DNA from: Branchiostoma floridae | Lineage: Eukaryota; Chordata; Leptocardii; Amphioxiformes; Branchiostomatidae | Reading direction: 5' to 3' | Assembly: GCF_000003815.2 (NCBI RefSeq) | Contig: NC_049984.1 | Location: 3,740,618-3,804,617, forward strand | Length of the DNA stretch: 64,000 bases | In this document: piece after piece, positions 1 through 64,000 of the stretch | Position numbering within the stretch: position 1 is the stretch's first letter | Layout of the letters: the number at the start of each line of letters is the position of its first letter | Position numbers and translations under genes: made by a program | Notes under the pieces: model-generated | What the model saw: only the letters and a program-made list of their open reading frames with translations | Database searches by the model: none | Told to the model about the DNA's origin: nothing

Positions 1-1320
1 ATGTCAGTCTGAATTCCAAATTCAGAATATTTTCAGTTTTGGTACCAAACGTCTACAATATTGAGCAAACAGTAAAATTGATCAAAAACTTGATGTACAT
101 TACCCTAGCTGAAATGATTGTGGTAATGAGCCGAGATATGACGTTGCTGTCTTCAATTAATTGTGACATCACTCAGTAATCAATCAATTAGAAAATCATG
201 AACTTTATTGATCATGTAAACTGCCCTGTCAATGTACACAAGAAAAGTCAGAAACATTTTACCACTATATTGTATACGACATGTTCTCAAGTAACTAGAG
301 TTTTATTGTGCGCCAATCAGTGGCACAAAGTTACAATTAGTGGCAAGAGAGCAACATTAATGTATATACCATTATCTTCAGCTGATAAACAACTCTTGTA
401 CTAGCAGTTAGCAATGGGGCTTATTATGGCAACAGGAAGGTTTTAAATTGCCAGCACGGAAAGTCCCTTTCCGATATTTACTAGAGAGACTTAGCCCATA
501 GCCATGTTGAAAATAGCCAATCAGACAGGACCCAGCCCCCCCCCCCCCCAAAAAAAAACCCAGCCTGCTGGAAGTCTAGCGAGGGAGGCTATACATAAAG
601 TACACATGTCGAACTGTTTGTTATAAATGTTGGTCTGGGCTAAGTCCGGGGTCAACATGTTTGTGTTTTCAAAGGGTAAAGAATCATGAACCACGATCCC
701 ACGATCAGGGAGCGGCTGATTCAAACTCTCTATTTGTTTAAAAAGTGATTTATATTGTGGCGCTTATATGTGTAGCGACCCTAGAAGGTCTTTAACGTGT
801 GCCATTGATTAGTTATGAATACGCGAAAATGTACATACAGACAAATGGGTAAGCGACTTTCCGGCACCACCGGTGCTCCAGATCTTTATCTCAGGAGCTA
901 TCGTTCATTCCTGTGTACATGGTGACATGTGCTCCGACCCAGAAACCAGTATCCGGTCCTCTGACAGAGTGCATACATCACTGGATCTCGTGTGTTGCAT
1001 ATAGTTTACTAGATTCCCCTATGATGAGATTTGGAATTTGCATTAAGTATTTAAAGTGATCGAAGGGTGGTGAAATCCTCAGCGTACTGTTGAATTAATA
1101 CTACACTAACATGCCCCAACTAACGCCTTTTTTTATTAAAATGATTAATAACATCATTTCCAAACAATATGTTCCACTACAGCGTTAACTGCAGGCTTAG
1201 CAGTTCAAGACGTAGACTGTAAGATGAATATAGTATAAACCATATGTTCAGCTAACTGCAAATTAAAATTGCCAAGAACAGTGTTGTGAATTACAAAGCA
1301 CAAAGCTCACCGCATCCATC
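1..1320. other. non-coding flank, no gene recognised
   Basis: No ORF here resembles a protein I know. Positions 526-592 carry a poly-C/poly-A run followed by a GGAGGCTA end. That layout matches the right end of the foldback element at 55224-55448, so this looks like a fragment of the same repeat family. The rest is AT-rich unique-looking sequence. Confidence 0.5.
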
Positions 1321-1322
1321 TA

Positions 1323-1556
1323 CTAATATAACGTTAACGTTATAACATCCTTAGCTTGGTCAGACCGAGAAGTCTTGTCGAAAACATGTGTTATGTGTCT
1401 CATAAATGGGACCTGCATGTCCATTTTTCCTTGCCAACAATCTCTAAACCATTTCCATATCACTGGCGAAAACTCTAGACCATATTCAGCTGACAAAGAT
1501 AGAATATTCCCACCGAAACTGGACTTTCCATTCCCAGTTTCGGTGTATGCCATCAT
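1323..1556 (-). CDS. possible first coding exon of a divergent unknown gene
   Basis: A minus-strand reading frame starts at a tandem ATGATG (1556) and gives 77 residues before a stop, with seven aromatic residues in a hydrophobic middle section (residues about 25-60). Just upstream on the same strand are an ACTTCCGGG ETS-type site and a CACGTGG E-box, typical of TATA-less promoters. The start lies about 95 bp from the kappaB site of the putative IRF-A promoter, so the two would be head to head. I do not recognise the protein and found no clear continuation in positions 1-1320. If real it would splice onward to the left. It could also be a chance ORF. Confidence 0.3.
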   Translation of the reverse strand: MMAYTETGNGKSSFGGNILSLSAEYGLEFSPVIWKWFRDCWQGKMDMQVPFMRHITHVFDKTSRSDQAKDVITLTLY

Positions 1557-1651
1557 GACCCGGAAGTAAGCCACGTGACCAGCGCGGGGCCAATCACGGC
1601 GCGTGTTGCCGTGTCGTATGGAAACCATAGAGACTACTTAATTATTCATGA

Positions 1652-1718
1652 GGGGATTCCCCGAGTCCGGTATTCCCGATGATTGGCTACCGGGATTTCC
1701 ACCGCAACTGTATAAAAA
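1652..1718 (+). promoter_or_regulatory. putative IRF-A promoter: two kappaB sites, CCAAT box, TATA box
   Basis: Within 67 bp the sequence shows GGGGATTCCCC (1652-1662), an inverted CCAAT box (ATTGG, 1682-1686), GGGATTTCC (1692-1700) and TATAAAAA (1711-1718). A start site near 1741 would be at the normal distance from the TATA box. The motif order is that of an inducible promoter, and the kappaB sites suggest Rel/NF-kB control. The link to IRF-A, whose first coding exon is 11 kb downstream, is inferred from strand, from the nearest downstream gene and from the same layout at the other IRF genes. Confidence 0.55.
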
Positions 1719-1740
1719 TCTGCACCGAAATAGCTGTGAA

Positions 1741-1873
1741 ACAAACCTTCTCTGCGATCAGAACTAAGCTGAAGCACCCAACAAGCGTTCCTCGGTTCGA
1801 ATACAAGCTCCAGTCACCTTGCAAACACCACCACGGCATCTTCAAGGTCACCCTCAGAGTCACCCCCGCCAAG
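1741..1873 (+). other. putative noncoding first exon of IRF-A
   Basis: This begins about 30 bp after the TATA box and ends at a strong donor, AAG|GTAAGCA (exon end 1873). The acceptor it would join is at 12878-12879, just upstream of the IRF-A start codon. That implies an 11-kb leader intron, and RNA reads would settle the connection. Confidence 0.4.
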
Positions 1874-1942
1874 GTAAGCACACCTGTCAGATCGCAGAGC
1901 TCGCCAGAGGCAATGTTTATACTTGAGCTGTCGCACGTGTAA

Positions 1943-4140
1943 TTTGCAGGAGATTTAGGGCCGTGGTTTCTTAGAAGGCCTCCGCCATCGACTCTCTACT
2001 GCGCATGTCCCGGGCTTGTTGTTGACATTCGACCCGGTGAATGGGATTTAAATTTTCCCGCGCCAATTGTGGATAACTCCACAGGCGCACAGGTGAGGGT
2101 ACCTGTGGGTAAATTGTGTGCACTTGGACAGGTAGTGCTTTCTGAGAAGGCCCTGCACCTAGCGCTTCGAGTCAGCTTCAGAACGTACCATATCATCGTG
2201 GCAAGGTATGTTATAAACATACAACATGCTGGCCATATCTTTCTAAGTTTATGCATTTAGGGCATAGACAGGAATTCGTGAAATAACATTTCCTGAATTT
2301 TAATCACAGTGTGCTGATATGCTGGCATAGACACTATTGCATAGCGTATAGCCGTATTGCAAACGTTGCTTGGAGTTGTATTTTGAATTCTGTGCTGGAA
2401 GATTTTTGATTGTGCAGCGAAACTCGATGTTGCATCTGAAAGCGGTAACGATGTTATTGCAAACGGTGACTCATGCCCGTATTCCCGGCGGAACCCACTG
2501 GCGGGAAACCCCGGAGTCTGGTTCGTGTCCCCAAATATAGGCCGGATGTCTGTCTTGCCGTTTGGCTGATTTCCAGGCGCGCAGCGGGATCCGACATGGC
2601 CAGGAAAATAGGGTGGGCGGGTGGGCGATACTTTACTACAGATTTGGCTCGAGGTTTGCCCATGTTGGTTTAGGGGCGGTGCGCGCAAATTTTCCCACCT
2701 AACCACCTGTAAGCCCCCAATGGAGCCAGAGCGGCACACCCACCTTAGCCAGCAAGCCATGTTTATGGTTTAACATTTTGAGGAGTCAGTTGTGGCTAGC
2801 TACTTCTCACCTCAGTGCTGCAAACTAAAACATTGCCACTATTACAAATATATTGCCTTATCTATTGTATGTGCATTGTTATCGTTCCAAATGTCATATT
2901 TACTAACATGGCGCAACCTTTGGAATCACCAAGGAGGTTGATTTAACCTCCTTGGAATCACATTATTGTCTCTTACTGGTGCCATTTTATTATATACATG
3001 GATAACATTGTCTGGTTTGTGCGTCAATCATTAAACTATTATCGATTTGTATCGCAGCTAACTATTTCAAATCAATGACAGCTTGCATTAAACGCTGTTC
3101 TCGTTCCTCTTTCATGTTGGTATTTTATTTTTGTATTTTTTCAAAACAAAATTCATGTACCAGATGACGCCAGCGTATCCCACTACCTGCTCTGTCTAGA
3201 GAAAAGGGGCGGAGCTTCTCTTGTCGAGACGTTCGGCCTTGGGAGTTAAAATTAGACCAGGTGGATCATAGAAACATTTATAAGAGGGGTCCAAAATTAT
3301 TTTAAAACTCACTACGAAGAGCAGATTTGCACATGTTTTGTGACCAACAGTATCTGTTGATGTTAGAATAGTTGTGAGGTTTATGAAATACAGTTACCTA
3401 CGATGATAGGATATTTGTTTACGCCGAATGTTAAAGTGTACGCCCCTTTGCGCATGTTGGTATAACCATCTGTTGCCATAACGACGCGATCAGCGTCATG
3501 GTATCAGATGACCAACACAGGGTCACGTGGTACAGAGGGCTTCTTGGAAGCCACAGGATCCCTGCGGACTGTTTTTAATTGCCGGGCGGACAAAAGACGT
3601 GACATACCCCGTAAAGGTCGATATGCTATGTATTCAGCCTTGGCATTTTGGGCGTTCTTACCTGTCAGGTGCGATGCATTGACTTTGCAGTCTGCACACA
3701 CAGGCACGACTAAAGAATCCCATTCATGGATATGGTAGGCTGAGCGAGTAAACACATGCAATACAATGTTTAGCCGCAGGAGGCGCTTCGTTTCAAGTTC
3801 AGTAGCAAAGTTAGGCTGCCTCGCTTGCAAATTTGCATGATTCGGAAAAACCCACCCACCCACACCACGAACCACCAAGAGGTTATCTTGAGAACCACAG
3901 AGGTTTTAAGTATGCAATTTAGTAACACTATACCGATGTTTTACTTTGTTCGCAATTATCCTTCGGGCATGCATGATCTTGCAGTATTATTGCATTATGA
4001 TTATCACCATAATCAATATAAAACCCCTCTGCTCAACCAAAGGTTTGAACTCCTTGAACAATCTTCGTCAAATGCAAATTACTACTTAAAGGCGTCCTTG
4101 ACATTTGAGATTTGAGCATATGATTCATCTTTTTAATTAC
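1943..4140. other. non-coding stretch, probable IRF-A leader intron
   Basis: No coding exon is supported. The 167-codon minus-strand frame at 2257-2760 has no recognisable domain and looks like chance. A small palindromic insertion at 2923-2961 is listed separately. Confidence 0.5.
2923..2961. mobile_element. 25-bp palindromic insertion with 7-bp target duplication
   Basis: The element 2930-2954 is an inverted repeat, CAAGGAGGTT / AACCTCCTTG with a 5-base loop. It is flanked on both sides by a perfect 7-base direct repeat GAATCAC (2923-2929 and 2955-2961). The same arms and the same duplication length recur at 36001-36047, so this looks like a minimal foldback transposon or the excised remnant of a longer one. 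Confidence 0.6.
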
Positions 4141-4146
4141 ATGCCG

Positions 4147-4389
4147 CGTAGTAGTCTTTTTTTTTTTTCTATTTTGCTTTTGGACAGACGAGGACGATGT
4201 GGCACTGCACTGAAGTTTTTGTAACTTATATTAACAATGCCACATACACGGTACAGACAGAAGGAAAGTCGTGTAAAGTGCCTTTCCCAAGGGCACAACG
4301 TCGGGGGCACGGTGGGAATCGAACTCAGGACCCATAGATTCCGAGCCGAAAGCTCTACCAGTTGCGCCACGCCCGACGTAGTAGTCTTT
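4147..4389 (-). mobile_element. intact tRNA-derived SINE with 13-bp target duplication
   Basis: On the minus strand the element starts with a tRNA-like head: an A-box-like GTGGCGCAACTGG near 4370-4358 and a B-box-like GAGTTCGATTCCC near 4326-4314. A tRNA-unrelated body follows, then an A-rich tail (the poly-T at 4160-4171 on the + strand). A 13-bp direct repeat CGTAGTAGTCTTT flanks it (4147-4159 and 4377-4389). The complete structure points to a fairly recent insertion. Degraded relatives lie at about 25230-25320, 30055-30195 and 44600-44706. Confidence 0.8.
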
Positions 4390-4599
4390 GTGTGCGGGTG
4401 ACCTTACAAATGACCTTGCACTTAAGCAGTTGACTTTGAACAACGGTCTACGTACCTAACCTAGCACATAACCCCACCCTCCCACGCCAGTAAACCGGCA
4501 CGGCGTCAACACTGCTTAGCTATGAGATATGGGCTTTGTTATCTCCAAGCAAATCTACCGGTGGCAGGTGGATAGTACTAGTGACTAAATCTACTTATT

Positions 4600-4690
4600 G
4601 AATGAATGAATGAATGAAGACCTTTATTGTACATTCATGCCTAGACGGGCTAGGTACAGGTCACTGATAACAGACATAACAGACATATGC
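4600..4690 (-). mobile_element. LINE 3' tail fragment
   Basis: A (GAAT)n microsatellite is followed by a stretch like the LINE 3' end at 36700 (cctttattgtacattcatgc, then a gggctaggtacagg motif). The orientation is minus, with the microsatellite at the LINE 3' end. It is a 5'-truncated insertion. Confidence 0.55.
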
Positions 4691-5008
4691 AGGGACAACA
4701 AGATACAATTTAACTGATTGAAGGTACTAAGCTAACAGGATGGTCGACATCTTCTCGCTTCTTTGTACAGGTGTAGATATAGGAACAAATAATGTTTAAT
4801 ATACAGGGTTTATCTAGGCGCATCAAAAATACAAATTTATCCGTTACATTAAGATGTTCAAAATATTATGCGCGGAAACAATGTCAATTTGCACAACAAT
4901 TTCCACATGCAACCGTACGTCAGGCAAATAAGTCTTTGATCACTGTCCTTTGACGTTAGGAGGGTAACAAATAAAAAGATGCCACACTCTTCATGTGTCT
5001 TTACTGAC

Positions 5009-5043
<35 letters not shown>
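5009..5043 (+). repeat. (AGT)n microsatellite
   Basis: Uninterrupted AGT trinucleotide run, about 11 to 12 units. Confidence 0.95.
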
Positions 5044-5454
5044 ACTTTACTCGACGGGTTACCAATATGTATTTTATGACAGCCGCATTGCATAGCCATA
5101 ATCTATTATGCTCGCAAATGATTGATTGTATTGGCTTGTAGACATGGCCTAACGAAGCTTGACATGACAAAATGTACAATGACTTTGGTATGGTCGACTA
5201 TAAACTACAGAAATGAGGATGCAGAATTAACTCCCAAGAACGACATCCAGCGGAAATAGCAAGTAATGCGTCGAGACAAAGAATGTAGTCGCGTTGCAGT
5301 GGCAGGGAGATGGAGGTCAACTATGTATCTTCTGGTCAATGAGAGTAGTCTTTACCAGGCTGGCTACGCTGGCTATCATAATTATAGGGAGAATAATTTG
5401 CCAGGGAAGTTTTGCTACCAGATGAGTTAGCCGGCCGCGCAGGGGAAACATTAG

Positions 5455-5545
5455 CCTGGTATCCAGCCGTAATATAGCTTCCCACTCTCTTCTTTCCGTA
5501 TATTAAATAATATACTCGGAAGCTATATTACGGCTGGATACCAGG
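5455..5545. mobile_element. foldback MITE with perfect 28-bp arms
   Basis: Arms 5455-5482 and 5518-5545 are perfect reverse complements over 28 bp, with a 35-base loop. The arm ends in CCTGGTATCCAGCC. The element lies inside another repeat copy and directly beside the assembly gap. Confidence 0.75.
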
Positions 5546-5561
5546 GCTAGGGTATCTTGAG

Positions 5562-5661
5562 NNNNNNNNNNNNNNNNNNNNNNNNNNNNNNNNNNNNNNN
5601 NNNNNNNNNNNNNNNNNNNNNNNNNNNNNNNNNNNNNNNNNNNNNNNNNNNNNNNNNNNNN
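5562..5661. other. assembly gap of 100 N
   Basis: Exactly 100 N, which is usually a placeholder for a gap of unknown size. Both edges carry related CCAGG-CTAGGG sequence, so the gap probably hides repeat copies. Confidence 0.95.
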
Positions 5662-6372
5662 TACCAGGCTAGGGAAACATGAACCTAAGCGTGGACTGAC
5701 GTGACACCTCTGGCCAATTTCCGTATTTTGCCTTATTCTACGATCCCTGTACCCCCATAGGCAGGCCTGGTGGAGGCTAAATGAGAGGGGCACGTCAAGT
5801 CGAAGCTTGTTAACGTTGTAAAATTACCCCTTAGCTGAGTGGGAAAATCGCCCGAAGCGATGTCGATGACAAAGCCCTACAGGTGCTGGTACTGGGGGCA
5901 AACAATGGAACACGTGACACCTGTCCTCTCCAATACAAGCCCAGAAACATGAGAAATGCACATGATTTCCCACATGTACAACAAATAGAAAAGTTAAATG
6001 CAGAAGTATTCTTCATCAGTATATCATATAGAACAATGCAATAAAAGTGATACCTCGATGGAGGTTAGACATCCAGGTAATAAGATATATAATGTAGCAG
6101 TTACCGTAGCATTTGTTATATTTCAGTAATTCTACCTCGAGTAATCGAAATTGAATTTCGAAGTCAATGCGCCATATCGACATTTTCAACTGCCTTAGAC
6201 TTGTAATTGCCCTTAAATGGTGTCTCTATTCATCATCGCATATTTATTCATTGTATATTCAGACAACCGCGATCGTGAGGCCCGACCATTTCAGTTGCCG
6301 AATTGATTCAACGGGGCCCAATGCACAAAATGAATAAAATCGTCAATATCACAAAGAAATTAGATAAAAAGA

Positions 6373-6495
6373 ACTTATGACAGCTTGTGAATAAAACACA
6401 ATCCACTTTTCGTACTTATGACAGCTTGTGTATAAGACATAATCCATTTTTCGTACTTATGACAGCTTGTGTATAAAACATAATCCATTTTTCGT
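6373..6495 (+). repeat. three-copy tandem repeat, 41-bp period
   Basis: Three units begin with ACTTATGACAGCTTGTG at 6373, 6414 and 6455, and each continues to a TCCATTTTTCGT-like end. Confidence 0.85.
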
Positions 6496-6499
6496 TCAC

Positions 6500-9400
6500 G
6501 CAAACAACCCGGTCTGGGCCCGGTTGGGATATGTGACACTTGCATTTATCAGGCTATCTACAGACTATATCAGTACTCCGAAATCCGCAGGCATCAAAAA
6601 TAGATCTGACAGGCCAGTTCATGACTCTCGTGAGTCACCTAACGTTACGCATAACAATTTTGTGACAAACGCAATGACTGACCCTGTCCAACATCATAGC
6701 AGTCGGACAAATAGAACTCCAGCTGTTCGATTTTGAACAGATCCGTAAAAACAGTGCTAGTGGGGCAGAAATGTTAATGATACCGACTGACTTCGGTTCG
6801 TGTACCCACTCTACACTTTGTAGCAGTTAGCATGCACGTGGTAACGTTAACGTTACTAGCTCAGCGGCGACAGTCATCTTTGTCGGACAAGCGATGTTTG
6901 GGAAGTTGGTGTTCGAAGGTTTGATAGAACAGCGTCGCTTGGCAGACTAGTTCCTCTGGTGTGTCATCTGTCTATTTTTATTTCCTATGTCCAATTTCTA
7001 CTATTTCCCCACCGACACAGGCCAATTTACACGAGGCAAAAAATGACTTGTCCTACGACGTTCGACGCGCGGCGCGTGTCCTATGACACTTTTTTTTGCC
7101 CGTGTAAAAACGACAGTGACGCGCGCGCCGCAGTGTGGCACGTTCGGAAGGTCTTGTTTTGCTTCACTAACCGACCACGGGGGGAAATCAGTGGGCGCCT
7201 ACGTTAAACGAATCCCAACGAAATCGTAGCTCGCTACGTACTTTCCAGTAGTTGATAACATTATCATCAGATGCCAAATCTGGAAGCCAAGACGGGTTGA
7301 CTGAGTTCAACGTGTTGAGCATCGCTCGGCCGCCGGCGTGCGTGATCGTAAAATGGCGGGGCCCCGACTGTGTGAACGTTGTGGCATCATTTTAGCTCCG
7401 TTTATCCAACCCAGTTAAAGGCAAAACAGAACACAGGTATTATTTTTCTGAAGGCTAATAAACATCATTTCTATGTATGGTGGTATTTTTTCACATGTCA
7501 TATTTTGCGAAGAATAATTCAAGAGTTTCCCGGGCCATGGTCTCGATACGTTCGCTCGTCAACTTGCACGGAAGGCGTCAAACTTGTGCAAGTTTTTCAA
7601 TCGTTATCTGTGGGACTTGCTAACTTCGACACATACCCCGCCTTTGTAGTTATTTACAACAAGGTTTAGTCTACAGCTAGTGTACTTCTCATGTGCAGGC
7701 ATCTATGCATTTCTCCGCAACAATAATTTTTTTAAACCTGACGAAGTTTGGACCCCTGTCGAAGTATGGCCCCCTCCCGTTATCTAACTGAAGCTGCGGT
7801 ACGTTTAGCGGTGTCACTGCGCGCCGCGCCGATTTCAAAGCGCTGAACGAATTTTATCTTTGCTGCGTGTTTTGTTGTCTTTCTAGTCATTCTTGTACGT
7901 TTTGGACAATATTTCCGTTAGAAAGCTAAGGGTAACACAAATTCAGTTCAGAACGCAAGCGACGCCGCCAACATATCCCTGTACTGCTGTCTTTTCGCGG
8001 GGCTCTACTGAGGATGCCAATGAGATATGTTTAAATCAGTGCATCGTCTGCCGGCGATTTTTTTCCCCGTCTTGACTCCCATAGCAATTCACATAAGTTT
8101 AGCTGTGTTTTCGAAACTTTCGGAAAGTAACGAACACTGAAAAAGTGCTTCGAAACCTTCCAAAAACATCTGGCAATGAAAGGGTTTGCTTGAATGCTGT
8201 AGCAAAAAAAAGCACCTGCCCAACGTTTCGTGTTGTTTCATGTTCACTTAGAAGCGATAAGTCGAAACACCTTTTCAGGGAAGGAATTTAGCCAAAATAA
8301 ATTCCGTTACTTTTCGAAAGAAACGACTTTGCATACCAGAAACTCATGCGTTTCTTTCACACACTTGTTCTTGCCCATCCAAGCAAAAGTCTGAATAAAA
8401 GCTTGAAAGTGTCATAGTTAAAAAGAGGAAGACTCCAGAAGTTTCACTATTAGGTAATTTATTGCATGCTCCGCCCCCTGCATTGAGTTACATTTACATT
8501 GAAGAGAACAGTTAGAAGGATATCGGCCCTCAGTTGGTGCAAGGCTTCAAACCTGTCAGCACGTGGCCGGAGTGCTATTCTGTCAACATCTCGCGCTTGA
8601 AACACTTTTTGAAAAGCATTTTCGTTAAAAACTGAGAAGAATATGGCTTGTGGCTGGTCAAATTATCCAGTGAGGTAATGGTGAATTCTAATTTTCTCTT
8701 ATGTTGGCTTTTTTAGTTTTTTAGTTGGTTTTCCTGTTTTGTCCTAAGCGGCCGTTGCGGTCAAAGGTCAAACTGCGCTCATGTGACCTATATTTTCTCC
8801 TCACGTTTAAGTTTAAAAGAACGCCGTACGTCGGGTCTCGGCACCTCCTCTTGACGCTTAAATTTACGTCTTGTCGAAACAATAGCGTAGAAAGATGGCA
8901 ACGGGAGGGTCAACTCGTGCTCGGTAATTTTCTTTTGTTCATTTCTGTACAATTGTGCGCCGACGCAGCATTCGGTGTTGTTGACTCACACGTAGTGGGT
9001 GTTTTCATCTTTGATTAGAGGACGTATATATAAATGTATATACATATTTTAGAATGTATACTCTATACGCCCAGGAGAAGACTTAGAAACTCGAATCAAA
9101 GCATGCTTACACATGGGGAGCTTTGATTTTGCTGTCTTTGGCATGATTCTTGTACGGAAAGCTGGCGAGGCCCCAATTTTCTTTTGTTCTGCTCACGGAG
9201 AGCGACACTGTGCGCCAGCGGGTCCGTTGTCGTTTGGTTCCCGCCAAATCTCACGACCAAGGACCCAGTCACAATCGCCGTACGACCGGTGTACGACGGC
9301 AAAGTGCAAAAGCGTAGGACTCACGACGGTCGTGCATCTGTCATGTGATAAACGTAGCTGTTGTGGTGAAAAAAAGGCTACCGGAATCCTTCTTGACTAC

Positions 9401-11590
9401 AAATTAACATGTCATATCGGCTCGCTAAAATCCTAGGACCAAAAATATGTCATATGCCAGGGTTGCACACCGATATCCAGTCCTCTAATATTGAAGGGTA
9501 GAATTTTGATATATTCTAAGTTCATACTGACATTTTTGCTTATCAATATAACGTAAGTTTAGATGAGATATATATGTGTTATAATAATTGATCAAACCTA
9601 GCACTAGTAGCAGTATATACAATGGACGGAGAGGGAGGTTGGCGTCAGTGCAAATCAAGTTGAATGTTTAACAATTTTGGGTCCCTCAAACACAGCCTTA
9701 CATTTTCGTCCATGTAACATGTCATACTTTGTTCCTTTTTGTCCACAGACTAGTGGTTTGTTTTGACGTAGTAAAATTGTTGTTTAGCCTCAAAAGGTGG
9801 TTGTTTAAGCAACAATTACAATTTTGTCGGCAGAACAGTTGCTACATTATTACATTGTAGTTGCTATATTGCTTGTTCTGTTTCATGTCAATGTCGCATT
9901 CTAGCTCTACAGTATAAATATATAATAAATTTCTCGACGATGTTTTCAATGTGATATGGAAGGAAATAAGCGAGGCAATACAGTTTCACCCGAGGCTGGT
10001 TGATCAAATGCTTGTATGATTTTGCATTCCTCGGCTACCAGGAAGGGAACCCTTCAAAACATCTGCCTCATGATATTCTACAACGTCGGGGTGAAATACG
10101 TAAACGCATCGGTCGAGTTTACAAATATCAAACTTTGACTGTTAAACATTCTGGCATGTTTTCTACGTGTTTTTTTTTTAAATAAATGCAATACCGAGTG
10201 ATTTTTGTTCGCTTCTTGGTGCACCGAACACCTATAAGACATGAATACTCGTACGAACGCCATTCTAACTATAACGATACTTCTTGCAAGAAATGTAGCC
10301 ATGAATTCAACATCGTCGATCTGTTTTCAGACAAAATATAAAGCAGTTTGTATAGTGATCGGTATTTTAGATCCACATATTTGGTTCGTGAGTTATTTGT
10401 TTGTCAGGATACGAGCTGTTAGATTTTGTCAACGGCTTTTTGTAGTACGTAGAGTTAGGCTCTTGCCTTATACTCGAAAGAGTTCCGGTGCAACACATTT
10501 TACAGAATGTATACGAACACATACGATTTTATAATCAAATGTTCAAAATAGAGGCTTGTTTATACCCTGTGTGCAGAGTTATGTTGAGATTCTTACGTTT
10601 GAAGTCTTAAGGCTGAGAAAGCTTCAATTACCAGGCTTCATGTGAACATAATCTACCTCTGATCTTCACCCCACGGTCCGCCATGTTGGAAATTTTCCAC
10701 AGTATCTCTGACTCAATTTCCGATACCAAGATCAAACGCTAGAGGGTTTGTATCTGTTGCTATTGTTTGGTTTAAGTGTGATTTGCGACCATAAATGTGA
10801 AAAAATGCAATCACAGCAAGCGTAATGTGGAAACTAGGGGCGACACTCGAGATCCCGAATCGCCATGTTACCTTGCTCCAACATGTATATATAAGAAATA
10901 CACTACAGTCAGCCTGTTTATAAAAAACTTTCGCAAGTATATGAATGTATATAAACGACTCAGACATCTTGTTTCGTCGAACCTAGTTCCTTCTCCTAGG
11001 CAAATCTCTGAAAGTCGGACCGTGCCATTTTCTGGTGCAGATTTTTTTTTACCCCTAATGACCCCTAATATTGCTATCAGGCAGACCGAATGGAAGAAAT
11101 GGCCTTCAAAGTTTATAAAACCTGCATGATCTAGTGGGCATTGAAACAACGTTTAACACTTTCAACGAGTCATAAATCTTGTCTATGTATATTTCCTGCC
11201 AACAATGTTTCGATATGATATTTTATTTGTTTGAAAATATCGGGAAAGAGATATGCTACTTACGTATGCTGACACGATACTAGCCGGTACATTTCTATGA
11301 ACGCCTGTAGCTAATGATAACACATAGACCCTAAATCATAGACATAAATACCAATAAACTTCTACCTAGCCGTAGTAATTCTTATCGCTATATCATGGGC
11401 AATGGAAATGCAAAAACGTCTAAGCATTAAAGACAACAGCTTTATCCGCAGCTGTGTCAGTCCTTTCAAAATGCTATCATATAATGTACATTGTATGAGA
11501 AACATGGTAAATTCTACTGAAGGTTTACGTATGCGTCTGTCCCTGTATGGAGTCCAGTATGTTACTCTTGTGCGTGCCTGTATCTGTTCA
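6500..11590. other. no gene recognised; probable IRF-A leader intron
   Basis: I see no exon that matches a known domain. 6800-7370 is richer in CpG (for example CGCGCGGCGCG near 7070 and GCGCGCGCCGC near 7120) and ends with AAAATGGCGGGGCC near 7352. It could be a promoter-like CpG island, but no linked coding exon is visible. Several short ORFs on both strands have no domain and look random. Confidence 0.4.
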
Positions 11591-11597
11591 CTCAAAA

Positions 11598-11800
11598 TCA
11601 TAGCAATCATATAAAGATAGCTTATAATGCACTGTTCAATAGTAAACAGATCATAGTAAGCATATAAAGATAGCTAATATAATGCACTGTTCAAGCGTAA
11701 ATACTTTAGTAGATCATCGCAAGCATATGAGGATAGCTTGTAATGCATTGTTCAAGCGTAAACAGATCATCGGAAGCATTTAAGGATGTTCAAGCGCAAA
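11598..11800 (+). repeat. degenerate tandem repeat, about 60-bp period
   Basis: Four units share AAGCATATAAAGATAGC followed by TAATGCACTGTTCAA and AGATCAT motifs. They start near 11598, 11657, 11722 and 11772. Confidence 0.65.
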
Positions 11801-12050
11801 TTGATAAATGATTGAATAAACGGGAACATAGATTCGTAACAATTACAAAGAGTACAGATCCTACCAATAGGAAAGCATATCTGAAGGAAACGACAAGTTC
11901 GAACTGGCGTAGAGCACTGCGACCGAGAATTGCACCGCTTCCCAACCTGTAGAGACCAACATGTAACCTTGTTGTAGAAACCAATCGCAAACAAGGCCTC
12001 AGCATGTTTCGTCACTTTATGTAGGAATACGTTACTTACGGAATCTGACG

Positions 12051-12612
12051 TCAAACAACCTTGAATTCCCAACTAAACAGAACTAGAATCGCCCAATTTG
12101 ATAAACGCTGCGCTATATATACTAACGCTATTATGCCATATTTCCCTGGATGGAGGCCGTTCAGGATGTGACCAGACGTGGAATTGTACATGTTTATGGC
12201 AACTGAATATGATCATGTAAAACTAGATACAGGCAAGCCGGGATTCAGCGCCTTCTGAAGGGACTGAGAAGAAATTGTTACTGAAAACAGCTGATTGTTT
12301 AGGTCAGGAGTAGTGGCTGCCCTATTCGACAGTGATATACAACTTCACTGTAGCTGACACAAAACTAATAAAGACTTTATCTAAAACGCTACCATTTGCA
12401 AGCAACAAAGCTTTTCACAGTTTTGCTTCAAATTGACTAAAATTTTCACCGCTGTCCTTCCCCATTGAATCTACCACCATGCCCGTCGCAGTTCCCTACA
12501 ACTCCCGAGACCGTCAAACAACCTTGAATTCCCTACCAAACAGAAGTAGAATCGCCCAATGTAATAAACGCTGCGCTACTCAACATAGACTAGTATACTA
12601 ACGCTATTAGGC
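12051..12612 (+). repeat. direct duplication that carries a broken copy of IRF-A exon 1 start
   Basis: The segment 12051-12136 (TCAAACAACCTTGAATTCCC through ACTAACGCTATTA) is repeated at 12513-12612. Joined directly to the left of the second copy, 12455-12513 repeats the acceptor and first coding bases of IRF-A exon 1 (real copy 12863-12925), including ACCACCATGCCCGTCGCAG. In the copy the acceptor AG is AT, so it cannot splice in the normal way, and the reading frame runs into unrelated sequence after about 10 codons. Confidence 0.8.
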
Positions 12613-12892
12613 CAAATGATTCCCACTGAAGGGAAACCGTTGAGCACCCGGTGACAATTTTCAACGTACAAAATTTTTCTCATTTCACTTCAAATTCTGC
12701 GTAACACACCAGCTTCGCAGGCACACGGCACGGCAGCAGCTGGTTATATTACACTGAACGACTCGTTACCCCTAACTTTTGCACATCTATCTGCAAGCGT
12801 TCTGTAAAACTATCCAGAGAAGATGCCCATACTGTACTTCGTAATAACAAATTATGATTGTACCCCTGCCCTTCCCCAGTGAACCTACCACC

Positions 12893-15800
12893 ATGCCCGT
12901 CGCAGTTCCCGACAACTCCCGAGACCGGCTCCGGCCCTGGCTATACGGCATGATCGACCGCGGCGAGGTCCCGGGCGTGGAGTGGCTCGACGCCGACAAG
13001 AAGAAGTTCAAGATTCCGTGGAAACACGCCGGCAAGCACGAGTACGACCAGGATAGAGATTCCAAACTGTTTAAGGTAGGACATGGCGTTTGTTTAGCCT
13101 CCACCAGGCCTTCCTTCGGGGTGCGGGGATAGTAGAATTCGGCAAAAGAAATCGGGAAAATGGCCAAGGCAGGGGAGTCAGTCCACGCTAAGGTACCTGT
13201 TTCCCCTTCGGCCAACTCCTCTGGTAGCAAAACTCCTCTGGCAAATCATTCTCACTATAATAGCCAGCGTATTCAGTCTGCGTTTGTTGGTCCATACAAT
13301 CGCGATATCAACCTGTTTAAGGTAGGACATGGCGTGTTTTGGGTCCGGACGTTTAAAAAGGTTACTCTTAACTGCGCAGTTCCTTCCCTAAACTACGCTT
13401 CCGTGTAGAGCTGACCTTATTCCTGGTAATATTGCCATCTAGGGGCATCATAGTCAAGGTCAGCTGTTGAAGGGACTTGCACTCGCCAAGGTATTATGAC
13501 TTTAACTTTTATTTACCGTTGTATATTTTGTAATATTCAATAGCACCTGTTTGATTAGTTTTTAAAATGTTTATTATAGACATGTTCTCAATCGATCCAT
13601 TTACGGTCAACTGTTGAAGGGACTTGCCCTCCCCAAGGTATTATGGCTTGAACGTTTATTTGCCCGGCGTCATATTTTGTAAAATTCGATAGCTCACGTT
13701 TTTGATTCGTTTTAGAAATGTTTATGAGTATTATTATTATCATCATCAGTATAGCCTTTATTGTACATCCATGCCCTATCTGGCTAAGTACAAACGTCGT
13801 TATAAAGTACATATGGTGACATTTTCTAACACTAATCTAAAACATGGATTCTAAAGCTACTTCATTTAAAATAAGTGCTCAATTGATCCATTCTATTGCA
13901 CAACATTAATGTTCAATGGCGATAGATAAGTGGAGAACCAGTTTACAGATGTGTGAACAAAAAGGAACCCTCAGTACTTGCATTAGTACTACAGGTAGCC
14001 CACTGTATCAGGATCAGATATAGCTGACATGAAAACCTTATGTTTGTGAAATGGGATCAGTCCCAGTGGACCGGTAACGCCTTTTGGGATGAAGGAAGAT
14101 TAACTATGTCAAAATTCCCATTACCTGTTTACTAGGGACACCTGTGGCCTGGCGTTTAACCTTCTCTATACTAATTACCTTCAAGAAGGTTATGCTTTCA
14201 TTAGCATTTCATTAGCATGTTTATGTTTAAACTATATACGTGCTTATAAATATAAGATTTCCTATCATGCGAGGTAATATTGTGTTATAGTGTACATGTA
14301 AATATATAAGAAGTGCTATTCATGCTAGTTCACGCAGATTAAAAGGGACTGAGGGTTTTAAGTTCAACTCAAATGGCTATCCACTTAAAAGATTCAACCA
14401 CTGCAAGTGTACCATACTTTAGTACAAGGCAAGGGTATCAAAAAACAAAAACAGTATAGAATGTTGTTATTAATCTTGAAGTAAGGTTATTAGGTTGAAG
14501 TAACTATATATGCTAGCTTTGTATGGTGTTCGTGATTATGTTTTTGTGTACAGTTGTTACAAAGGAATGGTGTGCATCTTGAAAGCAGCAAAATCTGATC
14601 TGCGATCAGTTGAATTGTAAACAGTGCGTCAAACATGTTTTGGTCGATTTGAATATTTGAAAGCATTTAAATATTGTACGTTTTGATCACATATCAGAGC
14701 TCATATGCAGGTTAGTGCAGGTACAATTGGAGCTGTGCAGGTATTTCTGGTGTCTACCTGCACCTAACCTGCACTGGTCCATGTACTGGGTTTTATTAAT
14801 TAAATATCCTATAATGTAGGTGTATTTGACATGTTATTAGCCACATTGACTGTTACCACCTACAAAGTATAAAAGAAAAGAATAGCAATTGTTCCTGAAC
14901 AATTTTAGCATGATCGATACTTCAGTGGAGGTAAGATTTGTCTGGTGCAGGTAATTTTCAATGCCCCCTGCACCAGTGCAGGTATGCAGAAAAAAGTATT
15001 TCGAGCCCTGCATGTAGATGTATCGTTGAACCTGTCACCCCTCTACTTACGAAACTTCGCGACCGGTCAGTTTCGGAGTGACGTTGTACCGAAAGTTCGG
15101 CCGAACCCTCCGAAACTTTAGTCAGCCCCCACTTACATACTTACACCACCATCGAAAAACACGACAGAGCTTCTAAGAAGGTATACGCCCCCTCTGGTCG
15201 TATTTTTAGACAACGAAACAAGCTCACCGAAACTTTAACATCAGTCCGAAACTTTGGCAAGTGACCCAGCCATAAACTATAGTCATTTGGCCTCGTCTGA
15301 CAGAAAAACGTTTCCAAAATGCATTTGCGTGTGTCTTTGTGAAACTGGTCACCGAAACTTGAAAATCACTCCGAAACTTTGACAAATGACCTAGCCAGAT
15401 ACTACAGTGTATGCTATTCAAGGTTATTTTTGCCAACAGTATTCGCGATGTTGCAACATGTTGCATGCGTGTGTTTTATAGTTTTGGTCACCGAAACTTG
15501 AAAATCACGCCGAAACTTTGCCAAACCACCCAAGCGCCGTTGTTCAGATTTAGTCCACCAGAATGTTCCAGTCGTTCCAACATTCAAGCGGGTGTTTTTG
15601 CGGCAGACACCGGTATGTATCGCTGTTTTCCGGTTGTATAATTGTCGGCGCGCTAGAAATGGACGGCGCTCAGATGAAAGTTTTGCTACGATGTTACCAA
15701 TCTTTCGACATTTCGCCCGTGTTTGTCGAGTAAGAATAGCTAAACACAATCACCAATCTTTATAACTGTGTTTCTTTTGTAAGAATGGGCGTCGGCAAAC

Positions 15801-18800
15801 GTGGCCCCGATATCGACAATATTCTAGGATTTCTGCCCGTATTTTTATTGACAGGAACGGGCTAAACACACCGGCAATTTTCGTTCCAATATCGACATTA
15901 TTTCAACGTTTCTTACTATGTTTTTGTGATGGGAAATGGCATCGACAATGTCCTAACGTCTATGCCTGTGTTGTTGTTGTTGTTATTTTGCTAGGAATGG
16001 GTCGTGCACGCTGGCAAGTTTTGCCCGGGGTTACAATGCTTGTACCAATTTGTGTTCTTGTGTTTTTGCAACAGGCCGAATGGGCCGTGCACACAGACAG
16101 ATTTTACCCCAATACCGACAATGTTACAACGTCTATGCTTGTGTTTATCGCTAGGGATGGGCCTTGCACATATCGGCAAGTTCCACTCCAATTTTACAAC
16201 GTTTAAGCAGGCTGCGAGAAATAGACCAGATAAAGTGGCCTAATCGGCAATATTCCGCGTTTATGCCCGTTACTTACTTACTTATCCTCTTCATCCCTTG
16301 CGAGACATATACACATCGACAAATTTCGCCAAGGGTTCGACACCACTTGCTCGCGTTGTACCAATCTTTATGCCTGTTTATAGCGACAGATTTTACTCCA
16401 ACGTCGACAATTTTCTTAGTACCTTAAGGTACTTGCTTTTGCTAGAAATGGGCCCTGCACACAGACAGATTCTACTCCAATTTTTCAACATCTATGTACA
16501 TGTTCTAGCTAGGAATGGGCCCTGCACACCGACAAATTTTACTCCAATTTTTCTACGTCTACACATGTGTTTTCGCCAGGAATGGGCCGTGCACACCGAC
16601 AGATTTAACTCCAATGTCGAGAATTTTCCAACCTCTATGCATGTGTTTTTCCTAGGAATGGGCCGAGCACACCCACAGATTTTGCTCCAATGTTTCAAAG
16701 TCTATGTACGTGTTCTTGCTAGGAATGGACCCTGCTAACCCACAAATTTTACTCCAATGTTTCAACATCTATGTACGTGTTTTTTTGGCTAGCAATATTG
16801 GCCCTGCTAACCGACAGATTTTGTTCCAATGTTTCAACGTCTATGTCACGTCTTTTTGCGACAGGAATGGGTGGTACACACTGACAGATTTTACTCCAAT
16901 GTTTCAAGGTTTATGCCTGTGTTTTTTTTGGCTAGGAATGGGCCCGGGCACCCTAGATGCACACCGACAGATTTTACGCCACTATTTCAACGACTATGTA
17001 CGTGTTTTCTTTGCTAGGAATGGGCGGTCCACACCGGCAAGTTTCGGCCGGGGATCGATAAGCCCGAGCCGGCGGTGTGGAAGACCAGGCTGCGGTGCGC
17101 CCTCAACAAGCACCCCAAGATCCACGAGGTGAAGAACGAGAGCCAGCCGGAGGACCCCATCAACCCTTACAAGGTCTACGTCTTCTCCGACAAACCAAGT
17201 AAGCAACCTCTCTCTTCTATTCCCTATCTTGGACAAACCACGTGAGCATTATAACGATTTATGCCTTTTTTGCGCAAATTTTGTTCTTGACGACATATCT
17301 TTTCACATACATGTATTTACTATAAGAAAAAGTGCGTACGCTTTTTGGGGAACATTACCTTGACAGGTAATTTATTTTGCTCATGCTTTTGCTCATACAT
17401 ACATGGTTGAAATGGTGTTACGGTATATCTTAGACATAGTCGATCCTGTCTTAATTTTTCTGAAAATATTAAGGTGTTCTGCTTTTCAGTATTTGAACTA
17501 CAAGTACTAGTATGATCCGTACTCACCCCGGTCAGCGGCAGGCAGGCATTACTATAGGGAATTTTTAGCAGTTTTTGAACATTCTTTTATGAATTATATT
17601 TGTCTCAATATTATGGCATATGGAGAAAGTTGAATGTACAAGTTTATTGATGTTCAGTTTTTTTGTGTGTGTGTCCAGTCAAGAGCAGTGCCAAGCAGAG
17701 GCACCGGTCCGGCAGCGTGTCCAGCGGTAACAGCTCGGACGGCTACGAAGATTCCCGAAGTCCCGAAGAGGCCGTCACTCCTCTCGGTACGGTGCCTTTA
17801 ATGTGATCCGTGAGCCTTTTTCATTAAGATTGAGGATACTAACAAAACTGAATAATGCGAGTAAACGAATGGCAAGAAAATAACGTCTACCCCAACATAG
17901 CCGGGGCAGTCACGTACTTTGACGCGGGGTTTCAAACACTATTTAAACGCGGTATAAAAAAAGTTATTCTTAATAAATAATGCCTATACATATTTATCAT
18001 TTCGTATTTATTCCCTGTGTCATTTTCTTTCCATGGAGGTCTAGATATTAGCGATCGATACAGAACAGTACGAATCCAGCAAATACATGATACTGTTTAT
18101 ACTATTCGAAGCGGGACACACACAGCCATTATGCGTAGCCAACAGGTGTGTACAGTAGTAACAGAAGAATGATCCCTGTTACTAGTATATCTTGTTATTA
18201 ATGTCTTTTTTTATTCTTAATTCCAGCTGCACCCCCGTCCCAACAGATCATCACAGCGGTGACCACCAGTGGAGTCTGTCTGGGGAACTCTCCGCCTCGT
18301 ATTTTCACCGAGCCACAGGTCAGTCCTAAGGTTTCGAAGACTTCGAAGCGGGTTCCTTTCTATTAGACGGCGATCTCGCTACATGTGGGCTAAATTGGAT
18401 TTGTTTAACCACTTGGAATGCCATGGCAAATGTTAAAGTATGACTCAAAAGATACCAAAACGCGCAAAGGGTGAAAAAATATTATTTTGTATCTAATAGA
18501 TGAAATTCGTTGAGCACTCAATGCTTGTGCTACCGGGTCCAATGATATCATTTCATTTTCCATAAACATTAAAAATGCTGTTTAATTGTGTATTTTCTGA
18601 GTTATTGCAAATTTCTAAAGCTTTCACGTGTCCTGCCATCGATCTTTTAATATCACTTTGCCATGTTATCAAAGTATCGTTAAAAGGTTAAAACCTTTTA
18701 GCCTGACAAATTCACGGCAGCAAGAAAAAAGATTGATCCGATATCTTTCGCCTTGCAGGCCTTCACATCAACAACAACGACACCCAGTCTTGGAGACACC

Positions 18801-21800
18801 GCAACTTCGTCTATGCGAGGTAAGTGGTCGTCTTGGAATGTTCTGAAAAGTGTGGACTGACTTTTTCGGTTTATGGCTATGTCTGTCCGTATCATATTCC
18901 ATGAGAGAAAACCCGTGATTGCAAATATAGGCTTCATATGTAAGTGTTTGCTTTGACCATACGTGGGGGAATGTGTGCTTACAACAAAGCCTTAGTTTGG
19001 ACTTGCGTTTGCAACATTGTCCTTGAATTGCTTGCAACAAGTTCACCAAAGAGCACAGTAGAGGTAGCCTCCTCTCTGGGCTTTTTTCGCCTTTCTTTGC
19101 TCATAATATACTTTTTCTTTTTGTACTGGGTCGTTAGTGCCAGCCCGACCCAGCACAAAAAAAGGCCCAGTGAGCCCGCTATGGAGGCTAACATAGAGGC
19201 CAGTCGAAACCGTCAATAGGTCTCAGTTCTTTCAGTTTCATAGTCCTGACTGAACTTTCACTTTCATGGTACAACAATAACAATTTGTTATCAACACTTT
19301 CACTTTCACCGCTATAATCATTGAAAATCATTGTCAAAAAAGTCTAGATCTATGACTCTACTTCCTCTTAAAAAGCCATGTAACCTTCATTTTAGAACTA
19401 TACTGACATTGTTCATTGTCGTCATATCATGATCACGTCGTTTTCGACGGTTTCCCGACAACTACCACCGATTCTTGATATTCTTCCGTTTAGAGATACA
19501 ATTTACTGACAATCATTGTGACTTTTCGGTTTCTCACAACTTATTTTAGTCCACATCTTTGGGAACTAAACCAGTAAAAAAGATTTTGTTTCAGGACCTG
19601 TATTATATGGACAGGAAGAATAGTGAAACAATGTATAACGTAACACTAATGGATATCCAAATGAAACAGTTGAACAAACAGACACGCAATAAAAGGTATT
19701 ACAACCATATTTTACAGAGGACTCCCTCCAGAAGATCCTACAGGACCTGTTCCCAAACACCAAATTTAATCGGCCCCTTAATGATTTTTTGGGCAGTTTT
19801 GGCTGTACACACAATAAAAGGTCTTCAATTAAAACCGCGTTTTATAGAGCACTCCCTACAGACGATACTCCCCCAGTAAGCTCCGTAGGTTCTTGCCGCG
19901 TGTCTCCCTTTTCTGTGCACACAACAAAACGTTTTAAAGTCATGTTTTGCAGAGGACTCCCTCAAGAATATCCTGCAGTAAGTTCTTGTAGTGTCGTCCC
20001 TTTCTGCACACGCAATAAAAGGTATTACAACCATATTTTACAGAGGACTCCCTCCAGAAGATCCTACAGGACCTGTTCCTAAACACCAAATTTTATCAGC
20101 CCCCTTAGCGGTATTTTTGGGCAGTTTTGGCTGCACATGCAATAATAAAGGTCGTAAATCCTTCTATAGGACTAATTGAAGACGATAATAAAAAAAAGGT
20201 CTTAAACCATATTTTACAGAGGACTCCCTGCAGAAGATCCTGCAGGACCCGTGGTCATTTTGGGCAGTTTTGGCTGCGCACGCAATCTTCATCATATCGT
20301 TCCATTCTCATTGCACACGCAATAAAAAGTCTCAAAACCATATTTCACAGAGGACTCCCTAACGAAGATCCTGCAGGACATGTTGGGCCAGCCCGGCCAC
20401 GGGGACGGGGTCCAGACCATGCAGGAGCTGCTGCAGGGTATGCAGGGCGTCCCCGGGCTCTGTCCGTCGGGCGAGTTCACCATACAGGAGGTCTCCTTGC
20501 CCATGGACGTCACAACCGCCGCTGATAACCCCGCCGTCATCACGGAACCGCTCTACACTAACGCGCCCATCAAGGTGAGATAAAGATAGATCATATCTTA
20601 TGATCTTTTCAACTGTATTTCATGTCAATTCTTTGAGATTCTTAGGTTATTTAGTGTATATGCGATGTATCTGTGCTCATGTGTGAGTAGCTTCCCGTGA
20701 CCCAAGTGTATTGTTTGCAATCAAGTCAAATATAAAATACAAGTACATAACAAGGCAATGCCAGCTGCAGATTGGTAGCAAAATTTTTGGCGACGCCACA
20801 AGGGCTGAGATGATGAAATGATCCAACGATTCCTGAAAATAGTCACAGCACAGGCCAGTTGCAGCCCTGGACAGCAGAGACTGTGTTACACAGACTTACA
20901 TACATTGTGTTAATTTCTAGTTTGTTCCAACCTTCCCACAGATCGAGACCCAACAGCTGGCGAACGTTGACATGACCCAGCTGGGGGTCGGGGCAGAGGT
21001 CACGTGTGACGAGGACATGGAGACCGATGACGTCATGCCCAAACCGGTGCCCACTGTCCCCACAGCTGTAGTCGCCCCAGAGCTCAGGATTTATCCGGGT
21101 AAGTGTTGAAAGATGTACATACTACTTTCCAAACTTTGCTTGTTTTTGTATCTAAGGGTACAGGGAAATGGTAGTCCCATAAGCTATTTAAAGGCAACCT
21201 ACCTAAGCGATTAAAGTTGAAGGGGCTACCCACGTGTCTGGAGATGAATGAAAAAAACAACTTTTCAGTCAATTCGTTTGGCGTAATGAGATGAAGTGAC
21301 TCGTGAACGTGAACGTACGCTTGTTTCTGTGCCGTAGCACTAACCGGTCTTATCAGATAGTTGAGAACAACAAACATAGCCAGAATCATTTATGGATTTT
21401 GATGATATTTTATGTTCTATCTCATAGCCCATCCCTCTTCTTTCAAGGCCTTTTACCTCCCCAACCGAAGTCATATATAGCTCTAATCGTTCGTATCAAG
21501 CAAGAAAGAAGACTCCTTTATGAAGCAGAAAAGAAGAATCGTTAATGAATTTTGATGATATTTTCTATTCCAGCTCATGAGTTGGATATCGAGGTCGTCT
21601 ACTACAAAGCCGGGAAGGTCTTCCAGCATCACGTGACCAACAGGACCGGCTGCCGTCTGTGGTTCGGCGACCGGAACCAGCCCAACCTGAGACAGACCGT
21701 CGACCCCAACCTGTCCCCTTACCTGTACGGGCCTGCCGACGCGGAACAGATCCTGCTGCCGCCGCGCCAGCCCTCCAACAGGCAAAAGGACGACGAAGTG

Positions 21801-23625
21801 GTGCAAGGTATGTACTTCTGATAGCGTCCACCGGGCTAGCCTCCATAGCAGGCCTTCTGGGCCTTTTCCCCCTCTTTTGGGGCTTAAGATACACCTTTGC
21901 TGGCCGTTTAATTTTGTACTGGGTCGTTTGTGCTGCCGGTCCGTCAGCACCAGGCCTCCTACTGGTGTATGGATCGTAGAATTCTACAGAAATACATAGG
22001 CAAATTGACCAGAAGAGTCAGTCCACGCTAAGGGTCACATCCACCCTCCGGGGCGATAATACAAACCCTGGTAGCAAAACTCCCCTGGAAAATAATTCTC
22101 CCTAGTAGCTAGGCTAAGCGTAGTCAGTCTGGTAGGGACTACTACTGAATGGAGAGGAACCGTACTTTGAACACGGTAGCTGCTGTGTGGAACATGTACA
22201 CGTAAACTCCAGCTTACCTGTTTTAAATATATGTGTTCTAAGTCTGTTTTAACTATTTACTTAGTATTTTGGATTTGAAGAATGCAAACATCGTCGATAG
22301 TTAGTATAAATGTTAAGCTGTATTTTGCCTAAGAAATGATTTTATGCATTTGTCATTTGAGCGACACCCGACATAAGTCAAGTCAAGTCAAGTCTGCAAA
22401 AAGTATGCAAGTCAGCATGTGGCAGCGAAATACTTTTTTTACCTCATCATAATTATTGAATCATTCATTTCTTCATCATTCATTTCTTTCCTTTCCTTTA
22501 AAGGTCTGCTGAACAACATGGAGCGGGGTCTCGTGCTGACCACGGAAAACGGAAACATCTCTGCCACCCGCCTCTGCAAGACCAAAGTCTTCTGGAAGAG
22601 CAACGACAACCGCAACGGGCAGGCGGAGCGTTTGGAGAGGGAACAGGTTTGTTTGTTTGTGCCTTTATTTACACTCGAATTTGCTCTGCTCAGCCTTCAG
22701 GGCCGCTTGTCATAGAGGTCGAGTTGGAAGAAGTATTAGGGGTCATTTGAAAATATTACAAATTCTTAGTCAACATATATGACTCAATGTAATTGATACA
22801 ACGAATAGATGAATGAAAAATATGACAGTTCCAAATAATAAGTCGTCAAGTCATTAGATGCAAATTCGTTCGATTAGGATCTGTTACAGTGACGCCATTC
22901 TTCTAGAGGTTGTATTAAAGAGAAGACGCTACTATGACGTCCTGTGGTAGTAGGCTAGGACCTCCTGTAAACTTCTCTCAAGGGCATGAGGCCCACAAGG
23001 AGATCAGAGGCACTTAATCTGGTGCTCTTGGTAGCTCTGTGCTTGCAGTAGGTGAACATTTGGCGCATATAGGCTTGAGTGTGCACCAGCAAATCCCCAT
23101 GCAGATCCTACGGTGCCATAAGATAGTATCAAAGCTGGCCAAGGAGTATAGCCGGCCAAAGGGAGTCAACCGGGCACAGAAGTGTTTGATACTATACCGG
23201 TGGGTTTGATACTATACATTACGCCACCGTGGATCTGGTTGGAGATTACACCAGTAGAGCTTTGTGGCGCTTGTCTCATTGAAGTTTACGTCTTTCCATC
23301 CCAGGTTGTGCCGGTGTTCGACTACCAGAACTACCTGCGTGAGCTGAGCGCCTACGGCAACAGCGGAGGCCCCAAGCCCAAGTGCGAGGTCATCTTCAGC
23401 TTCGGGAAGTGCTGGAGCGATGACGTACCGCTGGAGAATACGCCCATCTACGTCATCGTGCGCAGCCGCACTGCGCAACACCTGATGATGGCCGTGGACA
23501 AGGGCGCGACCGACCACGATGCGCAGAACGCACTGCGCAGCATCGACGCCATGGTGTCCAACTCGAACGAGTTCGACAAGTTGGCCACGGACGTGAAGGA
23601 ATACGTCAAGGTCAAGGACTTCTAG
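12893..23625 (+). CDS. IRF: IRF-A: interferon regulatory factor, IRF4/8-like, 567 aa
   Basis: This is a transcription factor of the interferon regulatory factor family. Coding exons: 12893-13075, 17018-17198, 17679-17786, 18227-18318, 18759-18819, 20351-20574, 20942-21098, 21574-21807, 22504-22646, 23305-23625. The phase is kept at every junction (1704 nt). Residues about 8-121 form the DNA-binding domain, with all five family tryptophans (W16, W31, W43, W63, W82) and the canonical recognition helix R87-C88-A89-L90-N91. Exons 3-7 encode a Ser/Thr/Pro-rich linker. Residues about 337-540 form the IRF association domain, with YYKAGK, GCRLWFG, LERGLVL-type, TRLCKTKVFW and FSFGKCW blocks, closest to IRF4/8. 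The start ATG has a CCACC context and sits 13 bases after an acceptor (12878-12879), so the leader is spliced. The introns before exons 2 and 6 hold decoy-acceptor arrays. The IRF4/8 assignment is from memory of human sequences. Confidence 0.93.
13093..13290 (+). repeat. TAGCCTCC-family dispersed repeat
   Basis: It starts TTTAGCCTCCACCAGGCCT and includes GTCAGTCCACGCTAAGGT and GGTAGCAAAACTCC. The same order is found at 5785-5340 (minus) and 22006-22140 (plus). It begins within 20 bases of the IRF-A exon 1 donor. Confidence 0.7.
13312..13338 (+). repeat. duplicated exon 1 splice donor of IRF-A
   Basis: CTGTTTAAGGTAGGACATGG, the end of exon 1 plus its donor (13067-13090), is repeated here about 245 bp downstream. 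The copy keeps an intact GTAGGA donor but little exon sequence. Confidence 0.75.
13735..13850 (-). mobile_element. LINE 3' tail fragment
   Basis: A TTATTATCATCATCAG microsatellite is followed by cctttattgtacatccatgc, then ctatctggctaagtac and aaaacatggattctaaa. The same order is found at 36690-36800, at the 3' end of the LINE relic there. Confidence 0.6.
14695..15010 (+). mobile_element. hAT-like non-autonomous element, copy 1
   Basis: The right end is GTATTTCGAGCCCTG. The left end is a degraded CAGAGCTC. Subterminal regions carry many GTGCAGGTA / TACCTGCAC motifs on both sides. It is an inverted relative of 23640-23993. The CAGGGCTCGAAAT-type terminus is typical of hAT elements, and the family call rests on that terminus. 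Confidence 0.7.
15050..15545 (+). repeat. CCGAAACTT tandem repeat
   Basis: Three clear units of roughly 130 bp share TCACCGAAACTT, then a short spacer, TCCGAAACTTTG and CAAATGACC-like sequence, at 15227, 15348 and 15486. A more divergent CGAAACTT-rich block lies at 15050-15125. No coding potential seen. Confidence 0.7.
15783..17017 (+). repeat. array of about 15 decoy acceptors copied from IRF-A exon 2
   Basis: Degenerate units of 63-83 bp each carry a T-rich tract, a CTAG/ACAG acceptor and then GAATGGGCCGTGCACACCGA-like bases. That matches the first 20-odd bases of real exon 2 (17018, coding EWAVHTGKF). Exon-like starts are visible at 15783, 15855, 15932, 15995, 16078, 16155, 16445, 16513, 16580, 16656, 16723, 16793, 16865 and 16936, with decayed units around 16220-16390. 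The unit at 16078 still reads EWAVHTDRFYP. After the exon-like bases each unit turns into ACTCCAATGTTTCAACGTCT and then the next T-rich tract. Confidence 0.88.
19065..19190 (+). mobile_element. TAGCCTCC-type MITE
   Basis: It begins TAGCCTCC and ends GGAGGCTA. Inside is a smaller inverted pair, TGGGCTTTTTT and AAAAAAAGGCCCA, plus TACTGGGTCGTT. It shares that core with 21837-21930. It lies in IRF-A intron 5, just before the IRF-binding motifs at 19229. Confidence 0.65.
19229..19307 (-). promoter_or_regulatory. cluster of three IRF-binding elements in IRF-A intron 5
   Basis: On the minus strand there are GAAACTGAAAG (19239-19229), GAAAGTGAAAGT (19265-19254) and GAAAGTGAAAGT again (19307-19296). 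The last two match the IRF element consensus in full and the first in all but its final base. Three sites in 79 bp inside an IRF gene suggest auto- or cross-regulation by IRF proteins. Function is inferred. Confidence 0.6.
19683..20350 (+). repeat. array of decoy acceptors copied from IRF-A exon 6
   Basis: Units of about 90-130 bp carry ACGCAATAAAAGGT, a CATATTTTACAG acceptor and then AGGACTCCCTCCAGAAGATC-like bases equal to the start of real exon 6 (20351, coding EDSLTKILQDM). Exon-like starts lie at 19718, 19848, 19953, 20044 and 20220, with a shorter decayed one near 20170. Several still read EDSLQKILQDL. The units at 19718 and 20044 are nearly identical for more than 60 bp, so copying was probably recent or ongoing. 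Confidence 0.88.
21837..22140 (+). repeat. TAGCCTCC-family composite repeat
   Basis: It begins CTAGCCTCCATAGCAGGCC (reverse of the end at 19190) and shares TACTGGGTCGTT with 19128. It continues with GTCAGTCCACGCTAAGG and TAGCAAAACTCCCCTGG as at 13180 and in 5440-5340. It lies in IRF-A intron 8. Confidence 0.65.
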
Positions 23626-23639
23626 ATTCTGATACTAAA

Positions 23640-23993
23640 CGGGGCTCGAAATACTTTTCTATACATACCTGCACTGGTGGTGTGCAGGTAACATTGAAAA
23701 TTACTAGTACCTGCACCAGACAAATTTTACCTGCACCACTCTGAATTTAGGAAGTAACGGATCATACTAAAATTGTTCAGGAACCATTGCTATTTTTTTA
23801 TTTTATACGTTATAGGTGGTAACAGCCAATGCAGCTAATAAAAATCCATATGCACCTACATCATAGGATATTTATGTATAAAACCCAGTACATGGACCAG
23901 TGCAGGTTAGGTGCAGGTAGACATCAGAAATACCTGCACAGCTCCAATTTTACCTGCACTAACCTGCATATGCAGGTGGTATTTCGAGCCCTG
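23640..23993 (-). mobile_element. hAT-like non-autonomous element in the IRF-A 3' UTR
   Basis: Termini CGGGGCTCGAAATAC and GTATTTCGAGCCCTG form an inverted repeat, and TACCTGCAC / GTGCAGGTA motifs crowd both ends. It starts 14 bases after the IRF-A stop codon, so it makes up the proximal 3' UTR. It contains AATAAA at 23837-23842, which could serve as a poly(A) signal. It is inverted relative to the copy at 14695-15010. No clean target duplication was found. Confidence 0.75.
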
Positions 23994-25089
23994 ACCAAAT
24001 ATTCGCCACGATTAAAATCAAGTGCACTTTGTTAGATAATTGGGTCCATCTATCGATAATGTTATCAGGTTGATGACTAGTTTTATCAGATTGATAAATA
24101 ACTGAAGAAGAAAGATAATCTTTATTCACAAAGATACGGCATCTGACGTTTCGGTGTCCGTCTAAGTTATATATATAGATATGGTTCCATGGTTTCCAGA
24201 CATATTTGTAAATACGAGCATTTAGAAGGCTAACCATACAGTCCATTTATGTAAGTATGGCTTTGTAGAGGAGTAGAGAGAGGTACTCCGGCAAAAAGTG
24301 AGAACAGACGCAAGGTTGTCGTGGCCGATAGGATTGCTCTTTAGTCACTCAGGATCGCGCGCAAACCTCTCTTACGTCGCAGAATCGTGGATTTGGAAGG
24401 TTTCTTGGAGACCTAGCCAGGGTTTACATACGGAGACAATGTTCTCTACTAGTATTACTATATGCGCTATTGCACGCTATGTTAAATAACTCTTAGCCAC
24501 ATGCACATATCGTCATGTCTATATCCTTTACTTGGTATCATAGTCGCTGTTTAAAAGTGAAGTGATTTTGAAATGTAATTGTTGTGATGTGCACATTCTT
24601 TCTAATGTCATTTCTTTTGTGATGTTGTATCGAAGTGATGAATTGAAAGTATCATCAAAAATCATTGTGTGATGTGGAAATTATGTAGTGTTGTTCTAGT
24701 TTGCTATTGTGCTATTGACATATAAAGCTAGCAGTCCACCAGCACAGATTTAGTATGATAACTTAGCCTCCTCAAACAAGGCTTTATCATGAACGTCGTA
24801 CTTACGTACACGACATTGGCAAGCTGGTATTGTTTGCTAAATAATCGATGTCACCGTGTCAAAACGAAGTACATGTATATATGGATATTGAAGGTTGTAA
24901 CATTTTGTTGCTTCACATTTGAGCTTGCCATGCGTGTAGCTATGAATGTGTAAGTTGTTTTTGTTTTATTAACTTAAGCGTATACTTGCATAACTCACAT
25001 GAGGTATTTGTTGTAGATGAACAATATGAATAGCTATATAGAAAAAAATGTCCACAGATTTGTGAAACAGGACTGGTGGTCAGTATATT

Positions 25090-25095
25090 AATAAA
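25090..25095 (+). terminator. candidate poly(A) signal of IRF-A
   Basis: AATAAA followed within 30 bases by a GT/T-rich stretch (TTGGTTGTGTCTCTTTTG). It would give a 3' UTR of about 1.5 kb. The alternative is the AATAAA inside the hAT-like element at 23837. Confidence 0.45.
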
Positions 25096-25099
25096 GTGT

Positions 25100-26780
25100 T
25101 GATACTATTGGTTGTGTCTCTTTTGTTATGAAATGTGTAGTCCTTTTATCTAGTGTATATTATACATATATCCCCGTAGGAAAATCCCAACCTCCCCAAC
25201 CGAAGTCAGGGACCCATTTTTACAGCAAGGAGGGGTGAGGAAATCTAATGTAAAGTGCATTTCCCAAGGACACAAGTTTGGCTTGACATGATTTAATCCG
25301 GAGGACCTCTGGGCCAAACCCCGCCTCTACAGAAGTCTACAAAAGAGATTTTTTTTTAAATCATAAGACAGGTTTCGTGATTCAAGTACGCACCCCAATT
25401 AAAGTACGCACCCCCGTTTTAGGGCAAGCAGAAGACAAATCTGTCAGGTCGAACGTAAAATGCAAAAATAACTCAAATAAAGCACGCACCCATTCTCCGC
25501 CAGTCTTGAACATATTATGGACTGGATGAATTCAGAAGCGCTCCCTAGCGAGCTACTACTCTCCGGACACGTCAATCATAACGTTTGCCCGTCCCGCCAT
25601 ATCTGAACGCAAACAAGTCCAAGGGTCACCAGGCGCCATTTTCTGCCGTCTTTGAACTTTGAACCAAAATATGACAATATTTGAACTTTGAACCAAAATA
25701 TGATGATATTTGTGTGTCAAAGGTCAGATGAAAGGGGAGGGGTTAACGTCTGCGTTTTGCCGGTGTCGTCATTTCAATTTGCACATGGCTAGGGGAAAAA
25801 CTGGATAAAAAGGAAGTGGCTGAAGGGTTACCTCCTGTTTTCGGAGTTATTCGCGGTTTGCACGTGATGTTTGCCAACAGTACAATAAACGTAGGAAAAG
25901 TAGAGGATAAAACAATAAGAAAACGGAGGCATCTGATTGTGCGTATATGTGTGTCACGGTGTGTTTGTATGTATCTGCGTGTCTGTGTGTAAAGAGGACA
26001 AGACGTCCTTTTAGCATACTCAATCTTTAAAAGTATTTTTCATATAACTCATGACAGCACGAAACGACGAAAGTGGGTATTCAGCCATTTTAGTGTCTTG
26101 AAGGCGACCAAACAGTCCCGCTAGATGATAGTAACGTTATATCATACCACTGGAAACATGCGGTATATGTATTTTCAGGCGGTAGCTATAGATAAACAGA
26201 CACACAAAAGGAAAATATTAACCTGTCGTTAGAATATATAATACCGCCATACTAGTGTTGCTCTTTCACGTCGCCAAAACCTTCCGCATCAAATTAGTCG
26301 GCCAAATGGCGCACCCTTTGTTAGGCTTTACTATGATCGCCTTCTTAAAAGTTCTCTAGAATCTAGCAGTGGCGGTAGCAAACCTGAAAGCTGTACAGAA
26401 TGTTATTGTTGACTATAAAAGAGGGAAAGTAGGAAGAAGTTCATGGTTAAGGAAAAGAAACACCTGTCTCGTTTATTTGTTACGTGGTATTGATTGAATC
26501 ACCGTCTGCCGTTCGTTCTGAACTCGGGGATTTTATGACCCCTGTTACCGGCTTAAAGCGCATGCGCGGGAATCCCCCAGAATGGGCGATACCACTATAC
26601 CGTGAAAGGAGGCGCAGAGTTAAGAGTGTTCCTAACAAGACGGAGTTCTATAAAAAAACACACTATCCCCATTGCGTTCGGTACATAGACATACTCAATT
26701 GCTGCAGACGTAAAATTTAGACTTATGAAAGAGCATAGCCTCGAAGAGATATATTATTGGTTGATAATACCCCCACGTGA
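25100..26780. other. IRF-A to IRF-B spacer, no gene recognised
   Basis: It contains a degraded SINE head near 25230-25320 and a short block with AAAGTACGCACCC repeated at 25383, 25402 and (variant) 25476. An ORF at 26484-26720 has no recognisable domain. Nothing else supported. Confidence 0.45.
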
Positions 26781-26828
26781 AAATGGCTCTTGTCGTTTTA
26801 GTACCGCGGGACGTCGAAGTTATCCCCT

Positions 26829-26905
26829 TACGTCACTCGGGAAATTCCGAGTCAACTTATAATTTTCCCCTACCCCTGATATAGAAACAAGTTGAGGATA
26901 TAAAA
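26829..26905 (+). promoter_or_regulatory. putative IRF-B promoter: ATF/CRE, kappaB and TATA
   Basis: TACGTCAC (26829-26836) lies two bases before GGGAAATTCC (26839-26848), a perfect GGGRNNYYCC kappaB site. TATAAAA follows at 26899-26905. A good splice donor comes 57 bp after the TATA box. This resembles promoters of inducible innate-immune genes. Assignment to IRF-B is by position and strand. Confidence 0.55.
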
Positions 26906-26929
26906 CGGCGTGCTTTGAGCTGCGATTGT

Positions 26930-26962
26930 CTTAACTTTCTACTGACCTACTTACACCGATCG
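26930..26962 (+). other. putative noncoding first exon of IRF-B
   Basis: A start near 26930 is inferred from the TATA box. The exon would end at GATCG|GTAAGAA (26962). The next acceptor on this strand with an IRF reading frame is CAGTTTCCAG at 28491-28500, 25 bases before the IRF-B ATG. The putative IRF-C leader exon ends with the same GATCG|GT. Confidence 0.45.
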
Positions 26963-28169
26963 GTAAGAATGCTATCTTTCATGATCTTGGTTGAAACTGT
27001 AGTTTGGCAAGCCTTGCTAACGTGGTACATACAGATATATAGATGTTGTTTCTTGGGTATTCTGTGGTATTGGACATATCTGTATGGGCTGTACTTAGCT
27101 TGTATGTGAGTTGGTTGGCTGACGAGGCCTGCGAGAAATTACCTCACCCTATCCGTGAAGCGCAGCATTCAGGTCAAGGATCCGACTTATTTCAACAGAG
27201 ATTTTAAGCGAACGTTTAGCGTATTAAAATGCGATAAACGTTCGCTTACGGCTGGACTGAAAGCGGTGGGGCTTGTCTGACTGGCACGAAGCCAAAACGT
27301 CCCAACAGATATACAGTGACAGTGTTCTGCAGTTGCAGACGATCTATTTGGGAAACGAAAGGGGGAGGGCGAGCAAGGGGCGAGCTAGCAAGTCGTTCCG
27401 GGATCTTCTCTCTAACGGCGTACTCTCAATCTTTGCGCTAACTCTGATCTTGTACGGTACGGCGTGCTTTTTACGTTGAAGTGTTCTATGTTCTCGTATA
27501 CGTGTACGTGTGGGTATATGCCAGACCCCTATACATGTTTTCATGGGTGTATTACATGCGTTTATGTGCTAGTATGTGGAGTGTATGTAGGAATGTACAT
27601 GGCAGTTCTGTACGGCTGGTGGAAAAGAAACACATGCGATCACTTCCTGGTATGACGTCATCACGCACTGACCTCTGTGGCAGGTGGCTGTTTTGTTGTG
27701 GCGGGGTTGGAACGACCGGGGAAAGGGGGAGTATTGGGGAGGGGTGTTGTTGTATCGAGGGGGCAGAAAGTATCGAGGGGGCAGAAAGTATCGAGGGGGC
27801 AGAAAGGTAGGTGAGTAGGTTAGTTTCGGGTGGATTGTAGGCGGCAGGAGGTAGTGGGGGAGCACGCAACTCACTTGCAGATTTTCAGACCACGCAACGT
27901 GCAAGATATTTGTCAACAACAGGGCGAAGTTCAGAATGAAAGGTCAGGCTGAAAGGGCGGGGGAATTAATTCACCATCCAAGCGCATTACAAAGACGGGT
28001 ACCTGACTTCGGTTATGGAGGTGAAACTGAAAGACGATGGAAGGAGAGGGTTGGGCTCCGCCTCCCAATACTGTGTCAGTGTGCCCTACACAGTGGATAA
28101 CAAACCACTACCCCTATGACCTAAAAAAACGAACCATTAGACTGCCTTCACAATTACCTGTCTTAACGG

Positions 28170-28371
28170 TAATGAGTGAGTGAGTAATTGAGTTATTGAG
28201 TGAGTTAGTGCATGAGTGAGTTAGTGCATGAGTGAGTGAGTGCATGAGTGAGTGAGTGAGTGCGTGAGTGAGTGAGTGAGTGAGTGAGTGAGTGAGTGAG
28301 TGAGTGAGTGAGTGAGTGAGTGAGTGAGTGAGTGAGTGAGTGAGTGAGTGAGTGAGTGAGTGAGTGAGTGA
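28170..28371 (+). repeat. (GAGT)n microsatellite
   Basis: About 200 bp of GAGT/TGAG tetranucleotides, pure from 28255 on and interrupted before. It ends about 155 bp upstream of the IRF-B start codon, within the leader intron. The minus-strand frames reading THSL repeats are artefacts of it. Confidence 0.95.
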
Positions 28372-28525
28372 CAGTATTGGAATACAAATGAGCATTGACA
28401 CATTGAGGAAAAAAACAAGGTTGACCAAGGCCAACTGCGTGAAATTGAACAGAATAGTGCTAAGTGCTAACGACTCCTGTTGAACCTGTCCAGTTTCCAG
28501 GTTCAAAGTAGGAACATTTAAGAAC

Positions 28526-31500
28526 ATGGCACAGTGCGCAGAGGACAGGAAAAGACTCCGGAACTTTTACATCGGCCACCTTGACGCGGGGGACGTCCCG
28601 GGAGTGACGTGGATAGACCGGAGCACGGGGCTGTTCCGGATTGTGTGGAGGCATGCCGGCAGGGACGGCTTCGATCCGGAAAGGGACGGACTCATATTCA
28701 AGGTAACTTGTTACAGAAAAACAGAAAGCGCCTTTGTTAGAGACATTGCCCCCCCCCCCCCTTCACAAGACAATGATCGCAGAACAGTTCATCAGAATTT
28801 GGTTTGTATGATTAGCTAGTGAGCTGAATTAAGTATCCAAGATTTAAAAGACAATATTAAACAACCGAAATATATATTAGAAATTGTCCATTGTCTTTAA
28901 AATTCGTTCAGCGATCGCCATTGACTTGTGACAGACCCCCGCCTCCAAAACAGAAAGAAGAGAGAGAGAGAGAGAGAGAGAATAGAGAGAGTAGATAGAG
29001 AGAGAAGAGAAAGAGACGGAGAAACTCAGACAGATAGACAGCTAGATAAAAAGGAAGAGAAAGAGAAAGGGGAAGACAGAGAGAGAGAGAGTCATGTATG
29101 GGTTAAAACATTGTGCATTGCAATGTTGAAAGTAAACTCACAGCCCCCCCTTCCTCCCCCAGCTCTGGGCCCAACAGACGGGCCGGTGGAAGGAGGGCGA
29201 CCCGGAGGACACCACGGCCTGGAAAACGCGCATGCGCAACGCCCTGCGCAGACTTGCAGATTTTCAGGAGGAACAGGACCTGGGGAAGCCGGACGACCCG
29301 CACGAGGCGTTCCGGGTCTACAGGCTCGTGCCGCCACCGAGTAACCGTAAGTTTTTCCTGACTTTCTGATTTCACAGATGACATCATCATCATATCACAT
29401 GATGCATACACAGTGTTTGGTACGTTAAAGGAACTTCCGAAGGGCTTTGAGACATCGAGACTTTACTTGATAATCCATTAGTGACATGCCCTGGGTTGGC
29501 AAATTCTCCCTTTAAGAAATACAATCTAACAGTTATATAGCTAGTTATCAAAACTGCACCTTGTGACTCTAGGTCATTCATTACGAGGGTCTGAACGAAT
29601 GAGCTAACTAACTAACGAACATGTCGTGTCGTTTCCAGCCCCACAGCAGCCGGAGAGTATTCCTGAGCCGTCCATACTGCCTCCTGACGTCATGATGTCT
29701 GACCTGAAAGACTCCGAGTCCGCCATGAACTGTTTGGCGCCTGATGAGGTGTTGGAGTATTTCCACGGTAAGCAACTCACTGCTGTCCTTTTCCGTAGAC
29801 CGTATTTCGCAGCGGGACCGCTCGAATTCAACGTAGAGCGTAATCGGTGCATTTTGCATTGAGCGATATTGTCTCCTTTAATTTAAAGCATTAGAGTTAG
29901 GCGCCTCTTGACAACGAAACGTCGAGAAACAACCTTAGGCTTTGTATCACCAAATCGCCCTTACCGGCTAGGGGCCTACATGTATGCCCGTGTGCCGAAA
30001 AGACTGACATTTTTTTTGTATGTTTTACAGGTAAATAGATAAAAAAAAGTAAAAGGGTAGTTCGGTAAAGGTATTGGGAGGCGGAAAGTGTACAGTGTCT
30101 TTCCCAAGGGCACAAGATTAGTAGTATGGCAGTATTCGAACTCAGGGCATCTAGGTTCTGGGCCAAACCACTTAGTGCAGTTACGCCGCACGACTCCACA
30201 AAACGAATTAAGGAATTAACTAAAATCTTCCTCTTTTGTTTTAGAGCTGGACATGGTTTCACCTGCACCTTCGGAGGACTCCGCCCAGGGCGCGTGCGCA
30301 CAACCACAGCCAATCGCAGCAAACGTGGCACCGCAGCAAAACGTAAATCAGGCAACCGACGGAGCCACCGCGACTTTACCCGAACAAACCCAAGGGCCGT
30401 TTCCAAACATACCAGGTACTTATACATCTTACACAACCTAGGCATTTGAAAACGAAAATGGAGTGCATGTAAATGAACCTTTCTTCGACTATCCTATCTC
30501 TGTCTTCTACTATGTTTTTTGGTTAACGTTGTGTTTACCTTAAGATACCGCCAAGGCATCAATCAATAATTTTGGAATAAAACCTGATGATTTTGTTCAG
30601 TCATCGAACACTGACTGTTTCCATAATCTATCCAATGGCTTGAGTAGATATTCAACTGTCACTTTGTGAAGTTTTGGTCGGTCTACCAGCTTATTAGATA
30701 ACAGAAAGTTTATGTGTTTTATTACTCTTTATCTAGATGGTGACGTGAAGATTTCTGTGCAGTACCGGGGCAGGCAGGTGTTGGAGGAGAGCCACAGCAA
30801 CCCCAGCGGCGTGCGCATCTACCACGGATCCCCCATCAAGGAGTTTGTTGCAACTCAGGTAAGCCACTGGCCTTTCTTTAAAAAAAAGAGAAACAACCAA
30901 ATAAATGTCTGGGGGATAATAAAACGTCAGTGGTACTCGTGTTATTGTAAGATAAATGCATACGTCAATTTTATTAGCAAGTTGCATCATGACTTCGTCA
31001 AGTTCTGTGTATGTTTTGTATAACTGTATCATGTCACGTATGTGTTGATACTAGTACGTATGCCTACCAGCGCCAAGCTGTAGAGTAGTGTCTTCCACTG
31101 GGATGGGCCATCCTGGCTAGATAAAACATATAAATGAATATATAAGGTTTATCTTGGTCTTCTTCATGTTTAGATGATCCCAGGAGACGGAAGACAGAAG
31201 TTGTACGGACCAGAAAACGCGACGCATGTCCTGCTGCCCCCTTGTGAACCCCATATGCACTCCCCGAAGCAGCTAGACATCACCAGAGAACTCCTGAAGC
31301 ACGCCGAGAGAGGCGTCGTCCTGCTGTTTTCAAACGGCGACGTCTGGGCCACGCGGCTCTGCCAGACCAAAGTCTTTTGGCTCGACCCCAACAAGCCGGA
31401 CATGTCGCTTCCCTTGAAGCTCGTCCGAGACCACCCCACCAAAGTGTTCGACTTCGTCCAAGGCTTCTTGCCCCTTCTGCAGAACTACGCACGCAACGTC

Positions 31501-31806
31501 GAAGGAAGCAAGAAACCGCGTCCTTACTTCAAGATGTGTTTCGGACAGTCTTGGGGAGCGGAGGATCCGTTCGAGAGTAACCTGATCGCAGTGACGGTGC
31601 AGCAGCTGACGGCGGAGGCCCAGCTTAACTTAGTGAGCCAGTACCGACAGCAGGACAACACCTCTTCCCAGTCTTTCCCGCTCAGAGACGACCCACTCTC
31701 GCGCTCCAACCCGGAAGATCAGATCATCAAACAACTGGGACAGCTTATCAACAGTCTGTCGATACAACAGGACTCTCCGTCGCCCCCAAATTTCCACACA
31801 GGCTAA
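28526..31806 (+). CDS. IRF: IRF-B: interferon regulatory factor, IRF5/6-like, 471 aa
   Basis: Coding exons: 28526-28702, 29163-29346, 29639-29767, 30245-30415, 30737-30858, 31174-31806 (1416 nt, phases consistent). Residues about 8-120 are the DNA-binding domain. Its first family tryptophan is F14, while W29, W41, W61 and W79 are present. The recognition helix reads R84-N85-A86-L87-R88, not the usual RCALN. Exons 3-4 are a Pro/Gln-rich linker. Residues about 221-440 form the association domain, with QYRGR, GVRIYHG, HAERGVVL, TRLCQTKVFW and FGQSW blocks resembling IRF5/6. The last exon covers the region split into two exons in IRF-C. The C-terminal segment aligned with the IRF3/5 activation site reads LSRSNP, so the isoleucine of pLxIS is arginine here. 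The role is inferred as an immune-responsive transcription factor. The close paralogue is IRF-C, 7.6 kb downstream. Confidence 0.93.
28950..29095 (+). repeat. (GA)-rich low-complexity tract
   Basis: Purine-rich GAGA sequence in IRF-B intron 1, pure at about 28960-28980 and imperfect up to 29090. The overlapping ORF at 28928-29344 is a product of this tract read into exon 2. Confidence 0.85.
30055..30195 (-). mobile_element. degraded tRNA-derived SINE
   Basis: It shares TGTCTTTCCCAAGGGCACAA, an ATTCGAACTCAGG B-box region and a GCAGTTACGCCGCACGAC end with the intact SINE at 4147-4389. It lies in IRF-B intron 3. Confidence 0.65.
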
Positions 31807-32719
31807 AATATACGTCTCCAGGACGAGAAACCGCGTGTGCAGCTACTAGAAAAGTGCTACCGCTCTTGGGGCGTCGCCAAAATCTTTGTCAAACTAGTAA
31901 GCATCACACAACAAGAGTTCGTAACTTTTGGGGTGCTTTTGAGACGCTCTCTGTTTCCTGTTCAATCTGGCAAGTCAGGTCTCGTCGAGTTCTCTTGTTA
32001 TGTGACTTACGATGTTTACTATTCGCAGTGTAACATTATACTGTTTTAGAAACTTGTTCTTATCGGTAGGAATGAAAGCTTTCTTTGTTTGAATAGAACG
32101 AAGCACAAATACATAGCTACCAGTTTCTGTAAGACATTAGTGCATGATAGTTTTAGGAAGGTGAGTTGTGTAGTAACCCATAGGAAAGATGCACTAAATG
32201 GTAAAAGTGTGTTATGATGACATTTGTACATATCAAACTTTCACAAATTGAGTGCACGCGTCACTAGATTAAGTGTTAAGGAATGCATATCGTATCATAT
32301 TCATGATAGGCAAAGGCAACGAATATCAAGGGGAAAATGATCTATACTGATAACGTATGTTATTTGTGGCTTGTTGTTGATGTTGGTCAGGACGGTGGAT
32401 GAAGCCAAGCTAACATAGGAAACACGCATGGAGAATGTTATTTGTACATTTACGATTTGTGTGATACATCTTATAGTTATAGGCCTATGAAACTGTAGAA
32501 TAGTTTAACGTAGTAGTAAGAACGGCACTTTGCTGTACTGATGACACAATGTTGCCTCTAACTGGTAAGTAAGTTGGGGAAAATGAATGATGGTGTACCG
32601 TTACATATAAATATGTATATCAGGCTTTTTAATCAACAAAGTAATTTTGAATTGTAGAAGTTTTCGAATGTTCGTTCCGTTATCAAATTTACGGTACATG
32701 AATGAAAAGGAGTCGAGTA

Positions 32720-32725
32720 AATAAA
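32720..32725 (+). terminator. candidate poly(A) signal of IRF-B
   Basis: AATAAA in an A-rich setting, followed by TGTGTTGCATTTTC and a long GT-rich tract from 32770. It gives a 3' UTR of about 0.9 kb. Confidence 0.45.
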
Positions 32726-32759
32726 TGAAAACGATGCAAGATCTGTGTTGCATTTTCTC

Positions 32760-34400
32760 ATAATGACAGTCTGTGTTTGTGTGTTTGTATTGAAGTATGT
32801 ATGTATGCGTGTGTGCGTGTGTGCGTGTATGTATGTGTGTGTGTGCGTGTCTGTATGTGTGAATGTGAGCTTTACATGGGCACCGGTATGTTAAGCGTCT
32901 TACTTATAGATTCAGGCAGGCGGTGTTAGTGTTTAGTGGATACACCTGTCAACTGTAATGATCTAGTTTGGAAACGAATATCACACACATATGAGACACA
33001 GTGGCGTCCCATTGGCTCTTCATGACCTTTTGACCCCATCAATGCCTAACTAGATAACGTCTCAAGTTGTTTTTGTCAATTAGCTTACCGGAGTCGACAA
33101 CATGTTTACCTAGCATCCCCTGTCAACACACCTGTCCCACGTTAGACAAACATGTCCCGGAATGGAGGTTTCTAAGACGAGGCAGGGTGGCTAATTCCAG
33201 GATAAGGGAGGGGCGGACTTCCGCCTGTTTGTTCGTCTTTGTTTGCGGTATATTTGTGAAGAGGTACTGCATACTTTGATCGTATCACATATCGTAAATA
33301 GAGGCATCAGAGGATTGCCATATAAGGGAAGAATAGGGGAGAATACACACCGAAAGCGGTAGATGTTGTTTGAACCAATCGAACCTTAAGGGCAATGCCC
33401 TTAGCTAATACATCACAAATAAAAGTCCTCCCATATCAAACTTAACTGATGCTTAAGGCGGCGCCCATCTCCGTTCTCCGTTCCCAAACCCGTGGGCCAC
33501 ACATCATTGTGTGCAATCAGACTATAGCCCTGTGCTATTACACTGTCATAAATAACTAAGATCATAGATAGACGATTTTAAATAGTGTCGCTAAATCTAG
33601 ATAGCTTTTACCAGACACCAGCCTGGTCGAATAGTAATAGGGGACTTTGGCTAGGTCAGGAATAAAAGCTTAGTAGGAGTTAATTGGCCTAGGTGCGAAC
33701 TGACCGGCTGGCGGAATTATTAGTTTGCCAAAGACTGACTGAAATCCCATTGCAACTTATTTGTTCCTTAGCCAAATTCTTCTCTTTTTTTTCATCCTGA
33801 CACGTCTGCTTGGAGACTGAAATCTATATAAGTACGTCATGATATGAAACGTCTTCTTAAGCTTAAAGCTTTTCTAGCGATGCTGTGTCATTTTGGGATC
33901 TAAACTGATGTCTTATCAGTAGAAAGGAGAAAGTATTTTGACAATTTGCTGTATCGTAACCTACTAGTAATAGTAAAAGGCAAACAATTGAACATTCTAA
34001 CTGTTTGCATGGTACGAAACAGGCTTGCTCTATGCTGTTTGGCAATGAAAGCTTGGGGAAGGCTATCTTTGACTAGTATTTTGAAATTTTCCCCCTAATT
34101 CCTTCGACTTCTATCATTACAACAGCAACAAAAATAAATAAATAAATAAAGTTAACACATTTTTTCGATAACCCATGCACCAACGTTAACTCATCAGTTT
34201 ACTAATTTGCGTGGGCCTTAATAACTACGCCGTTCTGTTTAAAGACTTTCCGTGTAAACTGGCACTTAATCTATCTTTATATTAACTTTATATTGCTTCA
34301 CTGTTTTAAGATATTTGACTGTGATTGCTACCAACCTAACATGCCTAACGAATGGAATGGTACAATTTTGCAACCGTGACCTCATTGTGACCTAAAACGA
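32760..34400. other. IRF-B to IRF-C spacer, no gene recognised
   Basis: A GT-rich tract lies at 32770-32870. A fragment at 33605-33700 (CAGCCTGGTCGAATAG, GGGGACTTTGGC) is shared with the MITE at 38221-38440. An (AAAT)n stretch is at 34134-34150. No exon supported. Confidence 0.45.
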
Positions 34401-34436
34401 ATCCTCCCCCCCTCTGAGCGAAGTGGTACCGCCCTC

Positions 34437-34502
34437 CCGGAAGTGACGGAGTTTCTACACGGCGTAGGCGTCTGGAAACCCCAGCGTCATGTGGGATTCC
34501 CC
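34437..34502 (+). promoter_or_regulatory. putative IRF-C promoter: ETS/CRE half-site and kappaB
   Basis: CCGGAAGTGACG (34437-34448) combines an ETS core with a CRE half-site. GGGATTCCCC (34493-34502) is a perfect kappaB site. I see no TATA box. A donor follows at 34655. Assignment to IRF-C is by strand and by similarity to the other promoters. Confidence 0.45.
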
Positions 34503-34619
34503 GACCACAAGACGTCGCGAACCTTTCTTAGCTCACTGCGCCTGTTTTAGACCTTGAGACACTTTTTCTTTCGGTACAGCGGGGGTGTGACGGTGGTTCC
34601 TTAAAGCCGGGCGCTCTGA

Positions 34620-34654
34620 GTTTCCCCTGACGTTTCCTTGTTGCAGTCGGATCG
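34620..34654 (+). other. putative noncoding first exon of IRF-C
   Basis: The segment ends at GGATCG|GTGAGT (34654), an excellent donor whose exon side matches the IRF-B leader exon. Another usable donor, CAG|GTGAGA, lies at 34738/34739. The 5' limit is not defined. The acceptor would be TTTTGTGCAG at 39414-39423, 32 bases before the IRF-C ATG. Confidence 0.35.
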
Positions 34655-36000
34655 GTGAGTCGGACTCAAAATCGGGAACTGTGAGTCAGGTGTGTGAACT
34701 AGAAGAGTACAGGTGAACAACGGTAATAACATTGTCAGGTGAGACACTAAGGTGTTTTAAATTTGTCATGGGGACTTTTGTATTGTTTGTTTGACGCTAA
34801 ACCGTTTCTAGTTTATACGAATGTATTTGTTGTCAGTTGTGTATCGTGCGGAGGGGGGGGGGGGGGTGCCTGTTACATGTGTCTTAGATATACTCCAGAC
34901 ATATTTCGATGTCACCACTTCTTCGCTTTCTTCTTTTGCTACTTACGTCTTAAGCTACTAGTCACTTCACTACTAGTCTTTGACGTTACCAGACTCCATA
35001 GTTGGCTGGAAAAATGGAAGGAATTGGCCTGATAGACAGAAAATATGCTAGTGGAGTTAGCCTTTCCTGGAAGTACAGTATCCTCCTTTGGCAATCTATT
35101 TGGCCGATTTTCCAGGGAACCTGTGGAGTCTGGTAGAGACTACGATGTCACAATCCTTAACTTGTGAATTTTCTTACCACGTTATAGATCATACTTGGTA
35201 GGTTTAGAGTGAATATGCAGTCAAATATTGTGGTCGATACAATTGCATTTTGTACGTATGTTTACAGTTTTAAATACTTAGTGGAATATTGCTTCCTATG
35301 CCTGCTGTCAATACGTTATCTTTCCTCGGGACGTTCTAGTCAACGTGGCTTCCCTTACCCTGTCTTAGACGGAAACTCCACTCAAGCTTGACCTAGATTT
35401 ACAGTCTTTATCGTGCACTATTGAAGTTGGAGATCTTGAGTTTTACCCCGATCGTAAGGGGAGCCCCCGAAGTACCTCCCCCCCCCCATATCATTATGCA
35501 ACCTGAGCCCTTCACGGCCAAAGACGTCCTTTGTCACGCGCAAGGTCACAGGTGAAAAGGGGGTTATATGTAACTTATCGCCTTCGCCAAGAAGGAATGT
35601 CTTCGGTGCCGTGCTTGTGTGTGTTTTAGTCTGTCTGTGTGTTCACGGCAAGCATAACTCGAGAAGCTGTGGACGTATCCTTATGATATTTGGGTCGGGA
35701 AAACGACGGTGAAATTCGATAATGGGCTTCCTAGTGGCTTCTTACAGTACTACAGTGAAGTTTCTGGTTTTGACATTTTTTTTTTAGATCTCATCATGTA
35801 GACATACTACACAGTAGTGTTGTAACGGTTGTCATATTGACATAATAGGGGACCTTCCGTTACACATGACAATGCAAAACCGGATGCCGAAAATCAAAAC
35901 AACATTGACTGAGTGTCCCTCAGGGCAAATTCTTTCTCTAGTACGCATCGGACAAACTTAGAACCAGGCCCCTTCAGCTTCATTATTTTCTTTGTACAGT

Positions 36001-36047
36001 GTCGTAGCAAGGAGGTTATATTCTGAATATAACCTCCTTGGTCGTAG
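36001..36047. mobile_element. 33-bp palindromic insertion with 7-bp target duplication
   Basis: 36008-36040 is a perfect inverted repeat with 15-base arms starting CAAGGAGGTTATATT and a 3-base loop. It is flanked by the direct repeat GTCGTAG (36001-36007 and 36041-36047). The terminal bases and the 7-bp duplication agree with the smaller insertion at 2923-2961. About 230-460 bp to the left, 35540-35770, sits CTTCGCCAAGAAGGAATGTC plus ATAACTCGAGAAGCTGTGGA, which resembles a repeat body common in marine invertebrates. Confidence 0.7.
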
Positions 36048-36164
36048 CATGTGTTCATGTTTACTTTATTGCCGTAACCTGTCTGTTTATGCCAAATAAC
36101 CGGTGCACCACTAAGGACTAAGGTAACACACTAGGACTAAGGTGAATAAGACCACACTGTAAGG

Positions 36165-36290
36165 TTTGATCCACACACACCAGGACGGACCCCTGGTCTT
36201 TTGATAAGTGTGTTGGGTGCTCGAAGTATGGCTCTCCTCAAACACGGGACCTCCGGTATCACGTCCCTTACGATAGGACGTCCCTGATGC
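36165..36290 (-). repeat. dispersed repeat, GGAGGTCCCGTGTTTGAGG family
   Basis: On the minus strand it reads GGAGGTCCCGTGTTTGAGGA, then GAGCCATACTTCGAGCACC and AAAAGACCAGGGGTCCGTCC. A related copy is at 59356-59463 (plus) and a shorter one at 43080-43145 (minus). No known function. Confidence 0.65.
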
Positions 36291-36365
36291 CACGTTAGAT
36301 ACTAGTACTAATTTTTACCAGGGTAGAGCGAGGATATAGGTGTTTTAAATTAAAGTTCCTCTCCC

Positions 36366-36661
36366 AAGGGCACAACATTTAGGCCTACTAGGTATTCGAA
36401 CCAAGGGCACAACATTTAGGCCTACTAGGTATTCGAACCAAGGGCACAACATTTAGGCCTACTAGGTATTCGAACCAAGGGCACAACATTTAGGCCTACT
36501 AGGTATTCGAACCAAGGGCACAACATTTAGGCCTACTAGGTATTCGAACCAAGGGCACAACATTTAGGCCTACTAGGTATTCGAACCAAGGGCACAACAT
36601 TTAGGCCTACTAGGTATTCGAACCAAGGGCACAACATTTAGGCCTACTAGGTATTCGAACA
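36366..36661 (-). repeat. 37-bp tandem repeat x 8, derived from a SINE tRNA body
   Basis: Eight nearly identical units start with AAGGGCACAACATTT at 36366, 36403, 36440, 36477, 36514, 36551, 36588 and 36625. On the minus strand each carries GGTTCGAATACC, close to the RNA polymerase III B box GGTTCGANNCC. The AAGGGCACAAC part matches the SINE at 4147-4389, so a SINE fragment was amplified. It lies in the putative IRF-C leader intron. Confidence 0.85.
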
Positions 36662-36684
36662 AAGAAACTAAAGCTCAGTATTAA

Positions 36685-37098
36685 TAATAATAATATTAGC
36701 CTTTATTGTACATTCATGCCCTATCGGGCTAAGTACAGGCATATAGATACAAAGGGTAGTAATACAGTAGACATGGTTTCTAAAACATGGATTCTAAAAC
36801 TAGTCTATTACATTTGTTCGGCTTCTTCTCGTTTCTTAGTAATGTTGAATATGTAGCTTGAGATGTGTTTGTATAATGTCGTTCGATCAAACCTCATAAG
36901 AAAAATGAATTTTTCAACACTAGACAAAGATTCAAAGTGAGGGAACTTTCCTATAATATAGCTAAAAAGACTACTTCTATCATTACTATATAAACTACAA
37001 TCTAATAAAAAGTGGGCTTCATCTTCGACCTTGTTCATGTTACAAAACTGACAGATTCTTTGCTCAGTATTAATTTGTAAGTCAACAACCCTAACCAC
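36685..37098 (-). pseudogene. LINE 3' end: reverse-transcriptase C-terminal remnant
   Basis: The minus-strand frame (96 codons) carries CQFC followed by HFLLDC, the CxxC...HxxxxC pattern at the C terminus of many jockey/CR1/L2-type non-LTR retrotransposon polyproteins. The end at about 36690 is an AT-rich microsatellite plus the TTTATTGTACATTCATGC tail also seen at 4620 and 13757. It is 5'-truncated, with no RT core present. Confidence 0.7.
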
Positions 37099-37351
37099 AG
37101 CACTTCACTTCACTCTATTTGTTTTTCCAATCGGGTCATTTCACCTGGTGTTGTGGCCTGTTTGTTCGTTTGACATCCAAACTGTTGTGGCGTCGACTAT
37201 GACGTTTGTGATTAGATCAGTACACTGGCATTGTCACTGGAAGGAAGGATGAAAAATGTTTGCCTTGAACTAGAAAAATGTGAGTCATCTATGCGGCCCG
37301 AAGTCCTTTCATTCTCGAATTTTCCATATAAAATATTCCCAGGCACATAAC

Positions 37352-37567
37352 GGGGGTTTCCCTGCCTCTGGAAACCCCCAAGAGGTTCTACAATATAGAT
37401 CATCATGGTATGCAAAAGTGTTTATGTCCCGACCCGAGGTGTATATGGTGACTGAGTGTCTGTTGGTGGCCTATAACCACTGAATAAACCTTGTGACCAT
37501 GAGTGAAGTCTATGAGTGAAGTGTTTGTATCAAAGAGTGGGCGTTTTAAAGTGCCGCTTTCACTTTT
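37352..37567 (+). promoter_or_regulatory. inverted kappaB-like pair and an IRF element
   Basis: GGGGGTTTCC (37352-37361) and GGAAACCCCC (37370-37379) form a 10-bp inverted repeat with an 8-base loop. Each arm fits GGGRNNYYCC. 177 bp later the minus strand carries AAAAGTGAAAGC (37567-37556), matching the IRF element consensus. This could be an enhancer in the IRF-C leader intron. Function is inferred from motifs only. Confidence 0.35.
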
Positions 37568-38220
37568 CCATTCGGTAAATTTAACTACTGAGGACCTGCT
37601 ATAGTGATTCCTTTCATTGTGGCATGAACACTACCCAAGGCCAGGGGTAGAGGAGGAATTTCACCTCGATTTTTTGTAAGTAAATTTTTCATGAGCTGAA
37701 TGTTATAGTCAATTTTGTATATTTAAGAATAGCTAGAAATATCCCATTCTATCATTTCCCTGGATGCATGTTTTGGCATTGTGGACATGTCTTGTGCAAT
37801 GGAGTTGATAGCAACGTTACATCGTCTTGATTTAATGATATTCATGTCAATGATTATGGGGCTTACCTATCTAAATATAACGTTATATGGCCATGCTAAG
37901 TTATTGCACACGCAGGCCCAAGCAGGTCTGTGCGTGCAGCACTTATACAATATTTATACCAGGAGGACAACATGACTGTGAGTAAATGGGGAATTTCCCA
38001 ACGTCAGAATATCCAAGTACAGTAGACCGTACTACAGTAAAAGGTAGTGAATGCTACCTGAAAAGTCTGACCGTTTCCAAAATTTTTCCACTTGCTTGAT
38101 TAACTGTTGCTTTGTGTGTCTCATGTCTAACATTCAACGAAGTACTTGGTTAGTGGTCGGGTTTTCTTACCGCTCTCGAGAGCTCCCTCTGAACGACTGG
38201 GAACACCCACGGCACGCAGT

Positions 38221-38440
38221 CTCTACCAGATTCCCGCCTGGTCGAAATAGAAATAGGGGACTTTGGCCAAGTTAGAAATAAAAGTCTAGATCTAGTAGCA
38301 GTTAATTGGCCTAGGAGTGTTGGCCGTGCCTGGCGGAGTCGCAAACTGTACTTCTCGGCCGTCTTACTCCTCTGGCGTGTTTTCTGTCTTATTCGAGCAA
38401 TTTCTACTATTTTCAAGCGACCCGTGGAGCCTGTTAGAGG
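38221..38440. mobile_element. MITE with imperfect CTCTACCAG termini
   Basis: It begins CTCTACCAGATTCCCGCCTGG and ends GGAGCCTGTTAGAGG, an imperfect inverted repeat. The inner sequence GGGGACTTTGGC and TTAATTGGCCTAGG is shared with 33605-33700. Another relative end (GTGGAGTCTGGTAGAG) is at 35122-35137. Confidence 0.65.
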
Positions 38441-39455
38441 CTACGGCGCACGGTCGCGCAGGTAGAAGCTCCAAACTCCGACCAGTGTTCACACCTAGTT
38501 GAAATAGGCTTTTCTGTGTCAACAGTGATTGGATTCAAAAGCTTGCAGCGTCCCGTTTTGTGGCAGAGGTGAGGTGAGGGAGTGGTAAGTGCTCCCGACC
38601 ACTACCTCTGCTTGGATGATATTCCATGGGTACAAAGGGGAACAAAGGGTAAATTGAGTATAACCCAATCTGAGGGCACAGGGGTAGAACATGCCAACAA
38701 ACAGGCAGACTCCACCTATGCCCTCAGCGGCCACCAGGAAGTAATCCCTGTACGTAGTAAACAAAGATCTGAACTTTGACCCGGCTAAAGTACTGTACAA
38801 TGTCGCTAGAGAGCGCTGCTGTAAGGTCAGCCGCCGACCAGAAATGACTGAGTGATGTTGCAGATCGACGTGCATCTCTCTTTGTATGATTTGTTCTAGC
38901 CATTAATCTCCAAACATACGTTGGAAGGCAAAGTCGTAACTTTTTCCTAATGTAAGGCGGCCATTTTTACCAAGAACCGGCGACGGGAGCTGGAAAAGGC
39001 TACGACTTTTCATTTCATTATCTGCTTGGAGATTACGTCATTCATAGATCAAGTACAAGATGTATGAATGTGCGTCTTACGTTGGTTTATACCTACCTCC
39101 CTACAACTAGATCTGTCGTCACAAAGAGGCGCTAATTTCGGTGTTTCATTTTTGGCGACGCCGTTGGGGTGGAGCCGCTATAGTGCTGTGATTGAGTTGA
39201 TATATTCTACAGATTTCGCGAAAATGCTGCCGCTACGGTCACTTGCTACGGCACTGAGTGAGTGATTCACTAGGGACTGTTATTGTAGGAACGGCCTTAA
39301 TGCGTAGCTAGAAATAGTTCTTCTTCTTGTCCTGTCCGTGAATAGAAGGTGAAAATAAAAGTAAACGGAGAAAAAAAGAAAGCGAAAATGTTGACATGGT
39401 TTGTATCCTTCCCTTTTGTGCAGGAACCGCCAGACGAACAAAAGAGTAAATCAAA

Positions 39456-42400
39456 ATGTCGCACAACAATAACCATGACCTCAACAAGAACGACCGGAAA
39501 CGGCTCCGGAAGTTCCTACTCGAGCACCTAGAATGGAATGACGTCACAGGACTGTCGTGGATGGACAGATCACAGGGCATCTTCCGGATTGGCTGGCGCC
39601 ATGCAGGACGGGACGGTTATGACCCGGAAGTGGATGGAATGATCTTCCGGGTGAGGATAAATCTTTCTTTTTCTTCTTTTTTTCTTCTTTCATCTACTTC
39701 GAAACAGGATATTTCAGGAAGAACAACGGACTTGAATAAATATCTTTCGTAAGACTTGGGACATAATTCACGAAATTGTAAAAGATTTAAAAGTCATTAT
39801 TTTTTTCCCGTACCGTCACTCTATTTCATTACCATGATGCCGCAACAAGGCGGGTAGTTATCCTTAAACAACTGTTGAATTGGATCTGTAGCTGTGTAGG
39901 CTGTATAACCGCCCTTTGGCGTTCCAAGCCAGTTTCTGTATCTGAACCTGTATGGCTGGTATAACCGCCCTTCCTTATTCCAAACCAGTTTATGTATCTA
40001 TACATCTGTATAGCAGGTTTAACCGCTAAAGGCACCAATTCGGCGCTCCCCGTCAGTTTCTGTATCGGTATCTGTGTAGCAGGCCATGTATAGCCACATT
40101 TCTGCATAACATTTCTGTGTCGCAGGCACGCGGCGCGGCAGCAGCTGGTTATACTGTAGCTTACAACGTGTCACACCTTACCTCTGCATATCTAATATTA
40201 TATATGTAAGCGTCGTTAAAAGCTAGCTAATAAGGATGATTCTGGGGGAAATTAACTTCGAATTTTTGAACACCATATGACCTGGCCAGAATACTGGGTT
40301 GGCACGTGAAGGCATGACTATCTCTTGTTCTTTCTTCATTGTTTATCGTGGCTGAATCAGTTCTAAATGATTCGAACTTTATTTCTTTATAGCTCTGGGC
40401 GGAGCTGACAGGAAAACACAAACCTGGCCAAAGGGAGGACCCGACTGCCTGGAAAACGAGGCTACGAAACGCACTGCGAAGATTACCGGACTTTGCCGAG
40501 CAGTCCCAGCACAGCAGGCCCGACGATCCTCACGACCCCTTCCGTGTCTACAAGTTCGTCCCAACACCCAACCTACGTAAGTGCAGTGGTTTTGATACTT
40601 CCGTTTTGAGACAATGGTTAACTATCATTTATGTAACAGTGGGGTAAACTGAACTGAACAGTGGTCCAGGCCCTTTTGGCGTAGCGATTATCGGCGTTGG
40701 GTTGTGAGCGGCGGGCCCGGGTTTGCTTCCCGGGAGCCAGGAGACGTTTTTTTTTTGTACTCGCCTCTTGTTTCATTTGTAAAGGATTGGCAAGCTTCAA
40801 ACTCAATTGGCAGAGGTTTCGACTTTCACATCTTCATCTTGCCAGAGTTTAGTTCACACTTGTGTGTATATTCAAGTCTGTAATAGTTGCATGTTGGCAT
40901 TACTTCGTCTTTGGTCAAGTTTGAGGCCACAGATAAGCAGGGTGCACAACGGTGGGTAAAAGTAAGAAAAAATTTACCTAAACCAAAAGAAAAACCTCGA
41001 TCTGAAACTCATGCGGAATATACGTAATAGTGTTCGAGCCAATTTAATGTCCATCCATTCCTCTTTCGTCTTCCTTTATTTCCTTCCCTTTCCTCGATAT
41101 TTTATCTCTCTATTCTCCGATTTCCCCCATATTTGTCCCCTCTCCGCTCTCCCTTTTCGTGTCTACAGAAACCATGTGTTTTGCCCTCATTCTTCCTCAA
41201 CGCCCACGGGCCTTTTGATTCACGTTAACGTTTCTCCGAATTCTTCATTTAACGTTTTTTTCCTGTTTCTCTTCCCATGTTCTGCTGTCAGACATCAATG
41301 CCTCACTTCACCTTACCCCACCTCTCCATTGACCAAAGATAGACAAAAGAAGAAAATTTTCCCATTTCCCCCCAGCGTTTCCCTGTAAAATCGGTGTTAA
41401 TTTTGAAAACAATACTTTCTTATACTTAACTCCGAGAAGGCTATAGTGTATTAAAAGAAGACTAGCAGAGCTTTGACGGTCTAATTACTTCAAATAGTTT
41501 CAAAGACATTGAATGAATTAGGCACTCGCTAGGCTGGCCTAACTACTATTTCTTCAATCAGATATTCACAACTCCATGCTCCGTCCCTTTTGCAGCTCCT
41601 CAGCAACATTTGCAGGCGGGCGCTACCATTCCGGGTCTGGGGGAGGACTTCGGCATGAAGTGTGACGACATCGATGATGTGTTGAACGGTAAGGCTGACG
41701 TCATGCATATTAATTACTTACCAACTATAGCATTGGTATATTCTATACGTTTTTATCAAGGTAGTACGAAAAAGTCTTGTTAGTTCTTCCTAAACGATTT
41801 CTTCTGGGTGAGGTAAAAGAAAAAGCGCCCACGGTTACATGTACATGCAGAAGAGTCTGTGACGAGAATATTACATCCCGGAGAGAGATATGTCTACGGA
41901 CTCCATGTATCAGCCACTGATATTTGTGAATTATTGTCAGTTAATATTTAGATTTAAAGCACAGACCATACTAAAGGAAATGGTATATCTCCTTCGGCAT
42001 TAACTTCAAGATTATTAGATTGTATGTCTGGCAATTTACAACATAGTTTGTTTTATTAATCAAATTTTACTTGACTTTCAGAGATTGACCCGAACACGTG
42101 GCAGGCAGTGTCTCCTCTGCAGTTAGACATGTTACAGGACCAGGGTGGGATGCAGGTCCAGCAACAACCGCTGGTCGGCGCTGCTCCACCACAAGTCTTT
42201 CCCGCCTCTGGCCAACCGGCACAACAAGGACAGCTCGGCGTCGAGGACTTTCCCGGACTGACTGGTAACTGCGACGTTTGTTCTAGACGATATATAATAT
42301 CGTATTTTCTCTGATTTTTTTTAAAGAATGTAGAAAGATTCTATCATGGCATAGGAAAGGACTGGTCTATTTTTGCGCACGTAACAAAAACTTATAATAT

Positions 42401-45116
42401 ATAAGGCCATGTAGATTTCATTACATGGATGACATCCACGCGCGCATCAATTTTCGGCCGTTTCTGAAAAAAAAAAAAACACGTTTTCAACCACTCTGTC
42501 AATCGTAAAAAGTAGATATAAAATGAGCACATATGCCGTAAGTTGAAATTGCCGAAACGAGTACTAACGTCATAGATTGACAAAGTAAATTGCAACGTCA
42601 AAGAAGATGTGAAAGAACAAAAATGAAAATCTAGTGTCCTGAGCACCTAGATATCATACCGAAGGCAACTATTTGGCTGCGTACTGGCTTAAGAATTCAT
42701 ACATTTACATGCACGGCCACGTTTTGCGAGACTTTGAAATACAAGATCTTGCAAGTTTCTGATAACTCGATAACTCCACCCACAGGCCACACGGATGTAG
42801 ACATCACGGTACAGTACAGGGGGCGCTGCGTCGTGCCACCGCAGCGCGTCTCCAACCCCAGAGGTCTCCGCATCTTCTCCGGGTCTCCCTTCACGCAGCA
42901 GATCGGGCGGCAGGTCTGTTTGTCTTTCTCTCTGTTTGTTTGTTTGTTTGTTTGTTTTGCTTAAGCATTAAGCAGCCTTTATGCTCGCCAGTTTTTTTAC
43001 AGTTCAAGCTGAGTAGGACCAGACTTTAAGGTCACGCCGGCATTGACCTCTACTCTTTTCGATAATGTGGTGGGCTTTTTAGCATGCCCAAGGTGTGGTT
43101 CATGAACCTCATACATAGGACCTCCGGCGTAACACCCCATCCTAGTCTGAACATGAGTTGAGTGAGAAAAATAGGCCTTTGTCAGAGATTGGAACCCAGA
43201 ACCTTTACATTTTAAGAAAAATAACCCTATCCAAAAGATAATCTCATGTGCAATTGCTGGAGCCTGCTAGGGATTGGAGCTCAGAACCCATAGATTTTGA
43301 ATCAACAGCCTTAACCAAAAATCTCTCTTACTGGGGCCTGACAGGGATTTGAACCCACAACCCTGGATCATAATTCAACAAGAGAGAAAGATTGGGTGAC
43401 CTTCCAGAACACTAAAGAAACTTATAGAAACAGAAACAAATCTAGAGGGACAGCAACTTCTTCCTTATATGAAGGACAAACAGTTCTGGAGATCGTACTT
43501 TACTACTTGTTCCACATTGAAAGAGCATTACTGATGATGATGATGATGATGATGATAAGTGAAAAGCAAACTCTCACCAAAATACCCCTTCCCACCACCA
43601 GGTTATTGTCCAGGCGCAGCTTGCAGAGGGAATGTACGGTCCCAAGGACGTGGCCCAGTTCGTCCTGCCGGACGTTGACCGCGCGAGCATGGGTCAGAAG
43701 CAGTTTGACCTGACCAGACAGCTGTTGGAGTTGTTTGATGATGATGATATTAAGTCACAACCAAACTAACCAAGATACGCCTTTCCACCACCAGGTTATT
43801 GTGCAGGCACAGCTGGCAGAGGGAATGTACGGTCCCAAGGACGTGGCCCAGTTCGTCCTGCCGGACGTTGACCGCGCGAGCATGGGTCAGAAGCAGTTTG
43901 ACCTGACCAGACAGCTGTTGGAGTTGTTTGATGATGATGATATTAAGTCACAACCAAACTAACCAAGATACGCCTTTCCACCACCAGGTTATTGTGCAGG
44001 CACAGCTGGCAGAGGGAATGTACGGTCCCAAGGACGTGGCCCAGTTCGTCCTGCCGGACGTTGACCGCGCGAGCATGGGTCAGAAGCAGTTTGACCTGAC
44101 CCGGCAGCTTCTGGAGCACACGGAGCGCGGCGTGGTGCTGGAGTTCCATCAGAACGACATCTACGCCAGGAGACTCTGCAGGAGCAAGGTGTTCTGGGAG
44201 GATAGCAACCGGCCAACCGGCACACCCCTTAAGGTACTCAGAGTAAAATTTTGTGGCTAAGATATTCTGGATAACAAAATCATCATGTTCAACAAAACCC
44301 ATTGACGTTAACATTAAGATACACATTTTTACCAGATTATTTCATTTACACCGCAAATACAATTCACGTTGTGGTCCGCTCCTTCTTTGGGTGGTACAAA
44401 AAATGCAACGTAAACAAATTAGCAGCTTTTGTATGAGTCCGCATTTTGATTGCAATGATGTCGCATTTTGTTCATTTCCTGATTGTTGTTATTCAATGCG
44501 ATTTTGTAGATGCATAACACCATACAAGAAAAGGTCATGAAATTGACTTTTAATAATCTGACCTTTGAGTTGAGTGAGTACCCATTTTTATACCTAGGTG
44601 AAGTGAGGAAGGTCGTGTAAAGTGGCCTTCGGGCAGGTATCGAACCCGGACTTCTAGGTTCCGAGCCCAACACTTTGCCAGTTACGCCACACACACACAC
44701 ACACACGACGCCACTAAATCTGACTTCGTGCACCTTTAAAGCTGAACCGTGACCAGCCCACGAAGATCTTCGACTACCAGACGGCCTTCATCCCGGCCTT
44801 ACAGCACTACGTCACACACGAGGGTGCCGCGCGGCCGAGCCCGGATCTGAGGCTATGCGTGGGGCAGGTGTGGGACCGGGACAGGCGCCCCTTCAAGGAT
44901 AACCTCATCACCGTGACGATCACGCACCTGACGGCGGCGCGCCAGCTCGAGGTGGTCCGCCAGGTGAGAGGACAGCACTCGCTGAGTCTGAGCGGCGCCG
45001 GCGTCTCCTGTTCCAACGAGTACGACAAGCTGGTGAAGCAGGTGGAGTGCCTGGTGCAGAGCATGAACATAGATGCTTCACAAGATGCTGCGCCACCGTT
45101 CGCCAACATGATGTAA
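39456..45116 (+). CDS. IRF: IRF-C: interferon regulatory factor, IRF5/6-like, 467 aa
   Basis: Coding exons: 39456-39650, 40393-40576, 41596-41688, 42082-42264, 42786-42913, 43988-44233, 44742-45116 (1404 nt, phases consistent). Residues about 12-126 are the DNA-binding domain. The first family tryptophan is F20, while W35, W47, W67 and W85 are present. The recognition helix is R90-N91-A92-L93-R94. Exons 3-4 form a Gln/Pro-rich linker. Residues about 219-445 form the association domain, with QYRGR, GLRIFSG, HTERGVVL, RRLCRSKVFW and CVGQVW blocks. Exon 2 has the same length (184 nt) as in IRF-B, and exon 1 uses the same donor position, so the two are tandem duplicates. Two extra acceptor-plus-exon copies of exon 6 lie in the preceding intron, and using either would truncate the protein inside the association domain. 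The role in DNA binding and immune gene control is inferred from the family. Confidence 0.93.
39893..40108 (+). repeat. degenerate tandem repeat, about 60-70-bp period
   Basis: Three units share TATAACCGCCCTT / TTTAACCGC, a CAGTTTCTGTATC element and CTGTGTAG. They lie in IRF-C intron 1. Just after, 40122-40200 (GCGGCAGCAGCTGGTTATA) matches 12722-12790 upstream of IRF-A. Confidence 0.6.
40674..40760 (+). mobile_element. second tRNA-like SINE head
   Basis: TGGCGTAGCGATTATCGGCG resembles an A box and GGGTTTGCTTCCC a B box, about 35 bases apart. A T-run at 40747-40755 follows. It differs from the 4147-4389 SINE. It lies in IRF-C intron 2. Confidence 0.45.
43174..43388 (-). repeat. three tandem tRNA-like repeat units
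   Basis: Units near 43174, 43256 and 43331 share GGGATTGGAGCTCAGAACCC-type sequence (B-box-like on the minus strand) followed by a T/A-rich stretch and CCTTAACCAAAA. They lie in IRF-C intron 5 just upstream of the decoy exons. Confidence 0.5.
43534..43987 (+). repeat. two extra 193-bp copies of IRF-C exon 6 start
   Basis: A (GAT)n run (43534-43556) leads into copy 1 (exon-like start 43602). Copy 2 starts at 43795 and the true exon at 43988, spaced exactly 193 bp. Each copy has an intact CCACCACCAG acceptor and about 128 bp of exon, then joins TTGTTTGATGATGATGATA intron sequence at the point where the real exon continues HTERGVV. Spliced in phase 0, either copy ends after LLELFDDDDIKSQPN at a stop. 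Copy 1 differs from copy 2 at several sites, so this is not a simple assembly stutter. Confidence 0.92.
44600..44706 (-). mobile_element. degraded tRNA-derived SINE ending in (AC)n
   Basis: GGTCGTGTAAAGTGGCCTTC, TATCGAACCCGGACTTCTAG and CCAGTTACGCCAC match the intact SINE at 4147-4389 in order. It is followed by (AC)n at 44689-44706 and lies in the last intron of IRF-C. Confidence 0.65.
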
Positions 45117-45675
45117 AAGATATACAGATGTATTGGTTTGCTATCGCATTTTCACACTCAGAGCCTCGCCGCGGCCTGTACAATATACCTTGAGGAGGCT
45201 CTGGTTAGGCCTACGTCACATTCCCAAACCGAGGCCTGACCGGGCAGCTTTCTGGAACAAAAAGTATGGCATAGAAGACGCCAAATTACAAAAGACGTAT
45301 AGAGAATAGTCATGGGCATTATTTGTGTATATTTTGACCTATACATGTCTGTTTTACATTTCCACAAATAACCCGACCGTGCTTCGGTTTGGAAATGTAA
45401 CGTTAGCCTAAACCGGGCGGAGGTTTCCACTTTTGTGGTCGCAACCTCTATATCCAGCCGTCAGCCAATCAGAGAATCGCCTGAATGTTTCATTTAGGCA
45501 ACACTGTTCATTAATTGGTTGACAGCTGTTTAGAAGCCACACCCACAAAAGTGGAAACCTCAGCCCAGTTTAGCAGAGCCTACCAAAGACGTATTGTATA
45601 GACTCTGGGCTCTGTGTAGGAGAATGCGCTTTCGCAAACCTGTAAATAAGCCTAGACACATCAAATGTTTGAGTG

Positions 45676-45744
45676 TGACGTCATAACGTAATAATGCAAA
45701 CAAACATCGCCATCTTGGCGGGTCCAACTAGTTCCAAGATGGCG
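45676..45744. promoter_or_regulatory. CRE and inverted YY1-like pair
   Basis: TGACGTCA (45676-45683) is a perfect CRE. CGCCATCTTGG (45708-45718) and CCAAGATGGCG (45734-45744) form an 11-bp inverted pair of YY1-like motifs. It lies about 560 bp after the IRF-C stop. Possible roles are a promoter, a 3' enhancer or part of a repeat, and nothing in the sequence decides. Confidence 0.35.
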
Positions 45745-46256
45745 ACCGATCGTCGATGTATTCTGAAGGTCAAGATTTAGTGACTTGTTTCAAAGATTAT
45801 GATTCCTGCCAAGGAAGGTGTCCACATCATTATCCACACATTGTTTAAAGATGTCTATGCACTGCCTGTTGCTAGATTAAGTACTTAATTTTGAGAAGGG
45901 TAAGAGTCATATTTTAAGGATTTAAAATCTCACAGAGTAACGTATTCAAGAGCTGAAAGTAAATCGTAAGTACATGTATTGTGTAATGTTCTCTGTTTGA
46001 AAATTACACTTATCCAAAAGAAGTTGTGTCTCTTCAAGCGTCTATTTGATTAAGGCGTCTGTTTAAATGGAAAAGTTTGTGTAGGTGCGATTGCAAATGA
46101 CTGGATGGGGACTGGGAGGGAGTTGACATTCTGCTATGCGTAGGTTGCAGTTTACATGGCCCCTGCTGTGCGTCATATTAAAGTGGGTTTCAAAAAAGAA
46201 CGAGCCTGCAAAGTTAGCTCATCTTTACATATTTTGTAGATTGTAGCCTAGAGCAT

Positions 46257-46262
46257 AATAAA
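46257..46262 (+). terminator. candidate poly(A) signal of IRF-C
   Basis: AATAAA about 1.1 kb after the stop codon. The only support is position. Confidence 0.35.
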
Positions 46263-46720
46263 TAGCCCATATTTCAATCAGTTTAATGAACTGAAAACTT
46301 TACCAAGTAATTTTCGGTACGGTTTTGAATAACAGGTATAGAAGTGACGGAAGAGCAAGCTGTATTGATAGAATGATAGAAAAGGGACGGGAAAAAGCTA
46401 AGCGAAAAACACAAAACACTTCCTGATCACAGATAACATCAATCAGCATTTTGAATAGCTAAAGGTTTCTATCAGAACATATGTAATATGTACCAGCACA
46501 AAGATATCAAAATTACACTCGATATACAGAACGTACAAGTAATATCTATTTGATGTTCTCTTTTTACCTTAGTTCATATACAAATGAGTACATTGAAACA
46601 AGGAAACAAACACAGAAAGAACAAAAATAGTAGTAAAACAAAGCTGATGGATATATAACAATGTTTTTATTTGCTTTAGACATTTTTTTGCCCGCTACCA
46701 GTTTATACTAACTACCTGTT

Positions 46721-46771
46721 GGGGATTCCCCTGGATAGTCCCTGAATCATTCTGGTAACGCGAAACCGGAA
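46721..46771 (+). promoter_or_regulatory. putative IRF-D promoter: kappaB and ETS-IRF composite
   Basis: GGGGATTCCCC (46721-46731) is the same 11-mer as in the IRF-A promoter. GAAACCGGAA (46762-46771) fits GAAANNGGAA, the IRF-ETS composite sequence. A donor, GACAAG|GTGAGA, follows at 47006/47007 and could end a leader exon joined to the acceptor at 50177-50178. There is no clear TATA box. Confidence 0.4.
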
Positions 46772-47044
46772 ATATTCCGTAAGCAGCTAGTGCACTCGAG
46801 GTGTACCTTTCAACACCTCTGTATCTTACCGAGGGGTATTTTAGTACATACTGTTACACACAGATGACTAAGATGGGGAAAGAGAAGAAGAAATTTCTGG
46901 TGTTGGGGACAGGAGTTTCCCCAGTAGTTCTAGTTCTCTGCGAATGGCGCAACTTGCAGATTTCACGATGGCGGTCAGGGCTCACTTCTGGAATGGCTCA
47001 GACAAGGTGAGATTTCGTTTGATATACTTTGGGTAAAATGCTGC

Positions 47045-47245
47045 ATGTGAGAGAGTGTGTGTGTGTGTCTGTGTATGTACATGTATGTGTTTGTGTGTGT
47101 GTGAGTGTCTCTGTGTGTGTTTGTGTCCGTGTATCTGTCTGTGTGGTGTGTGTATCTGTGTGTGCTTGTGTCCGTACGTGTGTCTGCCTGTGTTTGTGCA
47201 TTAGTCTGTGGGGATAGGTATGTGTGTAAGCGATTGCGTGTGTGC
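47045..47245 (+). repeat. imperfect (GT)n tract
   Basis: About 200 bp of GTGT sequence with interruptions. The frames across it on both strands are low-complexity artefacts. It follows the proposed IRF-D leader donor. Confidence 0.9.
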
Positions 47246-48045
47246 GTGCGTGAAACAGTCTGAAGAAAGCTGTACCAACTTGACTTCATATTTGACGTGT
47301 ACAAATTAACGTATAACATTGTTACATCAGTATTATGCAACTTCATGTTGTTCATGCAGGATATGCGAATTGTAAGCCTCAGAAGGAGAGAGAACAGTCA
47401 TTTTGCTACCTTTAGTTATAGATAGGGATGGGGCCGGGGGGTGGTGGATTTAGTGTTGCAATTATCTTTCCGGGCCTGACGTTTCCCATTCATACCTTCA
47501 ACCGAAAAATAGCCGAAAAGGGTAGTGATTTTTTTTTTTTTGCGGTGTCGGTGTTTGACTTTCCCCGCCCCCTCCCTTCACTTAGCAATGGAATACATCT
47601 GGCGTTGAATAAGGAATTGCCGGTTGACAAAGTCTGTTTGGGTCGTTGAACCTTTTCTCACAATAGTATCACCGTAAACACTGTCGTATTTGCAAATTGT
47701 GTATTTTTTCCAAATATTTAGTTTATTGTGGCATAAACTTTCATATCCGTCTCTGTGCGTTATTTCCGGGAGTATATCTCTGTGTCTTCGAGCTTCACTG
47801 TCATGTACACACCACTAAGTTGACGAATCATGGACCAAATGCATGTATTCGAAAGTTCCTGGCTATCTTTTTGTCGCTGTGGCTACGTGTCGTCACACCT
47901 CACAAATAAATTATGTTTAAAGTAGTTGTAAGGTACGAATGACTAATAAAGATTACTCAATTTTGACTAGCAAAAAGTGTAGTTTATTTCTACAAGTTGT
48001 ATAATTATACATGTTTTGTTTGTTGTTCCTCACACCTTTAGGCCT

Positions 48046-48056
48046 GGGGAATCCCC
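48046..48056 (-). promoter_or_regulatory. kappaB 11-mer in the IRF-D upstream region
   Basis: GGGGAATCCCC on the + strand is GGGGATTCCCC on the minus strand, identical to the sites at 1652 and 46721. It lies 1.3 kb downstream of the latter, in the presumed leader intron. Confidence 0.4.
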
Positions 48057-49507
48057 AGATTTACCGAGCCAGGTGTTGTCATTGTTATAAGGATCTACGG
48101 ATTCGGTTATTATCAAGACAGGGAAGTTCGGTCACTCCCACGCACCTAGGTAATTAATAAGAGATGTCCTTATGTGAACCTTAATAAGGAAGGGTAGTGG
48201 AGCTTTGTGAAGAAAAAATGGAAATGGCAAAGGTCCACTTTAACTCAAAACAAGTGCAAACATTTCATGCATGAAAACACACACACACACACACACACAT
48301 ACATGCGCACAGAGAGACAACATACATACGCACACATGCATACATAGAGAGGGGGAAAGAGATACAGACCCATGTACACACCTACAACATTTTCAAGAAG
48401 TTGGTAATAAAAAATTAAACCTTTAAGCCGATGTCATCTGCTGGCTCACCAAGAGAGACAATAATCTGCCTTCTGCTTTCAGAGACTTTTTTCAATATTA
48501 CTTCACACCCACAATGTAATCTAATGTGTATGATGAGAGAGACGTACAGTTTTAACGACTTTTAAACAGTTTGGGGACTGTACCGACATGAATCATACAT
48601 TATAACGTAGTTCCGAACACAAATATCATTAAGTTCCACGTCTTCAGTAGTGACGTGTTAATCCAAATGTGGTCATTCTCAGAAATTACACGCCTCGCTA
48701 GATAGTTAGGAATGTTGGCGTTGAAGTTGAGAAAGCGGTACGCCAATCTTGATAGTCTTTTTTTAACAATCTTTTCCTTCCTTGTTTCTATGTAAAATGT
48801 GGGCGTATGTCAGCTTCTACACTGCGCTAGATATTTAGGAATGTTGTCTTCAACTTTGAGAATGCCCTACGTCAATCTTGATAGACATAATTTTGTATTT
48901 TTTCCTTCCTTGTTTCTATTTGAAATTGCGTAACAATTTGGATGTATTTCAAAATACTTTAGTAGCAGACAATCAATTTGCATAAATCGTTTTGAACATT
49001 TTTTCCGCACACACTTGGCTATTGTGGCATATTGTCTGGGTACCGGGCCGTGGAACGTAAGTATTGTAAGAGTTTTAATATCTAATTGCACATAGAACTG
49101 TTCACTTAGAAGAATCTTAACATTTATGACTTTTACTTTGCTGTTCATTTTTGCATCCTTAGAACGGTTCAAAATATCCTCCAAACAATTTGAAAAATAA
49201 TTACGTTTAATTCATTTCAAGATTTTAGTTTTTTGTACGGATTAGACCACACTACGCATTGTTTCTTGAATCAAGTGCATTGAAATCCAGCTTTTTTTGT
49301 CTTAATCGAAATACATAGATAACTACGTTTATCAATACAAATCCGACAGGTGACAAGATATCCGTACATTTGTTTTCCACATCATCCAATTCGTGTTTTG
49401 CACGAGTCCATACTTCCTTTTGTTTGTCACGCCGATATCCACTGCCTTGAGGCAACTATCAGGTCAATTGCATGCTGAAGATAGATGACCTTTAGGATTA
49501 AATGGAA

Positions 49508-50148
49508 CAGAGCACAAACGAGTACCCAATGATTGTAGTGATCTGGGCAGAGATATTCGAGATTTTACGCTACTTTCAGTTCACTTTCATCGGGTATGTA
49601 TCTTGAAAAATAAAATACCTGAGGAAATAATCCACAAAAATAAAAGATGACAGCTGCAAATGCTAAAATTTGAAATTCACCGTTTAGTAAAATTTGCACG
49701 TGCGGTGGAATAGAATTGAGGAAATTCAGTCTTGTCGTTTTCCGCGAAACATTGGTTAAAATTGGTGGCATAGTTACATGTACCTTGTATGACGAAGACA
49801 CATATGTGAAATCTGTCGACATACTTTATAAAAGGCATTTCTTACTTGTAGTAGTATCTTTTATTTTTGGTATTTGTAAAGTTAATTGCCTCTTTCCTCT
49901 ATGTGGCTGAAAATATCGTACCACATGCGTGAAATGCGTGCACGTGAGCTAGTGTAACTATGAAATTATCATGCAAAACGAACAAGAAGACAAAGCATAA
50001 TAGGCAAGAACAGAGAACAAATGAGTACCCAATAATTGTAGTACCCAATAACTGGGAAGAGAAATTTGACATTTTAAGCTACTTACACTGCATTTTTCGG
50101 ATATACATATTGAAAAAGAATAATCCACAAAAATAAAAGGAATTAAAG
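49508..50148 (+). repeat. diverged direct duplication upstream of IRF-D
   Basis: 49508-49652 and 50008-50148 share AACGAGTACCCAATGATTGT-like sequence, then GACATTTTAAGCTACTT-like sequence and AATAATCCACAAAAATAAAA. The second copy ends about 30 bp before the IRF-D coding-exon acceptor. Confidence 0.7.
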
Positions 50149-50205
50149 GACGAAACCAGCGTTTTCTTGATTTTACAGATTCTGCCGCTTTCCAAAAGTT
50201 GCCGG

Positions 50206-52411
50206 ATGGCAGGTCCGAGCAGACAACAGTTACCCGACTTCCTCCTAGCGCGGATTGGCCACCCTGACTACCCGGGCCTGGCGTGGCAGGGGCCCGGCAG
50301 GACGTTCTTCTCCGTCCCCTGGCCAAGGTTCGACGGAGAGAACTCCGATCTGAACAGAGAATTCACATTGTACAAGGTTATTCAAAACTCTTACCTCACC
50401 TCATCTCACCTGTCCCTTAATTGATAATTTTCGGAAAATTAAAACAGGTTTGTACACGAACAGCAATTGAAATAATCTCAATAATATATATTTCTTTATG
50501 AGAGTAAGTGGCAACCAAGGCAGCCTTAATCGTGATTTTTAGGGTGTAAAGTTTTCATAGTAAAAGTAAAGGTGTGTTTTTCTTGGCAGAATCACATAAA
50601 GAAAATGGAAGCCCTTTCCCCCCAAAAATGCAAAACATCAAGGGATTAAAGGAACTGATGCTCACCTGGCCGTGATCAAGGTAAACATGGAACAGGGGAT
50701 CCCCGGAACTTGATATTGATTTCATTTCCCTGTGGCTATTAAATTTCCATTCAAGTTCAAGTTTAAGTCATCCTGGATTCCGGCACTTTTGGATCCTGCT
50801 CTGCCTCGTCAGTGAGGCAACATCATCTTCTATACGCAAACAGGAGCTAATCGGGCTATAAGGACACATCCTTGTCTTGACTTCGTCTTCGCATAACCTC
50901 GCTGCTTCCGTAAAACATAGAAGGGCAGAATAAACGTGTAGAAATCACGAAGATTTTGACGGACATGCAAGCACTCTGTCATTTGTGGAACTGGTAACTG
51001 CCATGCTATCATAAGTGTACTCACAATTGTAGTTGCCAGTTTATGCATGAACCATCTTAGAATCGCGCTCATATATCATTTACATAGCAATTCAAAGTTC
51101 TGGTTACATACCGTAGTGTTGAACTTCACATCTTGCTCAGTCACTGACGAAACGTCGGACAGAGGATGTTGCCCTCACCTTTGACATATTACCCACAATT
51201 CCTGTCGTTGCACATGCGCACATGCACTGTGAAATAGCTTATGCGCGTTTTGTAGCTTCTGCAGGAGTGGGAAGCGAACCAGGGAAGGCCACTCCACCCT
51301 CCCGACCCCACCAGGTGGAAGGCTCGGCTGAGGAACGCTATCGCGAGGTCTCGCGAGATTGAGGAAGTCTCGGACCGGGCCCAAACAGAGGGAGGGGAGC
51401 CGTGCAGACTGTACCGCTTCACCGACCCTGATACATCGGGATCTTCCCAAAGTCCATCTGCAGGATCTCAAGGTATACAGTAATAGCCAGTTAATTGCAC
51501 AACGGGTAACTGCACACTTCTGTTAATTGCTCGAAATCCCAAAGTCCTATTGTGATGTGGTCCATCTGAATAACTTCGCTTTGTTGCACCATCCGGATAA
51601 TTGCACAAAACGTGCTGGCAAATGGGGAGTGCAATTAAACGGCTTTTACTGTATCACGTATTATAATACACTGCAGGATTGCGATAACAAAACCTAATAT
51701 TGTTTTCGTCTTCGTACATGGGCGCCGCCATGTTGGACTTGACTTTGCGTAGATTTTTTTTTGTTTCTAATGTTTCTGAACATACTGAGTTAATTTCGAA
51801 TTCATCATTTATTTTCATCGCATCTATCGATAACGTTTAATAGAATGTGTTGTTATTACGTCATATTTAGATTAAAGGTAGATAACTCTAAATCCTGGAA
51901 TTTTTTGACATACGTGTTATTCCGGTATATTTCCCCAGGAAACTTTGCCCCCCTCTCCACAATACTGGTGTCCGTGTTCTATCGAGGTGTACAAGTGACG
52001 TCACATCACCTAGTGACCGACTGCTGGGTTTTCTACCCTTCCGTTCTGTCCCCCCAAGAGCAGGAGCAAGTCAGCGAAAATCTCCCGCCAGATGTCGATC
52101 GACTAGAACTACCCCCACCTTACGTTAACGACGTTCCCATCAACCAGATCCTGTCACACTTCAGACAGGGCATCTTTCTCAACGTCACTGGTGGCTGCGT
52201 TTATGCAGTTCGTCGCTGTGTGGCGCGCGTGTTCTGGAGAAGCTCGCGTTCCCCGGATGTAGAAAACGCTCTTCAGCGGGACGAAGCTGTGGAACTTTTG
52301 AACTGCGCAGACATGGGTGGCGATGAGCAGAGCTTGATGGTAGAGCTTAGCGTGGGGCAGAGTGTTCTGTGCAGCGGCCTTGTAACTGTAGTAGTGACAG
52401 CAACTCGCTAG
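50206..52411 (+). CDS. IRF: IRF-D: short divergent interferon regulatory factor, 283 aa
   Basis: Coding exons: 50206-50376, 51265-51472, 51939-52411 (852 nt, phases consistent). An acceptor at 50177-50178 precedes the ATG, so the leader is spliced. Residues about 8-115 form a divergent DNA-binding domain. F12 replaces the first tryptophan, while W27, W39, W59 and W75 are present. The WKH motif of the first DNA-contacting loop reads WPR, and the recognition helix is R80-N81-A82-I83-A84. The linker is only about 20 residues. The association domain (from about residue 130) has VFYRG, HFRQGIFLNV, VRRCVARVFW and VELSVGQ blocks and then stops, so the C-terminal helices are missing. Most likely it is a fast-evolving paralogue that could act as a competitor or inhibitor of the other IRFs, but that is inference. 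Exon 2 could alternatively start at 51256, adding LLQ. Confidence 0.85.
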
Positions 52412-52847
52412 GTGGCAGCACAGAATTAAAACGGGAACAGTCGGTCCTTGGCTATGTGAAGCCAGTTTTATTACTAAGAACAGCTCAGGATTTCTATGTC
52501 TTCTAGGGCAGCTTTGAGTGAAGAACCAAGTATTACAAAAGAATATCTTTTTCTATCAGACACGCTTGTTTTAGTTTCATGCATATATAAAGAAAAATCC
52601 ATGTCAAAAGCCACCAAGTAAATATATGCTTAACCCTGACAGATACTTCAACTAGTAAGAACAGTATTCACTTTATATTATGTATGAGTGACAGTATCAG
52701 TATTTCATTGTAAGTGCCGCTGGATTTTCCAAGATGTAAGCAATGCAAGCAGATATGACATGTTAAGTAAGCATAAACAGAAAACATGTTATATTTATTA
52801 TATCATACAATGAACCATTTGATGGTCTGATTTCTATTTATTTCCGC

Positions 52848-52853
52848 AATAAA
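52848..52853 (+). terminator. candidate poly(A) signal of IRF-D
   Basis: AATAAA about 440 bp after the stop, followed by a T/GT-rich stretch (TTTTGTTGTGTTGTTTTTTT) about 35 bases on. This is the best-formed poly(A) signal in the cluster. Confidence 0.6.
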
Positions 52854-53088
52854 GACAAGAATATGATATCTATATCTTTCGTGAATCTGTTTTGTTGTGT
52901 TGTTTTTTTTGGCTTGCCTAGATGATAAGTAGGAATTCTGTTTGGAGTACCGAAATTATTAACGGGATTTAGCCTATCATTTAAGACTAAACCACTTCTA
53001 AAGAGACTTTCATGCCATCTGATACTACTGCAAACAAACAAATACGTTGGTGCTCCACATTGCATTTTTGGTCTAGTCTCTGCTAATA

Positions 53089-53709
53089 CTCTTTATTGCA
53101 AATGCATGCCCGAGGGCGAATTACAGACAAAGAAAGTAGTGGTATACATAATTGTATACTTAACATAGAAGGAAAATCAGATCTATAGGAAAATCAAAAG
53201 CGAAATAGTGTGTAATCTAGATCTAATTCTACTTATGCTATTCGATGGGTTTGACTTCTTTTCCGTATATATATAATTCACATTTCTTAGGCCGTGGGCC
53301 CTATGCTACAATATCTACAGACCGAGCTTTTAATATATACATAAAGTCAGTTTATCTTGTTAACTTTAGCGTTCCACATTCGCCTATTTCTGGCTTGCCT
53401 AGCTAACAGTTCGAAAGGTAAGTCTTCACAGTCCATCAGGAGGGAACCTTCAGGCGGGTTTTCTCCTCCGCTCACATAGGCCTTCAGGGTTCGCCTGACC
53501 AGCCTGGAGGGGTCCATGCGGAGAACGTGGCCCAGGTACCGGAGTCGTCTCCGGCGGATGGCTGCCACCAGGTTGAAGTCTAGGTGTGTTGCTGTGTCTC
53601 GGAAGTGTTTCTTTGTAATCACCTGTAGGCATCTGCTGTTAGAGCCGTTTATCATTCTTGTAACTTCTTTTCCGTATGCAGTGGGAGATGAATTGTCCAA
53701 CATTTTCAT
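53089..53709 (-). pseudogene. LINE relic: reverse-transcriptase C-terminal region
   Basis: The minus-strand frame 53709-53347 (120 codons) contains RRRLRYLGHVLRMDPSRLVR, a pattern found near the C terminus of many non-LTR retrotransposon polyproteins. Downstream lies a tail with a CTCTTTATTGCAAATGCATGC end at 53089. The element is 5'-truncated, and the RT catalytic core is absent. Confidence 0.75.
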
Positions 53710-53893
53710 ATAAAGGCGTTGGACTTAAGCAAGAAGATTGTTTTTTGTTGGTCGGTAAGGTGAGAAAATCTAAACTAATCTCAACCAAACCCATTAACCA
53801 CTACTTATCATCATCATCATCATCAGTACTAGCCTATAGCTTTTTAACCAACCGTAGGCCGCGGCTGTCTCCTCTCCGGGGCAAAAATAACTT

Positions 53894-53966
53894 CGCCCAA
53901 CGTGGGGCTCGAACCCACGACCCTGGGATTAAGAGTCCCATGCTCTACCGACTGAGCTAGCCGGGC
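53894..53966 (-). tRNA. trnK-CUU: tRNA-Lys (anticodon CTT)
   Basis: The 73-base minus-strand sequence folds as a full cloverleaf. The acceptor stem GCCCGGC pairs with GTTGGGC, the A box is TAGCTCAGTCGGTAGAGC, the anticodon loop is GGGACTCTTAATCCC with CTT, and the B box is GGTTCGAGCC. There is no intron, and CCA is not encoded, as expected in eukaryotes. It matches the vertebrate tRNA-Lys-CTT as I remember it. The product decodes AAG. Confidence 0.97.
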
Positions 53967-55220
53967 TAGTTCTACGTTGCTTTGCATACAGGCCAACTCA
54001 AATTCGGAAACTCGTCCTCCAACTTTCAAGGACACCAACTTTAGGACCCTACGTTCTGATTTGTTATAGTACGTTTCCCTCTTCTCCTTTATATCTTTAT
54101 ACCCGGCAAAACCACATACAATCCAAGGCTCTTCTCAATGTGAAAAGACCGTTGTTACACGCACCATCTCGTGTTCAAACCTGCGTGCTCAGCCGCACAA
54201 TTCCACCAGATTGAAAGCGCGCCACGTGGATCTCAGCCAGCACCAATACCGGGTTTTCTGAAGCAGAAAATCCAGACGAATGAAGTGTCATCCCTGACAT
54301 TATACTACCGGATCTACCGCAGTGCCAAGCCTTACGTATACGTCTCCCAGAGAAAGGGGAAACCTTGCTTGAAGAATGCCCAACGTACAAAGATAGATAG
54401 CTCCACCTTTCTCTATGTGAGAAGAAGTTGGGGTAGATTTAAGAAAATGGGGTTATGGGAAGGGAATCTCGACATCTAATGGAGGTCTATCTATCAGGTG
54501 TCACCGGCTCCCATTTGTGGACGAACGGAGAATATCCGCCATTGATCGAACAGGAATGAAGCAATGAGGATGGAATGAAAACACAGTAAGACGGATGGAG
54601 GACATCGGCACCGCTGTCATCGGCGAAAACTGTTCCGCTGGAAACGGCGCCATGTTGATTGGGGAACTGGTCAGCCTGCGCAGAGCATGTTGGGAAGGGT
54701 GGGAGGACTCTGGCTGTTGTAACCTTCGTTCCGTACGCTGTTATCTTGTTAGATAGATCTAACTTCTCATTTAAACTTAAGTATCACGTTTTATCCACGC
54801 CATACGACTATTTGATTCACCAGTTAATCATGTTAACGGTTGCATTAGTGATGTTATATTACAAGAATTTAATATAGTTCAAGATTTAGCTCTTGTCGTC
54901 GCTCTGTTTATTTCAAAATGTCATAGGTCTAACAATTTGATATAACTCAGAGCATAGTTTGCGAGGCAATGTGCTATCAGGAAGAAATCTGGTACGAGTA
55001 ACCCCTGAGAGAAGACTATTTTAATGTAAGGTCATCTAAGACTCAAGGTGATATCTAACCACATAAACACTACTCCAGGGCACTTTTCAAATTACTATTC
55101 CAAACGGAACACCGCCCCTGGACAACAGGGTTTTCCAGACGTTCTGTACACGATGCAGAAAATACCATTTTTTTTGTCCCGTTCTTTTTATGCCTGTGTC
55201 CTTTCCATCATCACACCTTT
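53967..55220. other. no gene recognised
   Basis: Frames at 54171-54479 (plus) and 54175-54390 (minus) overlap each other and show no known domain. The plus frame contains no splice-supported continuation. Confidence 0.4.
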
Positions 55221-55223
55221 CCC

Positions 55224-55448
55224 TAGCCTCCGTTGCAGTCTTCGAACGGGGCTGGCTTTTTTTGGTTCGCGATTTTCTTGTGCCGTGAAAGGGAGTTTGT
55301 CGACGAAGGGAGTTTGCTGTGGAAGGAAGTTTGCCGTGATAGCGAGTCTTTGCCCCGTCCGAACGTCACAAGAAAATCGCGAACCAAGGTCCCCCCCCCC
55401 CAAAAAAAACAACCCAGCAGCCCCATTCGAAGACTTCAACGGAGGCTA
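55224..55448. mobile_element. foldback MITE, TAGCCTCC / GGAGGCTA termini
   Basis: The outer arms (31 bases from each end) are inverted repeats with two mismatches. Inner arms GGTTCGCGATTTTCTTGTG and its exact complement lie about 110 bp apart, and a poly-C/poly-A run sits near the right end. Short GGGAGTTTGC-like repeats fill the loop. Ends like these recur at 526-592, 5785, 13095, 19065 and 21837. Confidence 0.8.
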
Positions 55449-55709
55449 ACCTTTCCCCACCTCCCGATTTAAGCTGCGGCTCCACGCACCTTAACTACAG
55501 TTAAACAGTTGTTTATCTGCCCAGTACATTTGTGACATGACGCCCCTTTATCGATTGCAACGTCATCGCTGACCTTTCGTGTAGAGGAGGTTGTTGTACA
55601 GCTACCGGTGCGGACAGACGGCAAAGGCCAAAAAAAAAAATGAAGAAAGAAAACAATCCTGCAGATGCAGATTCTTTATCTCTATGACTTACAAACAATG
55701 TTCAGACTA

Positions 55710-56520
55710 TACACGGCGCGAAAAAGGACACTACGGGCATGCATGTTAACGTTGTATCAGTAGATTTCGCCCATTTCTACCATCTAGTCGATAGGGTCGA
55801 AAGTACAGTCAGCAATATTTACACGGCGCGAAAAAGGACACTCAGGGCCTGCATTTTGTATCAGTAGATGCTCAAAGCAACACGCTTGACTGGATCGTCA
55901 TTTTCGACCTTTCTATCGAAAGAGGTTGCTTCTGTGGCAGCCGCCTGATTTTTAATCTTGATAATCTACCAACCGATACAAATGATGCTCATCTTAAACA
56001 ACTAAGTACAACTGTCCATCTCTCTCTCTCTCTTCAGACCATACACGTCGCGAAAAAGGACACAATGGGCATGCATTTTTGTACCAGCTCAAAGCAATAA
56101 CCCTTTGCTTGGTCCTGGATACAACAGAAAATAATGGGGCAATCTGCTCCGTACTCATGTGAATGAACGCCCTTTTATTGACTGAATCGTCACTTTCGAC
56201 CTTTCCAGCGAAAGAGGTTGTCTCTGTGGCAGCCGCCAGATTTTTTATTTTTATGATTTATCAACCGATACAAATGATGCGAATCTTAAACTACAAGAAC
56301 AACTGTTCTTACCATACACGTCGCGAAAAAGGACACAATGGGCATGCATTTTTGTATCAGCTCAAAGCAATACCCCCATTGCTTGGGCCTGGATGCAGCG
56401 GAAAATAATAGGTCTATCTGCTCCGTACTCATGTGAATGAACGCCCTTTTATTGACTGAATCGTCACATTCGACCTTTCTAGCGAAAGAGGTTGTCCATT
56501 TGGCACCCGTGCGAGCAGAC
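55710..56520 (+). repeat. tandem repeat, unit up to 273 bp
   Basis: Units begin TACACGGCGCGAAAAAGGAC (or TACACGTCGCG) at 55710, 55821, 56042 and 56315. The last two are near-complete and include CATGTGAATGAACGCCC and AGCGAAAGAGGTTGTC. The first is truncated. No coding function seen. Confidence 0.8.
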
Positions 56521-57273
56521 GGGGAAGGGCAAAGAACAAAGTGCCAGTTTTTGTAAGAGCAGCGATGTTCCAGCGTAATTTAGATAAAGGTATACCTACA
56601 ATGAGTCACCTAGGCCATGTTCATTTGATTGATATACGGATGGCATCCAAACGCGGTAAAATTTTTTGACCATTTCCAGAAAGTAAATCGTACAAAACAG
56701 CTGCAAAATACGAAAATATATGCATTGGGTTTAAAAATGTATCGAGAAAGATATATGATTTTGTTTTAAATGCCCACGTGAATTCTAAAGTAAAAGAAGA
56801 AGATCATGTGAAAGAATCCACTGTTCCGTATACCATGCTATGGGTATAACTGTTATAGTCATTTGTTCAACCTTTCTGACCAACTAGATTTCATAATGAG
56901 TGAAACTTTCTTTGGCATGTTTTTTTTTTATTCGAACGCTCACATCAGTTCATATCATCATATCATCCATATAATCAAATCAATATGATCTTACCTTAGA
57001 GAGGTTTGCAAATGTAATCTCCGAGCAGATCCCACGGTTGTGAACTCATTCTGCCGAAACAATATCCATTGGCTTCGGCTTTGGCCAGTTGATACCATTT
57101 CGGCTTGTGGATACTGTCTTACCAACCGTCGATGAAGGTTAGACATCCAGGTAATAACATACGCGGAAAAGCAGTTACTCAAGTAACTGGATATGGTTTT
57201 AGAAATGGTCGGACGTTTCAGACAACCATCCGGTGTTTTTCGTCAGTGACACATGAGTAACTGCTTTTTGGCG

Positions 57274-57480
57274 TGTCTTAATGACTCTCCAAGCAGAGGT
57301 TAGGCTCCGGCTGTTGTTTTTTTTTACGTTTTCGGGCTTTCTATTTTGCCTTTTTTTGTGTCCGGCCTAACATATAGCAAGATATAATAAAAAAAAATAG
57401 AAAGCCCGATAAAAACGACTAAAAGAATTTAAAAAAACCAACCGGAGCCTAACCTCTGCTTGGAGAGTATGTCTTAATGA
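57274..57480. mobile_element. MITE with perfect 26-bp inverted repeats and 11-bp flanking duplication
   Basis: Arms 57285-57310 and 57442-57467 are exact reverse complements, ending in CTCTCCAAGCAGAGG. A second inner pair, CGGGCTTTCTATTTT / AAAATAGAAAGCCCG, follows. A direct repeat TGTCTTAATGA flanks the element at 57274-57284 and 57470-57480. Perfect arms suggest recent movement. Confidence 0.85.
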
Positions 57481-58253
57481 TCTTCATGGAGATTGTAGAA
57501 AATGTCTCTCTCTTTGTAGTAAATTGTACTGCAGATAAAGGGTACGTATTATATATGTTGGAAGAATCACATTAACTTGAGATGCCCTACAAAATGACTT
57601 TCTCTTATCTTAGTTCTGATGTGTCGCAAGTAGCACTCAGTATCTAAAAGCGGGCATTTTGGTGCGATGCAGAGCGTTACATACAGCACAATATTGAAAT
57701 ATTCCTAAGAACAGAACCTGAGATGACTACTGTTGATTTTTCTTAGCTTTACCCATGTCTTATATCGCCCCCCGTCTCGGCTGGGTGAAAGTTAGCACTT
57801 CATTAGATCGAAATGAAGGTTTCTTCCTATATATGTATTCTAGTGCTCCTGATTCTGTATAACTTTAGTGAGCTGTAACAAGGACTGTTCGCGTACGTTT
57901 GCCATGCGTGTGGAACTGATATATGATTATGAATTTGACTATTAGGCGGCAATGCTGCGTACATGTATCTACTAGTACTTATATTAGAGTGCGCAGTCAC
58001 GACATTTGTTACACAACAAATCAATCCTTCTGGCAGTTTTAATTAGAGCACAGAAATGAATGTTTATCGTTTTCTCTCTCATTCATGCAGGATGAACGTC
58101 ATGTGTAACGCAACTTCAATAAAATAAGGATTTAGCGAGCTAGAATAATAACCTTGAATTTGACTAGTCTCCTTCGCGGGCGTATGAGGAATCTGTTCGG
58201 GAAGGAGACATATTTTCAACATGTCGTGGCAAGGTTAAACGCCGGGAAGGGAA

Positions 58254-58345
58254 CGCGCGCGCGCGCGCGTGTATGTGCAGATGTATGTGTGTGTGTGTGT
58301 GTGCGCGCGCGCGCGCGTGAGTGTGTGAGAGTTTGTGTGTGTGAT
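58254..58345 (+). repeat. alternating (GC)n/(GT)n tract
   Basis: (CG)n at 58255-58268, (GT)n near 58287-58302, (GC)n at 58303-58318 and GTGT after that. Alternating purine-pyrimidine runs like this are prone to Z-DNA. Confidence 0.9.
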
Positions 58346-58739
58346 AGCAGCAAGAGCTGTTACCATAAAATCGGTAGTAGTACAAGTAGACACAATATGT
58401 TGCTACATAAGTTAGTACACATCAAATACAGGAGAAGCCATTTAATTGGATTAACGCACACTTCTGCTAACTGCACGGAATCCCCAAATCCCAAACCGGT
58501 GCGGTCCAGTTAGATAACTTCGCATTATTGCACCAGCCGGATAATTGCACGAAATGCATATGCCTCATTTGAATACGATTCCAACCACGTGCACGTCGCA
58601 AAATTTGCAACAATGATAAATGACTAGGCGCATCTTTCTGAGTGGCTGCCAAACAATTAACTGACCATCCCCGTGAGGACACAGTAGTCGATTTCATATG
58701 TGGCTGTCAGGCAACACCTCGTCAATCCAGCCGAATTAA

Positions 58740-59463
58740 TCAGCTGATCGACTGCAGTGCGGTCTGGGTGCCTGTGCTGTGGTTAGTGGGGCAACAGATC
58801 AAGACAAAGGCGTGTGGAGAATTAGTCACACACCGGTTCATACTCATTTACAATGTATGTATTGCTCCTCGGATGCAGCTGAAGACAGAGAGAGAAAGAA
58901 ATGGTTTATTGCCATGGACATTATAAACTCTTGCAGCACATTGTACAAAGGACTAAATTGTCGTTTTTATACAGTCACTATTTCAACCACTAACTTGGCA
59001 TAGTTAAAAAGATCGAGTGACAAATAACATCTAATTGTTTACAAAAATTGATTAGTTATTACACAAAGGAACATTCACTACTTACTGTACACAAATTACC
59101 CATCCAGGTTCAGGAGCCTTACACTCATGAAGCTGATGACAAAAATCATGCCATCTGTATTGTTCATGTTATGATGGATGGAGGTCCAGCTGATCGACTG
59201 CAGTGCGGTCTGGATGCCTGTGCTGCGGTTAGTGGGGCGACAGATCAAGACAAAGGCGTGTGGAGAATTAGAAATACATATTATATATGTAAATATTGCT
59301 GGTCAGATGCAGCGGAAGACGTCTCTAGTTGTTCATGTACTAATATGATAAATGGAGGTCCCGTGTTTGAGGAGAGCCACACCCCGGGAACGTTAATTAG
59401 AACCTATCACACTTTTCGAAAAGACAAAGGGGTCCTTCTCGGTGTGAGTGGATCAAATACATC
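58740..59463 (+). repeat. duplicated 84-bp block and dispersed repeat
   Basis: 58740-58824 (CTGATCGACTGCAGTGCGGT ... GCGTGTGGAGAATTAG) is repeated at 59188-59271. 59356-59463 is a plus-strand copy of the GGAGGTCCCGTGTTTGAGGA repeat seen at 36290-36165. The 213-codon frame at 59048-59689 runs through both repeats and is probably not a gene. Confidence 0.7.
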
Positions 59464-60333
59464 TGTCCGGATATGCAGCATGTACTGTTCAATACAAACC
59501 CTAGGCCTTAGTAGTAAACGGCAATACAAACAAAGGAATCCAATCATTTACGAAATTTCATGTTCTTGCCTTCCAACCAAAACAATTTTACTATTGGAAT
59601 TAAGGAACCCCATATCATTGAAAAGCTGGGTAATAGCGTCTCAAACCCATATAAGTAGCTGTAGATTTTTAATTAGCACTCAAATTTAGATATATGTATC
59701 ACTTGTTAATACCACGGTACTTATTATCATTATTCCATAATACATTGTGTATATGTACATGCGCTTAGCCTTGATACATGTATTGACAAATAGATGTCCT
59801 TCGGAGTTTTCTTTTCAAACCGGATCAAGTAAACGTGGGTAGGGCATCCTTGACTACAGTGCCCTTTCAAACATGGTCACATTCTGCAAGATAGAAGAGA
59901 AGAAAATATGAGGGTTGTGTTACGAGCGTATGTGTGACTAAAAAGGCAGGACCAGGAACTGAGCTCTAGTCAGCACTAGTAGCTTCTCAACTATTACAAA
60001 ATATGTCTGTACATTCATTTCATCCACAAGTCAGGCGTATAGGCATATATTGCATCCACATTATACGTCTTTCCTTTTTCTCCAGTCCTTCCATAGCTAC
60101 GCAGGGTGATTCCTCATTCTGTGTACGTGTAAGTAAGGCCCTACCACGCGAAACGGGCATTAAGTTGTAAATACATTTTTCTGACACGCTTCAGAGTCAG
60201 AAAAGTCAGAAAATCTTTTGACAAAACCCCAAAAAAAGCTCCCAGAATGTTATTGGAACACATATACGATGTACCTGGGCCGTTCATCCCGCGTAATGTT
60301 GTATAATCTCTGACGTTTCATTACCGCTGGGCC

Positions 60334-60571
60334 CCCTTTCCACTAGAGGGCGATCGCGCTGCGCTCTCACTGCGACCTAAATAAGATATGTGTAACCTTC
60401 GCTTTCACACTAGGTATATCAAACAAAACGTAAACGTGCGACTGAGGAGACAACAAAACACACACAGAATGTAAAAAGATTCGTTTCTTTTCTATACAAT
60501 TCCTAGAGCGATTTGTCAAATTTTAGGTCGCAGAGAGAGCGCGGCCAGAGCGCCGTCCTAGTGGAAAAGGA
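60334..60571 (+). mobile_element. MITE copy A, CCTTTTCCACTAG termini
   Basis: The left end CCCCTTTCCACTAGAGGGCG and the right end CGCCGTCCTAGTGGAAAAGG form an inverted repeat. The next inner pair is GCTGCGCTCTCACTGCGACC against GGTCGCAGAGAGAGCGCGGC. Copy B at 61173-61410 shares the whole length. Confidence 0.75.
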
Positions 60572-60866
60572 GTATTACACACAAAAGGTGAGAGACCTCG
60601 TTATGTACCATCTTCCATTGGACGGCCAAATGGAGTGCGTCGACCGCGGCGGCCAGAAAACTAGATTGCATTGATTGAAAAGGCGAGGAACGAATGTAAA
60701 ACACAAATCAAATTCACGCGGTTTATGACGATGCAATTTGCGGAATGAAAAGAAAGTGTGTCATAAATTTGGGTTGAGCCAAAGAGCCGTTCCGATAGCC
60801 CTGGAGGAGGGCTTGGGATAAATGTGTTTAAGGGAGAGAAATCGGGACAAACGGGCGAAGTTCAGC

Positions 60867-61164
60867 CGGCTGGCGCTGGTGAAATCCTGCCCCGTGTTTC
60901 CCGCGTTATCAGCAGAAGCAGAGGTAGAAATGACACGGTGTGTGTGCCCTTCAGCTCTGAGCCTTAACTCCACATGCAACCTGGTCTGTGTTAAGGGCCC
61001 TTTTTAGACAAGACGGCGATCGCGCTGCGCTCTCACTGGCGAAATCCTGCCCCGTGTTTCCCGCGTTATCATCAGAAGCAGAGGTAGACATTACACGGTG
61101 TGTGTGCCCTTCAGCTCTGAGCCTTAACTCCGCATGCAACCTGGTCTGTGTATTAAGGCCCTGG
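60867..61164 (+). repeat. 169-bp direct duplication
   Basis: 60867-60996 and 61036-61164 share GAAATCCTGCCCCGTGTTTC through GCAACCTGGTCTGTG with few changes. A fragment of the neighbouring MITE (GGCGATCGCGCTGCGCTCTC, 61013-61032) lies between the copies. Confidence 0.8.
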
Positions 61165-61172
61165 GTATTAAG

Positions 61173-61410
61173 GCCCCCTTTCGATTAGACGGCGATCGCG
61201 CTGCGCCCTCACTGCGACCTAAATAGGATATGTGTAGCTTTCGCTTTCACACTGGGTGTATCATACAAAACATAAAATTGTGACTTGAGAAGGCAACAAA
61301 AAACACAAAGGACAAAAAGATTCCTTTCTTTTCTATACAATTCCTTGAGAGAGATGTCAAATTTTATGTCGCAGAGAGAGCGGCGAGAGCGCCGTCCTAG
61401 GGAAAAGTGG
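61173..61410 (+). mobile_element. MITE copy B, CCTTTTCCACTAG termini
   Basis: Same element as 60334-60571 in the same orientation, with scattered substitutions (for example ATTAGACGGCG for CTAGAGGGCG). Confidence 0.75.
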
Positions 61411-61652
61411 GTATAACATTGCTAAATCTCACAGGCTGTTTGGAAGCAAACCTCCCAGATAAGTTCAGTCTTAGAGATGCAGGAGAACAGAATACGCCCC
61501 CCCCCCTTACAGATAAGAGTGTGCCTGCTTTTACACACAACGTTAACTAGCAGGCATGTCGTGAGCTTGACAGATGTGTTACTGCAAAGAAGGTACAGGG
61601 AAAGTCATCCAGCAATGTGCAAAGAATGTGAAGGAAAAATAGGGCCAGGTTT

Positions 61653-62006
61653 AAATAGTATCCTTTTTGAGGTGCGTAATTATTGGCCCTCCAGTATGAG
61701 TGATGCGGAAATCGTCGTCTGGAGCCTAACGTCACCTATGTGCTAAAGCGACCATCCTGAAGCAGATGCCTAATTCCACATAAAGCAGAAAACTTGTCGA
61801 TGGGCGAGTGGGTGGGACGCTTCAGGCTCCAGACTTTGCCGGAGGGCCAGCACACAGAAGAATGATATATTCCTGCGCGCATCTCTTATTTATAGGGGGA
61901 GTGACGTCATACTTTTCGGTCCAATCATTGCGCGCCTCAAATAGTATCCTTTTTGAGGTGCGTAATTATTGGCCCTCCAGTATGAGTGATGCGGAAATCG
62001 TCGTCT
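61653..62006 (+). repeat. 68-bp direct duplication, about 286 bp apart
   Basis: AATAGTATCCTTTTTGAGGT through GCGGAAATCGTCGTC occurs at 61653-61721 and again at 61939-62006, almost identical. Confidence 0.85.
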
Positions 62007-62009
62007 TCC

Positions 62010-64000
62010 GCCTTTGCCATCTCTGGCTGTTGAGCCCTTCCTTTTCTCTTTGAACCCCTTAACTTTGTACCTGTATCAGTATCTATAATTAGTATAGATA
62101 TCTAGCTAACGTAACCGTCCTTCAGCGTAATGCATCAACGTGTCTGTGTCTGTATAGATCAAAGCGTTCGTATCTGGATCTATCTGGCTAATATAACATT
62201 CCTTTGGAAGAACACTTGTCATCCGCTCCCTCTTTACCTCTTTCACCACACCCTTTCTCATTATTCTCTCTCAACTCCCCATCTCTCATTTCCCCTCTCT
62301 CAACTCCCTTCTCTCATGTAACTCCTTTCTCATCTTACCTCTCACATTGCCTCTCCCTTGTACGGTACCCACTCTCAAACAACCCAACACTCATATATAG
62401 CCCACTCTCATCTTTATTTTGCTGTACGACAAACAAAATGGAGGAAGCAACGCAAAATTGTTATCTCAAAACCGTTCCTCTATGATCACTTGAAGGAAGA
62501 TCGATATGGAGACGGCCAAGCCCAGTTCTGAATTATCCGCGTTAGAGGTAAAAGAAAACTATTTTTCCCTCGCATCGCAGGACCATTTGTCCCCGAGCCT
62601 TATCCAACCTCAACTTTCAAGGATCCGCTTGACGATGCTGACTCCCAACCTCTCAGGGGACGGAGACGCTCATATTTGCCACTCTTCCTGCTTAATAGAA
62701 CTCGACCCACCGACACAACAATATGGAAAGACACCAGGCTTGCACAAGTGCAGTGCAAAACTGTTCCAAACGCTCACCGCGACCTGGGAGATGCATAATG
62801 CCCAAAAGTATTATTCTGAGTCCGGACGACCTCTCAACAGTTCAAAGACGATTATTTTTTTTTCCTCAATAGAGATAGCGGTAAGCCCAAGATGGAAACA
62901 AAAGACAAAAATAGTGTTCCACATCACAGCTTCGATGTTGGGATCCGGTGTAAAAGTCTGTAAGGGTACTTGTGTCGGCTGATTCAACTAGAGATGATAA
63001 ATCCGTCTAATACAATAGCGAACTAACACGTTACGGTAATCCAGCCTACGATTTCTTACAAGGTTTCCGACCTAGAACAGTTCTCCCTAACTTCTGCAAG
63101 ATACTTCTCAGCGTACCCTGGGATATAGGGCTTTTAACAGAGCTAAACATTTCCCCAAACCGATCAAAACATTTTCAAGCTTATCAAAGCTTCGTTTGTT
63201 TGAGGACACAACCATAGATACCTCGCTATGCCCGGGCCAAGAAGCAAAGTGTTACCTGCTTGCCTGCCCTGCCCACGTGTTTAGGCCAGAGACTGGCCCC
63301 TCGCCTCTCTACGTCAGGGCTGTTCAAGTTGTATGGTCATTAGCACCTGTTTCCGCAAACTTGAGACTCAGTCCCGTGTCTTTTGTAATTTCAGCGCTGC
63401 AGATGTCTACCCCGTGGCTTTGGGTTATGAAACTCCTGGTAGTAGGCTTATGGGACTAATGTGACTGGGGGTCTCTTTAATACCAGTCTGAACCACCTTA
63501 GTCTTATTACCAAAATTGTATCAACCAAATGAGTGTTCTAATCCATGTCTAGCTTTGATGCTTCAATTGTGGTACACGATCTTGGAATGCAATACAGAGA
63601 AACGCCCCTAGGTGTCTCAAATCGAAAGCTAACAGGAGGAGCTCATGTGACCACTCCAGGGTCCCTGTCACACAAGCATATGTGGCGATAGGGAGTATAC
63701 GTACCTGGCAATGACGCATATCACAACATCTACTGGTATCCTTGCGGTTCCACACTGGATTTCTTAGTCTACCAAATGCTATGCTAGGTATAGCACTTCC
63801 GAGGAAAACAAACTCAGATTTTCACAACCATTGTAACCTCTATGGAAAAGATTTCTGGAACTATTTTTCCGAGATGACTTTTCACTTGCGGCATTTCCTT
63901 TTCGAGCCCCTTTTCTTACATGCGACTTCAAGCTCACTTGTCGAGAACTGCAATTTGCTGAATATTGCCGCTGAAAATGTAGCATCATTATGCAAAGTCT
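62010..64000. other. no gene recognised
   Basis: 62215-62420 is a pyrimidine-rich CT/CCT tract. A 158-codon frame at 62506-62982 starts in decent context but has no recognisable domain. It could be an unknown exon or chance. No splice-linked partner is evident before the window ends. Confidence 0.35.

Follow-up and report, generated by a model that had tools for sequence, protein, structure and literature searches.

Mirages, in which intron–exon boundaries are copied in tandem in a minisatellite-like manner, have been published for several amphioxus genes, namely the globins BflGb6 and BflGb9, Adh3, TnC, and PGBD5 (PMC3087553, PMC3902484). According to the excerpts of these papers, acceptor and donor edges can both be copied, the AG/GT signals are kept in many but not all units, and regular splicing is reportedly undisturbed; for the Adh3 mirages, somatic instability has been reported. 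In the amphioxus immune-type gene VCBP3, introns contain complete or partial copies of neighboring exons, some with canonical splice sites, but the excerpted account gives these as data not shown and describes no array (PMC2632668). A related situation is seen in human genes with intron-detaining decoy exons (OGT, ARGLU1, and SF3B1), in which intronic splice sites compete with the real exon; as excerpted, the OGT decoy has both 3′ and 5′ sites, has a tested regulatory effect, and yields a form described as subject to NMD (PMC12017769). Duplicated in-gene splice signals are also central to intron gain by tandem duplication (the Rogers model and the mirage model of the globin paper, PMC3087553, in its excerpted text). 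The excerpt of the huntingtin paper (PMC2206037) describes no boundary repeats, and among the literature matches listed, no title is about an IRF-A array.

The IRF-A Locus

The window analyzed here, a 64-kb stretch of DNA, contains a cluster of four IRF genes (IRF-A, IRF-B, IRF-C, and IRF-D). The closest relatives of the 546-aa IRF-A protein are from Branchiostoma (94, 84, and 83% identity), and the host is a cephalochordate. Our exon map of the window follows Branchiostoma orthologs, with an exon starting at 20351 and with exons 18759–18819 and 8643–8674 included. The IRF-D map comprises three exons with four boundaries and is probably incomplete. The window also holds a gap of 100 Ns at 5562–5661, far from the array described below.

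12880–13075 (+): IRF-A exon 1, the coding exon preceding the array; IRF domain positions 1–49, ending in LFK, phase 0
15783–17017 (+): mirage array in which 14 decoy versions of the intron 1/exon 2 boundary can be aligned (TRF, blastn, HMM, and alignments)
15995–16030 (+): longest unambiguous stretch copied from exon 2, 36 nt, 29/36 identical (blastn/exon alignment)
16312–16359 (+): fragment lacking a junction, probably exon 2 positions 13–61 (mononucleotide-shuffle p = 0.002)
17016–17017 (+): authentic exon 2 acceptor AG (reading frame, domain split, and gene models)
17018–17198 (+): IRF-A exon 2, IRF DNA-binding domain positions 50–104 of 105 (Pfam PF00605, E = 1.1e-15)

Exon 2 encodes the second half of the IRF DNA-binding domain and has its donor at 17198. 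The last 1.2 kb of the preceding intron 1 (15783–17017, + strand) is a degenerate array of 63–83-bp units, whose copies lie next to the authentic boundary, within the intron. The array is of a kind already described, a minisatellite with an intron–exon boundary as its unit. The preliminary description had called such a repeat unusual, which is not supported for this animal, given the match to published amphioxus mirages and the further cases in the IRF cluster. The units differ in size from those of BflGb6 (150–160 bp), BflGb9 (157 bp), and Adh3 (10–72 bp; PMC3087553, in excerpt). There are also more of them, approximately 14 compared to six and three in the two BflGb6 haplotypes excerpted there, and they are more diverged (49–85% identity, against 81–100% in BflGb6). 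The host gene, an IRF, is likewise unlike the published mirage genes, and as an ordinary mirage, the array would be a long and much-diverged addition to a short published list, in an immune transcription factor.

Intron 1 interrupts every one of the four IRF genes (4/4) at an identical phase-0 position, whereas an array at the intron 1/exon 2 junction was found in only one of the four, IRF-A, and not in the other three. The array is therefore an add-on to a shared intron, and the idea that it created intron 1 was rejected. Unlike in tandem-duplication intron gain, no intron has been added here.

Extent and Divergence of the Array

The array was seen by TRF, blastn, and HMM alike, confirming its existence at 15783–17017. 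TRF reported a 67-bp period with 7.4 copies and 74% matches at 16429–16945 (+), the best-preserved part. Searching the window with nucleotides 1–43 of exon 2, blastn returned eight plus-strand copies at E < 1 spanning 15855–16891 (best E = 1.7e-5, weakest 0.31) and, besides exon 2 itself, no further match at this threshold on either strand of the 64 kb. A unit HMM matched repeatedly between 15816 and 17044, its best match beyond 15400–17100 having E = 1.1; the eight units of its training set (seven upstream copies and the authentic boundary) match by construction, as the HMM was built from them.

Alignable junctions lie at 15783, 15855, 15932, 15995, 16078, and 16155, and, after a degenerate stretch from ~16180 to ~16440 that interrupts the array, at 16446, 16513, 16580, 16656, 16723, 16796, 16865, and 16937. 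The junction at 15932 is doubtful (HMM E = 1.1, exon match not significant). An earlier count of about 15 units of 63–83 bp was therefore about right, given the 14 alignable junctions and the fragment, except for the degenerate stretch.

Pairwise identity among 13 array units is 49–85%, with a mean of 64%. Identity falls with distance, but not significantly (Spearman −0.46, p = 0.13; 12 decoys, with 15783 and 15932 omitted). The pairwise divergence is too great for mis-stacked reads or haplotypes of one locus, and we regard an assembly artefact or stacked haplotypes as scarcely credible, even though repeats and haplotypes reportedly confounded an early amphioxus assembly (PMC2632668, in excerpt) and the window does carry a gap, albeit the distant one at 5562–5661.

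Unit Anatomy and Similarity to Exon 2

Most units consist of the end of intron 1 followed by ~27 nt of exon 2, and blastn, the HMM, and exon alignments support the view that they duplicate the boundary between these two. Where 20-odd copied exon bases had been proposed, 27 nt holds for most units, but the exon portion is longer at 15855 (29 nt) and 15995 (36 nt), and probably extends over positions 13–61 in the fragment at 16312–16359. When 16 array segments were tested for a match to exon 2, 13 reached p < 0.05 and three did not. Translation bears out the peptide EWAVHTDRF in the unit at 16078, while the unit at 15995 encodes EWVVHAGKFCPG.

Decoy Acceptors and Predicted Splicing

Most units retain an acceptor: in every unit but 15932 (13/14), an AG lies no more than 3 nt from the junction. 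The AGs of these 13 decoys end at 15783, 15854, 15994, 16074, 16154, 16445, 16512, 16579, 16655, 16722, 16792, 16864, and 16935, and that of the authentic acceptor at 17017. Six of the seven acceptors named in advance stand (16512, 16579, 16655, 16722, 16864, and 16935); the seventh, placed at 16077, does not, as the AG near 16078 ends at 16074, 3 nt ahead of the GAATGG copy. Under a pooled pyrimidine-tract model, 5/13 decoys outscored the authentic acceptor and one tied, whereas under a position-specific acceptor model only 1/13 did so. The decoys thus keep fair acceptor scores, leaving room for real competition.

Copied acceptors could, in principle, recruit U2AF/U2 and so rival the authentic acceptor or hold up its use, and such a regulatory array would throttle IRF-A via unproductive splicing or intron detention, with a strength set by copy number. 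The retained AGs and the overlap of pyrimidine-tract scores with the authentic site agree with this idea, as does the existence of intron-detaining decoy exons in human genes (PMC12017769, in excerpt), yet we consider it unlikely. No selection on the decoy AGs was visible in the alignment, where the AG columns were kept in 11/14 units, about like their neighbors (mean 10.2/14 over 25 columns), with no extra conservation. A premature stop follows all 13 tested decoy acceptors (13/13), which would suit unproductive splicing, but chance alone predicts stops downstream of intronic acceptors. Decoy 5′ splice sites matter in the human cases, as excerpted (PMC12017769), whereas the array, in contrast to the OGT decoy, offers predicted acceptors nearly without donors: only 1/73 GTs reached the donor cut-off, compared to 22/197 in the remainder of intron 1, a scarcity that is essentially that of one unit repeated and that does not extend to the second mirage (five donor-like GTs in 650 bp). 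One possible decoy exon with both sites, 16384–16428, combines an acceptor score of 8.1 (6.1 for the authentic site) with a donor score of 8.2 and contains an in-frame stop, in keeping with a regulatory role. Against such a role, the other three IRF genes of the window carry no array at the same junction, and published mirages reportedly leave the regular product undisturbed (PMC3087553, PMC3902484, in excerpt).

In all five of the closest amphioxus protein models, exon 1 is spliced to the authentic start of exon 2 (LFK|EW), although these are database records, perhaps predicted, in which minor or unproductive isoforms would not show. This splice check took five of the nine listed Branchiostoma rows; P0006–P0009 align over 26–38% of the query. 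Neither the 13 stops nor these models give any sign of productive decoy use, and little in the data favors the earlier suggestion that competing acceptors regulate or diversify splicing. We also find it quite improbable that the array is a tunable splicing brake, i.e., a functional bank of decoy acceptors in front of the exon completing the DNA-binding domain, whose unstable copy number would vary the unproductive share of IRF-A RNA and, with it, immune gene dosage; were decoys used in this manner, gene dosage would be set by a minisatellite.

Probable Origin of the Array

In our assessment, the IRF-A array is very probably a near-neutral, ageing amphioxus mirage that is largely ignored by the spliceosome. 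Its history, as read from one sequence, may have begun with a tandem duplication, for which the anatomy of the copies suggests one breakpoint 36 nt or more into exon 2, perhaps as far as 61 nt, and another in the terminal part of intron 1. This event would have left an extra boundary on the upstream side of the authentic one. Slippage or unequal exchange may then have amplified the 63–83-bp unit with its ~27 nt of exon, and of the options raised in the preliminary description, runaway slippage appears to fit the sequence best. Because the mRNA requires just one boundary, the one continuous with the remainder of exon 2 and its donor at 17198, the other copies would have become intronic and free to drift, as the 49–85% identity between units and the unexceptional conservation of their AGs suggest.

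Exon definition is a general principle of splicing. The spliceosome most likely keeps the last acceptor, which would be preferred because it alone is paired with a donor close by to form a complete exon. RNA spliced now and then to a decoy would be frameshifted or run into a stop and so be unproductive. In all likelihood, the array is nearly neutral.

Other Boundary Copies in the Window

Further copies of splice boundaries were found within the IRF cluster:

19682–20350 (+): second mirage, five copies (19718, 19848, 19953, 20044, and 20220) of the acceptor boundary of exon 20351
20351–20574 (+): authentic IRF-A exon 3′ of the second mirage
43541–43987 (+): third mirage, in which the acceptor boundary of IRF-C exon 43988 occurs twice more (acceptors 43602 and 43795, 193 apart) (TRF and boundary search)
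43988–44233 (+): authentic IRF-C exon 3′ of the third mirage (ortholog P0121 has the peptide once)
12448–12505 (+): one copy, upstream of exon 1, of its acceptor and start region, 91% over 58 nt, in which the AG reads AT
13309–13335 (+): 27-nt duplicate of the exon 1 donor boundary, 96% (local-copy search)

Of the 23 acceptors in the cluster, three have arrays and one has a single copy, which makes the cluster a test bed for how the spliceosome chooses among a dozen near-copy acceptors. The same tally, along with the boundary copies in print for several other amphioxus genes (in excerpt), could be taken to mean that splice junctions are prone to break and duplicate, for instance through co-transcriptional structures, with mirages as the scar. 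We compared local copies of 46 boundaries (23 acceptors and 23 donors) with random intronic points at a 30-bit cut-off. Local duplication was seen at 5/46 boundaries, compared to 60/700 points outside the three arrays and 132/800 points overall, the points not being mutually independent, and the difference was not significant (Fisher p = 0.41–0.59). By type, 4/23 acceptors and 1/23 donors were duplicated (p = 0.14–0.78 for acceptors), the comparison of 4/23 with 60/700 leaning towards an excess (p = 0.14). Boundaries as preferred targets of duplication are thus not supported, and a boundary hotspot appears very improbable, although a control that samples one 64-kb window may miss a modest effect. 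The control instead suggests that mirages may need only a high local duplication rate in amphioxus introns and no mechanism specific to splice sites. Copies sit upstream of all four duplicated acceptors (4/4) and downstream of the one duplicated donor.

The duplicated exon 1 donor boundary at 13309–13335 was dropped as a mirage candidate, since it flanks a dispersed repeat (13102–13280) and is more likely a target-site duplication of that element. A weak match near the donor at 39650 (22.9 bits) fell under the cut-off. Relatives of the dispersed repeat lie at 21948–22131 and, inverted, at 5344–5781.

The IRF Cluster and the Structure of IRF-A

Four IRF genes lie in tandem, with first DNA-binding exons starting at 12880, 28526, 39456, and 50206 (the last three being coding starts); the names IRF-A to IRF-D are labels only, taken over from the preliminary description.

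12880–52411: tandem cluster of four IRF genes

The window is lancelet DNA. In a similarity search, the best matches to a conceptual 546-residue protein from the window, still without two small exons, were Branchiostoma proteins, namely an IRF4-like protein from a hybrid, B. floridae x B. japonicum (94% identity), and proteins of B. lanceolatum (84%) and B. belcheri (83%), each over 100% of the query. The 105-position IRF domain is split in IRF-A between exon 1 (positions 1–49) and exon 2 (positions 50–104), which join at LFK/EWAVHTGKF in phase 0, and all four genes have an intron at this same phase-0 site. The authentic exon 2 acceptor, at 17018, reads ...tttgctag/GAATGGGCG. Elsewhere, in the IRF-3-type domain, one intron is apparently common to IRF-B and IRF-C with none there in IRF-A, and the IRF-A intron between 21807 and 22504 is missing from both.

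A Boundary Array in Intron 1 of IRF-A

The final 1.2 kb of IRF-A intron 1 is made up of degenerate copies of the intron 1/exon 2 boundary. The preliminary description had reported this array correctly and located it well: with exon 2 positions 1–43 as the query, we found eight plus-strand copies at E<1, all inside 15855–16891, and, besides exon 2 itself, no other match at E<1 on either strand of the 64-kb window. An HMM of the unit gave a series of matches stretching from 15816 to 17044, with those to the eight array units used to build it expected by construction. Fourteen decoy junctions (intronic copies of the authentic boundary; 15932 is doubtful) could be aligned, with spacings of 63–83 nt apart from a degenerate gap at 16155–16446. 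Thirteen of 16 array segments match exon 2 positions 1–70 at p<0.05 (mononucleotide shuffles, uncorrected); segments 15925–15990, 16380–16440, and 16785–16860 did not reach this level, the last being still clear in the unit HMM (E 4e-14).

The exon part of most copies corresponds to exon 2 positions 1–27. The copy at 15995 retains 36 exon positions and a fragment at 16312–16359 matches positions 13–61, suggesting that the first duplication reached deeper into the exon. The array most likely originated by tandem duplication followed by slippage or unequal exchange, with the deeper duplication preceding amplification of the shorter unit. Pairwise identity among 13 units (12 decoys plus the authentic site, leaving out 15783 and 15932) is 49–85% (mean 64%), with adjacent units averaging 67%, and the array looks old and uneven, unlike one that expanded recently or was stacked up in assembly.

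Minisatellites with an intron-exon boundary as their unit are known in amphioxus as mirages, a term which, according to passages of the globin paper (PMC3087553), goes back to Canestro and colleagues' study of Adh3. These passages give six and three units in two haplotypes, note somatic instability reported for Adh3, suggest from Adh3 data and the paper's own globin RT-PCR that regular splicing is undisturbed, and propose that mirages can seed new introns. Passages of the PGBD5 paper (PMC3902484) add TnC and PGBD5 as cases, and those of the VCBP paper (PMC2632668) describe VCBP3 introns holding partial exons with splice sites. All tested sequence-level features of the published mirages were found in the IRF-A array, which is an already known amphioxus kind of structure.

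Possible Use of the Decoy Acceptors

An AG lies at most 3 nt from the junction in 13 of the 14 decoy units. Conservation does not single out the AG: its two columns are retained in 11/14 units, and the 25 columns around them in 10.2 on average. Two ad hoc acceptor models, for which the 22 remaining acceptors found in the window's IRF genes served as the training set, disagreed. With a pooled pyrimidine-tract model (149 control AGs averaging -4.5), five of 13 decoys outscored the authentic site and one tied, whereas only one of 13 did so with a position-specific model. Given this disagreement, the strength of the local acceptor gives no clear reason for 17018 winning.

Two things could give 17018 an advantage: no other copy continues into a complete exon ending at a donor (17198), and the array is almost without donors. 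At a cut-off set by the third-weakest of 23 authentic donors, one of 73 GTs in the array is donor-like compared to 22 of 197 elsewhere in intron 1, a scarcity amounting to about a single observation since each unit duplicates the others; the second array of IRF-A holds five donor-like sites in 650 bp. The one donor-like site of the intron 1 array (after 16428), together with a good acceptor before 16384, could delimit a 45-nt decoy exon, which contains an in-frame stop.

Joining exon 1 to a decoy leads to a stop in 13/13 cases, at the furthest at 17130 within exon 2; this is the chance expectation for intronic acceptors and no evidence of design. Stops likewise follow the decoys of the second (5/5) and third (2/2) arrays. 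LFK/EW is joined directly in all five amphioxus proteins examined (P0001–P0005, of which similarity marks three as orthologs and two as longer paralogs), which are database models, not RNA counts; Branchiostoma P0006–P0009, aligned over 26–38% of the query, were left out of this comparison. Half of the preliminary interpretation stands: decoy-like acceptors are present, but the array is of a kind already known in amphioxus and showed no sign of function in these analyses. Sequence alone leaves some room for the bolder proposal, that a bank of decoy acceptors throttles IRF-A, which we consider very improbable. The preferred reading is that the spliceosome would neglect the decoys through exon definition and that the array would be near-neutral.

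Boundary Copies across the Cluster

We surveyed 46 IRF boundaries (23 acceptors and 23 donors; 20 in IRF-A, 10 in IRF-B, 12 in IRF-C, and four in IRF-D, whose gene map is probably incomplete) for boundary-crossing copies scoring 30 bits or more and lying no further than 2.5 kb away. These occurred at 4/23 acceptors (12880, 17018, 20351, and 43988) and 1/23 donors (13075), and the survey found no array at the intron 1 junction of the other three IRF genes. At each of the four acceptors the copies are upstream, and at the donor the copy is downstream, always on the intronic side, as an intact exon requires; the copies, their side, their divergence, and the intact authentic boundary are all directly visible. 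Acceptor 12880 has one copy, with its AG changed to AT. Two acceptors carry further mirages in this survey:

19718–20220: second mirage, five copies before IRF-A acceptor 20351
Before IRF-C acceptor 43988: third mirage, two copies at 193-bp spacing

As a control, the same copy test was applied to 800 random intronic points drawn from 18,870 in the same genes, >40 nt from exons. Duplication was seen at 132/800 random points (60/700 outside the three arrays), 140/800 AG-anchored points (63/707), and 106/800 GT-anchored points (43/711). Neither 4/23 acceptors nor 5/46 boundaries differed significantly from random points (Fisher p 0.14–0.78, rough values since control points are not independent). 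Ordinary local duplications, overlapping an exon edge by chance, can account for the window's mirages. Acceptors alone tend to an excess outside arrays (4/23 vs. 60/700), and there may be a modest excess at acceptors in this small sample.

In the second mirage, units 19848–19875 and 19953–19977 have a donor-like GTAAG directly after the exon fragment. With an acceptor and a donor each, they could act as very small decoy exons, from which the published intron-gain model starts. In IRF-C, the acceptor boundary occurs three times over 43541–44116 at 193-bp spacing, and copy 2 is identical to the authentic boundary over 80 nt, so the triplication is probably young; the triplicated peptide occurs once in the IRF-C ortholog P0121. 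A 44-nt intronic duplication (21382–21425 and 21535–21578, 84%) overlaps the exon at 21574 by 5 nt, not enough to be scored as boundary-crossing.

Other Repeats

A dispersed repeat has three copies in the window, at 13102–13280, 21948–22131, and 5344–5781 (inverted, enclosing a 100-N gap). On either side of the copy in IRF-A intron 1 is a 27-nt direct repeat that includes the exon 1 donor site, probably a target-site duplication. We set aside the donor 13075 copy as a mirage, since it flanks this dispersed repeat and reads better as a target-site duplication. Just upstream of the intron 1 mirage, a separate repeat at 15224–15532 (offsets of ~125–140 bp, ccgaaactt motif) shows no obvious connection with the exon boundary. 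Another dispersed repeat of ~310–330 bp is present in inverted copies, 84% alike, in IRF-A intron 1 (14702–15008) and just past the gene (23642–23972). Between IRF-B and IRF-C lies a 37-bp minisatellite (36364–36664) of 8.1 copies with 99% matches.
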